Source: an uncultured Psychrobacter sp.
Lineage (GTDB): Bacteria > Pseudomonadota > Gammaproteobacteria > Pseudomonadales > Moraxellaceae
Direction of reading: 5' to 3'
DNA: 64,000 nucleotides
Assembly: GCF_947488565.1 (NCBI RefSeq)
Contig: NZ_CANKZC010000003.1
Coordinates: 450,701 to 514,700 of the forward strand
The position numbers and the translations under genes are program-made. Under the pieces are notes generated by a model. That model was not told where the DNA came from. It saw nothing but the letters and a program-made list of their open reading frames with translations, and did no database searches. Shown here one piece after another: positions 1-64,000 of the stretch. Positions within the stretch are counted from its first letter, which is position 1. The number at the start of each line of letters is the position of its first letter.

Positions 1-137
1 ACAATATCACCATTCCAGCCCATCCAAATGCCTGAGTTTCCTATTAGCATGTCATGCAGGGCGACGGCAAGTCCGCCTGCCATTGGGTTGTTATCGGGCA
101 TTTTTACCCGATTGGATAAAACGATTAAGCGGCTCAT
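1..137 (-). CDS. otsA: Trehalose-6-phosphate synthase, N-terminal fragment (cut by window edge)
   Basis: The minus strand from the ATG at 137 encodes a protein beginning MSRLIVLSNRVKMPD and continuing MAGGLAVAL. This is the N-terminal signature of GT20 trehalose-6-phosphate synthases, where the SNRV and GGL segments form part of the UDP-glucose/glucose-6-phosphate site. Only about 45 residues are in the window. The ATG overlaps the otsB stop codon (ATGA at 137-134), so the two are translationally coupled, with otsB first. The product would make trehalose-6-phosphate, the substrate of the upstream phosphatase. Confidence 0.85.
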   Translation of the reverse strand, partial: MSRLIVLSNRVKMPDNNPMAGGLAVALHDMLIGNSGIWMGWNGDI

Positions 138-1075
138 ATAAGACATCTCGTTGTTTTTTTAGTAATAAAGTCATTAGGAGCGGATGATTCAGATAAAAGA
201 GTGGCTCGGTTTTGACAAAAGTCCAAAAAGCTACGCAGTAAAACCGTTACCTCAGTAATGTCATGTACGTAGTAATGAGCACAAGTGGCTCCACTACCTA
301 CTTTAATGCCCATACCTTTTATAGGCTGACCAAGCTGCGCCATAGATGTATTATCGCTTAGGGCATCTTCTTGTTGTATGGCTCTAAATCCTGCCTCATC
401 AGTGATATCATCACCGATAAAGATAGGACAAAGTTTGTGATCGGTTTGCATTTTTTTTAATAAAGTTAGAATAGCGGCACCTTTATCCGCCCCTTTTGGC
501 ACCGCCTCCCAAACATATTTGCCTTGTTGCAACGTCCAATTGACATAACTTTTTACCCTTTTTGCCATAATGGCATACGCCGTATCAGCTAAATCAGGGT
601 TTTGGCGATAGTGCAGAGCGACAGAGTAAGGCTTATCTTCTATGGTAAAGTCTTTATAAGGTTTGCAGGATTGGATAATGGCCAGTTTAATAGCGCTAAG
701 TTCAGTGTTATCAAATTGCAAAGTATCTGAATTGTCGTAGTTTGTACCTTGGGCTTCATTACGATCAAATTCTATTTCGAGACCATGAGTGGCTGCAATC
801 GGTACTTGTATCGAAGATAGCATTTGCTTTGCTTCTGCCAAGCTACGTCCCGTTACGACACCTATATCAACGCCGCAACTTTGTATGTCTTTTATGAGGG
901 ACAGTGTTGCAGCTGGGATGATGCTATCTTTTGGATTGAGCGTAAAATCAGCAAGTGTGCCATCGATATCTAAAAACAAGCAATAATCCTGCTGAATAGA
1001 CAGACAATCAGCAAAACTTCTTGGTTTGATATACATCGGTGATATATTCAGATGAGAGTCTTTCGCTGTAGGCAC
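134..1075 (-). CDS. otsB: Trehalose-6-phosphate phosphatase
   Basis: A 313-residue HAD-superfamily phosphatase that removes phosphate from trehalose-6-phosphate in the cytoplasm (osmoprotection and cold or stress tolerance). The nucleophile motif DIDGT lies at residues 36-40, preceded by hydrophobic LFL. The motif GDDITDE, typical of OtsB, lies near residue 220. A GTG start at 1075 is chosen because AGAGGA lies about seven bases upstream; the nearby ATG is in another frame. It overlaps otsA by four bases in an otsB-otsA operon. The length is somewhat above the usual 250-270 residues because of N- and C-terminal extensions. The promoter should lie in the 1076-1381 intergenic region shared with the divergent GST gene. 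Confidence 0.92.
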   Translation of the reverse strand: MPTAKDSHLNISPMYIKPRSFADCLSIQQDYCLFLDIDGTLADFTLNPKDSIIPAATLSLIKDIQSCGVDIGVVTGRSLAEAKQMLSSIQVPIAATHGLEIEFDRNEAQGTNYDNSDTLQFDNTELSAIKLAIIQSCKPYKDFTIEDKPYSVALHYRQNPDLADTAYAIMAKRVKSYVNWTLQQGKYVWEAVPKGADKGAAILTLLKKMQTDHKLCPIFIGDDITDEAGFRAIQQEDALSDNTSMAQLGQPIKGMGIKVGSGATCAHYYVHDITEVTVLLRSFLDFCQNRATLLSESSAPNDFITKKTTRCLI

Positions 1076-1390
1076 ATCTTTTTCCTCTTAATCGATAGGT
1101 CATCACATTAGCTCGTCATGGTTTGACTTTATTCAGTCTTAATATAAAACAGGCTTTAATTGCTTAAAGTGAATATATCTTTAAGTATTTGTTTATAAAG
1201 CAATAATAACTGGTAAAGTCTGATAATAAGTTTGCCACAAACCGACTCACACTGCGACATGATGACTGTGTCATTTAGTATGAATTTTTTTAGTGTAAAA
1301 CTTTTAATTTATCAGACAATGTGGTTGATGATAAGATAATAGCCTGCACTTTTAAGCCCATTCATCTAGATTAAACTAAGAATGATACTT

Positions 1391-2035
1391 ATGACTTTCT
1401 CACTTCATCGCTTATACTCTTTTCGTCGCTGTCCTTATGCCATGCGCGCTAGGCTTGGCATCTTATTTGCCGAGTTGCAAGTGGAGCTGCGGGAGATAAT
1501 ACTAAAAAATAAACCGCTACAGATGCTAGCGATTAGCCCAAAAGGTACGGTACCTGTTTTACAGCTTTTGGGCGGTGAAGTAATTGAAGAGAGCCGAGAG
1601 ATCATGACATGGGCGCTTGCACAAAACGATCCGCAAGAGCTACTTGATGTAGAAGTTATGCACCAGGCAAATGCGTTGATTGACAAAAACGACAATGAAT
1701 TTAAATATTGGCTGGATCGTTACAAATATGCCGATCGTCACCCTGAGATGACCCAAGAAACGTATCGGCAACGAGGTGAGGCGTTTTTGCAGGTTTTAGA
1801 AGAACTGCTAACCAAGCATACTTATCTTTTAGGGGAGGGCATAACCATTGCTGACATTGGGATTGTGCCTTTTGTTCGGCAGTTTGCTCATGTGGATCGT
1901 GATACTTTTTATAGTCTGCCTTATCCAAATCTGCAGCGCTGGCTACAAGACTGGTTGACGCATCCGCTATTTACACAAATAATGACGAAGTATCAGCCTT
2001 GGCAGGAAGGGGATGATGTAGTGGTCTTTCCATGA
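1391..2035 (+). CDS. Glutathione S-transferase family protein
   Basis: About 214 residues with a two-domain GST layout. The N-terminal thioredoxin-like domain carries RRCPYAMRAR near residues 12-21, and KGTVPVLQL holds the cis-proline that binds glutathione. EESREIM follows, with the usual acidic/serine contact to the gamma-glutamyl group. The C-terminal helical domain contains the N-capping motif ITIADIGIVPFVRQF. The CPYA motif suggests a glutaredoxin- or Omega-like class. Two in-frame ATGs exist (1382 and 1391); I favour 1391 because MTFSLHRLYSFRRCPY starts directly with the first beta strand. The gene is divergent from otsB. Substrate unknown. Confidence 0.8.
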   Translation: MTFSLHRLYSFRRCPYAMRARLGILFAELQVELREIILKNKPLQMLAISPKGTVPVLQLLGGEVIEESREIMTWALAQNDPQELLDVEVMHQANALIDKNDNEFKYWLDRYKYADRHPEMTQETYRQRGEAFLQVLEELLTKHTYLLGEGITIADIGIVPFVRQFAHVDRDTFYSLPYPNLQRWLQDWLTHPLFTQIMTKYQPWQEGDDVVVFP

Positions 2036-2138
2036 CCAGTAATATTCTGTCATAAAGGCAAACACTAGCGTTATGAAGGAACATTGATACAGAACTATTG
2101 ATATAATGCTCATTGTTATGAAATAAAGAAATCAAATT

Positions 2139-2852
2139 ATGGAACAAAGACAAGACGCTGTAGAACACAAACCCGTATTTATGCCTAGAGTCAACAGTGA
2201 TAATCTGGTAAAAACAGATATGGTTAGGTTTGAGCGACATGTGGGGTTTGCCAGTCGGCAAAAGAAAAAATCCATCAATGATATGCATCAAGTCATTCGT
2301 AAAAAATATGGATTCAATCACGTTTTAGAGCTGTCTAGTAAATCTGGCAATAAGCTCAGCTTTTTACTCAGTCCACTTAGTTTAAAGCTCACTGACGAGC
2401 ATAACGGCGCGCAGTATAGTGTCGAAAACATCTTTCAGGCGAGTAAGGTGTTTGAACATGGCGGTCCTTATACTGATTTGCTAGCAGTGCCACCAAGACA
2501 AGCCAAAAAAGACGAGCGCTTACAATCCTCTGGTGAGCTCATTGGTTACAATGATTTTGGTATGGAGTGGAATCTAGAGCCGCTAACTGCGTTTTATGAT
2601 TGGCTGTATATTAACGCACTAAAGCAGAACACTCAGTTACACGAAGAGGTTATGCAATATCAAGCCTTTACAGACCTTGAATTTAACCCCAAGAAGTCTA
2701 TTCATTGTCCGGCTTATTCGCTGGCGATGTTTGTAGCGCTTAATAAACGCGATTTACTTGATAATATTGAAGACCCAGGAACGTTTTATGACTTACATAC
2801 TGAGTTTAAATTGAGTAATACAGCCCATCTGTTAGAAGAGGGGTGGTTTTGA
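2139..2852 (+). CDS. NADAR-type ADP-ribosylglycohydrolase (DarT1-associated antitoxin family), orphan
   Basis: A 237-residue protein. The block YSVENIFQASKVFEHGGPY, the following RQAKKDERL, and GMEWNLEPLTAFYDWLY match my memory of the NADAR antitoxins paired with DarT1 DNA ADP-ribosyltransferases (the DUF6977 type). Those enzymes remove ADP-ribose from DNA bases. The N-terminal segment with VGFASRQKKKSI also fits that family. No DarT-like toxin gene lies next to it: upstream is the GST gene and downstream is rluF. It is therefore an orphan antitoxin or a housekeeping or defence-related glycohydrolase. The family assignment is from remembered motifs, not a search. Confidence 0.65.
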   Translation: MEQRQDAVEHKPVFMPRVNSDNLVKTDMVRFERHVGFASRQKKKSINDMHQVIRKKYGFNHVLELSSKSGNKLSFLLSPLSLKLTDEHNGAQYSVENIFQASKVFEHGGPYTDLLAVPPRQAKKDERLQSSGELIGYNDFGMEWNLEPLTAFYDWLYINALKQNTQLHEEVMQYQAFTDLEFNPKKSIHCPAYSLAMFVALNKRDLLDNIEDPGTFYDLHTEFKLSNTAHLLEEGWF

Positions 2853-3114
2853 ATGGTTTGACTAGAGATTGGCTTCGTTTGTCCGTCCCATGCCTTTCAA
2901 CTCGTATAGTTTTTTTGCACTTTTGGCATCCTTAAAAAGCTGTTTTGACACAACTTCGATTTGGACGATTATGCATCTATTTTTAGATTGCCCTCTCCTT
3001 TAAATTGGGTGCTGAACTTCCTATATAATGTGAGCCATCTCGCTGACGATAATCCATTCAATTTAGTCTTTTTCTTAGCAAAAAAGGCTTTTTACTAGGT
3101 GAAAGTGGTACTTT

Positions 3115-4107
3115 ATGTTTAATACATCCTCGACTCGTTTAAATAAATACATCAGCGAAAGCGGTATTTGCTCCAGGCGAGACGCTGACCGCTTTATTGA
3201 ACAAGGTAATGTCTACCTCAATGGTAAGCGTGCTCAAGTAGGCGATCAGGTGGTTACTGGAGATACGGTAAAAGTTAACGGACAGCTCATCGAGCCGCGG
3301 GAGGCAGATGATTTTGTCTTTATTGTATTGAATAAGCCAGTGGGCATTGTGAGCACTACTGAAAGCTCGGAGAAAAGTAACATTGTCGATTTTGTCAGAC
3401 ATGGAGTACGTATTTTTCCGATTGGTCGTTTGGATAAAGATTCTCAAGGTTTAATCTTTTTGACCAACAATGGCGACCTAGTGAACAAGGTATTACGTGC
3501 GGGTAATAATCATGAAAAAGAGTATTTGGTGACGGTTAATAAACCGATCACCGATAGTTTTATTGAGGGTTTAGCAGGCGGTGTGCCTATTTTGGGCACG
3601 ATGACCAAAAAATGCCCGGTAACTAAGGTGGCACCCACCGTATTTAACATTACGCTAGTACAGGGGTTAAACCGTCAAATTCGCCGGATGTGTGAGCATT
3701 TTGGTTATGAAGTCGTGAAGCTTGAACGTACACGGATTATGAACGTGACCCTTAAGGGTCTTCCAGTTGGAGATTGGCGAGATTTAACCCCAAAGGAGAT
3801 GTCTGTTTTACTTAACTCTATAGAAGATTCTTCTTCGCAAGACAAGAATGCGGCTAAGAAATCTCGCAATACACCAAGAAAAAACGCTCGTACTAATAGC
3901 TCGTCAAAATCAAAAGCGTCTTCTAAATCAGCAAGCGCGGCAAAGGGGAGTAGTAAACACCCTAAAGACGGTGCTAGAAAACCAAGGGGTTCTAAAGGTG
4001 GGCGTCATTCTGGTCATGATAAGAAGGCTGGAGGCAATGGTAAACCTGCTACAAACGGTAAGCGTCCTGCAAAAGGCCGAGGGTCTAAGCGGTCTTCAAA
4101 ACGATAG
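3115..4107 (+). CDS. rluF: 23S rRNA pseudouridine(2604) synthase
   Basis: Isomerises U2604 in 23S rRNA. The N-terminal S4 RNA-binding domain begins [19 protein letters not shown] (residues about 8-26). The RsuA/RluB/E/F catalytic core contains [10 protein letters not shown] with the catalytic Asp near residue 105, and later [18 protein letters not shown]. These blocks are close to RluF. The catalytic part ends near residue 240. About 90 further residues are almost entirely Lys, Arg, Ser, Gly, Asn and Ala, a long basic tail predicted to be disordered and RNA-binding. The start ATG at 3115 follows AGGTGAAAG. Monocistronic. Confidence 0.92.
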
Positions 4108-4228
4108 CTCAATGTGTAATGGTCAGATAATAATTTTTGATAAAGTAGCGCCTACAAGTGAGTTTAGCGACCAAGGTAAGTAGTGATATAATTCCCCGAT
4201 AATGAATATTTTATAAAGGCTTTACATT

Positions 4229-4507
4229 ATGGCTCGTACCGCTAGCGCATTACATATTTTAGTAAAAGATAAAGAGTTGGCGGAGGATATTATCGCCAAG
4301 CTTAAAAAAGGTGCGCATTTTGATGTGCTCGCTAAAAAACACTCAACCTGCCCGTCAGCTAAAAAAGGCGGTAACTTAGGCGAGTTTAAAAAAGGTCAAA
4401 TGGTGCCAGCATTCGATAAAGTCTGCTTCAACGGCGAACTATTTACTCCGCATTTAGTAAAAACCAAATTTGGTTGGCATGTGGTTAAAGTGCTTTATAG
4501 GACGTAA
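4229..4507 (+). CDS. ppiC: Peptidyl-prolyl cis-trans isomerase, parvulin type
   Basis: A 92-residue single-domain cytoplasmic parvulin. Recognisable family segments are [10 protein letters not shown] at the N-terminus, [19 protein letters not shown] in the middle, and FGWHVVKV at the C-terminus; the two His residues sit where parvulins place their active-site histidines. The length equals that of E. coli PpiC. A hairpin terminator follows at 4543. This is the last clear core-genome gene before the island boundary. Confidence 0.93.
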
Positions 4508-4542
4508 GCGTTAGATTCTGTATTTAATAGACGATGTATAAG

Positions 4543-4574
4543 AAAAGCCAGATAACTTGAGTTGTCTGGCTTTT
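4543..4574. terminator. Rho-independent terminator after ppiC
   Basis: A near-perfect stem AAAAGCCAGA(T)AACT / TTGTCTGGCTTTT with a short TGAG loop, with A-rich and T-rich flanks so it can work in both directions. It lies 36 bases after the ppiC stop. Confidence 0.85.
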
Positions 4575-4821
4575 CTTATGGTGAATACTTATCTACCTGC
4601 CAAAAGTTGTGCTCACATATAACATTGTCTAAATAGGCAAAGCATTTAGAAATCGTCTCAAACTGGGTTTTCTATATTTAGAATGGACTATGGTGATAGT
4701 TGACTCTAATAGTACTATAACTTTAACGGTTGGAACGAGCTTTTAGTTGAGTAGACAAACTTAACTATATCCAATAACCTATTTTGATAATTCCGCTACA
4801 TCCCCCGAAAAACAGACAAAA

Positions 4822-4860
4822 AAAGCCTCACTGCTCGTATAAAGAGTAGTGAGGCTTTCT
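4822..4860. terminator. Rho-independent terminator, likely bidirectional
   Basis: A 15-base stem, AAAGCCTCACTGCTC pairing with GAGTAGTGAGGCTTT, with a 7-base loop and T-rich tail. It sits eight bases from the tRNA-Gly fragment. It may originally have terminated a transcript that ended with that tRNA, or shields the island from the core genes. Confidence 0.8.
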
Positions 4861-4867
4861 TAATATT

Positions 4868-4910
4868 TGGAGCGGGATAAGAGATACCCCAACCTTGGCA
4901 AGGCTCGCGG
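4868..4910 (-). other. Degraded 3' half of tRNA-Gly(GCC); candidate attachment-site scar
   Basis: Read on the minus strand, this stretch carries the anticodon arm CCTTGCCAAGG with GCC anticodon, then TTGGGGT, and ends in the acceptor 3' strand and tail CCCGCTCCA of bacterial tRNA-Gly(GCC). About 13 bases of the T-arm, including the GTTCGA loop, are missing, and there is no 5' half (no D-arm or 5' acceptor strand), so it is not functional. A 3' tRNA fragment next to recombinase genes is what integration into a tRNA gene leaves behind. The intact tRNA-Gly would be expected at the other end of the island, outside the window. Confidence 0.7.
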
Positions 4911-4946
4911 ACTAAAATTATAGAAATGTATTTTAATAGATTATAG

Positions 4947-4985
4947 GCTACACCATATGATATACATACGGTGTAGCTTTTTTTA
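4947..4985 (+). terminator. Rho-independent terminator hairpin
   Basis: A 13-base stem with one mismatch, GCTACACCATATG against CATACGGTGTAGC, 5-base loop, followed by a run of seven Ts. It lies between the tRNA-Gly fragment and the recombinase operon. Orientation by the T-run is plus. The rest of 4508-5190 holds no gene I can support. Confidence 0.8.
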
Positions 4986-5190
4986 TTATCTCAATGTATA
5001 GTGTAAAAAAGAACAATATTACTTATACCACACGTTTATAGTCACCATGAATTTATGGTATTTTGACACCGACTAAAAACTTGTTAAATCATATTTTACT
5101 CTCCCCTAGCAGAATTATCCAATGTCTATACGTGATATTTCGGATTCTAAAGCAAGCTACTTTATATGAGTTACAAGCTAAAGGTGCATT

Positions 5191-5742
5191 ATGAAAACAA
5201 GTAACAACCTACCCAAGTCTAGTACTCAATACGCCCGTCTATCCTCTAAAGATTTACTAAGTTTGTATATACACCCTGAAGCTAAAACAGCATATAAACT
5301 CTATGTAGAATATTTTCCAATAGACTACATAGTTTTAACTGAGAATCAGACAATACACTTTGATGTTTTCTACGATCGAATGAACTTCTATTTTTATAAT
5401 AATTTTTCAGCACAATTGGTAATGGCGAATAGTACTGATGTCTATGTTAAGAAGTTGCAGCCGACTATAAGCTCAATAAACCTAGAGTCATGGAAATATG
5501 TTTTGGAAGAGTTTTTAAACCTTAATCCTGTAAATATTGATATCTATAACCAATTAAAGGTTCAGATGCCAGAAGGTATTCAGCGCAAGCTATTTGGTAA
5601 GCTGATGACGATTGAAGATGTTTGCCGAAGAAAAGGTATCTCTAGACATCATTTTGATTATCAACAGGCAAAACAAAAATGCTCAGTCTTCAAGATGCCT
5701 AGCTTTGACGAGTTGATACAAAGGAATGTAAATGGAGATTGA
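5191..5742 (+). CDS. Small first protein of a three-gene recombinase operon
   Basis: A 183-residue protein with no catalytic motif that I recognise. It is basic near the C-terminus, with a possible helix-turn-helix-like stretch around residues 140-165 (EDVCRRKGISRHHFDYQQAK), suggesting a DNA-binding accessory or excisionase-like role. The ATG has AAAGGTG seven bases upstream. It overlaps the next gene by 11 bases, so it is translationally coupled to the two tyrosine recombinases. Mobile modules with a small protein plus two large recombinases are known in several forms (Tn554-like trios, RIT elements, the gamma-mobile-trio). I cannot say which this belongs to. Confidence 0.6.
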   Translation: MKTSNNLPKSSTQYARLSSKDLLSLYIHPEAKTAYKLYVEYFPIDYIVLTENQTIHFDVFYDRMNFYFYNNFSAQLVMANSTDVYVKKLQPTISSINLESWKYVLEEFLNLNPVNIDIYNQLKVQMPEGIQRKLFGKLMTIEDVCRRKGISRHHFDYQQAKQKCSVFKMPSFDELIQRNVNGD

Positions 5743-7966
5743 TATTGAGCATGCTACTGATGGACTCATTCCTAATGTACTCGATAACCACCAAAGCGTT
5801 AGGAAATACTTTCTAACTGTGGCTGCATTGTCAGGCCAGGGTTTTATGAGTTTATCTTTACCAGAGACAGAGAAGGATTTTGTTTTATCAAAAATAGAAC
5901 TTAAAGCCATTTATAAGAGTTGTACTGGTAGATTAACAAACGATCATTTCAGAGTAACAACATTTATAGGTTCAACGTATCATCTTGAAGATTTAGATAT
6001 CAGCAATCCAGCACCAGAGTGGCTTTGGATATCCAAACTATGTCAATTACTACTATACTGTTCAGATCGTAAATTAATGAACAGAATTACTGAAATAACT
6101 ACTTTTGCACGTTTGTGGATAGTACAAGGTAGTTCTTATCATAATTTATGGCAAGAGTGTGTAGAGCTACAATCTAAAGATATAGCTACTACATTCGAAA
6201 ATATTGATGCATATAAGCAACATCTCGACGAGATTAATAGTCCTGATCTTAATCAGTTTGCTAAAGTGCATAGAGCATTAAAATTTGTGCTGCATAACAA
6301 AAATCGTATCGAGCGGACTTCCACAAATGGTCGTAAAAGTAGGGTTACGCGGCGGGTTGATGAGGAAAAAATTGAGTACGTTGTGTTTAATGATGTCGAC
6401 GATGATAGCGATGAGTTAATTAGTGTCACCGAGTTTTTAAAAACTGATAATGATATTGATGTCGTGCGCGAGAAATTAGATATTGGATTACCAGATTTTA
6501 CGTTACTCAAGCAAACATCACTACAAGCGCATGAAAAGTATTCTCCGCAACAGATGTACCATCGTACGCGCTCAAAGCTGCAGCATGCCAATAAGAACGA
6601 ACGTCTTATAGGCAGTAATGTCAGGATTCTACCTTTATTCGCGTTACAAAATATTTTTGCGTATCTATGGCAGCTTTTTGAGGGATTATCATCTAGTCAT
6701 GATAGAGATAAAAAGAGAGTGGTTAGTTATTTACTACTGTCAATGTTAACTGGGAGGTCAGTTGTCCAGTTAATTGAGGATGTAACAGGTAACAATAAGC
6801 AGTATATTAATTTAAATCGTCGGAACAATAGCTATCATTTAAATATCATCCTAGACATCACACCTCTTAGACTGCGTACTCAAGGTATCCAGAAAGTATT
6901 AGCCAATCGTTTGCTTGAATGTGACATAAGTCTTCCTGAGCAACTGGGTGTGTTTTTAGCCTATAAAGGCGATATTAATAAAGAGATTTTGTATGAAGTT
7001 ATAAACGAAACTCGTGATGCCCTAAAGCTACCATATCTGTCACTGGCCCGTATTGAGAAAGGCTTATACAGTATTCTTATTCATCATGTCTCTAATAGTC
7101 AGATTGCTAGTATCATTACAGGTCGAAATGAACGTAAACGAGCCGATATATGGTATAGCTCTAACAGTATTGATAACATTCGAGCTGTTTATCAACGAGC
7201 CATTACACTTATCAGTCAAAAAACGACATATGACAATGACTACCTAAATCTAGTTTCCAATATTTTTAATTATAAAATCGGTAGTCAAAATTGCCCTGAT
7301 TATGCAATCGTCATTAATTTTATTGACCTATTACACCAAAAAGTAGAGGCAACGACTGATTATATTGAAAAATTTAATGCGTATAGCATTTGGCTTTGGC
7401 ATATCAGCTTACTTTTAACTTCAGTGCGGGCAGTTGAGGGTGCACCAGGTTATTTTGATCAATTTAATTTAGAACTAGGGCTTATTTGGATCTCTGACAA
7501 AGAAGAGCGAGCAACGGCGTCGAGTCAAAGATATGTGCCTCTATGTCCATTCTTAATTGAGGCAATCAACCGATATATAGATTTTTTAAAAAGCTTCTCG
7601 TCTCTTTTTTGTCGTTTAGACATGCGCATTCAACATTGGGTTGACGAGGTAATGAAATCTGAGCGACCACTGATTAACGTGTTTAATAAAAAAGGTGAGC
7701 TAGAATCAATTCGTCCAGTACTGGTGAGAAATGAAATTCATAAAAACTTTAAGTTCAAAGAGGATTGGACAAGGCATGTTGGGCAGCGTTATCTGCATGA
7801 GCAGAACGTAAATGAGTCGATGATACTCTCTGTATTTGGTCATGAGATGATGGGGCAGGAGTCTTGGCGAAAGAATTCATCGATAAGCATCGGTGACATT
7901 TTGGACTTGCGTCCAACTTATCAAGCACTTGCAGATAAGCTTGAGATAAGACAGGTGCAAGTATGA
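5732..7966 (+). CDS. Large tyrosine recombinase-like protein (744 aa), middle gene of the trio
   Basis: The C-terminal third resembles a tyrosine recombinase catalytic domain. A first-arginine box SVRAVEGAPGY lies near residue 565, with a lysine-containing turn WISDKEERA about 25 residues later. A second box, WTRHVGQRYL, is near residue 680, and FGHEMMGQE near 702. A clear catalytic tyrosine in the usual place after the GH box is not obvious; the best candidate is in PTYQAL near 728. The first 450 residues show no known domain. It overlaps its neighbours by 11 and 4 bases. It could be an active recombinase or a catalytically weakened partner of the next protein. Confidence 0.65.
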   Translation: MEIDIEHATDGLIPNVLDNHQSVRKYFLTVAALSGQGFMSLSLPETEKDFVLSKIELKAIYKSCTGRLTNDHFRVTTFIGSTYHLEDLDISNPAPEWLWISKLCQLLLYCSDRKLMNRITEITTFARLWIVQGSSYHNLWQECVELQSKDIATTFENIDAYKQHLDEINSPDLNQFAKVHRALKFVLHNKNRIERTSTNGRKSRVTRRVDEEKIEYVVFNDVDDDSDELISVTEFLKTDNDIDVVREKLDIGLPDFTLLKQTSLQAHEKYSPQQMYHRTRSKLQHANKNERLIGSNVRILPLFALQNIFAYLWQLFEGLSSSHDRDKKRVVSYLLLSMLTGRSVVQLIEDVTGNNKQYINLNRRNNSYHLNIILDITPLRLRTQGIQKVLANRLLECDISLPEQLGVFLAYKGDINKEILYEVINETRDALKLPYLSLARIEKGLYSILIHHVSNSQIASIITGRNERKRADIWYSSNSIDNIRAVYQRAITLISQKTTYDNDYLNLVSNIFNYKIGSQNCPDYAIVINFIDLLHQKVEATTDYIEKFNAYSIWLWHISLLLTSVRAVEGAPGYFDQFNLELGLIWISDKEERATASSQRYVPLCPFLIEAINRYIDFLKSFSSLFCRLDMRIQHWVDEVMKSERPLINVFNKKGELESIRPVLVRNEIHKNFKFKEDWTRHVGQRYLHEQNVNESMILSVFGHEMMGQESWRKNSSISIGDILDLRPTYQALADKLEIRQVQV

Positions 7967-10900
7967 GTGTTAAAAAACAGTCAGATGATGAATTGTTCGG
8001 CTATAAACGTCGTGAGCAGAGACGTAAAGAGCAAAAAAAAGATATTTTAGTAGAAGCTGAATTTATATGTCAAAAGTTTTGGGAGAGCTTTCTTAAAAAT
8101 ATTGAATCAGAACATTCTACGGTTAATGAGACATCTATTTACCAACTCTATGAAGATATTTACAAAGAGTTTGAAGAAAGCCAATATATTTCTGCGGGTC
8201 TAATGCCAATAGCATTAACCAAGCGTCTTTTCTTTTTTAATAATATTAACCGTGAGCGTAAACGTAAGGGGCTAGAGCCACTGCCAGCTCCAACGGTTGC
8301 TTATCAGCCTCAACGCCCAAAAAACACAGCTGTAAGGGATGCTTTTTTTTATCTGCCTAAACTGCAAAGTATAATGAAGGAAGCTGTGCAAACATGGCAA
8401 ACAAAGAACAGTTTTACCCTTATTGATGGACTAGCTTGGTTAATGTTTTCATTGTTGATGCATGGACGCATACATTCTGTTGATGTATTAAATGCTGTTT
8501 ATGTGCATATCACCACTAAAAAGAAGTTACATATATTGGCTGATAACATGGTCTATATTCCATTAGATATCGTGTCTAAAACTTATGGTAATCAGATAGT
8601 CGATATTGACGGTTCTGATGAAAAAATTATTTCTTATTCAAAGTGGGTATTCATAGACGATATCAGTCGCTTGTGGTTAGTTAAAGTTAATCAGCTATTA
8701 GAAGACAAGACATCGAAGTTACCAAGCTTTCATAGCTGTATCAGGCAGTTGGGTAAGCTGACCGAAGAAAAGTTTAAACTGGATACCTTAGAGAAAACAG
8801 ATTTTTTTAGATATTTGAATATTTACTGGCAGACATTGTCGAATGTACACATAGATCAGCAGCTAGTTGAATTGCTTGTCCACCATGATACCCATACCGC
8901 GATTAGTTCAAACGACTTGCAAGCTTACTTAGGGGCTCCTCAGCAATCAGATAGCACTACTATCAATAATGAGTACATCACGTTTGATAGGCTTAATAAG
9001 CCTACTCAAACTTTGCAGGATGAAGTTGCCGATATAGAGGATAGTGTAAGTAAAGATAAGGCTCATAAAAACGTATTAAAAGATATTCGCCGCGCCCTTA
9101 TGGGCAGTAGGAAAAAAGTTAAAGAGCAGCTCGAGGCGTTGATTAAAATTCACGAAGGTTATAATGAGCAAAGTTTAATTCTCTGGATGCTTGATTTAAA
9201 TGCTATTAATAAAGCTACCTCTACTTTATTAAGATATTTGACAGAAGTGGGTGAAGCATTTTTATATGGTACTCGTGATGAAGATATTACAGATTATCAA
9301 GTGTATCAATATGAGTTTTTATACGATAGTATCATCGCCAAGAAAAATACTCTCAATATAGGTTATACCCAGACGGTATTGAACTCACTACATCAAAGCT
9401 TAAAAAAACATTTTGGTGCACCGCATGTGCATCTTCAGCGTGAAAATGATCCGAAAATAGTTTCTAGCAGTTTAATATCAGCTGACTTATATAAACATAT
9501 TCTACGAAGTGTCAGTAATCAGATCGCATTATCTTCATACAATAAAAGCATGATGAAAGTGATCTTTACTTTGCTCTATCGCACTGGCTTAAGAATCAAT
9601 GAGCTGTTAGGTATTCGGTTAACAGATAGTGAATATGACCCATATACTTATAATGAGATCAATCTTATTATTCGTTCAAATAGCTATAGAGCCCTAAAAT
9701 CAGATGATGGCACTCGCAGAATTACTTTATCAGTATTGTTAAAACCAGATGAGTTCAAAGGGTTTCAGTCTTATTTTATAGAACGAAATCGTCATAAAAA
9801 AGAAGGCAAATACTTATTCGCACTTGAAGGACTGTCGACTCCATTAGATCGAGGTAGTGTAGATAGAGTGTTTAAAGAGGTTATTGGCCCTCAATACCAG
9901 CATTTAGTATTGCATAGCTTTCGCCATAATGCTTTATCTAATATGGCAGTAATACTTAGATGTCGTCAAGAAGTTTTGGACATTTTTACTGATTATAACG
10001 AGGAAGAAGCGCAGTGTATTAAAGAGGACTTATTAGGAAAAGTGCGTATTAATTCTGGTCATCATTGGGATGCCTTAATGGAATTTGCAGGGCATGCCGA
10101 CCTAGATACTACTTTTAGCTCTTATATACATACGGTAGATATAATCGCAGCACATCTATTGGATCAGGCATATATGGAGCTACCTGTTGATGTGGTTACG
10201 AAACTTACGAATAAAGCACGACGAAGTTTTAATCAACATAATCCACAAGCTTTAGATTTCGAAAAGAATAGCGTGGATTTGACAAAAATCCGTAAGTTTA
10301 TCAATCGTGAGTTGAATATCAAAAAAATTGATAATAGTAAGCAGCATTCTTTTACATCAAATAAAGAAGAGGATTATATTAATACTTCCGTTATTTTTGG
10401 GAAGTATGCACGCTGGCAGATTGAAGAGTTTTTGAGTGAGATTGAGGCAGGTAAGACAGTTTCTGAAGCCGCCCAACATCATTTTATCTATGAAGATGCA
10501 GTTGCGTTATACAATCGAGCGCTGCTTCTAGCAGCTGATAAGAATAGCAAGGCTCATTATAAATTAATATCTAAGTACAAACAGCCAAAGTCAGGGCATT
10601 TATTGGTAGCACCAACACTACCAACCATCGCTAAAGAGCAGCAACTCGTGCAGGAATGTTTTATTAAATTAGAAAATCTATATCTCAAACAGCCGATGAA
10701 AGAGCATGTTCAACGTATGCTTTCAATATTCTATAAAAAATCTAACTCATCACATAGCGACCTTCGTTTTACATTCAAGGAAAAAAAGATATTTTATGAC
10801 TATTTAAATATTGTCATAAAAATACTACCTGCTAGATACTGGCGTATAAATATTAGTTCCTATCAAATGAAGCGAACAACAAAGCCTAAGAAAGGGGAGT

Positions 10901-11157
10901 TAAAATATCAGAAAATAATGAATGAAGAAAAACAGCTAGAAATAACGAAAGAGTTCAAAGCTGACTATCGTCAATTATCAAAAAATCTCACTAATGACGA
11001 TTATTATAGTGGTTATTCATTGTCAGTAATTAACCCTAAAGAGAATGAGATAGTGAACTCTACTAATAATAAAGCTAGCCGTGCATCGTCATCACTGATG
11101 AAGTATGTGATGCATTTACTGCTGATTGTGGACATAAATTTTGAATTAGTTAGTTAA
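7963..11157 (+). CDS. Giant tyrosine recombinase/integrase (1064 aa), third gene of the trio
   Basis: Catalytic residues of a tyrosine recombinase are visible between residues 540 and 725: TGLRINELLGIR (first Arg box), LHSFRH (His-x-x-Arg box) near 650, and GHADLDTTFSSYIHT with the final His and the nucleophilic Tyr near 710-721. Typical integrases are 300-450 residues, so this one has about 500 extra residues before and 340 after the catalytic core; both extensions are unassigned. The start codon overlaps the previous stop (ATGA). Together with its two partners and the tRNA-Gly scar it is the likely mobility module of the island. Confidence 0.8.
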   Translation: MSVKKQSDDELFGYKRREQRRKEQKKDILVEAEFICQKFWESFLKNIESEHSTVNETSIYQLYEDIYKEFEESQYISAGLMPIALTKRLFFFNNINRERKRKGLEPLPAPTVAYQPQRPKNTAVRDAFFYLPKLQSIMKEAVQTWQTKNSFTLIDGLAWLMFSLLMHGRIHSVDVLNAVYVHITTKKKLHILADNMVYIPLDIVSKTYGNQIVDIDGSDEKIISYSKWVFIDDISRLWLVKVNQLLEDKTSKLPSFHSCIRQLGKLTEEKFKLDTLEKTDFFRYLNIYWQTLSNVHIDQQLVELLVHHDTHTAISSNDLQAYLGAPQQSDSTTINNEYITFDRLNKPTQTLQDEVADIEDSVSKDKAHKNVLKDIRRALMGSRKKVKEQLEALIKIHEGYNEQSLILWMLDLNAINKATSTLLRYLTEVGEAFLYGTRDEDITDYQVYQYEFLYDSIIAKKNTLNIGYTQTVLNSLHQSLKKHFGAPHVHLQRENDPKIVSSSLISADLYKHILRSVSNQIALSSYNKSMMKVIFTLLYRTGLRINELLGIRLTDSEYDPYTYNEINLIIRSNSYRALKSDDGTRRITLSVLLKPDEFKGFQSYFIERNRHKKEGKYLFALEGLSTPLDRGSVDRVFKEVIGPQYQHLVLHSFRHNALSNMAVILRCRQEVLDIFTDYNEEEAQCIKEDLLGKVRINSGHHWDALMEFAGHADLDTTFSSYIHTVDIIAAHLLDQAYMELPVDVVTKLTNKARRSFNQHNPQALDFEKNSVDLTKIRKFINRELNIKKIDNSKQHSFTSNKEEDYINTSVIFGKYARWQIEEFLSEIEAGKTVSEAAQHHFIYEDAVALYNRALLLAADKNSKAHYKLISKYKQPKSGHLLVAPTLPTIAKEQQLVQECFIKLENLYLKQPMKEHVQRMLSIFYKKSNSSHSDLRFTFKEKKIFYDYLNIVIKILPARYWRINISSYQMKRTTKPKKGELKYQKIMNEEKQLEITKEFKADYRQLSKNLTNDDYYSGYSLSVINPKENEIVNSTNNKASRASSSLMKYVMHLLLIVDINFELVS

Positions 11158-11198
11158 AAAGACTAGAAAGCCCTTTAAGTTAATACCTACTGAAATGT

Positions 11199-11240
11199 AC
11201 CGTTCAAATTGCTTTAAAAGGGGCTGGGTTGACCATCTGA
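11199..11240 (+). pseudogene. Possible 3' remnant of hicA
   Basis: Thirteen codons reading TVQIALKGAGLTI before a stop resemble the C-terminal end of HicA toxins (consensus near G-T-hydrophobic...-LK-Q-AGL). It stands 46 bases before the hicB start, the usual hicA-hicB order and spacing. The match is too short to be certain. Confidence 0.3.
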
Positions 11241-11286
11241 ACTATTTGTTTTTTATACATAAACTTGAAATTATTAGGAGTTGAGG

Positions 11287-11556
11287 ATGAAGTATCCCAT
11301 AGCAATTCAACAAGGTGATGACAATACTGCGTATGGCATCATTATCCCAGATATAGCAGGCTGCTATTCAGCTAGTGATGAATATGAAAATATTTTGAAA
11401 AATGCTAAAGAAGCTATTGTGCTTCATATAAGTGGCATGATGAAAGATGGCGAACCAATTCCTATGCCTACTGATAGTGATAATTATAAAGATGATCCAG
11501 ATTTTGAGGGAGTGTCTTGGGCAACGGTCGATGTTCAAATAGATGAACTTTATTGA
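11287..11556 (+). CDS. hicB: HicB-family antitoxin, apparently without HicA
   Basis: An 89-residue protein with the HicB partial RNase-H-like fold pattern: YGIIIPDIAGCYSASD, then NAKEAIVLHISGMMKDGEPIPMPT. The ATG at 11287 is preferred over the in-frame TTG at 11281 because TAGGAG/TTGAGG sits just upstream. HicB normally neutralises the mRNA interferase HicA, but no intact hicA is found on either side; only a possible 3' remnant lies upstream. It lacks the extra C-terminal DNA-binding domain of longer HicBs. It is likely a leftover antitoxin or an orphan protecting against related toxins. Confidence 0.75.
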   Translation: MKYPIAIQQGDDNTAYGIIIPDIAGCYSASDEYENILKNAKEAIVLHISGMMKDGEPIPMPTDSDNYKDDPDFEGVSWATVDVQIDELY

Positions 11557-11710
11557 TGAAGTTGAATAATAACCAATGAGTGCAATGGATGAGAATTAAG
11601 CGATTCAATATTTCCATTACAGCTCAATTAACCAAAATTGTGTAGGCTTTAAAGTTAGAATTGTTAGAAAATTAAAAAGCGAATTCGTTGTATCCATCAA
11701 TGGGGCTAAA

Positions 11711-11748
11711 AAAAGCCGTCTGCCAGGTAACACTGGTAGACGGCTTTT
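11711..11748. terminator. Strong terminator hairpin after hicB
   Basis: A 16-base stem, AAAAGCCGTCTGCCAG against CTGGTAGACGGCTTTT with one G-T style mismatch and a six-base loop. A and T runs on both flanks make it able to act on both strands. The remainder of 11557-12250 holds no gene I can support. Confidence 0.85.
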
Positions 11749-11801
11749 CTGTAAATACTGATAGAAATCTGTGCTTTTCTGTTTAGATCATTATAGCCAG
11801 T

Positions 11802-11840
11802 CTTCGAAAAATCCTATTAAAAGGATTTTTCCTTGCGAAG
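11802..11840. repeat. Inverted repeat / stem-loop
   Basis: AAAAATCCT and AGGATTTTT form a 9-base stem with a 6-base loop, enclosed by outer arms CTTCG and CGAAG. It could be a second terminator or part of an insertion-sequence end. No protein-coding signal surrounds it. Confidence 0.5.
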
Positions 11841-12250
11841 CTAAAACCTCAGTGGAATTTTTATACGCTTCTCACCTTATAAATCAGGGAGTGTTTCAAA
11901 CTGATGGGTGCGAACGAATTGGTCAAATACCAGTTTTTGCGACATTGTGGACAACGTACTATTGCTAAACAAGTCGATGTGAGTTCTAGGTTTGTACCGG
12001 TACCGCATATTCATGCTCCTATTGTTTTTTATGAAAGGGATTATCATAATTGGCAAATTCAATATTGTGTTACTAGTCTGAATCAGCTTTGCCATGTAAA
12101 TAACATAAACATCAATAACTTAGATAAAAACTGACATGAGAGCATTAAATATCGGTTGAGAAATCTAGATAAAAGTGCATAATTACATTTCTGTATGTTT
12201 CATGTAAGATTATTATAATTCTTTTATACAGTGCTAACAGAGTAAGGTTA

Positions 12251-13157
12251 ATGGAAATAAAAAAACATAAACGTCTCGCGTATCGTTTATCTGACATTAT
12301 CATCCGACTAAACGCTGGTGAGCGCTTAGATATTTTTGAGTTGGCAGATACTTATAAGGTTTCTACTCGCACATTGAAACGAGATTTTCAGAATCGTCTG
12401 ACATTTTTAGATTTCAGCGAATCAGGCCCACAATTTTATCGTCTTGCCACCAGAAATATCGGCTGTTTTAAGCTAGTTGACATCAAACGTTTTGCTAGCT
12501 TTGCCAGTATTCAAGACCTACTACCACAAATTGATCGTCAGTGCTTTCAGCAAAAACTTAATCAAAGTGTTTTAGTTAAAGGGTTTGCATATGAAGATAT
12601 TAGCAGTCGAAGTAAAGACTTTGAAGCTATCAGCGAGGCTATTGCCAATAGTCAATATATTAATTTTGACTATCAAAAAATTGGCAAACAGAATTCTGCT
12701 AATTATAGCAAGAACCATTATTTAGAGCCTTATCACTTACTCAATAAAAATGGTATTTGGTATGTAGTGGGTAGACGTAAATACCAAACACGCACTTTTT
12801 GCTTCACGCAAATCAGCAATCTAGTAATCACTAATGAGTGCTTCGAATGTGACGAACAAATTAAGGCTGACTTAATCAGCACTGACAGCTTGTTCTTTGA
12901 TAATCATATCAATGAGATCGTATTACAAGTTAATGCTGAGGTAGCTGGTTATTTATTTTGAGCGTCGTGATCTACTACCCAATCAAGAACTAATACGCAA
13001 ACTGGATAGTGGTAATTTGCTATTAGCCTGTAAAAATGTGCACCCAAGAGAAGTTATGCCTATCGTCCAGTATTGGTTACCACATATTCATATCATTAGT
13101 CCGAGTGAAGTTCAGGAGCAGATGACAAAAGTCTTAAAGAATTACTTATTTATATAA
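12251..13157 (+). pseudogene. WYL-domain transcriptional regulator interrupted by a +1 frameshift
   Basis: The N-terminal winged HTH (YRLSDIIIRLNAGERLDIFELADTYKVSTRTLKRDF) and WYL domain (YLEPYHLLNKNGIWYVVGRR) are clear in the first 236 codons, which stop at 12959-12961. The missing C-terminus continues in the next frame from 12954, starting YFERRDLLPNQELI, and runs to a stop at 13157, ending with a typical WYL-C pattern. The junction GGTTATTTATTTTGAG needs one T fewer, so a one-base insertion in a T-rich stretch is the simplest cause. It may be an inactivating mutation or slippage. It stands just upstream of and co-oriented with the double-GTPase operon, whose transcription it probably controlled. 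Confidence 0.8.
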
Positions 13158-13258
13158 TTAAATACATATAATTAAAATTTTTATTGTTTATAGACTAAAA
13201 CGTATATTTATTCAATGAGTAAGAACAATTTTTTGAATTGTAAAATGGAGCGTAAAAA

Positions 13259-15355
13259 ATGAATGCTGAATATTTAAATTTATTAGAAAGTAACTTGAGA
13301 CAGGTTATGAACATTGCTTGTGATCTTGATAGTTGTAGCAAAGACACTCTGAGTAAAATTGTTGAAACTTATCGAAAAATTCGTCTGAGTCGATTGTTAG
13401 CTAATGAATACTTCGTAGCCATTGGAGGTACACAAGGAGCAGGAAAAACCACTTTGCTAAGCACCATCTACAATGCTGAGGATTGGCTTACTTCTAATAG
13501 TGGACGAGGGGAGCAAGTTCCTGTATTTGTTTATGAGAAGCAAGGCATTACAGAAATAACGGCTAGTAAGATTGTTTTTAACACAAAAACAAAAAAAGAA
13601 TCCGAGATTGAGTGTACCAAAGAAGAGTTTAAAAAGACTATCTCTCAGTGGGAATGCGATAGTAAAGATGATGAGCGTGTCGTTTACGTAAAGTTATTTG
13701 TACCTATAGTATTTGATATCCCCTTTGGTTGGGTGTTATTACCAGGTTATGAGGTGGAAACACATAAAAACTATGCTTGGCAACAGCTTATGCGCTATGT
13801 TATGACCCATGCTCTAGGCGTTATCCTTGTGACTAGTGAAGAAAGACTAGCACATGTGCAAACCGATATTACTGATGACTTAGCAGAAAGCTTAGAATTA
13901 CGTCAACCCGTTATTGCTATTTCTCGTTCAGAAAACTATCGTGATAATGAAGAAAAGGTAAGTCAGCTCACTGAACGAGCGAGAGAAGTGTTTAAGGTTT
14001 CAGACGATAGAGTCATATTTACAGGAACAGATCTGCATAACTGGAAAGATAATTTTGAAAAAGCTGTGATACCTTTATTAGATAAAAACTCTGCTGTTGA
14101 AAATAAAAAAATTCATACTTTACTAGAGGTTATTAATAATGACCTATCAGAAGTCATAAACGATCTTGAAGGATTAGCCCTAAATGCTGAGATTAGCGAT
14201 AGCTCTCAAAACAGCTTAGTAAACAAGCTTATAGATAAGTTTGATAAATCTGCTAATAGATACAAACAAGAATTATCAAGTGAGCTTAATAGGAAAACTG
14301 CTAATTTAGTTACTATAGCGGTCAACCAAGCTAAGAAAGAATACAGTGATGAAGAAGTAGGTTTTATAAATAATACCAAAATAGGGATTAAGCGACTTAC
14401 ACTTAACGGTACAAAGGTTGAAGACAAACGTATAGAAAGAGTTAGAGGTAAGTTCACTTCTGAAAAAATTATGGGTTCGAACTTAAGGGCTATTAATGAT
14501 ACTGCTCAAAATAAGTTGAACTTGAAGTTAAGTGAGCATACATCTAACAACCTATTAGGTTACTCTGATAAAAAAATGGATAAGTATGAAGAGTCTCCTA
14601 AAGACTATCATGAATCAGTTAACGCGGGACTTAGTATATTATTAAGGAAAGAAGAGCCATCTCAAAGTAGTAGCAATAAAAATCAAAAAGAAATTATTGA
14701 AAAAGCCTTAGAAGTATTACCTGCTGTAGCAATGGAGTACTCTCGCATTGTTCAAATAGCTTATTTAGCGTCAACTGAAGATATTGATGGTTTTAAGAAC
14801 AAGCTTGAAAGTAGAAATCTCGACACAAAAGACTTACAAGCATTGATGACAAATGTGATTAGAGATACTGATACGACTGCTGAAGGTGTCAAAACAGTTA
14901 TGGGTATCGTTGGGTCATTAACAGGTTTAGACATGGTGGATGGTAAACTTGATGGAAAAATTAACTTTTCAGATAGCTCATCAAATAGTACTGATGGTTT
15001 ACAAACTGCTGCTTTGTTAGCTACTAGAGTAGCTGGTTTAGCAGTGGCAGTTGGTGCTGTAGCATTTACTGCATATCAAGTGTCTAACTCCGTTAATCTA
15101 ACAGATAAATCTAATAAGAACTTTATTGAATTATATGCACAAGATTTAGGACGTAAAAACAACGCTATGGTGATTAGTGAATATGATGAGCACATGCAAA
15201 AGATATCTCAATACCTACGTTCAAATTTAGAGCAAATGTATGGTATAGGTTCAACAGACACTCAACATCATCTAATGGTTGCACTTAAATATTTAAAAAA
15301 TGCTCATAAAGACGTCCGGAGAGTGTTGAATAATGAACAAATTAACTTGGTCTGA
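13259..15355 (+). CDS. Dynamin-like large GTPase A
   Basis: A 698-residue protein. The P-loop is GGTQGAGKTTL near residues 55-65. The switch-II/G3 position reads LLPGYE near 160, with no catalytic Asp before PG. The G4 position, near 220, is ISRSEN rather than T/NKxD, so nucleotide specificity may be altered. A hydrophobic helix pair follows near residues 575-605 (ALLATRVAGLAVAVGAVAFTAY), giving a membrane-insertion element like the paddle of bacterial dynamin-like proteins. Long helical regions lie between. The ATG at 13259 follows AATGGAGCG. It overlaps the next GTPase gene by 23 bases. Bacterial dynamin-like proteins often act as obligate pairs on membranes and some protect against phage. 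Confidence 0.75.
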   Translation: MNAEYLNLLESNLRQVMNIACDLDSCSKDTLSKIVETYRKIRLSRLLANEYFVAIGGTQGAGKTTLLSTIYNAEDWLTSNSGRGEQVPVFVYEKQGITEITASKIVFNTKTKKESEIECTKEEFKKTISQWECDSKDDERVVYVKLFVPIVFDIPFGWVLLPGYEVETHKNYAWQQLMRYVMTHALGVILVTSEERLAHVQTDITDDLAESLELRQPVIAISRSENYRDNEEKVSQLTERAREVFKVSDDRVIFTGTDLHNWKDNFEKAVIPLLDKNSAVENKKIHTLLEVINNDLSEVINDLEGLALNAEISDSSQNSLVNKLIDKFDKSANRYKQELSSELNRKTANLVTIAVNQAKKEYSDEEVGFINNTKIGIKRLTLNGTKVEDKRIERVRGKFTSEKIMGSNLRAINDTAQNKLNLKLSEHTSNNLLGYSDKKMDKYEESPKDYHESVNAGLSILLRKEEPSQSSSNKNQKEIIEKALEVLPAVAMEYSRIVQIAYLASTEDIDGFKNKLESRNLDTKDLQALMTNVIRDTDTTAEGVKTVMGIVGSLTGLDMVDGKLDGKINFSDSSSNSTDGLQTAALLATRVAGLAVAVGAVAFTAYQVSNSVNLTDKSNKNFIELYAQDLGRKNNAMVISEYDEHMQKISQYLRSNLEQMYGIGSTDTQHHLMVALKYLKNAHKDVRRVLNNEQINLV

Positions 15356-17246
15356 AGTTTATCAACATAGATTTGAGTGGGCTAAATCAGCTCACTCAAA
15401 GTTTATGCTCAATTTTGATAACGACCTATATTCAACACAGGAAATTAAAGATCAGATATTTGTAGCCGTTTATGGTCCTTCACAAGTGGGCAAAACATCC
15501 TTAATTCTTGAGCTAATAGGTGTACTTCCAGAACACCATGGTAAGGTTCAAAATGTTCTTAGAGCGAACAGAGACTATGGAAAGTCTGCTACAGCGACAG
15601 TAGTTCGATATCGAACGTCTATTAACAACTATTGGTATATAAATGAAGTTAACAGTAGTAGTAAAAATAGAAAAAAATTAAATAATGATGAAGCAAAGAA
15701 AGAGCTAGCAGAAATTCGTTCCAAAATGGAAGATATGGGAGGTCGGTATAAAATAGAAGAAATTGATATTAGTATTCCTGAAGTATATATAAGTAATAGT
15801 AGAATTAAAAATAAAGATATTGTCATTCGAGATTTACCTGGCGTTAAAGCAGAAAATGATAACGAGCGTGAGTTCGTCTCTAAAGTAATCAAGGATAAAA
15901 TCGAAAAATCTGATTTAGTACTATTAGTCACTACTATTGATAATATGGGTTTAGTAGTACAACCTGAAAACTTAGAAATAGATAATTTACAAAAATGGAA
16001 GGTCAACCCTCAAAGATTTAAGATTATTTTTACTAGATTTTATTCAGATGATTCAAGTCTAAAACTCTGTACTCAACTTTATGATAGCAGAGGGTCTATA
16101 GATATAGACGATGTTCGTACTCATATCCAAAAGCAAATACATACTTTGGATAGTGATTTTCGATCGGATGTAAAAAGTCAGCTTTACGCATTAGAAGTAG
16201 GAGATAGTTGGTACAAGCTTCTAACAGATAATAAAGAAGAGCAACAACCTCTAATAGACACTAGAAAAGTCTTTTTCGATGAGCTAAAGGAGGTTATTTA
16301 CTCTGCTAGTAATCCTATCATTAGACTTTGTCATGGATATCAAATTGGTGAAATTTCTAAAAATTTTAAGCTAGAGAAAAATCAAGAAGTTAATATCACT
16401 TTAGCTAATTTAGAAAAAGAGATTTCAAACATAAATGAAGAAATAAGAGAAAATAATAATATTATCGATAACTACCGAAAATCTATTAACGAAGAGATTG
16501 AGACTACTAATAGCCAAATAAAAGAAATACAAAACTTATATCACAAATGTAATAACGTGTTTTCAGAAGCAAGCATCGAAGAGTTATATGAAACAGTAAA
16601 AGAATCTGAACAAAAAAATACTACTGTATTAGCAGGATATTTACTGCAAAATATTGAAAAATTTAAAATTAAATGGGACGAAATAAAGCGAGAATGTATA
16701 GGTAGTATTGATATTAGTCAGTTTCCATATTTGAATGATATTGATGATGTGAATTCTCACTTAAAGAACTATAATTTTAAAACATATTTTTTTAATGATA
16801 AATTCAATAATGATTTAAATAAAATAAAAGCGATTCTAGGTAATCAATTGTTAACTATTAGAGATTCATTAAAAGAACATTTTTCAGGGTATCTTGATAA
16901 AATTAAAATAGAAATAAACTTAAGGGTTAGTAAATATAGAAATTTTATTGCAAAGTTGGAAAAAAGAAAAATTTATTTAGTAAAAACAAAATATATTTTA
17001 ATACAAGATAAATCAAGTCTAGAAGATAAGCTCAAAATTTTTAATTATAGTCGTGATTTGGAAATAGAACATAGCGAAAAATTCTCAGTATTCGTTAATA
17101 ACGAATTTAAAGTAGCACTTAAAAAATTATCAGGTTATGCCAAAAAAGAAACAGATAATATAACAATGCTATATTGGATAATGCTAATCAGACAATTGAA
17201 TATTGACTTTAAAGTAGTAGAGGGAAAAAATGAGAGAAAGAAATGA
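15333..17246 (+). CDS. Dynamin-like GTPase B
   Basis: A 637-residue partner GTPase. The P-loop GPSQVGKTSL is near residues 48-57 and the G3 motif RDLPGVKAEN near 168 retains D-x-P-G. The G4 position reads IIFTRFYSDDS near 231, a variant of TKxD. A long acidic/lysine-rich coiled coil covers roughly residues 350-420, followed by further predicted helical bundle. No membrane segment is obvious, so it probably relies on GTPase A for membrane contact. It overlaps both neighbours, by 23 and 17 bases. Complementary tandem GTPases recall dynamin-like pairs such as LeoA/LeoBC. Base composition is noticeably AT-richer than the core genes. Confidence 0.75.
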   Translation: MNKLTWSEVYQHRFEWAKSAHSKFMLNFDNDLYSTQEIKDQIFVAVYGPSQVGKTSLILELIGVLPEHHGKVQNVLRANRDYGKSATATVVRYRTSINNYWYINEVNSSSKNRKKLNNDEAKKELAEIRSKMEDMGGRYKIEEIDISIPEVYISNSRIKNKDIVIRDLPGVKAENDNEREFVSKVIKDKIEKSDLVLLVTTIDNMGLVVQPENLEIDNLQKWKVNPQRFKIIFTRFYSDDSSLKLCTQLYDSRGSIDIDDVRTHIQKQIHTLDSDFRSDVKSQLYALEVGDSWYKLLTDNKEEQQPLIDTRKVFFDELKEVIYSASNPIIRLCHGYQIGEISKNFKLEKNQEVNITLANLEKEISNINEEIRENNNIIDNYRKSINEEIETTNSQIKEIQNLYHKCNNVFSEASIEELYETVKESEQKNTTVLAGYLLQNIEKFKIKWDEIKRECIGSIDISQFPYLNDIDDVNSHLKNYNFKTYFFNDKFNNDLNKIKAILGNQLLTIRDSLKEHFSGYLDKIKIEINLRVSKYRNFIAKLEKRKIYLVKTKYILIQDKSSLEDKLKIFNYSRDLEIEHSEKFSVFVNNEFKVALKKLSGYAKKETDNITMLYWIMLIRQLNIDFKVVEGKNERKK

Positions 17247-18228
17247 ATCCGAAGAGTCTTTTGATATTTTAGTCCAAGATATATTCGGTACGATGATTGA
17301 AGAAAAAAACTCTGACCAAAAAGATGATATAGTTGGCGATATCAGTATTCATATAAATAATACTAAACAAGAAATTAAAAATAATAGTATTTTGCTAATT
17401 AATAAAATAGTTGAGCTTGAGGATTTTGTAAAAAATGATGTAGGCTTAGAGGATACAGTAAAAACCATAAAAAAAATTGATAATAAATCTGAAATTTTAT
17501 TAGATGTTATTAATGAGCATAGTAATGATACAAAAACCAATCTCACAGACTTAAGGTCTTTCGTAGAAGCTAGTAATAGTGAAAAAACTAATGACATTAC
17601 CGAGGCCTTAGTAAAACACAACCAAGAATTAACCAAAAATAATGAGCTATTGATTCACTTGTTACGATCTTCAGATTCGAGCCATAAGAAAACAGCTAAA
17701 GAAATATTGCAGGCTATTTCTGATGTCAGTCAGTTACTAAACAATAATCTTAATACTTTATTAAGTAATATAGATGAGAACCGTCAGTTTACTGATGATA
17801 CATATCAGAAATTTATAGAGGTTTTCCAGACAGAGAAAGAAATATTACTAGAACACTCTTCTAATTTAGAAAAATTATTTTCTGAAAAAAATAATTATAA
17901 TATTAGTAAGTTATTAGAAGAAATTTCCATTATCAATAAATTGGTTTATAGTAAATATGACTCTTTGCTACATCAAATAGATAAAAACAGTCAAATAATA
18001 GATGAAAAAACCACTTCAATTAACAAGACTATTGAAGCTGAATATGAGCAATTAACCTTTGATCTAAAGTCTACCGTGGATAAAGCACTTATTAAGTCAA
18101 ATAGTAATTATGACATTGCACAGAATAAACTGAATAAAATATCCTTATCAAATAAAATTTTAATTACTTTAAACTGCTTTTGTTTAATAGCAATTATAGT
18201 CGTTATCTTTTTAATGTATAGTTCTTAA
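17230..18228 (+). CDS. Coiled-coil protein with C-terminal membrane anchor
   Basis: A 332-residue protein made of heptad-like acidic/Asn-rich helices. One hydrophobic segment lies at the very C-terminus (about residues 305-328, ILITLNCFCLIAIIVVIFLM), so it is tail-anchored with the coiled coil in the cytoplasm. It has no enzymatic motif. The repetitive SNL/LLxxI-D patterns resemble methyl-accepting or tethering proteins only in composition. It overlaps GTPase B by 17 bases and so belongs to the same transcript. A plausible job is to tether the GTPases to the membrane or sense envelope damage; this is inference. Confidence 0.65.
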   Translation: MRERNESEESFDILVQDIFGTMIEEKNSDQKDDIVGDISIHINNTKQEIKNNSILLINKIVELEDFVKNDVGLEDTVKTIKKIDNKSEILLDVINEHSNDTKTNLTDLRSFVEASNSEKTNDITEALVKHNQELTKNNELLIHLLRSSDSSHKKTAKEILQAISDVSQLLNNNLNTLLSNIDENRQFTDDTYQKFIEVFQTEKEILLEHSSNLEKLFSEKNNYNISKLLEEISIINKLVYSKYDSLLHQIDKNSQIIDEKTTSINKTIEAEYEQLTFDLKSTVDKALIKSNSNYDIAQNKLNKISLSNKILITLNCFCLIAIIVVIFLMYSS

Positions 18229-18317
18229 AACGTAAATTTTAACTAAATATATTTTTATCGCTGCTTAAATGTTCTGAAAGTACCTTATAAAGCTCTATAC
18301 AGACTTGGAACCTAATT

Positions 18318-19049
18318 ATGAAAAATACTGATATTTATGACAGTAACCTTAATACTGTTTTGGATAAAGCATCTAACGAAGATCTTGAGCCATTAGTTGA
18401 ATATCTCAGTAAGAAATTTTCTTGTGATCTAGTAGTAGATACAGTCTACAAAGAGAACTCCCCTAATCATTCAAAATATGCAGATTTAATTGCAAAAGAA
18501 ATAAGGGATATGGGAGGGAATTCATTCATGAATATGTTTCGTGGCTTCGAAGGGCCGTCATACCATGAAATTGTATGTGACGTAGCCTCTAAGTTAAAAG
18601 CTAATTATAATAAAAATGATAGTATAGAAAGTATTGAAGACGCGATATTTGAAGTTATTCTAGCTAAAGCTCTGGAAAAAATGACAGATGAAGAAAAACG
18701 ATTATTGTTAAAGGAAATGGGAGGGAAGTCCAATGTTAATATAGCACTTCTCTCTACGAAAAGTTTTATTCAACTATTTAGATCCGGAGGTTTTGGGTCA
18801 TATAAGATGACGCTAATCATTGCTAACCAAATGTCTAAGATGTTACTAGGCAGAGGGCTTATGTTTGCAACTAATACCGCTTTGGTTAAGTCAGCATCAT
18901 TACTTACAGGTCCTTTTGCTTTGGCAGTAACTGGCGTATGGACTGCTATAGATATGTCTGGACCTGCTTACAAAGTAACTATACCATGCGTTATACATGT
19001 TGCCATGCTCAGAAAAAAAGTTAATCGAAAACGATTTAAGTTTTGGTAA
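18318..19049 (+). CDS. YaaW/UPF0174-family protein with DUF3944-like N-terminus
   Basis: A 243-residue protein. The N-terminus DSNLNTVLDKASNEDLEPLV resembles the short DUF3944 motif. The middle and C-terminus (MGGKSNVNIAL, then a Gly/Ala-rich hydrophobic stretch TALVKSASLLTGPFALAVTGVWTAIDMSGPAYKVTIPC) match the YaaW family of uncharacterised proteins. The hydrophobic region may insert in a membrane. The ATG at 18318 follows TTGGAACC. It is 89 bases downstream of the coiled-coil gene with no terminator between, so probably co-transcribed with the GTPases. Function unknown. Confidence 0.7.
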   Translation: MKNTDIYDSNLNTVLDKASNEDLEPLVEYLSKKFSCDLVVDTVYKENSPNHSKYADLIAKEIRDMGGNSFMNMFRGFEGPSYHEIVCDVASKLKANYNKNDSIESIEDAIFEVILAKALEKMTDEEKRLLLKEMGGKSNVNIALLSTKSFIQLFRSGGFGSYKMTLIIANQMSKMLLGRGLMFATNTALVKSASLLTGPFALAVTGVWTAIDMSGPAYKVTIPCVIHVAMLRKKVNRKRFKFW

Positions 19050-19435
19050 TAAAAAGCAGAATATTTAACTTCGAGTATTTACGATGGTAACTATCTAATA
19101 GTAGAGTTGTTTTCGGAACGTCTAAATGACTAATGCCTGGAGGGCTACTCCTATCACTAGTATTATTTTAGGTGAAGCACTTTTAAGTTCCTACAGCTAC
19201 ACTACTGATTCACACTATTAGACAAGTCTATATTCAGGACTCATAACATATTTTCAAAGAAATATTTACTACAAAAGAAGTAAACTAATCAAGCCGAGCT
19301 GTATAATCTTTATAATTTAGGTTTTTTTACATCTTAGATGAACACATGAAGTGCAATATCAAAGAGCAGGTGAAAAAGAGGCCTATATGCGCTAGCATCA
19401 AAGCTACTATCCACCGCCAAAGTGAGATTGCAACC

Positions 19436-19864
19436 ATGAGCTATACACATCTAAGCTTAGGGGAACGATATCAGATTCATGCCCTTAGAGGGGCACGACA
19501 TAGTATTAAATTTATAGCAGGGGCGTTAGACAGAAGTTCAAGCACCATATCAAGAGAGCTTAGGCGCAATAAAAGCCTACGAGGTTACCGAGCAAAGCAT
19601 GCAGACAACACAGCTAAAGCGAGGCGAGCAAATAACGCCTTCACCATCATTTTTAACGTCTGGGACTGGGTAGTGACTAAGCTTAAACTGCAATGGAGTC
19701 CTGAGCAAATAGCAGGCATTCATAGTGGAGTCAGTCACATGAGTATCTATCGTTACTTACGGACTGATAAGAGGCAAGGCGGCACGTTATGGCAATATTT
19801 AAGACGCAAAGCCAAACCCTATCGTCAAAGGCTTACCGCTATAAGAACTATCATCATAGTTTAA
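19436..19864 (+). pseudogene. IS30-family transposase, C-terminally truncated
   Basis: The protein beginning MSYTHLSLGERYQIHAL has the IS30-type N-terminal HTH (IKFIAGALDRSSSTISRELRRN) and the WSPEQIAG segment followed by SIYRYL, all standard for this family. After about 142 residues it ends in unrelated residues and a stop; the DDE catalytic domain (roughly 180 further residues) is absent. The truncation point lies 10 bases from the 3' end of the neighbouring regulator gene, implying a deletion or insertion join. The true start is 19436; the longer frame from 19346 has no family match. The preceding 19050-19435 holds nothing else I can support. Confidence 0.85.
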
Positions 19865-19873
19865 AAACTTGAC

Positions 19874-20572
19874 TTACTCATTCAATAATCTAGCTAGTGA
19901 GTCCAAATCATTTTCTTGCAGATTTGATGCAAGGTCGTCTAAAAGTTGTTTTTCCTCATCAAATACAATTTTAAGATCTTTAGCATCCCTAATTCCGAGC
20001 TTGGAATTATTAGTCTTCTCCAGATTCTTACGCTGTTCGTATTTAATTCTTAGACTCACCATGAGGCTCTTAAACGGTGATGTAGGGAAGATATATTTTT
20101 TTGGAAAAGCACGAAAATTATTATCGCCTTGCTCAGTGTGTATTGTTGATTCTGAATTTGGTCCATCTTGAGAAACAAGTTTATCCCAACTACCTATTTG
20201 TGATAACCCAGTGACAAAATTTGATTTCACAAATAACGGCTCAAGCCTTTCATATAGGTCATTGGGTATCACGCCCTTCAGCTCAGTTTCAACGAGCCTT
20301 AGTGCAATAGCTTGTGACAGGCTTAATTGATTTGATTTGGTATTACTCAGTTTTTGCCATCGCCAACTATAAGGCTTGTCATCCTTACAGCATTCCACGG
20401 GTAATATATCTTCGAGCATTGTTAAGTCTCGTTGAATTGATCGCAGCTTAGTATCGATACCCTGTGTCGCTAAATGCTCTTGTATTTGTCTAGTAGAGAC
20501 GTACTTACCTTCTAATAACAACTGAATAATCAGTAACTGTCGCTTAATGATATCGGTAGAGTTATTGTTCAC
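19874..20572 (-). CDS. WYL-type HTH transcriptional regulator lacking a canonical WYL core
   Basis: A 232-residue protein. Residues 8-70 form the winged HTH seen in WYL regulators: IIKRQLLIIQLLLEGKYVSTRQIQEHL, then KLRSIQRDLTMLED. The region after residue 90 keeps the LSQAIALRLVETEL helix typical of the linker before WYL domains, but the WYL motif itself is not visible and the C-terminus is Leu/Asp/Glu-rich. A GTG start at 20572 is inferred. It is divergent from the HEPN gene, and two inverted repeats lie between them. Regulators of this kind often silence defence genes until infection, so it probably represses itself and the HEPN gene. Confidence 0.7.
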   Translation of the reverse strand: MNNNSTDIIKRQLLIIQLLLEGKYVSTRQIQEHLATQGIDTKLRSIQRDLTMLEDILPVECCKDDKPYSWRWQKLSNTKSNQLSLSQAIALRLVETELKGVIPNDLYERLEPLFVKSNFVTGLSQIGSWDKLVSQDGPNSESTIHTEQGDNNFRAFPKKYIFPTSPFKSLMVSLRIKYEQRKNLEKTNNSKLGIRDAKDLKIVFDEEKQLLDDLASNLQENDLDSLARLLNE

Positions 20573-20655
20573 GCTATCTAACCTTATTATTAATAAACTC
20601 GATTAAAGTAATAGGCTAGCAAAATAAGTGTGTATTAGAAATATAAAACAGTCAT

Positions 20656-20678
20656 GATACGTCTTATAGTGACGCATC
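20656..20678. promoter_or_regulatory. Inverted repeat, candidate operator 1
   Basis: GATACGTC and GACGCATC form an inverted repeat with one mismatch and a seven-base spacer. It lies 84 bases from the regulator start, in the divergent promoter region. Suggested target of the adjacent HTH regulator. Confidence 0.5.
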
Positions 20679-20692
20679 AAACCCTAACAATT

Positions 20693-20712
20693 ATCTAATA
20701 ATCATATTAGAT
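20693..20712. promoter_or_regulatory. Perfect palindrome, candidate operator 2
   Basis: ATCTAATA-ATCA-TATTAGAT is a perfect 8-base inverted repeat with a 4-base spacer, located 75 bases upstream of the HEPN start codon. It is at the right place to overlap the HEPN promoter. Confidence 0.55.
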
Positions 20713-20786
20713 GTGCTATCTTTAATTTACTTATTTAAATTGATAAGCCTGATCATTTTTTACTTAACCATTAGCAAGGACTAACC

Positions 20787-21473
20787 ATGGATGTAATAGT
20801 AAACGCTCTCAAAAAAAAGCATGCATATAACAAGCATAATGTTGGAGATGGCTTCTCATTACGCATTTATAGGGCTATAAGCTGGCTGGCTAAAGCCAAT
20901 GACTTAGCAAAAACTGAAGAGAGTGACTTGGCTTTTGTTACGCTTTGGATTAGCTTTAATGCCTTGTATGCTGATGAGTTACCGTTAAATCAAAGTAGAG
21001 GTGTATCTGATAAGTCTTCATTTAAGGATTTTATTAGAAAAATAGGTAAACATGATAAACAAGAAAGACTTTATGATTTAATTTGGAATCGTTATCCGCA
21101 GTCTATTCGCACGTTGTTGAATAATCAGTATGCTTTTACTGCATTCTGGCAATATCAAAACGGCACATTTAGTAAAAAAGCATGGGAAGAAGATTTTGAC
21201 AAAGACAAAAAGCAAGCATTAAAGTATTTGAGTGATAAAAACAACACTGATTTACTATTGACAATAGTATTCGAACGTCTCTATACCATACGCAATCAAA
21301 TAGTTCATGGCGGAGCAACTTATGCGAGCTCAGTTAATCGTAAACAAGTTAAGGACGCGGTTAATATTTTAGGAGACTTTTTGCCTTTAATTATAGATAT
21401 TATGATGAACCATCCTGAACAGGATTGGGGTAGGCCATTTTACCCGCCTGTTGATGAGGCGTCATTTGAATAG
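20787..21473 (+). CDS. ApeA-like HEPN-domain protein, candidate RNase effector
   Basis: A 228-residue protein. AFVTLWISFNALYADE near residue 55 and RLYTIRNQIVHGG near residue 170 are the paired helices of Apea-like HEPN proteins; RNQIVH is the R-x4-H catalytic motif of HEPN ribonucleases. The N-terminal RIYRAISWLAKAN is also typical of this type. The start ATG at 20787 has AAGGA eight bases upstream. HEPN proteins usually cleave RNA in defence or toxin systems. There is no MNT antitoxin beside it; its neighbours are a divergent HTH regulator and an FtsZ-C-like gene downstream. Confidence 0.7.
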   Translation: MDVIVNALKKKHAYNKHNVGDGFSLRIYRAISWLAKANDLAKTEESDLAFVTLWISFNALYADELPLNQSRGVSDKSSFKDFIRKIGKHDKQERLYDLIWNRYPQSIRTLLNNQYAFTAFWQYQNGTFSKKAWEEDFDKDKKQALKYLSDKNNTDLLLTIVFERLYTIRNQIVHGGATYASSVNRKQVKDAVNILGDFLPLIIDIMMNHPEQDWGRPFYPPVDEASFE

Positions 21474-21752
21474 TCTGTATTGGCAAGCCTATATGCTATA
21501 AATAAATAGCTTACTCATTTCATCGTGATGATTTAATAGAGTGAATAACTTCAAAAATATTAGCAAAATTTGCTTGCCCAATATTTTATAGCTTTATACA
21601 GATTAGGCTTTAACAGTTGCTAAGCGCTTTAATTAACATCAAGGAGTTTTAAGTTGGAAAATAACCCAGGAGATAATAATAACTCAACTATTGACCCGTG
21701 GATAAGTGAGCTAAGTGCATAGGCTGATGTATTTGACATCTCTGCAAATACA

Positions 21753-22400
21753 ATGTCTCAAGCGAAAAGTGAGCGTTTAAATAAAGAAAGGCGCTGGTTA
21801 GATAGTATTGCTATTAGTACTTTATATGCATTAGAAAAAGATAACTACAGTTTAACCGAATTTGCATTTTTTATTGTCAGCGATGATTGGGATCAACAAT
21901 CTCTCATCAGTTTAAAAGATAAGACAGGAGCATTATTGTTAATTGGCTTACAAACTACTAACTATTGTATTGGCAATCTTGATGTGGCGGATAGTATCAT
22001 CCGTTGTAAGCCTGATGAGGTGCAACAAGTGATGAAAGTATTTGAAGTTCTCTCAAATAGACGCAATGATCTAGCAACTATAGACTTTAATATCATAAAA
22101 GAGACATTGCAACATACTGAACCTGCTCAGTTTATACAGTCTATTAGGATGGGTAATGATCGATTAGATAGGGTGGAGCAGGCAATTACTGAAACACTTA
22201 GTCAAATTCCTGAAAATATTAGTATTAATTTACTAATACTTAGAATCAAAGCTGATAGTGTGTTATCGCTTAATAAGTTCAGTGTTATAGAAAGTGCTAT
22301 ATACAATCAGTTTGAAGATAATATAAGTTTTTGGTGCGCTCCTATTCGTATTGATGAGCCTGACTGTTGTTGGATAGAAGGTATATATGGAGTTGCATAG
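21753..22400 (+). CDS. FtsZ-C-domain-like protein A (paralogue of the gene at 40491), possibly 5'-broken
   Basis: A 215-residue protein of a family I do not know by name. Its core (FFIVSDDW, LLIGLQT, IIRCKPDEV) is shared with the 40491-41117 protein. From about residue 110 the pattern ATIDFNIIKETL, then GNDRLDRVEQAI, then a Leu-Ser-Leu helix and a final hydrophobic strand follows the order seen in the FtsZ C-terminal domain (DFADVK, GE-NRA-EAA, LSL-EV-EA). The N-terminal GTP-binding half of FtsZ is absent. ATG 21753 lacks a ribosome site, whereas a TTG at 21654 has AAGGAG upstream and is in frame, but a TAG at 21720-21722 interrupts it. The gene may therefore be damaged or expressed by re-initiation. 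Confidence 0.55.
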   Translation: MSQAKSERLNKERRWLDSIAISTLYALEKDNYSLTEFAFFIVSDDWDQQSLISLKDKTGALLLIGLQTTNYCIGNLDVADSIIRCKPDEVQQVMKVFEVLSNRRNDLATIDFNIIKETLQHTEPAQFIQSIRMGNDRLDRVEQAITETLSQIPENISINLLILRIKADSVLSLNKFSVIESAIYNQFEDNISFWCAPIRIDEPDCCWIEGIYGVA

Positions 22401-22740
22401 GCTGATCGTGTGGTAATATTACTTATATTCAGAAAAGTGAGGGTTGGCTGTATTTTGTTGGAGTCAAAGAGTTTTATACTAAATAGCTTGTATGTTATGC
22501 AATGAACGAGCGTATGACAACAAACTTAGTTTGCTGTGCACTCAGTATGATATATCAAGAACAAACGACCCAGTCATGAGCTAATTATGTATTCTGATAA
22601 AGTGCGTCAGTATTATAGCAATGAATATTATTATCAAGCAGCATAAGTTTAAAGGCTCATCTCTGGCAGGGTAGCTGCTTTTATAACGCTCCGATAAAGA
22701 GACTAAACTATGCAGCTTAATTAGATATCTTAGACTTAGG

Positions 22741-22934
22741 ATGATTACCATGTTAGCGATATTGAATTAGTCATGCTTGAATGAGTGGATTGATTCAATA
22801 AAACACGACCTCATAACAAAATCGGTTATGTGTCACCTTTTGAGTCTGAAAAACGGTGTTATGATAATTTACTTAAGTCAGTCATTGCAGCTTGACTTAA
22901 GTAAATCAGCCTCCGTTAAAGTCGGGGCGGTTCA
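22741..22934 (+). pseudogene. IS3-family transposase (OrfB) C-terminal remnant and right end
   Basis: One frame reads DIELVMLE, stop, VD, stop, FNKTRPHNKIGYVSPFESEKR, the C-terminal hallmark of IS3-type OrfB (usually LEWVDWFNNTRPH...GY-SP-E-E); both stops are TGA where Trp TGG is expected. After the OrfB stop the sequence ends GGGGCGGTTCA near 22934, matching TGAACCGCCCC-type terminal repeats of IS3 elements. The left end and the rest of the transposase are missing. The rest of 22401-23054 shows no other gene. Confidence 0.7.
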
Positions 22935-23054
22935 ATACGGTTTATCTGCTTAATTTACTAACTGCATTTTTCATGAAAGTTGCTGATTACTTTTTCTTCG
23001 AATGGTTGGTAAAAAATGATTTAGTCTTTTATACAGAGTGTCATATAAAGTAAT

Positions 23055-23963
23055 TTAAGAAACTTGATGTGAGGAAATCAAATTATTTCTATAGCGATTA
23101 TGGAACTTGTTAGCATCAAACTTTGTCTCATCGAGAGCTTTATCAATTCCAATGTTTATGATTGGGCGGCTGTAGCTATATCCATTACCAAGAATAGAGT
23201 TCTGAAAGAACCTTCCTATAGGATCAATCATTAGATAAGAATCAGTCATCTCGTCATTATTTTCAGAAGAAATGATATCCTCGAACTTACTATGACGTTG
23301 TACAAACTGAATAAAGTCATATTGAGATATCTCATTTTCTCGAGTAACAACTGGTAATACTTTAAACACTTTCCATTTGTTAGGTGAAGCCTTGTCAATG
23401 AATGTTGATAAATTTTCTAATCGATTCAGGCTACTGACTACAGTGTTAATTTTAATGTCTATGCTGGGATTAAGTTTTTTAATATGATTGATATTTGTAA
23501 GTACTTTGTTAGTATTCATTACGCTATTTTTTTCTGTCCTACCGATTTCTATATTAGTAGCATTTTCCAGAGAGTCGACACTAAAACCAATACTACCGAA
23601 GCTATCTGCTATGAGCTCGATTAACTCATCATTCAATCGACTACCATTTGTGATTGCAGATAAGTTAAATTGGCGTTGTTTTGCCTGATGAATAATTTTT
23701 GTAACCTTTCTAAGGTTCAAAAATGTTTCGCCACCGACCAGATTCAGTCGAATGCTCTCAAACTTAGTTAAATATTTATTATTTAAGATTGAGGGAAGTT
23801 TTTGAATTTCATCCATTAACTTACTAACCGATTCTTCGTTATTCATCAGCTCGTTGTTTTGTTTGTCCCATTTAGCGAAGCAGTAGTTGCAACGATGATT
23901 GCAAGCCTCCGTAATGTGCCAATTTACTATCAATTCCTTCTGGTATTTAGTTTCGTTGTCCAT
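23055..23963 (-). CDS. Prokaryotic viperin (radical SAM 3'-deoxy-3',4'-didehydronucleotide synthase)
   Basis: A 302-residue radical SAM enzyme. The Fe-S cluster motif C21-x3-C25-x2-C28 lies in NWHITEACNHRCNYCFAKW, followed by LNLVGGET. The viperin-specific region is well kept: GFSVDSLENATNIEIGR, KINTVVSSLN, NKWKVFKVLPV, DSYLMIDPIGRFFQN and a closing KFHNRYRNN; animal viperin has the corresponding KINSV, RWKVFQ, DSYLILD and KRGGKY blocks. Viperins convert CTP, UTP or GTP to chain-terminating ddh-nucleotides that stop viral RNA polymerases. The ATG at 23963 has AAGGA upstream. A maturation nucleotide kinase, present beside some prokaryotic viperins, is not seen here. Confidence 0.9.
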   Translation of the reverse strand: MDNETKYQKELIVNWHITEACNHRCNYCFAKWDKQNNELMNNEESVSKLMDEIQKLPSILNNKYLTKFESIRLNLVGGETFLNLRKVTKIIHQAKQRQFNLSAITNGSRLNDELIELIADSFGSIGFSVDSLENATNIEIGRTEKNSVMNTNKVLTNINHIKKLNPSIDIKINTVVSSLNRLENLSTFIDKASPNKWKVFKVLPVVTRENEISQYDFIQFVQRHSKFEDIISSENNDEMTDSYLMIDPIGRFFQNSILGNGYSYSRPIINIGIDKALDETKFDANKFHNRYRNNLISSHQVS

Positions 23964-24263
23964 AACTGTCCTTGTTTTATATCAACATTCATTTTTTTCT
24001 TGAACGTGAATGATCGAATATTACAACGCATTCATCAAATAATAGAATATGTATCTTAGTAGGTTAATCAGAAAATCACATGAGATTCTGCTTATAGATA
24101 TATTAGCGCCAACTTACACCCTTATAGTTTGAGAATAGTCTTGCTGGTACTTGACTGCTATAATTGCAGATATTTATAAGATTTAAGGACGAAAACAATC
24201 AAGTGAAGAAGAGCATTTTTGATTGTTTGAAGCTAATATTAATAATATTGATTGTCATCACAT

Positions 24264-24854
24264 CTAAGAGACCAGCTTTAAACGTCTTTTTCCATTAGGA
24301 ATATGAGCTATTATAGTATCCATAAGAGCATTTAGATTGTAGCCTTTATCAGCTGAATAATAGACGGGTTTTTTAATTTTGAGAGAGGTCGCTTCATAAA
24401 GTCGATTTTGTGTGGAAGCTGCTTTATCCTTAAGAAAGTGCAATAGCTTTTTTTCAGGCTTGTTAGTAGTTCTATTCCAAGATCTTCCACTCATCGCCAT
24501 ATCGGCTTTATTAATTGCTACAATGACACGCTTTGGTTGTATGTTTTTAAGAATAACCTGTTCTAATAGTCGATAGGATGTACCCATATCCCTAGAGGAG
24601 CCGTCGAGTATAACTAGTACTAAATCTATAAAACCCCATTGACCATTGTCATGAGTATAAGTTTGACAGAGGTTATCTGTAATCCTTTTAGCATGACTCT
24701 TGTCGCTCGCTACGCCATCTCCCAAACCTGGGCTATCCCATATTCTTAATGAGTCATTTAACTCATAGTGACCGACTTGCATAGTCTCAGGATCGACACC
24801 TTCTCCAACTTTAGCTATTTTCCCGCCGAAAAGAGCGTTTAATGTATTGATCAA
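24264..24854 (-). pseudogene. YfjP/YeeP-like GTPase, 5'-truncated (no P-loop)
   Basis: The frame retains RLINTLNALFGG (normally preceded by the GKSS P-loop), the G3 motif WDSPGLGDG, and the G4 motif INKAD, characteristic of 50S-binding-type GTPases of the YfjP family found on genomic islands. A TAA in the same frame at 24869-24867 sits where the P-loop should be, so the first 30-50 codons are lost and GTP binding is not expected. Translation could begin only from a TTG. Nothing else is seen in 24855-25142. Confidence 0.75.
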
Positions 24855-25142
24855 ACGAGAAAATAATTATATTAGAAGCTCTGCAAGACGATGAGTAACC
24901 ATTGACAATAACTGACATATAACTGGGTAGGTAGATGTGAGTGAGTCAATGGAATTTTTAAGGTTATTCGAATCAGATGACTGAATGAATAAATTCCACG
25001 ACTCGTTTAAACGGCTGATCAATGTTTTAGAGAAGAAAATATTGAATATGTCATTATTGGTACAGTTGCATACTCAGAGGAAAGGTTTTGCAATTCATTA
25101 TGATTACTCTCTTTGTTTGTAGATAATTAATGACTTCATGAT

Positions 25143-25826
25143 CTAATCAAAATAACAAGTGATTGTCTTGTTCTGTCTGTCGTATTCAGCCTTAGATTCA
25201 TATAGGCTACCATCCATCCAATCTTCAACTTGACGACCTTTGAAGTTAGGCCAAATACTATTTATATCAGCGTCTCCTGCAAACTTTAAAACTTCTTTGC
25301 CGCCTTCAGACTCAGGTCTAAATTTATAATGATATTCTGCCAAAGGTTGACCACGGTAGAAAACATTGTCTCTAAACTTAAAATGATACTCAGTATATTC
25401 GTAATTTGTGTCCATGTTGACACTGTCAAGAAGACGATCAAAGCCAGGATGCCATTGTGACCTAGGTGTAACATAAAACTCATAGGTGTCACCTGTGACA
25501 GAATCCGCGACTGGCAGATCTCGAACGGCTTTAATATTAGCAACCATCTGTTGATTTAGAAGTCCAATTTTCTGATAGTCAGCAGAGCTATCTCCAATAC
25601 AACCGTCTTCCATCCAACCAAACATATGATAGGCATTTGCTAGCTCTTGTCGATTTTTTGATTTGTTAGATTTAGCATAATCTTCAAAAGCAGTTTTAAA
25701 GCCACCGACAGTTTCAGTAGCAGCATTACTTACAGATTGCGTGACCGCATTAGTTTGGGCGCAACCGACCAAAATAAAAGTTGCACTAAAAAGAGAAGTA
25801 ACTAGCAGTGAAGAATGGATACTCAT
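25143..25826 (-). CDS. Predicted outer-membrane or periplasmic lipoprotein of unknown function
   Basis: A 227-residue protein. A signal peptide with hydrophobic core LLVTSLFSATF ends in the lipobox ILVGC with Cys22 as the lipidated residue. The mature part begins with a Thr/Ser/Ala-rich linker, then a mostly hydrophilic, beta-rich domain containing many aromatic residues (YEFYVTPRSQWHPGF, EYHFKFRDN). I do not recognise the family. It is single-gene and unlinked in strand and spacing to umuC; it might be part of the accessory load or an ordinary envelope gene. Confidence 0.7.
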   Translation of the reverse strand: MSIHSSLLVTSLFSATFILVGCAQTNAVTQSVSNAATETVGGFKTAFEDYAKSNKSKNRQELANAYHMFGWMEDGCIGDSSADYQKIGLLNQQMVANIKAVRDLPVADSVTGDTYEFYVTPRSQWHPGFDRLLDSVNMDTNYEYTEYHFKFRDNVFYRGQPLAEYHYKFRPESEGGKEVLKFAGDADINSIWPNFKGRQVEDWMDGSLYESKAEYDRQNKTITCYFD

Positions 25827-26178
25827 AAAAATACCTGTTAAATATGTTGAGCTTTGGATTGATGTTGATTAAAGGATACTATAAATTGTTAAACAGTTGT
25901 CAGTTTTTTGAATCTTTTAATGAGTAATAGTTAGGCTAGCCTATGAATAATAGATAACTGTATTTTTGCAAAATTTTGATTCTACAGCCATTATCAAACA
26001 GGCATTGTTACTTAGTAAAAAGAGTAAGGTGTTTGTGAATATAGATCCCATTCAATGTTAAGTATAATTATTGGTTGGAAATTTACAGTTTCATAGTATT
26101 ATTCAAAACCCTCACGACAACCATCGTCGTCTACCTTTTATTCGCTCTTGAGTTTTCAAGTACGCTATCTCTACAATC

Positions 26179-26227
26179 AAAGGCATCTCTGATCACGTAA
26201 ATACTCGTGATTGGTTATGCCTTTTTT
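26179..26227. terminator. Imperfect terminator-like hairpin upstream of umuC
   Basis: Outer arms AAAGGCAT/ATGCCTTT and inner arms ATCACG/CGTGAT form an interrupted stem followed by a T-run. It lies just before the umuC start at 26254, so it may terminate read-through from the left or sit in the umuC leader. The rest of 25827-26253 holds no gene. Confidence 0.5.
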
Positions 26228-26253
26228 ATATGCCATCCACCTACTGAGACCAC

Positions 26254-27571
26254 CATGTATGCGCTCGTTGATTGCAATAGCTTTTATGCCAACTGTGAGA
26301 AGCTCTTTCGTCCTGACCTAAGAGGTAAGGCGGTGGTTGTTCTCTCTAATAATGACGGCTGCGTGGTAGCGCGTTCAAGCGAGGCAAAGCGACTTGGTAT
26401 CAAGATGGGCGTACCATACTTTCAGGTTAAATACTTCTGCGCGCAAAACGATGTTACCGTCTTTAGCTCTAACTACACCCTCTATGCCGATATGTCTCAC
26501 AGAGTCATGAGCACCCTTGAGAAACTGTGTCTTACCGTTGAAGTCTACTCTATCGATGAAGCCTTTTTATACTTAGCCGATTATCCGACTGCTATGACGG
26601 ATCTTGATAGCTATGAGCGTAAGCTCAAAAGCATCGTTGAGCAGTACACCGGTATTCCGGTATGTGTGGGTATGGGTAGTACTAAAACCATGGCAAAGCT
26701 TGCCAACTATGCCGCTAAAAAGCACCCCGCCACTAAAGGCGTTTGCGTGCTAGATAACCTTCGATGGATAAGACGCATCATGCAGATCACCGATGTTGGT
26801 GAGGTCTAAGGCGTGGGTCGTCGTTACAAGGTCAGACTTAATAAGATGGGTATTCATACGGTTTATCAACTCGCCATCTGTGAGCCTGCGAAAATAAGAC
26901 AACACTTTGGGGTAGTGCTAGAGCGCACTTGCTTAGAGCTAAATGGTCAAAGCTGTCTTGGTATCGAAGCACTAGAAGCTAAAAAGCAGATCATCTCCTC
27001 TCGTTCTTTCTCCACTTGTATTACTTGCCCTGATGAGCTGAGCCAAGCAGTCTGTAGTCATGCAGCAAAAGCGGCAAGCAAACTACGTAAACAAGACAGC
27101 GTTTGTCACTATTTAAGCGTCTTTGCTAAGAATAGTCCGTTTAGTAAGACCGAGAGCTATACCTTCATATCTGGTCAATGTCAGTTTATAACGCCTACCG
27201 CTGATACCAGAGTGATGGTAGCGGCAGCTCGGCAAATACTGACGCAGATATTTAAAAAAGATGTTCGCTACGCGAAAGCGGGCGTTATGCTCTTTGATAT
27301 CTGCTCGCATGATGAGGTACAGCCTGATTTGTTTGCACAAAGTGATAGTGGCTATAGAACTAGCGAACAATGCACTCAAAGTGCTAAAAGTGCAGAGGTC
27401 ATTGCAGTGGTGGATAAGCTCAATAAAAGGTATGGCCAAAACAGTAGTCAGCAAGCTGCTGTGTTTATCGCTAGTGAGGGAATAAAGGATAAGCAGTCAT
27501 GGCAGATGAGCCGGGATATGCTATCGCCTTGCTATACCACGAATATTAAGCAAATACCCAAAGTAGATTAA
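26254..27571 (+). pseudogene. umuC: umuC, DNA polymerase V catalytic subunit, interrupted by a TAA stop
   Basis: The protein starting MYALVDCNSFYANCEKLFRPDL (ATG 26254) carries all Y-family motifs: NNDGCVVARSSEAKR, SSNYTLYADMS, and SIDEAFL. After GEV a TAA stop occurs at 26807-26809, and the next codons in the same frame continue GVGRRYKVRLNKMG to a stop at 27569-27571. Family members read GEVWGVGRR here, so the stop replaces Trp. The first fragment includes palm and fingers, the second the thumb and little finger. A full polymerase cannot be made unless the stop is suppressed. Followed at 27588 by umuD; the C-before-D order is reversed relative to E. coli. Confidence 0.85.
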
Positions 27572-27587
27572 ACCAGAGGTGGACTCA

Positions 27588-28013
27588 ATGACGGTTAAGA
27601 TAATAGGTAGGCTCACCGATGAAGGTGAGACAGTATTGCTCTCGCTTTATAACGATAGAGTCAAAGCAGGCTTTCCAAGCCCAGCGACGGACTATGTGCA
27701 AAACCGTATTGATCTAAACACACTGCTTATTCATAGCCCAACGACAACCTACTTAGTGGAAGTTGAAGGCGACAGCATGATCGATATTGGTATCTATCCT
27801 AATGATATCTTGATTGTAGATCGCTCACTAAGTGCTAGGAATAAAGACATTGTCATTGCACTGGTCGATGACGGCTTTACCGCCAAGCAGCTGATACTTG
27901 GTGAGCATATTATCTTACGAGCCCATAATGAGAACTATGCAGATATCGTGGTGAAAGGGTCGCTTGAGCTGTTTGGGGTGGTGGTGAGTAGTGTTAGGCG
28001 GTTTAAGAGGTGA
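27588..28013 (+). CDS. umuD: UmuD, self-cleaving SOS mutagenesis protein
   Basis: About 141 residues from the ATG at 27588 (AGAGG upstream; an in-frame GTG at 27579 is possible). The S24 peptidase fold shows the nucleophile serine in VEGDSMIDIGI and the lysine of the dyad in DGFTAKQLI; the N-terminus retains a cleavage-site region AGFPSPA, in which the bond before Gly would normally be cut as in UmuD/LexA. It is 16 bases after umuC. Since umuC is interrupted, the protein has no obvious local partner. Confidence 0.88.
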   Translation: MTVKIIGRLTDEGETVLLSLYNDRVKAGFPSPATDYVQNRIDLNTLLIHSPTTTYLVEVEGDSMIDIGIYPNDILIVDRSLSARNKDIVIALVDDGFTAKQLILGEHIILRAHNENYADIVVKGSLELFGVVVSSVRRFKR

Positions 28014-28098
28014 GTGTAATAGGTTAGTACGATTTATAGGTTAGGCAGTTAAAAGTGCCGTATCTAGAAATTTGGCTATGAGTTTATACGAATAGCAG

Positions 28099-29337
28099 GG
28101 GAGTTTCCTAAAAACTGTATAACTGCTTATAATCCCCTAACAGGAGAATAAGCAATGACTAAGCAAACTGACATTAAAAAACTGGCCGAGCAAATGGCTA
28201 ATAGCATGAACAGCTTTAATGACATCAAAGACTTCCAAAAGCAGTTCATGCAGTCCTTTATCGATACTGCTTTAGAGGCTGAGATGTGAGACCATCTCGG
28301 CTACCCTAAGCATGAAAAAGCCGATAAGCCCAATAAGCGTAATGGTCACACTAAAAAAACCGTCTGCAGTGGCACAGGCGATCTTGAGATATCCACCCCA
28401 AGAGACCGTGATAGTGACTTTGAGCCTACACTCGTGCGTAAGCATCAAACCCGTATTAGTGGCCTTGATGACAAGATCATATTCCTTTACGCCAAAGGTC
28501 AAACCACCACCGAGATTGTAGAGAGCATTAAAGAGCTTGAGATGTCGACATCTCAAGCTCTCTTATCTCAAGAGTCACGGATAATATCTTAGAGGACATC
28601 ACCGCATGGCAGAACCGGCCACTGAGTTGTTTACCCTATCGTCTACTTAGACTGCATCGTCGTGAAGATACGTCAAGACAAGCAGATCATCAACAAGGCT
28701 ATCTATCTGGCGCTAGGCGTCGGTCTTAATGGTAAAAAAGAGCTGCTTGGTATGTGGTTATCAGAGAATGAGGGCGCTAAGTTCTGGCTTGGCGTACTCA
28801 CTGAACTACAAAACCGCGGGGTACAAGATATCCTCATTGCCTGTGTCGATGGTTTAAAAGTCCCTGATGCTATCAACACCGTTTATCCCAACGCTCAGGT
28901 TCAGCTGTGTATCGTGCATATGGTGCGTTACTCCATGAAGTTTATACCATGGACGGATAAAAAGGCCGTAGCGGCTGATTTAAAGGCCATCTACGGCGCT
29001 GATACGCTTGAGATAGCAGAGGCTAATCTTGAGCACTTTGATGAGGTGTAGGGTGATGAGTATCCGCATGTGGTCAAGTATTAGCATAACCACTGGGAGG
29101 GCTTAACGGTGTTCTCCGAGTATCCTAAAGACATTAGAGAATGTCAATTATATTACAAATGCTATAGAATCATTAAAAATCGTGATTCGTATGGCGATAA
29201 ATAAGTGTAAGATGTTCTCATCTGGTCAGGCGGCATTCAAAGTAGTGTATTGAGTAACCCAGCAGGCATCTAATCTGAATGGCAATTACACAGAATTCGG
29301 GATGGTCTCGATAAGCTTTAATTTATGGAATTCCCCA
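28099..29337 (+). mobile_element. Decayed IS256-family insertion sequence
   Basis: The left end begins GGGGAGTTTCCTAAAAACTG, and the right end read inward begins GGGGAATTCC, giving partial terminal repeats typical of IS256 elements. The transposase starts at 28155 (MTKQTDIKKLAEQMANSM). Recognisable blocks follow: LGYPKHEKADKPNKRNGHTKK, GQTTTEIVESI, the FWLGVLTELQNRGVQDILIACVDGL region with a catalytic Asp, and NAIESL near the end. It is interrupted by a TGA after EAEM, frameshifts near 28550-28660, a stop at 29049-29051, a TAG, and a deletion. It is inactive. Confidence 0.85.
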
Positions 29338-29341
29338 CTTT

Positions 29342-31693
29342 CTAGAAGGGGCTTAAGTCTATTACAGACCATTTCCCTCTCTCGTTAATTACTTTAGCTT
29401 TTATATCTCTATTAGAGTTTATTTTATGTTTATTTAGTATCTTGCGATGTACATAATAATCTTCAATAAAGGCAAAGTCCGGTTTAGCTACATTTAGGCC
29501 TGAGTCCAAAGCTTCATCAAACTCTAAGGTTCTTCCACTGTGTTTATACTTTAGGTTCATTGTTCCTTCGACTGTTTTAATCAAAGAGGGGTTCGTTTCT
29601 GACGTGGCTGATACCTTTACAATTTGAGTTTCTTTCTTGTTAGACTTACTATTAAATGACATGAAGTATTTTATAGATAGGCATTCACCTACATTTGGTC
29701 TCAAGTCGGTATCATTGAACCTAATAATACCTTCTACTGCTTCATTAAAGTAGTAGTGGAATAGCTTTTTCTCTTGATTTATATGATCGACTACAGCAAG
29801 AGCTGTAGAGGCTTCGTTAATAAATTCTTCATAAGCTATATCAGATTTATTAGCTAGTAGTACGTTGTATCTGTCTTTAGCTTTATCAAAATGTACTTTG
29901 CATGATATAACCTCATTTACTTGAGATTGCTTGAGTGTAGGGAACTTGCTTTTTTTGAAAGCTAATTCAGTATCTTTTAAGTCTGTTATTGCAATCATTT
30001 CTTCGTTATTCTTTTTACTAATCCAAGAACGATAAATTAAAAACGGTTGCCACTCTATATCTTTATATAAATATTCTTCGGCAATATTAGAATGGCTTCT
30101 ATAATAACTTTTGTCGTAGTCCAAAGAGTTAGCACTCTCAGCTGCTTGGTATAACTGACTATATCTGTCAGATAGTTTCCACTCCTTTGATTCCCTAAAG
30201 CTTTTATAAGTTAGAAGTTCTCTTTTTGCTTCAGCTAGCATTCTTTTATTAATAAGAAGCTCAGAAAGATCGAGTCTAATATCGCCTAGGAAGTCCTCTT
30301 TAGGCTGTTTACTAATCGCCATACACAGCATAGAATGGGCCAAGTCAGTGTCCTGACTTTTGATAAGTTTATATAGCTCATGCCAAGCATAAGCCTGATT
30401 GTTTAGGTTTAATAAAACTTTGTTGTAGACCTCAATAGCCTGTTCTTGTCTACCCGTTAGACTCAATAAGTTAGAGTATCCTCTAAGTAACCATATGTCG
30501 TCACTTAGACGTTCAGTAGCCTCTCTATAGAAGGGTAAGATCCACTCCAAATTCTTTGGATTATTAGCAGTTTTAGAGTATTCATGGATATGAGAAAGAG
30601 CTTTGGCTACTAAAGACTTAGTAGGCTTATCATTATAGATCTCACCTCTCCAGTCAGCATTTTGAAAGTTTGTTACATCCCAGCTTTGTAAAAACTGAGG
30701 GAAACGCCATAAATTATTTTCAGTCATGAATCTTTGAGCAAGGTTGAGTATCTCAGAGTGCCAATGACTTGCTCCATACTTAGAGTAAGTTGCTGCATAG
30801 TTATCAAATAACTGCCACAGCCTAGAAAGTTGATTCTCTTTATGCGCATTAAAAATTTGCCAAAATATACTTTCTCGATAGATATCAATAAGGGGTAGGT
30901 TATGCCAAACCACAATTTTTTGATCTAATAAGTCAAAGTCAATACGTGATGGAGAGTAAACAAAGGCTTTGACTAAATTTTCCAAGAGGGAGTCATAAAC
31001 CTTACCATCATAGCTATTTTTCTCAGTATCCTCATCCATAAGGTTTGAAGGATCCCAATTTAAAAAGTATTTATAAATATCAATATTTTGGTTGTATCTA
31101 ACATAGTTTATAACAAACCTGAGAATCTGAGAGTGCAGCATACTTGGTCTTTCAGACTGAAGGTTGTTATATTCAAATAGTATTCTTTTAACTTCAATAG
31201 ATGAGATGGATTCGAATTCATTCTTTAGGTAGCGGTAGATAGCCCATCCATATGCATCATGCTGCGTCTGAAAAAGGTTGGTATTGTTTTTAAATATTTG
31301 ACGAAATTGATTTAGGGCATTTAAATAACTGCCGTTTTTACTTAATGTACTCGCTTTTTCAATCTCACTATTTACTGGTGCTAGTCTAGGTTGTAAGTAT
31401 TTAATCTGCTTTTCAAGGATGTCATCTTTAATTTTTAGAGATATTAATTGATTAAAACAAGATATCGCATTTTGTAGATTGTTATTAATTTCTATTTTAA
31501 TGATATCTACTAACACCCAAGCCATGGCTCTTTTATTCCACTCATCATCTTTATCAGAGTTTAGTAAAGAGACTGCAAGATTGTAAGCATCTTGTAGCTT
31601 ACCTTCTTTTCTCAGAGCAAATACCTTCTTACTGTCCATTGCGTCCGATTGGTGTCTTGATTGGTTGAATGATGATCTTCTCATACGGGCCAT
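29342..31693 (-). CDS. Tetratricopeptide-like repeat protein, partner of NERD-helicase
   Basis: A 783-residue all-helical protein. Several TPR-like segments are visible, for example RQEQAIEVYNKVLLNLNNQAYAWHELY and INKRMLAEAKRELL around residues 420-500; the last 200 residues turn beta-rich. No catalytic motif is seen. The start ATG at 31693 follows TAGGAT and lies eight bases after the stop of the NERD-helicase gene, so the two form an operon with the helicase first. TPR proteins in defence operons commonly serve as sensors or scaffolds; that role here is inference. Confidence 0.65.
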   Translation of the reverse strand: MARMRRSSFNQSRHQSDAMDSKKVFALRKEGKLQDAYNLAVSLLNSDKDDEWNKRAMAWVLVDIIKIEINNNLQNAISCFNQLISLKIKDDILEKQIKYLQPRLAPVNSEIEKASTLSKNGSYLNALNQFRQIFKNNTNLFQTQHDAYGWAIYRYLKNEFESISSIEVKRILFEYNNLQSERPSMLHSQILRFVINYVRYNQNIDIYKYFLNWDPSNLMDEDTEKNSYDGKVYDSLLENLVKAFVYSPSRIDFDLLDQKIVVWHNLPLIDIYRESIFWQIFNAHKENQLSRLWQLFDNYAATYSKYGASHWHSEILNLAQRFMTENNLWRFPQFLQSWDVTNFQNADWRGEIYNDKPTKSLVAKALSHIHEYSKTANNPKNLEWILPFYREATERLSDDIWLLRGYSNLLSLTGRQEQAIEVYNKVLLNLNNQAYAWHELYKLIKSQDTDLAHSMLCMAISKQPKEDFLGDIRLDLSELLINKRMLAEAKRELLTYKSFRESKEWKLSDRYSQLYQAAESANSLDYDKSYYRSHSNIAEEYLYKDIEWQPFLIYRSWISKKNNEEMIAITDLKDTELAFKKSKFPTLKQSQVNEVISCKVHFDKAKDRYNVLLANKSDIAYEEFINEASTALAVVDHINQEKKLFHYYFNEAVEGIIRFNDTDLRPNVGECLSIKYFMSFNSKSNKKETQIVKVSATSETNPSLIKTVEGTMNLKYKHSGRTLEFDEALDSGLNVAKPDFAFIEDYYVHRKILNKHKINSNRDIKAKVINERGKWSVIDLSPF

Positions 31694-31701
31694 TTTAAAT
31701 C

Positions 31702-34635
31702 CTAAATTTTAAACGAGTGTAATACTGTGACAATTGTATTTTTAATATATTGATCAGAGCTAGTTGTTATATTTATTTTGGAAAAGAGACCATCGCTATC
31801 GTAATTAAACTCGACACCAACGAAAGACTCGGTGTTAGCAATTTTTACAATGTCTTTAAAGTTAGTTGAATTTATCCAGTGCATGAAGTATCCACACTTA
31901 CTGAGCTTGTTATTTAATAGTTTATAGCAATCAGCTCTCCAATCTAGATTGAGACTATCAAAATCCTTCAGACCTTCGTAATTTAATAAAAGATCACTAA
32001 TGGTTTTATTTAAGTCTGCTGAGTTGCCAGCAGGATCTTGGTATTTAATTATTCCTTTTTTGTTGTACCAAAAGACTATTTTTGAACTATTAATACCATC
32101 TGTAATTTGAAACACTTCTTGATAGTTGTTATGAGTTACTGAAGTAATATCTAAGTTCTCAGAGTTTACTAGTTTTTCGACAAATCTATATAGTTGAACT
32201 ATTGTTGATTTAAAATCATTATCATTCAGGGGTAACTCATCAGATTCAGCCATCTCAATTGAATTATCAATAATTAGATAGGGCAGAGCATGAGTTTGTG
32301 CGTCGGATCTATCTACTATATCTGCTTTATAAAAAGGCGTAATAGTAGTGAAGTTGATTAAGGTTATTTTATTAGTTGAACGAGTTAGACCAGAATATAG
32401 CCAACTAAAATATGCTTCATTTACTATTCCTCGATTAGCTGGATTAGCATCAAATAAGATATGTTGCCATTTATAAGGTAATGATTTATGTACAGTCATA
32501 CACCAGCCAAATCTTAAAAATACGCAATTCAGATATTTAAAATAATCACTTGAGCTATTTGAGGCTAACTCTTTTGAGATATTCTCCTTATGGATATTCT
32601 TGTATTTCCTTTCTATTTTTCTTAGCTCAGTCTTTTCTTTCTCAAGTTTGGTTTTGACACGTTCCTTATTTTCTAAAGCTGTCTCTAGTTTCGCTACACT
32701 ATTTTTCTGCGTACGATATTCTTCTGAAACAAACATTTTAAGCTCAGCTTCTGAACCATTGAATGGGTATTGCTTCATATACTCGTTTAATTTGATATTC
32801 ACTAAGATAGTAAGCGCTAGTTTCTCTTCATCGAGCAGCTCATCTTCACGATAGTTTTCAAGAGAATAAACGCTAAATATTTGCCATGAGTCGCAGTGTC
32901 TGAGGTGAAGCTCTCTGAATTTTAGCGTGACTGGTGTCTTATTTTGAATAGGTACAATTTCTGTTTTAACGCTGTCTATATAATCAACCCAAGCAAAATC
33001 TCCATTAAAAACTCTTTTGTTGCGATTTGGAGTCTCACCCAATATTGGCGCGTTAAAGTTATTATTAATAAGTAGCAGGTCATCAATAGCAAGATCAGAA
33101 CCATTGTTTAAAATTGATTTTTTGATCCAACCATTAACTTGATGGCAAGCTTTATTACTATAACTTAATATTTTAAAGTTACTATCGAGGTTTTCCTTAA
33201 TGAGTCCAACAAGCTTATCCTTGTATGAAACCTCTTTTTTATTTAAAAGACTTACACCATAAGAATTATCAATAGTCAGGTTATTAAAACTTTGTGAGTC
33301 TATGCTTGATACTAAGTCTTTAATAATAAGATTTTCCGCATAAATATCTTGAGATAATGGTATCTTAAATATTTTAGGTCTAAAGCCATAGTGAGGTTCA
33401 TAGAAATCTACATTGAGAGAGGACTCATCTTTACTACCTGAGCTAATATGATATGTATCACCAATAAATATTACTTTACGATTTGATTCGCTGAGTTTAA
33501 GAAACTCTATAAAATCTGCTAACAATCTACCCGAACCAAACTGTTTATTAAAAGATTGAGAAAAGCCATTTGAAACTAAGTGTGCCTCTTCTACTATGTA
33601 AAGAGTATTATCATCATCATGACACTCTTTAATAGGTACGATTTCTAGGGTTGTAGTGTCACTGTCATCTGTATTGTCAGAATCATTTGTAACCTTCTTA
33701 CATTTTCCGCCGTATATGTAGCTATATAAGCTATTAAAGTCTTCACAGTCCCCAAGTAGATTTTTGATAACCTTATAGGTAGGGGCTAGATATTCAACTT
33801 GAAGGAAACCGAATTTAAATGCTAGTTCTTTTATAAAATCGGTTAGATAAGACTTTCCACTGGATACAGGCCCTTGAAGTATTAGTACATTCTCCTCCTT
33901 ATTATTTAAAAACTGTTCTGCTATATCTAAAGCTTTGATCTGACTAGGTAAAAGCGTAGAGCTATCATTTTCAGTTTGTTCTGTGATAGGAGGTTCTGAA
34001 GTAGGCTTATCATAGGACTCTGTTAGAGAAAAAGGCTCAGCTTCGAATATATCTTTAAAAATTTCAAATGCTTCTTTATTAAGATCTATTTCTTCATCAA
34101 TTACGTCGATAACATCTTTAATGATTTCTAGGTAGTTTTCTTTGTGGGCAATGAAAAAATCGATCTCATCTTTAGGAGGGATGTTGCCATTAAGAGTGAT
34201 AGGATTATGAAAGCAGACAATTTTTTTGGTATGTGAAGGATTGAAGCGTTTACCTAAGTCGGTCTTTAGTTTGCTGTTATGATAAACCCAAGTGAGCGCT
34301 TTTTTTTGTTGAAATAGTTGCTTATATGGATTGATATGACTACCACCTTTAATCATATCATTTGATTCGTTAGTCCAGATTTCTGTTGCAAACGATTCAG
34401 ATAGCGGAAGTTCTATAGTACCTTCAAAGTTTTTAAAATCTATGATACAAACTGTATTTTTTACGACTAAGAGTGCATCAATTTGTAGGTTTTCAGAATG
34501 TATACACTGAGAGTTGCCTAAAAGTACGCCTTCAAGGTTATACTTATTAAATAGCTCAGATAAGTTTTTGGCAAACTCTCTGAAAAAAGTGTTTTCATAG
34601 CTTCGGACTGCTGAACCGCGTCTGACTTCAAGCAT
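31702..34635 (-). CDS. NERD nuclease - superfamily 1 helicase fusion protein
   Basis: A 977-residue protein. Residues about 15-80 form a NERD domain with IDALLVVKNTVCIIDFKN, in which IDxLL and DFKN provide the D and D/E-x-K nuclease residues. A helicase core follows: P-loop GPVSSGKSYL near 252, Walker B IVEEAH near 345, FIGD motif III near 390, TVHKSLPYKWQ near 715 and YSGLTRSTNKI near 750 (motifs V-VI of SF1/DUF2075-like helicases). A further 200-residue C-terminal domain is unassigned. The ATG follows AGGAAG. It heads a two-gene operon with the TPR protein. Confidence 0.75.
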   Translation of the reverse strand: MLEVRRGSAVRSYENTFFREFAKNLSELFNKYNLEGVLLGNSQCIHSENLQIDALLVVKNTVCIIDFKNFEGTIELPLSESFATEIWTNESNDMIKGGSHINPYKQLFQQKKALTWVYHNSKLKTDLGKRFNPSHTKKIVCFHNPITLNGNIPPKDEIDFFIAHKENYLEIIKDVIDVIDEEIDLNKEAFEIFKDIFEAEPFSLTESYDKPTSEPPITEQTENDSSTLLPSQIKALDIAEQFLNNKEENVLILQGPVSSGKSYLTDFIKELAFKFGFLQVEYLAPTYKVIKNLLGDCEDFNSLYSYIYGGKCKKVTNDSDNTDDSDTTTLEIVPIKECHDDDNTLYIVEEAHLVSNGFSQSFNKQFGSGRLLADFIEFLKLSESNRKVIFIGDTYHISSGSKDESSLNVDFYEPHYGFRPKIFKIPLSQDIYAENLIIKDLVSSIDSQSFNNLTIDNSYGVSLLNKKEVSYKDKLVGLIKENLDSNFKILSYSNKACHQVNGWIKKSILNNGSDLAIDDLLLINNNFNAPILGETPNRNKRVFNGDFAWVDYIDSVKTEIVPIQNKTPVTLKFRELHLRHCDSWQIFSVYSLENYREDELLDEEKLALTILVNIKLNEYMKQYPFNGSEAELKMFVSEEYRTQKNSVAKLETALENKERVKTKLEKEKTELRKIERKYKNIHKENISKELASNSSSDYFKYLNCVFLRFGWCMTVHKSLPYKWQHILFDANPANRGIVNEAYFSWLYSGLTRSTNKITLINFTTITPFYKADIVDRSDAQTHALPYLIIDNSIEMAESDELPLNDNDFKSTIVQLYRFVEKLVNSENLDITSVTHNNYQEVFQITDGINSSKIVFWYNKKGIIKYQDPAGNSADLNKTISDLLLNYEGLKDFDSLNLDWRADCYKLLNNKLSKCGYFMHWINSTNFKDIVKIANTESFVGVEFNYDSDGLFSKINITTSSDQYIKNTIVTVLHSFKI

Positions 34636-34759
34636 ACTACTTCCTAATTTAACAATCAGTTACGTTTATATGTTATTTGTATCTTAAAATTCTTATCAAT
34701 ACTATAGTCCCTGTTAAAATATAGGTTTCTGACCTCATAAAACATGCAGACATATGCAT

Positions 34760-34950
34760 CTAACAGTAGTCTTTAATATACGCATAAGCCCGATCAAACA
34801 ATTCTTGGTCTTTGTATTGCTGATTTTTGAAAAGTGCTTTGCATAATGATCATTATACTTCACGCTCACCAGAGCTAGTGTCTTGCCAGCCAGGAAAGCG
34901 CACAATTCTCACAATAGTATCGATATAACCAAGGTCTTCTGCTTGGATTC
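34760..34950 (-). pseudogene. C-terminal remnant of a second Type I restriction subunit HsdR
   Basis: On the minus strand one frame reads AEDLGYIDTIVRIVRFPGWQDT, then SGEREV before two stops; a shifted frame continues LCKALFKNQQYKDQELFDRA and ends YIKDYC, stop at 34760. The R-FPGWQ-T-GEREV-ALRK...LF..AY.YI..Y order is the C-terminal signature of a common HsdR subtype. Only about 60 codons are left, with a frameshift. It is a different HsdR subtype from the intact one at 41892, which ends otherwise. It directly follows the broken DUF262 gene, mirroring the DUF262-hsdR order of the intact operon. Confidence 0.7.
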
Positions 34951-34961
34951 TTGGTTGGCCA

Positions 34962-36831
34962 TTACACTACATCTTGTATCAAGCTGGCGTGTTCCTCAAC
35001 GTCTTTAATAATTTCAAAGGCATTAATATCTCGTCCATCAGCTAAGATGTCTACAGCCTTCGCCACACAGGCGGCTCGTTTAGCGATGAATCGTGCAAAG
35101 TCACTTTTGACTTTGTATGTTTTTTCGTCGCCCGATAATCCAGTGTAGTCGCCAGACTTTAACTCATCTAGTGGAATGAGATGAGATTGAAGGCGAGAGT
35201 TGACAATGTCTTCACTGGTCGAGTTGTAGCGATCTTTTAGGTACTTAAGCGGATCTTTATTACTGATATTTAAATTGGTTTTGTCTGTGATCAAAGCACA
35301 GTTCAATGCAAAATAACTATCAGCTTCAATTTCTTTTAACAGAGCGTCAGGGAAAACATGGTGATAGTGTCTGCGCCCATCGATAAGTTGTTGTCGAGTG
35401 AGCGGTGATCCATCAGCAAAATCATAAGCGCCTAGCTTACTAAATACGTCCATAATGTCACGAGCGCGAATATTCTCGCGTTTAGGCCAACCTACACGTT
35501 TTAGCTCATCATCAGTTGCCAGCGCATATAACTCACGATTTAAAATAGGGACATCGTTTTCAGTATAGTGAGATCCGTCTGCTTTAGTGGCTGAGGTGAT
35601 AATATTTTTTAATATAACAAAATCATTGAAGGCATGAGTAGCCGCAGAGTTTTCGTAGCGGTCAGTAAAAAAGCTCGACCAAAGGTATTTTTTGAGTAAT
35701 ATCTCAAAATTACCTCTTGAATCTAAATTTTCGGGAATATCAATATACAAGGCAGCTATAACCGCGAGCACCGCATTAGTCGGTAATCGGTTGCGATCAT
35801 AAATAGCTTGGCTTTCCATAAACGTCGCCATTTTAGATAAGCCTTTAGCCATTTTATCCCAGTTATCGACCATGTCCTCTTTACTCATATTCCACATGCC
35901 GCGCTGATTGGGCAGTTTGCCTTGCATGAGAGCAGAGGTGGCCAGTATTAAAAAAGGTAATTCAAAATAATGTTTGATAGCTGGATGATTTTCGTCTAGC
36001 TCATGTTGATAGTCATCTAACGATACGCCTCTAACACCCTCAATTTCTGCACGGATGATATCGTACTTAGATAAAGGCTTACTATTGGTATTCATATTGA
36101 TAAATACTTGTAAGGCGGTCTCTTTACTGGTCTGTGACGGTAAGGCTAAATAGGGTAGATTGAAGTGAGTGATAGTTTCTCAAAAATCTCTTATCTGATC
36201 CTTCAATTTGGCTTTTTTATGCATCCACTCCATTAATCGCGTTTCATAATCAGTGTCAGTTGCGGTAGGTTTCAATGCTCCCAAAGCATCATCAATCCAA
36301 GTGTCGATTTCGATTGCAATGTCACCGGGTCTAAATAGACTCATGGGTATAACCCTGCGTTTTAGACACGATTTGGGCTCGTCTACCCACAAAGGCATGG
36401 TTTTACCGTCTTTATTAGTCCAACGACTTTTGTACCAAACTTCTGAGTCATCTGTTTTTTCATGATCAGGCACACTCTCATCATAGGCATTAAGGTATAA
36501 GAAGTATTTCATGTCCGTAGTTATCATGCAATGTTCGCCAGAGTGAGGTCAGACGCTGTTGACCGTCTAATAGGTGCTCTGTGACACGCCCGCCCGTTTG
36601 TGGTGCCGTTACCAAGTACCGAGAAACAAACTGCTCTTTGTCGACATCTAGCAGTAAAGTAACACCCAACGGTAAGTTCTTAGTGACAGTATCTAGTAGG
36701 CTACAAATTCGGTTTTTGTCCCAAGCCTGATGTCTTTGAAAGCGGGGCAGTTTGATCTCGCCACTTTGTATCTTTCGAAACCAGACAGAAATTGGCCTAT
36801 CTTTCGCTGAGCTTGATGGCATCTTCATCAA
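34962..36831 (-). pseudogene. DUF262/GmrSD-like gene broken by one frameshift and one nonsense codon
   Basis: The N-terminal part (36831 down) has the ParB-like DUF262 motifs LPRFQRHQAWDK, LPLGVTLLLD and LLDGQQRLTSLW, then shifts frame near 36515 (after HDNYG). The next piece runs from MKYFLYLNAYDE to a TGA at 36180-36182. The same frame resumes at once with ETITHFNLPYL and VFINMNTNSKPLSKYD, the conserved DUF262 block, and continues to 34962. The C-terminal part has RHYHHVFP and, later, LITDKTNLN, which form the DUF1524-type HNH nuclease. The full protein would be about 620 residues; none of the three pieces should be functional alone. Confidence 0.8.
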
Positions 36832-37261
36832 TAACTTCTCTCAATAAAAAATGTAAATAAAGTAGTGGTTTCAGGGGGTTTACCATACTCCGTTTTTCTA
36901 TCAAACCCTAAAACTGCCTTAGACAAGTGAATATTTCTTTGAACAATAAAACGTTTGTTAGTCCACATAAGACGATGTTTATTATCAGTTTTTAGTAGTA
37001 GGATGTATTAAATAATCGACTTTGAAGAACTTTAGTATCTTCACCTAAATAGTAGGTTTTGATCAATCTATGATAATCAGCAAAAGTAAAAATTTTTTCT
37101 TATGGTAAATCTATCTTGTCGATGGCTTATAGGTAGAGGTGAAAGGTTAGACTATAGTATATAAATTCATGTATCTTTACTAGAGATTGACCCTTAAATC
37201 TAAACCCAGTCAGAGCTAATTATTGTTTTGAGAGAATCTATGAGTTTTATAAGAGTTTACG

Positions 37262-37297
37262 ACCTAGAAATTAATTTACTAGGTAATCTACTATACT
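37262..37297 (+). promoter_or_regulatory. Palindrome and -10 element before the PP2C cassette
   Basis: ACCTAG-(11)-CTAGGT at 37262-37284 encloses AAATTAATTT, itself palindromic; a TATACT hexamer follows at 37292-37297, 29 bases before the PP2C start. The palindrome covers the expected -35 zone, so it is a candidate operator, possibly for the WYL regulator in the same operon. The rest of 36832-37325 is AT-rich without a gene. Confidence 0.45.
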
Positions 37298-37325
37298 TGT
37301 CTTAACGATAATAATTAATGAACGA

Positions 37326-38201
37326 ATGAATATGACAGCGACTTTAAGTGATGAATATGAACTTCTTACTGAAATGATAGCTCACGCCTGCGCCATTACC
37401 TTTCTAGGTAATGCTAGTAATGGACTACAACAAGATGCATTTTTCTTTTTAGATCACTGGTATCAAGAAGATTTAGGGGTAATGCCCGTGACATCAGTGC
37501 AAGTGCCTTTTTGCTTAGCAGTATCAGATGGCGTTGCCAGCTCTAACCAGTCACAGTATTGCTCAAAGGCAGTGGTCAAAGCAATTAAAAAACTATGGGA
37601 CAGCAATCAAGAAAGCGTTCAGAATATGACATCAGATCGTATCCATACGCAATTAAGTCAAACAAAGCACGCGCCTAAACGCTATGGCGCTGCAGCAACC
37701 CTCGCTATGATCGTCGGGACACTAGACGACAATAAATCAATCAACATAGACATTACCCATGTCGGTGATAGCCGTGTATACAAGCTAGGCAAAGAGGCGA
37801 AAGAGTGGCAGTGCCTAACTCGTGATCATAGTTTACTCAACGAGCTGATAGATGAGAAGGCGCACGATGAAGGTCGCCAAGCCAGTTTTGAAGAGTACAA
37901 TCGCACAGGGATGGCAGGCAGCTTGTATAGTATTACCGAGTGCTTTGCGCTAGCAGTAGATAGTGATGATCCGAGCAGCGAGCCACCAAAGAGCGCCAAG
38001 CGGACAATTACAGCGCAGTCGGGTGACAGTCTTGTCATTTGTACTGATGGTATTCACGATTTAGTGCCGAGTAATGAGTGGTCACTTATCGATAGCCAAA
38101 CCGATTTACAAGAGTGGTTACAGACGCTTAGGCATCAAGTATACGATGCAGATGGCAATGCATATGATAACGGCACAGCCATTGTGATGCGGTTTGATTA
38201 A
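37326..38201 (+). CDS. PP2C-family serine/threonine protein phosphatase
   Basis: A 291-residue metal-dependent phosphatase. Motifs in order: QQDAFFFLD (normally QDA), AVSDGVASSNQS near residue 61 with a metal-binding Asp-Gly, THVGDSRVYKLG near 143, CLTRDHSLLNELI near 160, and VICTDGIHDLVP near 239. It dephosphorylates proteins in the cytoplasm. No kinase is encoded next door, which is unusual because PP2C genes in defence islands usually accompany one. It is the first gene of a plus-strand run with a WYL regulator, a nuclease and an FtsZ-C-like protein. Confidence 0.8.
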   Translation: MNMTATLSDEYELLTEMIAHACAITFLGNASNGLQQDAFFFLDHWYQEDLGVMPVTSVQVPFCLAVSDGVASSNQSQYCSKAVVKAIKKLWDSNQESVQNMTSDRIHTQLSQTKHAPKRYGAAATLAMIVGTLDDNKSINIDITHVGDSRVYKLGKEAKEWQCLTRDHSLLNELIDEKAHDEGRQASFEEYNRTGMAGSLYSITECFALAVDSDDPSSEPPKSAKRTITAQSGDSLVICTDGIHDLVPSNEWSLIDSQTDLQEWLQTLRHQVYDADGNAYDNGTAIVMRFD

Positions 38202-38268
38202 CCTTCTTGTGAGAGCTTACTTTTAAAATGACAGTTTGATAGATTCGATAGCCTATAGAGCAGCCAAT

Positions 38269-39357
38269 ATGTCCACACACCCAATTGCAAGCTATAACAA
38301 ATCAGCACGTTTATTTATTCTTTATCAGCGCTTACCACGTCATAAAGATAAAGCCGTCTCTTTAACCGAGCTAATGAACGTTTATGGCGATAATCCTGAC
38401 CATTACACAAACGAGCGTAAAAATTTAGAGAACGACCTAACGAGTCTGAATCAAATATTCAACGACGTCTTTTACAGCGATGCTCTAATGCGTCTGCCAG
38501 TGTGGGGGCAAAATATCAGCGGACAAACGGCAAGGTTTTATATTGAGTCAAACTTTAGTATCGATGTCATTAATGAGCAAACGGTATTTTTTTGGCAGAT
38601 GCTCGCTAATTACACAGCAAACTATCTGCCAGCACCTTTTAAGCAAAGTATCACCGATAAGCTTAGTCAATTACACCGACAAGAGAAGACCAACTTCAAT
38701 CAAAGCAAGCTAGGGCAGTGGCAAGATCATCTCATTACCCTGCCGAGTATCGTACAAGCACCAAAGCTTGATAGTGATGTGTTGGCTAGCATTCATCAAG
38801 CGTTGTTGGAGAATAAACAACTAAAAATCACTTATAGAAAAAAGTGGGATGAACATGCGGACGTTAGGATGGTTTACCCTAAAGGTTTAATCTTTATCGA
38901 TAACATGGTCTACCTCACTGGGTTTAATCCCGTTGATGATCACATTGATAATGAGGTTTTGCTAGAGTCACATCGAAACTTTGCGGTGAATCGGATTACA
39001 ACAGCTAAAGTAATAGTCAAGTCGATCCCTGACTGGGTAGGGCGCAATGTTTTTAGCTTAGAAAACCTGCGTCAACTGGGTAAGCTTGAAATAAATGAAT
39101 GCTTGAATATTAAGCTGGTTTTAAAGGTACAAAAGTATGCCTGCCAGCATCTTTATGAGCGTCCGTTATCGTCTAATCAAACGATTACGGTTATCAATGA
39201 GACTTGGAATGAGGTGCGCGCAACGGTTACTAATACGCAGCGCCTACAAGATTGGCTGGTAGGTATGTCGCAGTTGGCAGTGGTGGTTGAACCCGCCGAG
39301 TTAAAAGCGGTAATTTATGAGCGTTTGCAAAGTGGAATGAAATTATATACAAAATAA
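38269..39357 (+). CDS. WYL-domain transcriptional regulator
   Basis: About 362 residues from the ATG at 38269 (a TTG at 38236 is in frame). The N-terminal winged HTH is seen in SARLFILYQRLPRHKDKAVSLTELMNVY with NERKNLENDL. The WYL domain follows with LKITYRKKW, RMVYPKGLIFIDNMVYLTGF and the C-terminal WCX-like module with VEPAELKAVIYERLQSG. It probably binds nucleic acid or nucleotide ligands and controls the adjacent genes. It lies 67 bases after the PP2C gene and in the same orientation. Intact, unlike the WYL gene at 12251. Confidence 0.8.
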   Translation: MSTHPIASYNKSARLFILYQRLPRHKDKAVSLTELMNVYGDNPDHYTNERKNLENDLTSLNQIFNDVFYSDALMRLPVWGQNISGQTARFYIESNFSIDVINEQTVFFWQMLANYTANYLPAPFKQSITDKLSQLHRQEKTNFNQSKLGQWQDHLITLPSIVQAPKLDSDVLASIHQALLENKQLKITYRKKWDEHADVRMVYPKGLIFIDNMVYLTGFNPVDDHIDNEVLLESHRNFAVNRITTAKVIVKSIPDWVGRNVFSLENLRQLGKLEINECLNIKLVLKVQKYACQHLYERPLSSNQTITVINETWNEVRATVTNTQRLQDWLVGMSQLAVVVEPAELKAVIYERLQSGMKLYTK

Positions 39358-39424
39358 TTGATCAAAAATTTTGCCAAAAGCACTAAAAGAAAAATAAATT
39401 TTTTAATGTAATCAAGGAGCTAGA

Positions 39425-40447
39425 ATGACCACACCTAACTTATTTAAATTTGCCACCTCTGAGTTATCACAAGACGCTTTTATCTGCTGGCTTCTGTCAT
39501 GGGCAGACCAAGATTATCAGACAGGAAGCGATAAACATAAAGCGTTAAATAGATTAGCAACCAGTATGTTAGCGTTATTCTTTAAAAAAGCGGGTAACTC
39601 GCTACCAAGTCGTATCGATAAAATAGTAGTGAAACGTCAGGTGAGTAATATTGATGCTCTTTGTATTATTAACGACACTTACTGTGTATTAATCGAAGAT
39701 AAAGTAGGCAGTGTGCAGCATTCCGATCAATTGGTTCGATACAAGCAGTTTATGCTTAATGGACATGCTCAAACTTTTACGGAAGATAAAATCATTCCTA
39801 TTTATTTGCAAACGCATGATCAAAGCAACTATAAAGCTGTGTTAAAGGACGGCTTTTATCCAGTAACTAGAAGAGATTTATTAGACATATTTAATAGTGA
39901 ACAAGATGCAGCATTGCAAGAGAGTGATATATATATCGATTATCTTAACTACCTGCAGTCTATTGAAGAAGCAGTGCAAAGCTTTAAATCGAAACCCGTT
40001 AGAGAGTGGAAAAAACGCGCTTGGATTGGCTTCTTTCAATATTTACAGTCTTATCTGGGAGAAGGTAGTTGGAAGTATGTAGCCAATAAGTCAGGAGGGT
40101 TTATGGGTTTTTGGGCATTCAAGCAAGTGGTAGGTGATGTCGCTGTCTATTTACTACTAGAACAAGATAAGGTTTGCTTTAAAGTTTTTGTTCCCAGTAG
40201 CGAAGGGCGTAGCAAGATTAGAAATGAGCTTTATAAATTATTTAAGACAGAAGCATCTAAGTTTGATTTAAACGTGACTAAGCCAAAGCGCTTTGGTTCA
40301 GGCGAGGATATGACCTTTGCTATACTAGACACAGATGTCTTTGAGAGTGAAGATTCAATAGACCTGCAACAGGTTGATAGCTTGATGGATGAAGTGCAAA
40401 AATTCATTGATCATACGGTAAGTCAGTATAAAAATAAAAACGAGTGA
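39425..40447 (+). CDS. PD-(D/E)XK nuclease superfamily protein
   Basis: A 340-residue protein of the PDDEXK_4-like type. The N-terminus ELSQDAFICWLLSWAD is the conserved Glu-containing helix. The catalytic core reads IDALCIINDTYCVLIEDKVG with Asp77, Glu91 and Lys93, and HSDQLVRYKQF follows. The C-terminal half contains a beta domain (GSWKYVANKSGGFMGFWAF) as in other members. It probably cuts or senses DNA. The ATG has AAGGAG upstream. It follows the WYL gene by 67 bases and precedes an FtsZ-C-like gene by 43 bases. Confidence 0.75.
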   Translation: MTTPNLFKFATSELSQDAFICWLLSWADQDYQTGSDKHKALNRLATSMLALFFKKAGNSLPSRIDKIVVKRQVSNIDALCIINDTYCVLIEDKVGSVQHSDQLVRYKQFMLNGHAQTFTEDKIIPIYLQTHDQSNYKAVLKDGFYPVTRRDLLDIFNSEQDAALQESDIYIDYLNYLQSIEEAVQSFKSKPVREWKKRAWIGFFQYLQSYLGEGSWKYVANKSGGFMGFWAFKQVVGDVAVYLLLEQDKVCFKVFVPSSEGRSKIRNELYKLFKTEASKFDLNVTKPKRFGSGEDMTFAILDTDVFESEDSIDLQQVDSLMDEVQKFIDHTVSQYKNKNE

Positions 40448-40490
40448 TAGTTGTAATGTCATAACACTTAGAGTAACAGAAGGTCTACTC

Positions 40491-41117
40491 ATGAAATATC
40501 AGCTCGACAAATCGAAAATAGATGACATTCCATGTGTCGCCTTATACCGACCAAATAAAGACCATTATTCGCCTTCTGTTATCGCCTGTTTTATCGTCAG
40601 TGATGATTGGGGTAAGCAGGCACTACTAGAGCTAAAAGAGAAAGCAGAGGCTGACATTTTAGTAGGCTTACAGACAGATGATCATAAGTATGAAAGCTTA
40701 GATATCGTAGAGGGGGTTATTAGATGTCAGCCTGATGAAGTAAATGACGTCATTGAACTGCTAGATGTAAGGTCTGCAAGTACTATGATTGGTATAGATG
40801 TAGCAGATGTTATAAGTCTGTTTGAGTGTGGCAATTCATTCCAGTTCGTTCAAGCCAGTGCTACAGGTGAGTCTGAATTCCATATGATAAAAACAGCTAC
40901 ATATAAGCTGATCGGTCTACTTACAAACGCTCATAATACTAAAGGGGCGCTTGTTGGGATGCAGAGTGTGCAATCTTTACCACTGGAATCCATGACTTAT
41001 GTAACAGAAGCTGTTGAAGAATTATTGTATGGTGATAAAGCATCTATATACTATAGTTCAAGTAGTACTGATGAGCTAAATACTTTTGGGTTGAAGGCGA
41101 TATATGCTGAGGAGTAG
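40491..41117 (+). CDS. FtsZ-C-domain-like protein B (paralogue of the gene at 21753)
   Basis: A 208-residue protein, intact. The first 90 residues contain ACFIVSDDWGKQALLELKEKA and VGLQTDD and VIRCQPDEVNDVIELL, shared with the protein at 21753. From about residue 100, GIDVADVISLF, then ATGESEFHMIKTATYKLI, then LPLESMTYVTEAVEELL and a closing LKAIYAEE strand follow the order of the FtsZ C-terminal domain (DFADVK, ATGENRAVEAA, LTL-EV-EA, VTVIA). No GTP-binding GGGTGSG motif exists. AGAAGG stands before the ATG. It is the last gene of the PP2C cassette. Confidence 0.6.
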   Translation: MKYQLDKSKIDDIPCVALYRPNKDHYSPSVIACFIVSDDWGKQALLELKEKAEADILVGLQTDDHKYESLDIVEGVIRCQPDEVNDVIELLDVRSASTMIGIDVADVISLFECGNSFQFVQASATGESEFHMIKTATYKLIGLLTNAHNTKGALVGMQSVQSLPLESMTYVTEAVEELLYGDKASIYYSSSSTDELNTFGLKAIYAEE

Positions 41118-41157
41118 GTAAAGACTCAAACCTAAGTGTTAGTCTATAACTAAAGCA

Positions 41158-41895
41158 TTACTCTTGATGTTTCCAGTTTTCTTGACCTAATGGCATCTGG
41201 TTGAGCAAGTCGCGTCTAGATCGCCAGTCAGGCATATAAGTGGCTAGTAGAGCCTTGAATCTATCATTGTGCTGCCGTTCTTTAAAATGTAGCAATTCAT
41301 GCAAGATGATATATTCCAAACAGGGCAGTGGCTTTTTGGCCAAGTCTAAGTTAAGCCGTATGTTTCCTTCTTCTATATTACAGCTGCCCCATTTGGTTTT
41401 CATTTTTTGGATCTGACAATCGCTGATAGTGACACCAGTTTTCTTCGACCATTTATCGATAAGGTCAGGTGCTCTGGCTTTTAGTCGGCCACGATAGTAT
41501 TCAGACAATAGCTTTATCTTTACTTCATCAGACAGTCCTTTATTTACGGTTAGAATAAGCTTACCGCTTTTTAGTTTTACGGTTTGAGACTTTAGGTCAT
41601 CAAGCTCAATCACTTCGAGCCGGTAACGCTTGCCCCATAGATAGTGCGTCTCTCCATTTACCATCTCCCTTGTAGATTGACGCTCTTGCTTGGCAAAGGC
41701 AGCCTGCTGACGCCGAATCCAAGGTATACGGTGAATGACAGCCATCCGAATGGCCGTATCGGTCATAGCATCAGGCGCAGATACTCTGACCTGTCCATCA
41801 GGTGGCATCACGCTGATATGTAGGTTTTTAATATCCTTGCGAGTTAAATGTATATCTAACTCGCCAATCTTAATAAGCGCTGACTTAACAATCAC
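41158..41895 (-). CDS. YgjP-like zinc metallopeptidase
   Basis: A 245-residue member of the YgjP/SprT-like group (DUF45, M48-like). The zinc motif [15 protein letters not shown] near residue 195 supplies H-E-x-x-H and a third ligand. The N-terminal [14 protein letters not shown] and the middle MKTKWGSCN are characteristic. Such genes regularly sit downstream of hsdR in Type I loci; their role there is unclear, perhaps protease control of restriction. It overlaps the hsdR stop by four bases, so it is the last gene of the operon. Confidence 0.85.
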
Positions 41896-44800
41896 TGATA
41901 TTCCTGTTGTGCCTTAATCAAATTAATTAACGCCTCTATATCGACATCGACCTGATACTGAGAAACAGTTTGATGGACGGCACGCTGAATTTTTCGCTCT
42001 TTGATCAGATGACCTTGCCAATCAGCTTGTTTATTGAGCCTAATAGCAGCGTCTACTTTATCTGCCAAGTCCTCATTTTGATCCAAGTTATCATATAGTG
42101 CGCGCTTAGCAGGGGTGTTAATAGCCTCAGGATATGCGTCACCACTTGCTGTGCCAGTTGGATTGATTACTTTAGAGGCTAGCTGGCGTATCTTTTGCAA
42201 GTATTCAGCGTAGGCAATGGCTTTTTGTCGGCGTAGCTCAATGAGCTCATCGAGTAGGGCAGACATATGCTCGTAGTACTTTGGGTTGACAGGGTTTTCA
42301 TCCACAATCGTTTTGCGAACGTTGTTTTCGATGGTCTCTGCGACGTTTTCAGGGTTGCTCGCTATATCCTCAGGTATGGCTTTGATTAAAGCTTCTGGCC
42401 CTTGATTGACAATTAGCTCAATGAGTCCTAAATCTTCAAAGTCGATAACCGTCTCACTAGGTGTGGCATGAATATAAGTGTCTAGCATCCTACGCATGGT
42501 CGGCTCATAGCTTTTCATATCGATATGGTCGCCACTCATAAGCTTGATGTTATTACGCACGGACTTAAAGTGCTTTACATCGTCTTTGATGCGTGTTATC
42601 TCCTGATCGCTATATCCCGCTTCCGCCATTTCATTGGCAATATTGCCATAAGCACGTATCAGTTTGGAGACGCTTTTGTACAGGGTCAGTCTAAGTTGTT
42701 CCTTTTCTATTTTTTCAGCCTCAGTCGTGCCATCACTAGGACAAAAGTAAGCGCCATAATCTTGTGTATTTCTAGGGTATTTAACAGGCTCACACAGTCC
42801 TCTGACCATCTCTAGGGCATCATCTAGGTTTTGTTTTGCCGCAGTTAAGCGGTTCTTTAACAGCCCATCAATATCTTCATCTTCGTATCTTGAGAACGCG
42901 CCTTGCGTATAGTCAGAAATAGTACTGTTTAAAGACTGAAATAGATCCTGATAATCAATGATATAGCCATAGTCTTTTTCTGCACCATCGAGTCTATTAA
43001 CACGGCAAATGGCCTGAAACAGATTATGATCAGCCATCTTTTTATCAATATATAAATAGGTAGCAGAAGGGGCATCAAAGCCTGTTAGCAGTTTATCGAC
43101 GACGATTAGTAGGCGCATTTGACCTGGTTCTTCGATGAAGCGTTTTTTAACTGACTTTTCAAAGTCCTCGGCCTTAGGGCTTGCTTCTTGTTCGCTAATA
43201 TCATAATAATCAGCAATCATTCTGCGATAGATTCGATATTTAAAAAGCTTCTCTGTCATGCCTTCGCCAGTTTCTTCCCCTTTGATGCTATCTGCAGTTG
43301 GTAAGTAGCTGGTCACAATTGCTACTTTGCCTTTTAAGAAAGAGTTCTCAAAGGCCTCATAAGATTTACAGGCTTGATAAATACTGCTACAGACCAGCAT
43401 GGCATTACCATGACCATCCATAAGTCTTGGCTTTTTCTGCATATCGAGCAAGATGTCATTGACGATGCACTCTATGCGCGACTGGCTAGACAGAACCCGC
43501 TGCATGGTTCCCCATTTTTGCTTAAGCTGGCTCTTGGCAATATTGGTTAAGCCACGAGTATGAGCATCGAACCATTCATCGACTTTCTTAGAGGAAGTAA
43601 GCTGTTGATCGATATCACGTGCTTCATACAGAAGGTCCAATACCACACCGTCAGCAACTGCTTCATCAAACTTATAGGTGTGAATAAAGGGTCCAAATAC
43701 TTCGATAGATTTCTTCTTATCTTTTTTAAGCAGTGGCGTCCCGGTAAAACCGACAAACATCGCTTCTGGCAATAATGCCTTCATAGCGCTGTGCAGCTTG
43801 CCAGACTGAGTACGGTGGCACTCATCAACGAAGACAAATAAATCGCCCTTAGGGCTAAAGTCTGACGGTAAGCTGGCTTGAATGTCCTTTATAAAGTCGT
43901 CTGTGTCTTTACTTTCATGACTATCATCATCACCGCTGCGCCCAAATTTATGAACTAGGGAGCAGAGCAACCAAGGGTTAGGCTGACTTAGCTGGCTAAT
44001 AAGATCAGCGCCGCTCTTGGTGCGATATATTGATTCATCGATACCAAAAAAGACTTTCTCAATCTGTTCATCAAGCTCGGTACGGTCAGTAATAATGAGT
44101 ACACGGCTATTGGTAACATTCTCTCGTATCCATTTAGCTAGCCAAACCATGGTCAAGCTTTTGCCTGAGCCTTGGGTATGCCAAACAATCCCATCCTTGC
44201 GCTGTGCAATGTGTTTTTTTGCCGCTTGTATACCGAAATACTGATTGTGTCGGCAAGTCTTTTTGACACCCGAATCAAAAACAATGAAGTTATTAATGAT
44301 GTCTAAGAATCGGTGCTTATTGCACATATGATACAGATGGAAGTCTAAGGGCTGATCGGTGAAGTTAGCGTTTGCTAAGGTAAGATGCGTCGGTATGCTA
44401 GTATCAGACTGGGGTGTATGACTGGGGTTGGCTTCTTTCCATTCTAGGTAATACTTCTCAGGCGTTTCGATCGTGCCATAGCGCATGCCTTGGGTATCGT
44501 TACCTGCCATAACCAATTGTATGGTGCTAAAGAAGCTACGAATAAATTCTTTCTTTTGATTATCTAAGTTTTGATGAATACCTTCGGTGACGTTGATGCT
44601 AGAGCGTTTAAGTTCAATAACGCCTAGTGCAATGCCGTTGACATAAAGAACGATGTCAGGACGTTTTTTATTTTCGCCATTGATGGAGACTTCTTCGGCA
44701 ATGGCAAAGTCATTGGCCTTTATGTTGTCCCAATCAATCAACCAGACGGTCTCTTTATGATCCCCTGTGCCTTCTTTTTCTTTGATGCCATAACGGAGTA

Positions 44801-45062
44801 GTCTATAGACCTCTTTGTTGGCATCGTATAGTTTAACGCCACTGCCTAGAGCGGCTGCTTTTTCTAGAGCGTTAATGGTTCTATTTCGCAATGTACGGCT
44901 AACATTACGTGAGCTTAGCCACGCCGCTAAAATCTCGGACTCAATGTTTCTGTTATTAGGTCGGTCTTTAAAGTCGCCAAGATAGCGGTAGCCGAGTATG
45001 TCGGTGAAAAAGCGTACGACACGGTTTTGCGTGAGTCTTTCTATGTCGGTGACGTTACTCAT
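41892..45062 (-). CDS. hsdR: Type I restriction endonuclease subunit R
   Basis: A 1056-residue motor-nuclease. The PD-(D/E)XK nuclease domain near residues 130-155 reads [20 protein letters not shown]. The SF2 translocase core has Walker [13 protein letters not shown] near 300, DECHR near 412, FTGTPL near 435 and a late [10 protein letters not shown] near 680. The C-terminal helical region is predicted to bind HsdM. It overlaps the third DUF262 gene by eight bases. It belongs to the hsdMS operon starting at 54286 and restricts DNA lacking the HsdM methylation. Confidence 0.93.
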
Positions 45063-47250
45063 TATTATTATCCCTAATTTTTATATCTAGCGCATCCTCA
45101 AGAAGGCTAAACATTTCAGTTTCATGCTCAGTAATTGCGTCTATATTCCATTCGTCATTGTGCTGTTCCAGCGTCTCAATCATCTTATAAAGCTTTAAAG
45201 AATCAATATGGTTTTTAAATGATTCATCATAATGTTCTTTTTTAGCTAAAGGCTTATGATTACTAACACGGGAGTTTAAGCCTCTGTTTATAAGGCAAAG
45301 ATTACCAAAACGATGAATATATCTTCTATCGTCAACTTTTTCATCTTTGTGGATAGGGGTCTGAGGAATAAAGTGTTCAATAGAACCTTGTGTAGAGGGT
45401 CTGAATTTCTTTTTATCATCTGATTTAATATTACCCTTCAACCAAATCAAATAATCTAAATAATTGAATACAAAGATATTGACGTGAGGGTATCTTAATT
45501 GCTGTGATAGTTTCTCAAGTTCAATCGTTCGAGGCGATAGCGACGGACTGGACAAAGTCGTCTCGCTATTATCATTAATATGTTGACGAAACTCTTGAAA
45601 GTAGTCATTGACGATATTATTAGGCTTGGTTCGATCAGATTGAGCGATATACCTTCTAAGCATATATGCTCTAGCCAGCCCATCAAGATAGCTCAGAAAT
45701 TGTTTGCCATCGATACCTTGTTCACGCTTAACAAACATCAAATAGAGATACTGCAAGCAGGCATTTAACCAGTATTTAGAATTAAGAGTAGGTGCAGAAA
45801 CATGAAAGGCACTTTGGAGAGTAACCAAACTGGCATTTAAGTCTGGTCCAGTTGAGCCCTTTGGCATATTTTGTTTATAAGAAGGACCTGACGCCTCGTT
45901 GATTAGCTGCTCAAGTGTCCAATAGCCTTTCTTAGACTCTGTATTACGCTTGATAATATATTGATCAAATAAAAACTTTGTTTTCAACAGGGTGTAAAGG
46001 AAATGCTCTATTTTAGTTACCTTGTTGCTCACCTTAGAACCAATCAAATGATTATCAAATTCGATCAATAACTGCTTATCATCAAGCGATACGATGTCAT
46101 TTTGGGGTTTTTCATTCTGATTCTCATTCTGGTTGTCAGTTAGATTTTGAGTGACATGTACTCTCAACACCTGCAATAGAAAGTTGGGAAAATCTATCAA
46201 ACTATAATAGGTTTCATCATCTTCTTCGCCCTTATTCTTTTTGGCTGGATTAGCGGGTATAGTGATGTCATCCTTAAATAAAATGTCATTTAAGCTAATG
46301 ATATTTTGAGCCTTCACTTCTGAGGTTGTTTTAGAGCTATCTTTACTCTTTTTAGCAGCTTGCTCGTTGCAGTCACGAATATAAAGTTTAAGCAAATCAG
46401 AAAAGTCTTTTGGCTCAAAATGTGCCCAGTCTGATGAAAAAACCTTTTTACGCAGATCGGTTGTAAAGCCATACTGCACGTATTTATCCATACGACTGCA
46501 AGTATCCCAAATTAGACTCAATAGGCTTTTGCAGTGTTGTGTTTGCTTTGTATCGGCAGAAGTGTCACTGCTAATCGCTGATAGCAGTCTGGCCTTAATG
46601 ATTTCGTGCTTTTCTAACTGCTCTCCGCGGTTGTTCATGACTTCAAAGTAGTGATTAAGGTCTGTTTCTTGAGGAACAGGAACCCTTGCTATCTCTATCT
46701 TATCGAATAAAAAGGTACAAAACTCATTAATGGATATAACTTCATTATTTCCATCAAAAATATGCTTCATTGTTTTGGTTAAAATGTCATAACCATCGAT
46801 AATAGACTGATTGATAGACGTGTCTTTGGTAAAGCGGGCTGAATCATCGTTATAAAGCAAAGATAAGGTGTAAGCCGAATGTGGGCGACTTTCAAAATGT
46901 AAATTTGGCTGGTTAAAGCTTTTTAAATAAGAGTCGCAATACTGACGATGATGGTGATGTAAATATACTGCCAGTAGAGTTAGAGTAGTTAAGCGTTGCT
47001 GACCATCTATCACTTCAAACAACGCTTGACTGGTATTGGATTTATCAAAGACAACCAAGGTGCCTAAGTAGTAAGTTAAGCTTTGGTCACGATTATACGC
47101 ATCAATAATATCTTTAATTAATGTTTCAATCTCAACAGTGCCCCATGCATAGTTACGCTGATACATCGGTATAACGTATTGATCGCCGTCTGTCAGCAAG
47201 TCTTTGATATTCAAAGAGCTTACTTTCACACTTGAGTTATTCAATGTCAT
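45055..47250 (-). CDS. DUF262/DUF1524 protein 3 (GmrSD-like)
   Basis: A 731-residue protein. The ParB-like DUF262 domain has [12 protein letters not shown] and [15 protein letters not shown] near residues 25-95. The C-terminal DUF1524 HNH region has [10 protein letters not shown] and [20 protein letters not shown] near 630-680, giving His and Asn catalytic residues. The middle contains a Lys/Asn-rich linker near 300-400. Fused DUF262-DUF1524 proteins are nucleases of the GmrSD type that cut modified DNA. It lies one base after DUF262 protein 2 and overlaps hsdR, so it is in the same operon. Confidence 0.8.
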
Positions 47251-47251
47251 A

Positions 47252-48805
47252 TTATGCTCCTGACGTATCTATATAGTTGAGACTATCAAATAACATATAA
47301 ATATCGCTACCACTTTCAGGCTTCTGATTAGTGGCTAATTCAATAATTTTAAGAGACGGTATAGAAGTGATAACCACGTTCTTTGGTAATATTGCCTCGT
47401 TGATACGCATGAACATACCTGTACTCTTTGTGGCATGCTTATCGATTGTAGTTAGGCCGACACTATAGCTTGTTAATCTAATAATATAAGCCCACGCAAA
47501 TAGCAGCTCCACCGCCTGTGGCAGCTCTTCTGCGCCAAATTTGTCAATATAATAAATTAATGCATTATCAAAGACGTTACGGGTCAGCTTGTCGCCTTTA
47601 CGCCTTCGTTGATAGTTATTATAAGAATCTAAAGTATTTATTATTTTGGAGGCGCGCTTGTTTAAGGCGTGATCAAACAGGGTAACGATGTGCTCAGAAC
47701 TTGATGCTTGACCATTATTAATGGCTTTGTACTTGGTTATCAGAGCATCATAATGTGCCACCATTTCAAAAAACCGTCTTCCGTTAATGATGGTTTGGTC
47801 AATTGAAAAGGGATAAGCAGTGGGTGAGCCTGCGATCTTGCAATGAACGCTGTTGTTATAGTCATCAATATAGTGGTGAGTGATGGCTAAGCGTCTGGTA
47901 TAAGGTGGAAGTGTCTTGGACTCTAAAGTAATGCCTTTGAACTCTACGACATCATCTTTAGTAAATGTCTGCGCTGACTGACCCCGCGACCAGCGTCTAA
48001 TACGATATAAATGATTTGAGAATAATTTGTCCAGTCTGTCATCATCTAGATTTTCCCAGTAATTGACAGTCTTTATTCTTAATGCTTCATCACCAGTCTT
48101 AAACTCGCGTAAATGAAACGCTTTTAATAGATCATGAGGGTAAAGGTCTTTACCACGAGAGTTTTGTGAGTCAAAAAACTGAAAAGCTTCCGATTCATTT
48201 TCTAATACAAAGATAACAACTTCACATTTATGCAGTAAAAAGTCGATATGTTCGATGTTAAGCTCGCCACGGCTGATAATGCGTAGTATCTCTTGAAAGT
48301 TTGTATGCAGATTATAGACAGATATATCACTAGCAAAATTTTGCCGTTCAGCCAGCTTTGGCACGCTCTGAGTAAGATTACCTAATACCTCGCGAATCGT
48401 TTGCTCAGATTCAGGCTGAGTTGAGTCATCAAGATTATAATATTTGATAATCGCCATGACCGTCAGCATCAGCGTTAAAGTACGCTGTTGCCCGTCTACT
48501 ATATTCAAAATATTCTTTAAATTGTCTTCATCGTCTTTAGGGCGATGAAGTACAATAGTACCCAGTCGATAGGCGGACTTGTCACTTTGGGTTTTGATAT
48601 CGTTGAATAGATTGGCAATATTTTGCTGATTCCACTTATAAGGACGCTGGTAATCAGGAATGCTTAGCTCTGTCTCACTGAGTAGCTCAGATACAGTGAT
48701 AATTTTCTCGTGTAGCTTGTGCGACTTAGTGCTTTTAGTCTTATTCTGACTTTGTAGTGCTTGCATATTGTTGTCAGAATTACTCATACTCACCTTGCTC
48801 TTCAA
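47252..48805 (-). CDS. DUF262 protein 2
   Basis: A 517-residue protein with the DUF262 motifs SIPDYQRPYKW and NIVDGQQRTLTLML and QFFDSQNSRGKDLYPHDLLKAF (the conserved N-x-R-G-x-x-L block). A DUF1524-type HNH motif is not evident at the C-terminus, so it may provide only the NTP-binding/sensing half and act with its neighbours. It overlaps DUF262 protein 1 by 26 bases and abuts protein 3. In Campylobacter, a single DUF262 gene (rloF) sits between hsdS and hsdR; here three occur. Confidence 0.75.
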   Translation of the reverse strand: MKSKVSMSNSDNNMQALQSQNKTKSTKSHKLHEKIITVSELLSETELSIPDYQRPYKWNQQNIANLFNDIKTQSDKSAYRLGTIVLHRPKDDEDNLKNILNIVDGQQRTLTLMLTVMAIIKYYNLDDSTQPESEQTIREVLGNLTQSVPKLAERQNFASDISVYNLHTNFQEILRIISRGELNIEHIDFLLHKCEVVIFVLENESEAFQFFDSQNSRGKDLYPHDLLKAFHLREFKTGDEALRIKTVNYWENLDDDRLDKLFSNHLYRIRRWSRGQSAQTFTKDDVVEFKGITLESKTLPPYTRRLAITHHYIDDYNNSVHCKIAGSPTAYPFSIDQTIINGRRFFEMVAHYDALITKYKAINNGQASSSEHIVTLFDHALNKRASKIINTLDSYNNYQRRRKGDKLTRNVFDNALIYYIDKFGAEELPQAVELLFAWAYIIRLTSYSVGLTTIDKHATKSTGMFMRINEAILPKNVVITSIPSLKIIELATNQKPESGSDIYMLFDSLNYIDTSGA

Positions 48806-50606
48806 CTTCTTTGCCCATCGCTTTGGTGATCAGTCCAATCAGCTGATTGCGTCTATCTGCTATAAAACCGCCAAAATCATCCGCACGTAGAAGCTCAGGT
48901 GATAATGAGTGGCTGGCAAGTAGCTTATCCATCTCTTCATCTGCTAAGCCAACTTGCTTTTCATTTTGAATCTTAGATAAATAAATAGAGGGCGCATCGC
49001 CACCTATTTTACGATTGGCTTTGTACGAGATGCTGGTTTTATTAAGAATGCTGTCGTAAACCTTGTAATCTAGCCCTCGTTCATCACACCATTTTCGCGG
49101 GAAAATATGATGAATATCGAGCGCCAGTTCTTGCTCGGCATCTAGCTCTTGGATCGTGGCATTCCAGAACCAGTCTTTGGCACCTTCACGTAGTATCAGG
49201 ATGTTGATGGCTTTATAGGCTGCGCTATTACGCGAGCGCAAGCTAAGTAACCGCTCTGGTTGAAAAAAAGCATCGCTCACTGTGCGTGGTAGTTTGCTAT
49301 CATCCTCAAACCACTGTAGCAGTTCTTCAAAGTCATTAGCGATACGTGTCTCTACAGCGCCCCCGTATAGCTCACCAAGTACACCTGACCAATACCAGCG
49401 GGCTAGCTTTTCATAGATTCTCGGCTCAAGCCAGCGATTACCTAGCTTGGTCATCACTGCTGCTAGAGGAACGACTTGCGTGCTATATGGTAGCTCACTA
49501 CGGGCATAAAAATACTCTTTGCGTAAAAACTGCGCTGCTTGTTTAAAACCTTGCTCGACACTATCGGCGTACTGCTGCCATGCAGATAATGGTAGCTTAA
49601 GCATATCGGTGCGCTTGGCACTCACAGGGCGTAGTTGCTTGCCCGTTTTACCTGCGTCGATGTCAGCATTTCGCAAATCAAAGGTATGCAAGATAGTCAC
49701 AGCTTGTAGTACTTCAGTGGCCTCAGTGCCCTTTAGCAATAACTGCGTGCCAATGCGAGCTTTACGCGACTCTACATTGCGATCTTTTGATCCAAGCCAG
49801 TCATCACGCAGGTTATAACCCTCAGCGGCATAGCTTGCGGTGATCAGCTCAAACACCGACAGCTGAACGCCGCCTGTATTTACTTTTTCAAAAACTAAGC
49901 ATACCGCTTCTTTTGAGGATTCTTTTTTTAGCTCAATAACGGGCAACTGGTAGGTAGTAAATGGGTGAATAATCTTGGTCAAAAACTCCATAAATACAAA
50001 CATATCGCTTTGCTTGTCAGTATTCGTAGTCAAGTATTTACTTAGCTCAATCTGCCATACATTGGAGTTGAATATCTGATCACAAGGGAACATCATGTGC
50101 TCGCATTCTTTTTCGATAGTGGATAAATCTATATCGATATCACGTCCAAAGTTGCTTTTGATTTGTTTGTTTTCATCAACGGCGACGATGGCGTCCTCGA
50201 TATAGTCCTCGGACTCGATAGCCTTACGAATATCAAAGTAATAATGGCGTTGAATTTTTTTACCTTTACTGGTGCGGGTCTGCACTGGCGTCGTTAGCCC
50301 TATCGCTTGGGTCAGAGTGGTGAGGCGCTGTTGGCCGTCGAGTATGAGCTTTTGCGGCTCTATGCTTTTATCTATTAAGTTTTCGACACCTTCGACAGGA
50401 CGAGTTTGAAATCTGACCTCACCACCAGTCTCTAAGAGCATGACGGCACCTACTGGGAAGGAGCGGGCAATACTCACTAGCAAGTCTTTTACATGATCAT
50501 CATCCCATACCCAGCCACGCTGAAAGTCTGGGAGTTGAACTTTTCCAAGCTTGATATCGTTGAGTAGTTGGCTAAGGAGTATTTTGGTGGAGTCAAAAGT
50601 AGTCAT
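48780..50606 (-). CDS. DUF262/DUF1524 protein 1 (RloF/GmrSD-like)
   Basis: A 608-residue protein. VQLPDFQRGWVWDDDHVKDLL, FPVGAVMLLE and [12 protein letters not shown] make up the ParB-like DUF262 domain in the first 100 residues, followed by VFEKVNTGGVQLSVFELI. The C-terminus has DIHHIFPRKWC and NKTSISYKANRKIGG, the H-H-x-x-P and N residues of a DUF1524 HNH nuclease. It is 69 bases downstream of hsdS. It is most like the proteins called RloF in other Type I loci and likely restricts modified foreign DNA that HsdR would not cut. Confidence 0.8.
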   Translation of the reverse strand: MTTFDSTKILLSQLLNDIKLGKVQLPDFQRGWVWDDDHVKDLLVSIARSFPVGAVMLLETGGEVRFQTRPVEGVENLIDKSIEPQKLILDGQQRLTTLTQAIGLTTPVQTRTSKGKKIQRHYYFDIRKAIESEDYIEDAIVAVDENKQIKSNFGRDIDIDLSTIEKECEHMMFPCDQIFNSNVWQIELSKYLTTNTDKQSDMFVFMEFLTKIIHPFTTYQLPVIELKKESSKEAVCLVFEKVNTGGVQLSVFELITASYAAEGYNLRDDWLGSKDRNVESRKARIGTQLLLKGTEATEVLQAVTILHTFDLRNADIDAGKTGKQLRPVSAKRTDMLKLPLSAWQQYADSVEQGFKQAAQFLRKEYFYARSELPYSTQVVPLAAVMTKLGNRWLEPRIYEKLARWYWSGVLGELYGGAVETRIANDFEELLQWFEDDSKLPRTVSDAFFQPERLLSLRSRNSAAYKAINILILREGAKDWFWNATIQELDAEQELALDIHHIFPRKWCDERGLDYKVYDSILNKTSISYKANRKIGGDAPSIYLSKIQNEKQVGLADEEMDKLLASHSLSPELLRADDFGGFIADRRNQLIGLITKAMGKEVEEQGEYE

Positions 50607-50675
50607 TAATTTAAAAGTCCTTTTTATTCATTGTATTTTCTTTATTCATCCAATCGGCATGAGGTTCGACGTGAT

Positions 50676-51866
50676 TTAATCCACCAACCGCACCTTGCCA
50701 GTCAACAACTGCTGCATCATGCCTTGCTTGATGTCACGGGTTTTCTCCAAGCGCTGCTGCAGTGTCTGAATTTCTGCATCCATATCCGAAAGGATGGTAG
50801 CGATGGCGGTTTGTTCAATTGAGCTATTAGGTAAACTAACTTTCAAAGAACTAAATTCACTGATCCAGTGTCGTTTATGATCACCTACTTTATAGTCAAT
50901 ATTCGATAATAATAAATAAATTAACTGAATTGGTATAGAAGTAGACTTTGGCTTTAGGATTTTCATTGCAGAGGATTTAACTTTGAACGGAAAGTTTACA
51001 AACTGTGTGGCAGTTGTAAAATCATCAAATATGATTGTAGGAAGATTTCTATAGATTCCATGTGTTTCTTCAGTGTAACCAAGGATGAAAGACTTTCCAG
51101 CTGTTAATACAGGTGTAGTACCATCTTCAAGAAATTCATTGCCATCAATAATATATTTAGTAGGCTGCTCATAAGATAATAAATCCCTAAGCTCTACTAA
51201 ATCCCAATCCTCAGGAATCCGCCCCAACTCAGTTTGTTTAAATTCTTTTGGATTACCATCCTCACGAGTGGCAAACTCAGGTAAGCGAGTTTTGCCTGTG
51301 AGGAGCTGTTGCATCGTGCCCGTTTTGATCGCTTCTTTTTTGTCAATTAGCTTTTCTAACGATTGGATAAGGTTATCGATATCGGATAGGGCAGTGGCGA
51401 TGGCGGTTTGTTCTTTCAGGCTATTGGGAATTCCAACTTTTAATTTACTAAACTCACCAATCCAATGTCGCTTATGATCGCCCACTTCAAAATCAATATT
51501 AACTAATAATGAATGTATTAAAGAAATAGGGGCTTCATCAGACTTTGGTCTTAAAATCTTCATAGCTGATGATTTAACTTTAAATGGAAAGCTTACGAAC
51601 TGAGTTGCAGTTGTAAAGTCGTCAAAAATTATGACTGGAAGCTTTGTATTAATACCATGAGTTTCCTCTGTATAACCTAAAATAAAAGACTTACCAGCTG
51701 TTAAGACAGGAGTAGTGCCACTTTTAAGAAACTCTTTACCATTAATAATATACTTAGTCGGTTGCTCATAATCTAAAAGTTCACCTAATTTTTTAACCTC
51801 CCAATTCTCAGGAATAACACCAACCTCAGTCTGTTTATAACCCTCAGGTATCATAACGTTGCTCAT
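50676..51866 (-). CDS. hsdS: Type I specificity subunit HsdS with two near-identical halves
   Basis: A 396-residue specificity protein. Each half has a target-recognition domain and a helical linker: half 1 covers residues about 10-205 and half 2 about 208-396. The two TRDs share long identical stretches, such as TTPVLTAGKSFILGYTEE, IIFDDFTTATQFV, FPFKVKSSAMKIL and VGDHKRHWI; the linkers share EQTAIAT and MQQLLTGK. Identical TRDs should read the same half-site, so the recognition sequence is expected to be an inverted repeat. The start codon overlaps the hsdM stop. It lies between hsdM and the DUF262 genes. Confidence 0.92.
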   Translation of the reverse strand: MSNVMIPEGYKQTEVGVIPENWEVKKLGELLDYEQPTKYIINGKEFLKSGTTPVLTAGKSFILGYTEETHGINTKLPVIIFDDFTTATQFVSFPFKVKSSAMKILRPKSDEAPISLIHSLLVNIDFEVGDHKRHWIGEFSKLKVGIPNSLKEQTAIATALSDIDNLIQSLEKLIDKKEAIKTGTMQQLLTGKTRLPEFATREDGNPKEFKQTELGRIPEDWDLVELRDLLSYEQPTKYIIDGNEFLEDGTTPVLTAGKSFILGYTEETHGIYRNLPTIIFDDFTTATQFVNFPFKVKSSAMKILKPKSTSIPIQLIYLLLSNIDYKVGDHKRHWISEFSSLKVSLPNSSIEQTAIATILSDMDAEIQTLQQRLEKTRDIKQGMMQQLLTGKVRLVD

Positions 51867-54286
51867 TACGCCACTCCCATCGCTTGCAGATGCGCTGTCA
51901 CCTTTTGGCTTAATGTCTCTACCTCATCGACGATTTGCGATAAAGGCTCAGCATAGCGCTCATCCAGCTCTTTGATACGATTGGCAAGCTGAGCAGTGAT
52001 ACGCTCAATCTCATCTTCGATACCCCCTTGTAGCGTGGCGTGCCATTTATCCTCAATGAGTAGCGTCTTGATAGCCGCTTCATCCAAAGTCGGGTAATGC
52101 TCAAATACGGCTTTATCTAACGCATCTTGCGCTTCTTTTAATGATTTCTTGGCTTTGGTCTCAATATCGAAATAAGAAAGCAACTGATGGAGCACGTCTT
52201 TTTCATCACTATCGCTGGCGAGTTTTAGACGCGCGTTGACACTCGACTTAGTAAAACTGCCTTTGTCCGTAGCCGCGTCAGCGAGCAAGCCGTCTTCATC
52301 GCCATGATCTTCCGTATAGTCGGCTATGGTGCTTGAGGCGGTGTCTAGCTCAGCTTGCAAGTCATCGATATGGGCTTGCTCATCGCTATAGTAGCGCGCA
52401 ATGATAAGCGTAGGCGGGATCAGCTCGGCTTTATATTTGACCTTATTAATAATCAGATCAGGCTCTTCTTTTAGCTTTTCACCTTTAGCCACGACCAGCT
52501 TGCGTAGCTGACTGCCGATACTCCAGCCATCTTGGCTGATAGCATAGATGTCGTCCTGCAAGCTCTCACTCCAGTAGTCCATCAAGATTTGATAGATATC
52601 GTATTTATCGAGTAGTGGTGCATGAGCATAGCGTGCTAGCAGATCTTCACTAATTTTGTGAATAAGCGCTTTAGGTCTATCGCCTTTGGTGATGTCACTC
52701 AGCTGGTTAGCTTGCCACCAGTCATTGAATGGCGTTAAGCTTTGCTCAGCAAAGGCAATAAACTCAGGATGAGCCAATACTGCTGCTTTGACCTCGGTCG
52801 ATGCCACAAGACACTCACGATACCCATCACGCAAATCAGAAAATAGCGTCTGGCGTAAGGTAGGTAGTACTTGCCAATAAGACTCTAGAGAGTCGATATC
52901 GGCAACAGGGATACCGCCTTTTAAATGTGCGGTCAGATCATGCTGATCTTCATCGATACTGGCATCGATATAGCGTGGAATGTTTAAGTTATAATCGTTT
53001 TCAATGATCTCATCCAAGCCTACCATTCGGCTATAGCCTGTCAGAGCGATTTGAGAATTAAAAACATCGACGATTTTGTGAATGTCTTGGCTACGTAGGC
53101 GGTTTTTATTACCGTCTTTCATGTAGCCGCGGCTGGCATCGATCATAAATAGACCCGCATCCCCTTTTGCTCGGCTCTCAGCAGTATTTTTATCTATCAC
53201 GATGACACAAGCAGGGATGCCCGTACCGTAGAACAGGTTGGCTGGCAAGCCAATGATGCCCTTGATGTAGCCTTGCTTGATGAGGTTCTGGCGGATATGC
53301 GCTTCGGCATTGCCTCGGAACAGCACGCCATGTGGCAAGATCACTGCACCAACGCCCGTGCTTTTTAAGCTTTTGATGATGTGCAGCAGGAACGCATAAT
53401 CACCGTTCTTCTCAGGCGGGATACCCCAAGTAAAGCGGTCAAACTCATCCGACTCTGGATTTAAGCCACTGGTCCAGTTTTTATTACTAAAAGGCGGGTT
53501 TGCCACGATGAAATCAAAAGTCTTGAGCTGACTGCCTTCTACAAAGTGCGGAGAGGATAGGGTATTGCCCTTGTAGATATCTGCACCCGTCGCCCCATGC
53601 AATATCATGTTCATTTTTGCAAGTGCGGTAGTCGCAAAGTCCATCTCTTGACCATAGATCGTCAAGCCGTTTGGTGCTTCATCACTAACCTTTAGCAGTA
53701 GAGAACCTGAACCACAGGCCGGATCGTACACTGTCGCATCTAGTGGCGTATCGTCATCAACGCCGATAATCTTCGCTAGAATACGTGACACTTCTGATGG
53801 CGTATAAAACTGACCCTTTGATTTACCCGATTCGGTGGCGAAATGACGCATCAGATACTCGTAAGCATCGCCCAGCAGGTCATCACCATCAGCACGGTTG
53901 CCTGACAAGTCCAAACCTTCAAAGATACCAATGAGCTTAGACAAGCGGTCAACGTGCTCTTTGCCTTTGCCCAGTTTTTCTTCGTCGTTGAAATCTGCCA
54001 CATCGATGACACCGCGCAGACCGTTTGCTTCAGCCAGCTTAGCGATGATCTTATCGACCTTTTCGCCGATCTCTTTATCGCCTTTCAGCGCTACCATATC
54101 CTCGAAGCTACCGCCTTCTGGTACTACGATATCGCCAAAAACGTCGTCTTTATATTTATCAGAGACGTACTTCATAAATAGCATGGTCAATACGTAGTCT
54201 TTGTATTGACTGGCATCCATGCCGCCACGTAGCTCATCACAGCTTGCCCAAAGGGTAGAATAAATCTCGGTTTTCTTAAGTGCCAT
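51866..54286 (-). CDS. hsdM: Type I modification subunit M (N6-adenine DNA methyltransferase)
   Basis: An 806-residue protein. The SAM-binding motif DPACGSGSLLLK is near residue 185, the adenine-methylase catalytic motif ANPPFSNKNW near 260, and GQFYTPSEVSRIL just before motif I is the normal HsdM signature. The N-terminal HsdM_N domain begins LWASCDELRGGMDASQYKDYVLTMLFMKYVSD. A long C-terminal part (residues about 520-806) forms a predicted coiled-coil region that contacts HsdS. It is the first gene of the operon and is divergent from zorA; 54287-54791 is the shared promoter region. Confidence 0.93.
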   Translation of the reverse strand: MALKKTEIYSTLWASCDELRGGMDASQYKDYVLTMLFMKYVSDKYKDDVFGDIVVPEGGSFEDMVALKGDKEIGEKVDKIIAKLAEANGLRGVIDVADFNDEEKLGKGKEHVDRLSKLIGIFEGLDLSGNRADGDDLLGDAYEYLMRHFATESGKSKGQFYTPSEVSRILAKIIGVDDDTPLDATVYDPACGSGSLLLKVSDEAPNGLTIYGQEMDFATTALAKMNMILHGATGADIYKGNTLSSPHFVEGSQLKTFDFIVANPPFSNKNWTSGLNPESDEFDRFTWGIPPEKNGDYAFLLHIIKSLKSTGVGAVILPHGVLFRGNAEAHIRQNLIKQGYIKGIIGLPANLFYGTGIPACVIVIDKNTAESRAKGDAGLFMIDASRGYMKDGNKNRLRSQDIHKIVDVFNSQIALTGYSRMVGLDEIIENDYNLNIPRYIDASIDEDQHDLTAHLKGGIPVADIDSLESYWQVLPTLRQTLFSDLRDGYRECLVASTEVKAAVLAHPEFIAFAEQSLTPFNDWWQANQLSDITKGDRPKALIHKISEDLLARYAHAPLLDKYDIYQILMDYWSESLQDDIYAISQDGWSIGSQLRKLVVAKGEKLKEEPDLIINKVKYKAELIPPTLIIARYYSDEQAHIDDLQAELDTASSTIADYTEDHGDEDGLLADAATDKGSFTKSSVNARLKLASDSDEKDVLHQLLSYFDIETKAKKSLKEAQDALDKAVFEHYPTLDEAAIKTLLIEDKWHATLQGGIEDEIERITAQLANRIKELDERYAEPLSQIVDEVETLSQKVTAHLQAMGVA

Positions 54287-54791
54287 AGTTATAAATCTTA
54301 TTAGTAAAGTATATTAATATTGAATAAAAAAGCATTGCAGAATAGTAACACACAACCGTTTATTTGCCTGTTGTATAGGTTGACTTAAAGGGTTTATAGT
54401 CATCGAGTCTAGTGTAGATTCAGTGTGACTAAATGAGAAGGGTGTTTAGATAGAAACGAATGCTATACGTCATCTAATGACGTAAGGATATAAGAGTGCT
54501 CTAAAGGCAGTCGCATTTTAGCAACTATGTTGACTCATAATAGATCATTATAAGTACCGAAAATCGTCTAGTTTTTTTATAGATATTTAATGTCAACAGT
54601 TCTCTAGCTATTTGTTTATGTTACCATTGTATTTTTATGAGTTACAGCTTGTAATTAAAAAAACATAGGTCGCTGTCATAAAATTTTGATGGTGGTCTTT
54701 TTATTGAACCAGTTTTAGTTTAACGATAGTTAGATATAACAGACTGTCAACACAAGCGTTCAGTTCTTTCGTAATAAGATGGGTGATATAG

Positions 54792-56861
54792 ATGGATTTT
54801 TGGTTAAAAGTGGCGCAAGTCTCGCAGGAGTATTTTGTATTCCCAGCATTGATTTCGGTTTTTGTTGCAATAGTCAGCATAATCTTTCGTTTAAATTATA
54901 CCAAACCGGCTAAAGCGCTAAATAACAAGCTGTTGCAGTTAACTAAGGAGCTAGAAGCGGTTGATGACACATCTGGGGTCAATAAAGACTTATTAGATGA
55001 GAAGTTTAGTAGTCATACGTCGTTAAGACAAGCGTGGTTGAATTACAAAAAAACCTTTCATGATACTTATGAGACTGTAGATGGGGAGAGCAGGGTTGTT
55101 CATTCACATGCAACCGTGCCAAGTGAAGCATTTTTTACAGAGTCCATCGTCGTAGATGTACCCTTAAAAGTAGAGTTTTATAAACATTTACCCGGCATGA
55201 TTACGGGCGTCGGTATTATTGTTACCTTTGCAGGTCTGCTCATTGGTCTACTAGCCTTTGACCCTGCTGGAAGTCCTGACACGGTTCAAGATAGCTTGAA
55301 CCTGCTACTCACTGGCGTTGCTGAAGCATTCATGGCGTCTGGAATGGCTATTCTGGTCGCTATGGTTATCACATGGCGTGAAAAGTCGTGGCTGAGACAG
55401 TGCTATGCACAACTGCAAAAGCTAAATACTACCATTGACAATGCCTTTATTCCCGATGACAGCGGTGAAGAATATCTAGCCAAACTATTAAAATCCTCGC
55501 AAGCAAACGAAGCCAATGCCCGCCAGCTCAAAGACAGTCTCGTTAATGATTTAAAAGCCATGATGACCAATCTGGTTGAAGAGAATAAAAAGAATCAGAC
55601 AGCTTTTGCGACTCATTTGAGTGAGTCTTATGCACAAACCAGTCAGTCGATGGCAACTCAAATAGGCGAGTCTATTACTGACAACTTACAAGGCCCATTA
55701 GATAAGATTGCCTCGAGCGTGCAGCAAGTGAGTGGTGATCAAGGCTCAGCAGTACAGGAACTAATGACTGATGTATTAACCGCCTTTATGAGCAAGCTTG
55801 AAACGACATTTGGCAGCCAAATGACAGGTATGAGTGAGATGATGACACAGTCTGTCACCGCTATGCGTGAGATGCAGTCAGGATTTTCTCAGCTCATCAC
55901 AGACATGCAAGTCAATAGTGAAACATCAACGAAGACGCTAGAGACGCAAATGACAAATATGATGGAAGATATCCATCAAAAGCAAAATGAGATGGCAGCT
56001 CAAATGAATGATATGGTAGAAAACCTATCTGCAGGCTCTGCCAAGATGAGTGAGCAAGGACTACGCGCTGCAGAACAGCTAAATACTAAGATGTCAGAGC
56101 TCGTCTCAGATTTGGGCGCCTCCATGTCAGGTCTGCTAAAAAATGTTGCCGAACAGCGCATCGAGCAAGATCGCCTGATATCAGATAATCAACAAAAACT
56201 TCATGAGCAGTCATCAACACTCATTGATAACTTAGGCGGCGAGATTAAAGAGCTGATAGCGCACAGCCAAGATGCCGTTCAGACGCATAAAGAGAACATT
56301 CAAAAACTATCTCAAGTCACCACCGATAGTATCACTGGTATGAACGAGGGCGCAGAAAAAATGCGCCGAGCGTCCGAGCAGTTTATGACAGCAGGTAGCT
56401 CGCTGAGTACAGTGACTGAAAAATCCTCAGAACTTATCGCTCAGGTTAATACCACCTCAACCAATATGACAAACGCAAGTAGTAACTTGATTGAATTGGT
56501 TAGAGACTATAAAAACTCTCAAAACAGCGTCAATCTTGCCATCGAAACGCTCGAGGGCCTCATTCAGCAATCAAAATCTGAGGCCGGGATGAGCAGCCAA
56601 CTGCTAAGTGATATGCAAGGCATGACAACTGCGCTTAATCAAGTGAAGGCAGAGATGCAAGAGTACTTAACAGAGGTCAGCAATGTGTTAGTGAAAAGCT
56701 TTGATAGTTTTGGCAGCTCTGTTGAAAGTAGCCTAAACCAGTCACTAGTATCCTTTGATAACACACTTGATCAAGCGGTCAAACGTCTTGCAACGGGCGT
56801 TGAGGGTCTAGGGAATGTGGTAGAAGATCTTGAAGATCTGACCCAAAAAGTCAGAGTGTAA
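54792..56861 (+). CDS. zorA: ZorA, Zorya motor (MotA/ExbB-like) subunit
   Basis: A 689-residue membrane protein. A first membrane helix (FPALISVFVAIVSIIF) is near residues 17-34, and two further ones near 135-160 (MITGVGIIVTFAGLLIGLLAF) and 175-200 (LLLTGVAEAFMASGMAILVAMVITW) are the MotA/ExbB-like pore helices. The remaining 480 residues form a long cytoplasmic coiled-coil tail, as in ZorA. With ZorB it makes an ion-driven rotary motor in the inner membrane. Start ATG follows a GGGTGA-type site. First gene of the zorABCD operon. Confidence 0.9.
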   Translation: MDFWLKVAQVSQEYFVFPALISVFVAIVSIIFRLNYTKPAKALNNKLLQLTKELEAVDDTSGVNKDLLDEKFSSHTSLRQAWLNYKKTFHDTYETVDGESRVVHSHATVPSEAFFTESIVVDVPLKVEFYKHLPGMITGVGIIVTFAGLLIGLLAFDPAGSPDTVQDSLNLLLTGVAEAFMASGMAILVAMVITWREKSWLRQCYAQLQKLNTTIDNAFIPDDSGEEYLAKLLKSSQANEANARQLKDSLVNDLKAMMTNLVEENKKNQTAFATHLSESYAQTSQSMATQIGESITDNLQGPLDKIASSVQQVSGDQGSAVQELMTDVLTAFMSKLETTFGSQMTGMSEMMTQSVTAMREMQSGFSQLITDMQVNSETSTKTLETQMTNMMEDIHQKQNEMAAQMNDMVENLSAGSAKMSEQGLRAAEQLNTKMSELVSDLGASMSGLLKNVAEQRIEQDRLISDNQQKLHEQSSTLIDNLGGEIKELIAHSQDAVQTHKENIQKLSQVTTDSITGMNEGAEKMRRASEQFMTAGSSLSTVTEKSSELIAQVNTTSTNMTNASSNLIELVRDYKNSQNSVNLAIETLEGLIQQSKSEAGMSSQLLSDMQGMTTALNQVKAEMQEYLTEVSNVLVKSFDSFGSSVESSLNQSLVSFDNTLDQAVKRLATGVEGLGNVVEDLEDLTQKVRV

Positions 56862-56879
56862 TTTTGGAGTGTATCGCTA

Positions 56880-57614
56880 ATGTTTGGTAATAATAGGTAC
56901 GCAAAAAAGCACCGTTCAAAAGATGAGGGTGAGAAACCTTTTTGGATATCATTTGCTGACTTGATGACCGCGCTTATGACCTTGTTTTTGGTGGTGATGG
57001 CAGTGTCTTTAATGGTAGTGACCAAAAAGATTAATGAAGCCACACAAGCAGAGAAAGAGCGCAGCTCAGAGATTTTAGATATTTGTACCAGTATCAAAGA
57101 TGACCCTACTTTAAAAGATCAACTGGTTACCGTCGACTGTAAAGAAAACCGTATTAACTTTGGTGAAGCAGGCCGCTTTGGTCATAACGATTATAGGCTT
57201 AATCCAGAAGGTATCAAGGCGTTAAGCGCCCTAGTACCTGTAGTCTTAGATGCTGCCAATAGTGAAAATGGTAAAAAATGGTTCAAGCAAATTGTGATTG
57301 AAGGCTTTACCGATACGGATGGCTCGTATTTATACAATCTAAACTTAAGCTTGCGACGCTCAGAATGGGTTATGTGCAGTTTGCTTGACCCAAAATTCAA
57401 CCCAGAGCTTAATCTAACTGCTGCACAAAAAAATCAAATTAAACAGTTGTTCCTAGCTGGAGGGGTTTCATTTAATGCTGCAAAAGACAGTAAAGAAGCT
57501 TCACGTCGGGTCGAGTTACGGATGCAGTTTTACGGCTTAAAAGAACAAGAGGATATCGAGGATCAACCCACCTTTGATGCCGTTTCTGTTGAAAGCTGTC
57601 AGTTACCAAGGTAG
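56880..57614 (+). CDS. zorB: ZorB, Zorya peptidoglycan-anchored stator subunit
   Basis: A 244-residue MotB-like protein. The N-terminal segment FWISFADLMTALMTLFLVVMAVSLMVV (residues about 21-47) is a membrane helix carrying the conserved Asp that carries the ion. An OmpA-like peptidoglycan-binding domain follows, with IEGFTDTDGSYLYNLNLSLRR near 140-162. It lies 18 bases after zorA, and the zorC start follows within three bases. It anchors the motor to the cell wall. Length and order match Zorya systems. Confidence 0.9.
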   Translation: MFGNNRYAKKHRSKDEGEKPFWISFADLMTALMTLFLVVMAVSLMVVTKKINEATQAEKERSSEILDICTSIKDDPTLKDQLVTVDCKENRINFGEAGRFGHNDYRLNPEGIKALSALVPVVLDAANSENGKKWFKQIVIEGFTDTDGSYLYNLNLSLRRSEWVMCSLLDPKFNPELNLTAAQKNQIKQLFLAGGVSFNAAKDSKEASRRVELRMQFYGLKEQEDIEDQPTFDAVSVESCQLPR

Positions 57615-57616
57615 AT

Positions 57617-59041
57617 GTGATGAGTATCGCTGATTTAAAGCAAAGACTAAACGTGAGCGTCGAGAAGTTCTCTGAGCCTGCTCAAGCACAAAACAAATTT
57701 GCTAGACCGCATAAATTAATAAAAACCTTAGATATCATTGAGCGTAAGTTTGATGATATGGAAAATGCTCAGCCTGTTGAAGAAAAGATTATCAATTCTA
57801 TTAAGAAGTTAGAAAAACATGGCACCGACTATCTGACCAAACGTGACTGGAAGAATATTGCATGGTCACTAAGCAAAAAACTGCCGCATTATGAGGATAA
57901 AATTTTATTTACCTTTATAGGTGGTAAGCTGATCGAGCAGTTTAATAGCATGCAGCCTGAACTGCTTAAGGCCGTTTATTTCCCGCTACTTTATAGTTAT
58001 TTCGCGGTAGAGCAAGAGGAGATCAATAAACGTCCTAACAATTGGCTTGGGCTCAAAAACATCTTGAGTAACAACCGCTCCTCTCTATTTCAAACTACCA
58101 CACGCCCAAAGAAATGGCTGACGACGTTAACCGACCATCCTGAACTACTATCAGCAGACCCTTCCAAAAAGTTTATTCGTAATTTTTTACATAATAGCGA
58201 TGAGGACAGAGTAAGTAATCAGCTAGAAAGCCTAAGTATCGCACCGAATAGTTGGTTTTGGGATAGCTTAGTAAGTTCATCTATCAAGTCGGTTAAAACG
58301 ATGAAAGAGGACGATTACCTAGAAGCCATCCCTCGCTTTCTGCGCTTATTAGAACAAAACCCAATTTATACTAAAGATATCTTAACAGCGTTACTTGAAC
58401 GTTATGCAACAACCTCAAGACGTACGATAGTACATGAAGTCTTAAAGAACATCTCTTTGACGCAGTGGGGTAATCCTCAATTTGAGTCATCGGCAGGCTG
58501 GCGTAATATCAGCTTAGATACCAAAAAAATGGTGATTCAGTGGTTCGTCAGAGCAGATTTAGAAGCGTTCTTTAGATTATTTAGTCATACAGCCGATAGG
58601 GATCGCTTTGACTACTGGATTAAGTTTATTGATAAAATCTCTTTTTCTCAGATATTTTTAGGAACAGCAGCTCTGCAATCTCGGAATCCGGCACATAAAA
58701 AGTTTATAGAACTTAACCGTGGCAGGCTCAAGAACCTTATAGGCTCTACCCCTAGTAACAATGCTTTTTTATTAAAAATTGATAACGTCCATATTGTTGA
58801 TTTTTCAGATACTGGGAATGCCTGCTATGGATATAGTGACTTACCTTTCAATCTTAGTAAGAAAAACATCACGGTTCATGAATTAAAAAGTAAACAGCAT
58901 TCAATCTTTAAAAGTGATTCTGGTCGGGGCATGAGTTTGAGTCATTCAGGAAATTGGGAGGCAAGATTTGATGAAAAACTCTCTGAATTGGGAGTTTTTT
59001 CTAATCAACCTGCTAGTCCAAAATATAAAAGGCGCCATTAG
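57617..59041 (+). CDS. zorC: ZorC, Zorya type I EH-signature protein
   Basis: A 474-residue cytoplasmic, mostly helical protein in the position of ZorC. Segments KKWLTTLTDHPELL and DTKKMVIQWFVRADLEAFFRLF, and the C-terminal HSGNWEARFDEKL fit the EH_Signature family (by position and general pattern, not a search). ZorC helps the effector ZorD reach invading DNA in type I Zorya. Start codon comes directly after the zorB stop, and the gene is ten bases before zorD. Confidence 0.8.
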   Translation: MMSIADLKQRLNVSVEKFSEPAQAQNKFARPHKLIKTLDIIERKFDDMENAQPVEEKIINSIKKLEKHGTDYLTKRDWKNIAWSLSKKLPHYEDKILFTFIGGKLIEQFNSMQPELLKAVYFPLLYSYFAVEQEEINKRPNNWLGLKNILSNNRSSLFQTTTRPKKWLTTLTDHPELLSADPSKKFIRNFLHNSDEDRVSNQLESLSIAPNSWFWDSLVSSSIKSVKTMKEDDYLEAIPRFLRLLEQNPIYTKDILTALLERYATTSRRTIVHEVLKNISLTQWGNPQFESSAGWRNISLDTKKMVIQWFVRADLEAFFRLFSHTADRDRFDYWIKFIDKISFSQIFLGTAALQSRNPAHKKFIELNRGRLKNLIGSTPSNNAFLLKIDNVHIVDFSDTGNACYGYSDLPFNLSKKNITVHELKSKQHSIFKSDSGRGMSLSHSGNWEARFDEKLSELGVFSNQPASPKYKRRH

Positions 59042-59050
59042 AGAGCAGTT

Positions 59051-62000
59051 ATGAAACTAGCATTTTGGAAAAAAAATAAAAACAAGCAGACCGCAACATC
59101 AGAAACTGTAGTCAATAGTGTCGAGCCTGCGCCACTACAATATGATGACATTGGTTTAAAGCATAGCTATAGCTCAGAGTCTAAAACAGATGCCGACTTT
59201 TATTGGGAGAGTTTGGCAGATGAAGAGCTCGCTTATCAGTCAGATGATGGCTATGTACTGCCATGGGAAGCGCTTTTTGAGATACAGCAAGACCCTGAAC
59301 ATACTATAGACAGTAATGCCATTGAATGGCTTAACTTGCCACCATCAAGTGACTTATATCCGGTCATCCGTAGCGAAAATGGAATAAGTGACAAAGACTT
59401 CCAAATCATTCTTGATGGCTGGTGTGATAAAAATAAGGTTAAGTTTAAAGGATCGGTCAAACGAGAAGGCGCTATTGTTAGTATTGCTGGCGAGGAGTAT
59501 TTATTAAATGAGTCGGTCTGGAAACTGGTTGAAAAGATTAAAGCATTCTCTCGTATTACGGATAAAGACAAAGCATTAAATCAAAAATATTGGGCACAGA
59601 TACGTAGTTTGGCTAATAAAAGTGAAGCCAATTTAGATGAGTTTTTACGTAAAACTATCGTACTCGCCCCAGAAGAGCTGCAACTTAATCTTCGTAAAAA
59701 CTTAGTGAGCACAGAATCGATAGTTGAAGTACAGCCCGACTTTAAAGACGCGCCTGCAAACTGGCTGCAAACTTTCGATAGCTATAATGACGTTCAAAGT
59801 GAATATACAATCAGCTTGCCAGAAGGCGGCCTTGCGCATGTCATCATCGAGCCACAAGTCAAAAGCGTACTTAGTGAAATCAAAAAAATGCCCAATCGGC
59901 GCATCGCTGGCGAGCGTGCACAGACTTTTTTGCATAACCCTTTTTCTCAGTTAGGTGATGACGCAGTTGAAGTCATATCTTCAGAGGGTTTCGAGCAATC
60001 AAAAGAAGAGGCAGAAATCTATAGCTATCGTATGAGTATAGATAAAGCTTACGATGAATCATCATATTTTATTTCAGCTCAGCTGACACTGCATGAAAAC
60101 TCAGGTCGAGAAAAAGACCCTATTTTATTAGCGCTCTCGAATGTAGTACAGGCTGAGCACTTTATAGCTGCTTATGAGAAGCCATCTCCCGTTTTTCTAT
60201 GGGCAGGCTATAACATCGATAGAACCAGCTATTTAGATGATCAAGTAGCCGCGCTTAAAAACGACCTAGAAAATATTCAGCAGTATGAAGATGATTTACA
60301 AGCTAAAAGCGTACTGGATTTAAATAATTACAGCGCTCGAGTAATAGGGATTGGTGAGGCTGAAAAGTTAAGTTCTGAAGCCATTCAAAAAGATAGCGGC
60401 GAGTCACAATGGTTGCCACAGAACCTTATTGAAGAGTCCGCTACTTTATCTCAGCTGACTGCTGATAATGATATCGGGACTACTACTGAACGACTTAAGC
60501 AGCAGATTGAGCAGGCAGAATTAGAAAGATCAAACTTTGTACGTCACCCAGAGAGCAATGTATCTATTCCATTAGACGAAGCAAAGCGCTTGTTAGATGA
60601 GCTTTGTGATTCAAAAAATGAGAATACAGCTGAGAGTAATACCGAACAAGAGCAACCAGATGCCGCTGAAAAAAAGAAAAAGTCCACCTTATTGATTGCC
60701 AACAATATTGATGAGGCTGATTTTACCAAACAGAGAGCTGAAGTTCTAAGTCTTTGTGAAAAAAATCGCCTAGACGCGAGACTACCATCAAGCTTTAGAG
60801 ATCAAGAATTCAGTTTAAAAAAGCACCAAGAGTATGGTGTTGCTTGGCTACAAAACCTATATCAGTATGCGCCAGTGCAGGTGAGTGGCTGCTTGTTAGC
60901 CGATGACATGGGACTAGGAAAAACGCTGCAGTTACTTTGTTTTATCGGAGAGATCCTAGAAACAGCAGAAGATAAAAAACCTGCGTTAGTGGTCGCACCC
61001 GTGTCGTTGCTAGAAAACTGGGAATCTGAAATCAATCGATTTTTTAGTGCCAAGTTTGGCAAAGTGCTGAGTCTATATGGGGATAATTTAAAACAGCGAA
61101 AAATACCTAAGCACCTAATATCTTCTCAATTGAGAGATGATTATGGCATTACAAAGCTACTTGAAGATAATTGGTTGGGCGGCGCAGATATTGTGCTCAC
61201 CACTTATGAAACCATGCGAGATCTTGAGTTCTCCTTAGGCAGAGTGGACTGGAGCGTTATGGTCTGCGATGAGGCACAAAAAATTAAAGTGCCCACCGCT
61301 ATGGTGACAAAAGCCGCTAAAGCCCAAAAAGCTGACTTTAAGATTGCTTGTACCGGTACACCTGTAGAAAACTCACTAGTAGATCTATGGTGTTTGTTTG
61401 ACTTCATACAAGAAAACTTGCTCGGCTCTTTAACCGAGTTTAACAAAGAGTACCGTCGACCTATTGAGAGAAAAGAGGATGAGAATGGTGCAATAATAAA
61501 TCATCTTCGTCAATTGATTGAGCCGCAAGTATTAAGACGTATGAAACACGATGTCGCTGAGTTGCCCGCGAAGCATGAGGTTGATGATTGTAAGGATATT
61601 ACAATTTCACAGTTACAACGCACGTTATATAAGCAAGTATCTAATGACACTCAAAGTTTGTCTGAACAAGGCGCTCAAGGCGTTATGTTAAAGGCGTTAC
61701 ATGACATGCGGATGATTTGTGCTCATCCCTTAAAGCTACATCAACAAGCAACGATCAATGACTCGCCTAAAGCTAAATGGCTAATAGATACTTTAGAGCT
61801 CATAAAACAAAAAAATGAGAGGGTTATTATTTTTACTGAGTTTAGAGACATTCAAGTATTTATAAAGCGTCTTTTACTTGAGCGATATGGTTTAAATGTG
61901 ACGACTGTAAACGGCGACACAAATACCGACAGTAAAAAAGGGTTAACTCGGCAGGCGACTATTGATAAGTTTCAAGAAATAGAAGGGTTTAATGCGATTA

Positions 62001-62290
62001 TCTTATCTACGGTAGCTGTTGGCTTCGGGGTGAATATCCAAAAGGCAAATCATGTGATTCACTATACAAGGAGCTGGAACCCCGCTAAAGAAGACCAGGC
62101 GACAGATAGGGCGTATCGCATTGGACAAGATAAAGAGGTCTATGTGTACTATCCGTCTATCTCAGCACAAGACTTTGAAACCTTTGAAATCAAACTGGAC
62201 AAGCTGTTATCTAGTAAGCGTCGTCTTGCTGACGATATGTTAGAACCAAACACTGAGATCACACAAGAGCTGATTCAGTCGGTTTATTGA
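59051..62290 (+). CDS. zorD: ZorD, Zorya type I SNF2-helicase nuclease effector
   Basis: A 1079-residue protein. The first 590 residues are a variable ZorD N-terminal domain. The SNF2 core begins with LKKHQEYGVAWLQNLY, then Walker A ADDMGLGKTLQ near 615-625, DEAQ (VCDEAQKI) near 738, CTGTPVENSLVDLW near 770, TEFRDIQ near 930, and the last motif RAYRIGQDKEVYVY near 1020. ZorD degrades phage DNA after the ZorAB motor signals entry. The gene closes the operon; 62291-62544 downstream has no gene. Confidence 0.9.
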   Translation: MKLAFWKKNKNKQTATSETVVNSVEPAPLQYDDIGLKHSYSSESKTDADFYWESLADEELAYQSDDGYVLPWEALFEIQQDPEHTIDSNAIEWLNLPPSSDLYPVIRSENGISDKDFQIILDGWCDKNKVKFKGSVKREGAIVSIAGEEYLLNESVWKLVEKIKAFSRITDKDKALNQKYWAQIRSLANKSEANLDEFLRKTIVLAPEELQLNLRKNLVSTESIVEVQPDFKDAPANWLQTFDSYNDVQSEYTISLPEGGLAHVIIEPQVKSVLSEIKKMPNRRIAGERAQTFLHNPFSQLGDDAVEVISSEGFEQSKEEAEIYSYRMSIDKAYDESSYFISAQLTLHENSGREKDPILLALSNVVQAEHFIAAYEKPSPVFLWAGYNIDRTSYLDDQVAALKNDLENIQQYEDDLQAKSVLDLNNYSARVIGIGEAEKLSSEAIQKDSGESQWLPQNLIEESATLSQLTADNDIGTTTERLKQQIEQAELERSNFVRHPESNVSIPLDEAKRLLDELCDSKNENTAESNTEQEQPDAAEKKKKSTLLIANNIDEADFTKQRAEVLSLCEKNRLDARLPSSFRDQEFSLKKHQEYGVAWLQNLYQYAPVQVSGCLLADDMGLGKTLQLLCFIGEILETAEDKKPALVVAPVSLLENWESEINRFFSAKFGKVLSLYGDNLKQRKIPKHLISSQLRDDYGITKLLEDNWLGGADIVLTTYETMRDLEFSLGRVDWSVMVCDEAQKIKVPTAMVTKAAKAQKADFKIACTGTPVENSLVDLWCLFDFIQENLLGSLTEFNKEYRRPIERKEDENGAIINHLRQLIEPQVLRRMKHDVAELPAKHEVDDCKDITISQLQRTLYKQVSNDTQSLSEQGAQGVMLKALHDMRMICAHPLKLHQQATINDSPKAKWLIDTLELIKQKNERVIIFTEFRDIQVFIKRLLLERYGLNVTTVNGDTNTDSKKGLTRQATIDKFQEIEGFNAIILSTVAVGFGVNIQKANHVIHYTRSWNPAKEDQATDRAYRIGQDKEVYVYYPSISAQDFETFEIKLDKLLSSKRRLADDMLEPNTEITQELIQSVY

Positions 62291-62544
62291 GTAAGACTTT
62301 TAACAAAGGATGGCGGTTATCTTTAATCTTTATCTACTACTGCCGTTAATTATTAGTGATACAAATAAAGGTATGATGCCCTAACAATCTAGCAGAAATT
62401 TTATAGCAGTAGAAATTTTCATAAGTTGACTACAATGAGCCTAAGCATAGCTAGCTTTGCTCTATCTGCTTATTTTAGGAACATTTTTTAATGTGATAGT
62501 CCTTGAGATTAACAAGGTTATTAGTAGCTATCTCGTAAATATGC

Positions 62545-64000
62545 ATGGAGAAAAATCTTATTTTTCGTTTATACAATCATTTTTGCAGTTATTACTTATC
62601 TTTTTATAAAGAATGTCGCTTACCCGTATGCTGTAGATCGTTATTTCAAGAGTGAAGAATTTCTTGCCATAAAAGAAAGTATCTCTCAGCATGTACAAGA
62701 CTGTAATGACTTAAATCAACATATCCAAGACCTAAAGCTTTCATATGCTGATATAGAATCCTTCGACTACGGTAAAGGAAATCTGTCTGACACCAGTAGA
62801 TATAACATGAAAAGAAAGAACTGGTCTGAAAGCACAAACAACCGATGGACGCATCCATGCTCTCTATCTATTGTGAAAAACGCTAACGATCAGCCATTCA
62901 AGTATCTATGTAAGTACTTTAACATCAAACCGACTGAAGAAACTTTAGAGAAGTTTGAGAATGCACTAAATGATTTTTCTGCTGCCGAACAAGGTAAGGT
63001 TTTGTTGGTACAGGAAAGAGATGCTACGATAGCCAGTGTAATGGAATCCATACCGCCATTTGTAATGCGCTCTAGTGAAGAAAGAATAAAGCAAGAATTA
63101 GGCTTTATGCTTGTCAACTTATCTCAGTTGTATTTTCCTGTTTATACCTTTCAGTATGTTTTAGCTAGTGGTAACAGCTCATCAAGGTTTGATTTCAGAT
63201 TAGACTTAGACCAGCTAGAACGATTTATCGGTTACTTAGCTGAATCGGTGAAGTTTAAGAATAGTGTAGCAGGTCAACGGGCATTAATGACAGCCAAGTT
63301 GAGAGAAAGAATTAAAGTACGAGATAACTTTACTTGCAAAATATGCTCTCTTTCCACTTCGGATAAAAAAAATCTTTTACTTGAGATTGATCATATTATT
63401 CCTTTATCAAAAGGTGGTAAATCAACAGAAGATAACTTGCAAGTACTGTGTTGGCGTTGTAATCGCTCTAAAGGATCAATAACAGATCATGTCCCAAGCT
63501 TAAAGCATGACCAATTGGTTAATAATATACCAAAACCAGAAGTTGCGGCACGTCCTGTTATGCCACCACCACTGCCACAAAATATGCCTGTCTCTATCGC
63601 TGAGTCACTTAATGAAAAACCTGGGGCAGTTACACCAAAGTCGTCAGTAAGCATGGTTCGTCCAAATACAACTACGCTGCCACCTATTCCTCATTCGCAT
63701 TCATTAAAAGCTACACCTGATATAATCACGTCAGCCAATACTGCGCCACCACCTACAAACGATTTTTTCTTGACTTGCTTTTCTGATTCAGTGGCAGCAG
63801 AAGCTGCACAAGCAACACCAAGTAACCCTACAAACATAACCAATGCTCAAAAAAATGCGGTTAGAACTGCTCACAGCTATCTTGAAAGCTCGGGTTTTTC
63901 GCGTGATGGTCTGATTGAACAATTAGAGTATGACGGTTATACAGGCAGTGACGCGACCACAGCAGTAGATAGTTTAGATATGAACTGGATTAAGCAGGCT
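62545..64000 (+). CDS. HNH nuclease with N-terminal membrane helix and C-terminal Ltp-like repeat (partial, probable frameshift near start)
   Basis: One frame, open from 62531 to the window end, encodes ILFFVYTIIFAVITYLFI (a membrane helix), a 200-residue unknown region, an HNH domain (DNFTCKICSL, EIDHIIPLSKGG, NLQVLCWRCNRSKG) around residues 255-310, a Pro/Thr/Ser-rich linker, and a final AVRTAHSYLESSGFSRDGL, QLEYDGYTGSDATTAVD segment like the Ltp lipoprotein repeat. The only good ATG (62545, MEK) is one base out of frame; removing one A from the AAAAA run at 62551-62555 restores it. The stop codon is outside the window. Not part of canonical type I Zorya, but next to it. Confidence 0.7.

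Follow-up and report, generated by a model that had tools for sequence, protein, structure and literature searches.

The closest described systems to the locus presented here are Juk (jumbo phage killer) and the bacterial dynamin-like proteins (DLPs). In Juk, the sensor is JukA and the effectors are diverse, including phospholipases and transcriptional regulators, according to extracts of a 2026 review (PMC13282480). The same extracts describe the pore-forming JukB as being recruited to the infection site by JukA, and JukA alone as protective in some instances. In an excerpt of another study (PMC12735699), jukAB did not protect against any of 15 phages, a result that the study's authors explain by the absence of an activating phage.

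As for the DLPs, excerpts of the relevant papers state that heterotypic tetramers formed by pairs of bacterial DLPs are capable of lipid binding and liposome tethering (PMC6104087), and that LeoA has been proposed by the LeoABC authors to require LeoBC for GTP binding (PMC4159319). Likewise in excerpt, DynA of Bacillus, a dynamin-like protein, delays phage lysis (PMC8844932), but dynamin genes carried by one mobile island showed no activity against the phages used (PMC12595487). A literature search, which the effector list of the original Juk paper (Cell 2025) fell outside, returned no described system with the composition reported below and no paper joining YaaW with dynamin; in the extracts retrieved, no link was drawn between jumbo phage killer and dynamin.

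Organization of the locus

The window—the whole stretch of 64,000 nucleotides of Psychrobacter DNA that was analysed—holds four ORFs on the forward strand at positions 13259–15355 (GTPase A, 698 aa), 15333–17246 (GTPase B, 637 aa), 17230–18228 (a coiled-coil protein, 332 aa), and 18318–19049 (JukA, 243 aa). ORF calling thus bears out an earlier note on this DNA, which had described four co-oriented genes, three of them overlapping: GTPase A and GTPase B overlap by 23 bases, GTPase B and the third gene by 17, and 89 bases separate the end of the third gene from the start of jukA. These ORFs are genes and not chance ORFs, because the same order is found in two other Psychrobacter with 81–88% DNA identity (blastn) and because the dN/dS values between the window and its relatives range from 0.13 to 0.37 (0.15–0.17 for GTPase A, 0.27 for GTPase B, 0.37 for the third gene, and 0.13–0.18 for the pieces of jukA). 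All four genes of the cassette are therefore under purifying selection.

The shared block (unstranded) extends from 11927 to 19333, with 81.2–87.6% identity (blastn) to Psychrobacter sp. GP33 (L003) and P. cibarius DSM 16327 (L002). The part in common with GP33 begins at 11947, and the part in common with P. cibarius reaches 18577, the contig of the latter ending just beyond. The GC content drops to about 0.26 over the genes for GTPase B and the coiled-coil protein. Terminator-like sites are as frequent as expected by chance (3 versus 3.3 expected), and ten proteins, among them those of the cassette, had no NCBIfam match above the cut-offs.

A regulator with a WYL domain had also been placed ahead of the operon. 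The gene is present on the forward strand at 12251–12961 (Pfam WYL 5.9e-10; PADLOC WYL 1.9e-20), but it is frame-damaged at its 3' end, where the last ~65 residues of its homologue match a different frame at 12954–13148. It is broken in GP33 too and open in P. cibarius, and its dN/dS was not computable.

The GTPase pair and the coiled-coil protein

GTPase B (15333–17246) is a dynamin-family protein with a dynamin-type G domain (Dynamin_N 1.3e-7) and a long helical region. All 26 of its Foldseek matches at E<=0.001 are structures of the dynamin superfamily, and the top two are titled 'An oligomerised bacterial dynamin pair'; we take both to be the Campylobacter entries (Cj-DLP1/2). The model behind this search is of middling quality (pLDDT 62.1, pTM 0.43), and the whole-chain TM-scores are low across the 26 matches (0.18–0.28). 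GTPase B is also the least conserved gene of the core between the window and P. cibarius, with 66% identity, compared to 85% for GTPase A and 76% for the third gene. Its identity is lowest (42–48%) at codons 401–560 (window 16533–17012), inside the long helical region.

GTPase A (13259–15355) is a P-loop protein whose P-loop is conserved among the aligned sequences, while the DxxG (G3) motif is replaced by LLPG in seven out of seven; a hydrophobic segment starts at residue 585, in the C-terminal half. No Pfam family matches it above the cut-off, and the affiliation of GTPase A to the dynamins is for this reason deduced, in contrast to that of GTPase B, so that one of the two dynamin-like GTPases of the earlier note stands firmly and the other provisionally. 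A match to the SEY1 profile (0.0068) and a profile comparison with GTPase B (probability 17.7%, E 0.0014) weakly support a dynamin identity, and GTPase A is probably a degenerate dynamin-like partner. The two genes are adjacent and overlapping, and would form a DLP pair if GTPase A is a dynamin. Its AlphaFold2 model, built from a four-sequence alignment, reached a pLDDT of 38.7 and a pTM of 0.29, and was therefore left out of the fold search. Neither GTPase had a PHROGs match at E<=0.001.

The third gene (17230–18228) encodes a coiled-coil protein with a single, strong hydrophobic segment at its C-terminus (residues 310–328), in agreement with the tail anchor proposed for it. Such an anchor is present in four of the five third ORFs checked, the fifth (L006) being part of a GTPase B. 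By BLAST, the third genes of Psychrobacter and of enterobacteria do not match each other. Two profile matches of this protein were discarded. The one to ZorA of Zorya (1.1e-4) covers profile positions 307–508 of 692, a helical part, and the MotA/ExbB-type membrane domain of ZorA was not found; the one to an HNH endonuclease family of PHROGs (1.8e-4) is limited to residues 166–238, again helical.

Distribution of the cassette

The cassette was identified at 12 loci, two of them damaged, from Psychrobacter, Enterobacteriaceae, Pseudomonas luteola, and Gluconobacter (the window, L002, L003, L005–L008, L020, L022, L023, L025, and L037; L019 duplicates L002). More relatives were detected than are counted here: 11 plasmid records contain a GTPase A relative, of which 4 are included, and 5 E. 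coli genomes match most of the query, of which 3 are included. The damaged loci are L006, where GTPase B lies in two ORFs, and L008, where GTPase A and the third gene are each in two pieces. What is conserved is the GTPase pair together with the third, coiled-coil gene; in the loci measured, these genes lie close together, separated by 1–3 bases or overlapping by 4–44. Downstream of the pair, eight of the nine loci without JukA have a third ORF (fragmented in L008), and no third gene was recognised after the GTPase pair of L006; the second ORF piece of that locus was considered for this role and rejected, as it matches GTPase B instead.

Relatives of GTPase A were found in 4 of 105 Psychrobacter genomes—in one of which, G743, the GTPase pair shows 50% and 42% identity—and in 11 of 72,556 plasmid records, from Klebsiella, Enterobacter, Gluconobacter, and Pseudomonas luteola, as well as in one contig of a viral collection (L037). 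A query made of GTPase B and the third gene matched 15 of 5,426 E. coli genomes, five of these matches spanning 80% or more of its length, while the ten others listed match only its last 12%. One of those ten, L024, has a left flank like that of L023 (ydeQ–ydeT plus a small gene), followed by about 360 bases of the end of the third gene and then by other genes, a layout as expected where the cassette was lost. In wider samples, the genome of the window itself was the only one matched, by GTPase A among 341 genomes of the order, by the GTPase A profile among 369 of the class (two candidates scored per genome in the rows listed), and by the GTPase B profile among 349 of the phylum; all these queries represent one branch of a diverse family.

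JukA and its relationship to the cassette

The fourth gene (18318–19049, forward strand) had been described as a YaaW protein of unknown function. It is JukA, the sensor of the published Juk system, and its function is therefore not unknown. Three PADLOC JukA models match it (3.3e-68, 6.8e-57, and 1.1e-25), the best of them, PDLC04111, over the full length (residues 3–237, model positions 3–240 of 250), and it also matches PHROG 13238 (2e-54) and PF03981, the YaaW/DUF3944 family (1.6e-5). The hydrophobic segment once ascribed to this protein was overstated, because no 19-residue window reaches a mean hydropathy of 1.5.

JukA-like genes occur in other contexts as well. PHROGs contains a JukA-like family (phrog_13238), and jukA relatives lie on plasmids amid phage genes, such as those for a repressor, portal, and head proteins (L010 6986–7738; L013 6974–7726). 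L039 (genome G076) carries two different jukA genes in tandem, about 1.6 kb apart (2375–5658).

Whether JukA is coupled to the trio or merely its neighbour is a nearly level choice. Under the second option, which is a serious one even if it falls somewhat short of even odds, the dynamin-pair cassette would be self-sufficient and JukA would stand alone, as two independent defence modules inherited together only through a shared island. The co-occurrence of the four genes elsewhere, which the earlier note had set as a test of its proposal, holds for 3 of the 12 cassette loci (the window, L002, and L003, all from Psychrobacter), where JukA and the WYL gene are both present, and fails for the other nine (L005–L008, L020, L022, L023, L025, and L037), which have neither in the stretch examined. 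Within the genus, some JukA is found in 3 of 4 genomes with GTPase A versus 2 of 101 without it (Fisher p 2e-4, with related genomes counted as independent), the exception being G743, which has no JukA match at E<=1e-8 genome-wide. The WYL-to-jukA block common to three Psychrobacter speaks against independence insofar as it is shared as a unit, and so does the lack of any jukA promoter of its own that stands out, promoter-like sites being at chance level (37 versus 37.9 expected).

Seen from the JukA side, a dynamin-like gene lies nearby in 1 of 21 other JukA loci, by a motif scan that would overlook proteins like GTPase A. Of the 22 loci examined in this way, L063 was dropped as it gave no JukA ORF; L065 and L012 were not included, and the 21 are partly redundant, since L058–L061 represent one genus. 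BLAST with GTPase A and GTPase B gave no match at these 21 loci, and the nearest JukA detected outside the genus (58%, L056) has different neighbours. The one exception, L011 (4656–7681, Acinetobacter pMsp11), carries a different gene, coding for an N-terminal HTH and a Dynamin_N domain, which is divergent to jukA with a DUF4258 gene between them, and is possibly a second association of dynamin and JukA. The rarity of dynamin-like genes at these loci favours independent modules, as do the 89-base gap before jukA and the reported protection by JukA alone (PMC13282480, in extract).

The history of the block points in the same direction. In GP33, jukA is broken into two frames; in P. cibarius, its two parts lie on separate contigs, as an assembly break at an insertion would produce. 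The core genes are intact reading frames in both genomes. The dS values are uneven across the block: between the window and P. cibarius, dS is 0.08 for jukA codons 1–86 and 0.46 for GTPase A; between the window and GP33, 0.49 for jukA codons 70–242 and 0.49 for GTPase A; and between P. cibarius and GP33, 0.01 for the third gene and 0.19 for GTPase A. The block has therefore recombined, and the difference between 0.08 and 0.46 suggests that jukA was exchanged apart from the core. The jukA dN/dS of 0.73 between GP33 and P. cibarius is in line with decay, over 52 codons that are too short to carry weight.

Proposed mechanism

The best reading is that the cassette represents a rare, mobile dynamin-pair defence unit, joined by JukA in one Psychrobacter lineage. 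It is tentatively proposed, with a probability of roughly 0.4, that this is a mobile phage-defence cassette with a three-gene membrane-remodelling core, in which JukA acts as the sensor and the dynamin pair as the Juk effector. GTPase B would supply nucleotide-driven assembly, and GTPase A would be its partner, degenerate in its active site and able to insert a segment into the membrane, so that both together may form the active unit; the tail-anchored coiled coil would tether the pair to the inner membrane. JukA, having joined this core, would sense an early step of phage infection and might recruit the dynamin pair to infection sites as it recruits JukB, and the pair would then tether or remodel the membrane at the infection site or that of the phage vesicle. 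The active A/B unit, the anchoring at the inner membrane, and the recruitment by JukA are all drawn by analogy with bacterial DLP pairs and LeoABC. We infer a defence activity, an A/B heterodimer, and an action on the membrane, and the working together of JukA and the trio is what we infer least firmly.

A more specific scheme is doubtful. In it, JukA would recruit and trigger a heterotypic dynamin pair, which is held by the tail-anchored coiled coil and acts on the membrane of the early infection vesicle of jumbo phages by constriction, tethering, or rupture. If true, it would represent a sensor-coupled bacterial antiviral dynamin, with a logic parallel to that of the animal Mx or GBP proteins. 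In any case, a known sensor of jumbo phages is here naturally linked to putative membrane-remodelling GTPases, and, if this linkage is functional, it would define a mechanical class of Juk effector and an immune role for bacterial dynamin pairs.

Genomic setting and alternative functions

The dynamin-like pair and its tail-anchored partner lie in a defence-rich setting, which is indirect evidence for a role in defence. The window holds two large ORFs of the PADLOC candidate families PDC-M16B (4.5e-102) and PDC-M16A (1.1e-86) at 29342–34635, and, at 41892–54286 and 59051–62290, type I restriction-modification genes interspersed with GmrSD-type proteins and followed by a ZorD gene. Elsewhere, in a PADLOC neighbour scan that covered L037 and L020, the gene after the cassette of L037 is of the GajA class of Gabija (4.1e-235), and the two genes before that of L020 encode a UvrD-type helicase and a DruE-like protein, as in Druantia. 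No JukB match appeared among the PADLOC hits of the neighbours, in a database (PADLOC-DB) that may lack a JukB model.

Three consecutive ORFs at 5191–11157 (183, 744, and 1064 aa), the last with a phage-integrase domain, possibly make up the island's integration module. Between jukA and a HEPN-like gene, the region 19346–20572 holds two further ORFs: one of 172 aa, which contains an HTH_38 domain and is probably a truncated IS30-type transposase, and one of 232 aa on the opposite strand, which weakly matches a WYL model. HEPN_RiboL-PSP-like genes are found 3' of the cassette in Psychrobacter (window 20787–21473; L003, that is GP33, 15085–15681, close behind jukA) and in Enterobacter/E. coli (L005 12669–13667; L022 12690–13685); those of the window and L005 score below the Pfam cut-off. 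BLAST found no match between the genes of Psychrobacter and those of the enterobacteria, and their link to the cassette may be due to chance.

This setting bears on the idea that the cassette does not serve immunity at all, being instead a membrane-maintenance or vesicle-release module on mobile islands, as proposed for LeoABC. Knockout of leoA or leoB in E. coli cut membrane-vesicle release by roughly half, according to an excerpt (PMC4159319), and the inactive dynamin genes of one mobile island cited above (PMC12595487) fit this idea too; nevertheless, the defence genes that adjoin L037 and L020 and occur in the window, the sporadic distribution of the cassette, and the presence of JukA alongside it in three genomes make such a role improbable. 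A divergent member of the known LeoA/LeoBC defence system is more improbable still: GTPase B has weak PADLOC matches to LeoA (5.7e-8) and LeoBC (1.1e-5) and a Foldseek match to LeoA (4aur, 1e-4), and GTPase A of L005 matches LeoBC at 2.9e-6, but the matched stretches are short (residues 161–201 of GTPase B for LeoA), GTPase A of the window matches no PADLOC family at E<=1, and a tail-anchored coiled-coil gene is not mentioned for LeoABC in the excerpt of PMC4159319.

Comparison with known systems

The phage-defence cassette proposed here resembles several described systems and differs from each in the respects given below. Like Cj-DLP1/2, it holds two adjacent genes for large GTPases, and the best structural matches of GTPase B are the bacterial dynamin pair entries; unlike that pair, GTPase A lacks the DxxG aspartate in all seven aligned sequences, and a third, tail-anchored gene is added. 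With LeoA/LeoBC (the Eleos system), it shares dynamin-like genes in tandem and weak profile matches, but neither GTPase has a full-length match to the PADLOC models. DynA of Bacillus subtilis, likened here by description, is also dynamin-like and reported to delay phage lysis (PMC8844932, in excerpt), but combines two DLPs fused in one chain (PMC4159319, in excerpt), whereas here two genes are accompanied by a third and by jukA. Finally, the likeness to Juk (JukA–JukB) consists in a full-length JukA by profile, a sensor that pairs with diverse effectors in extracts of the review (PMC13282480). The difference lies in the dynamin pair and tail-anchored coiled coil found upstream of jukA; the Juk effectors named in those extracts include phospholipases, transcriptional regulators, and JukB. 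Since its membrane genes also travel without JukA, this cassette looks like a variant built of known phage-defence parts.
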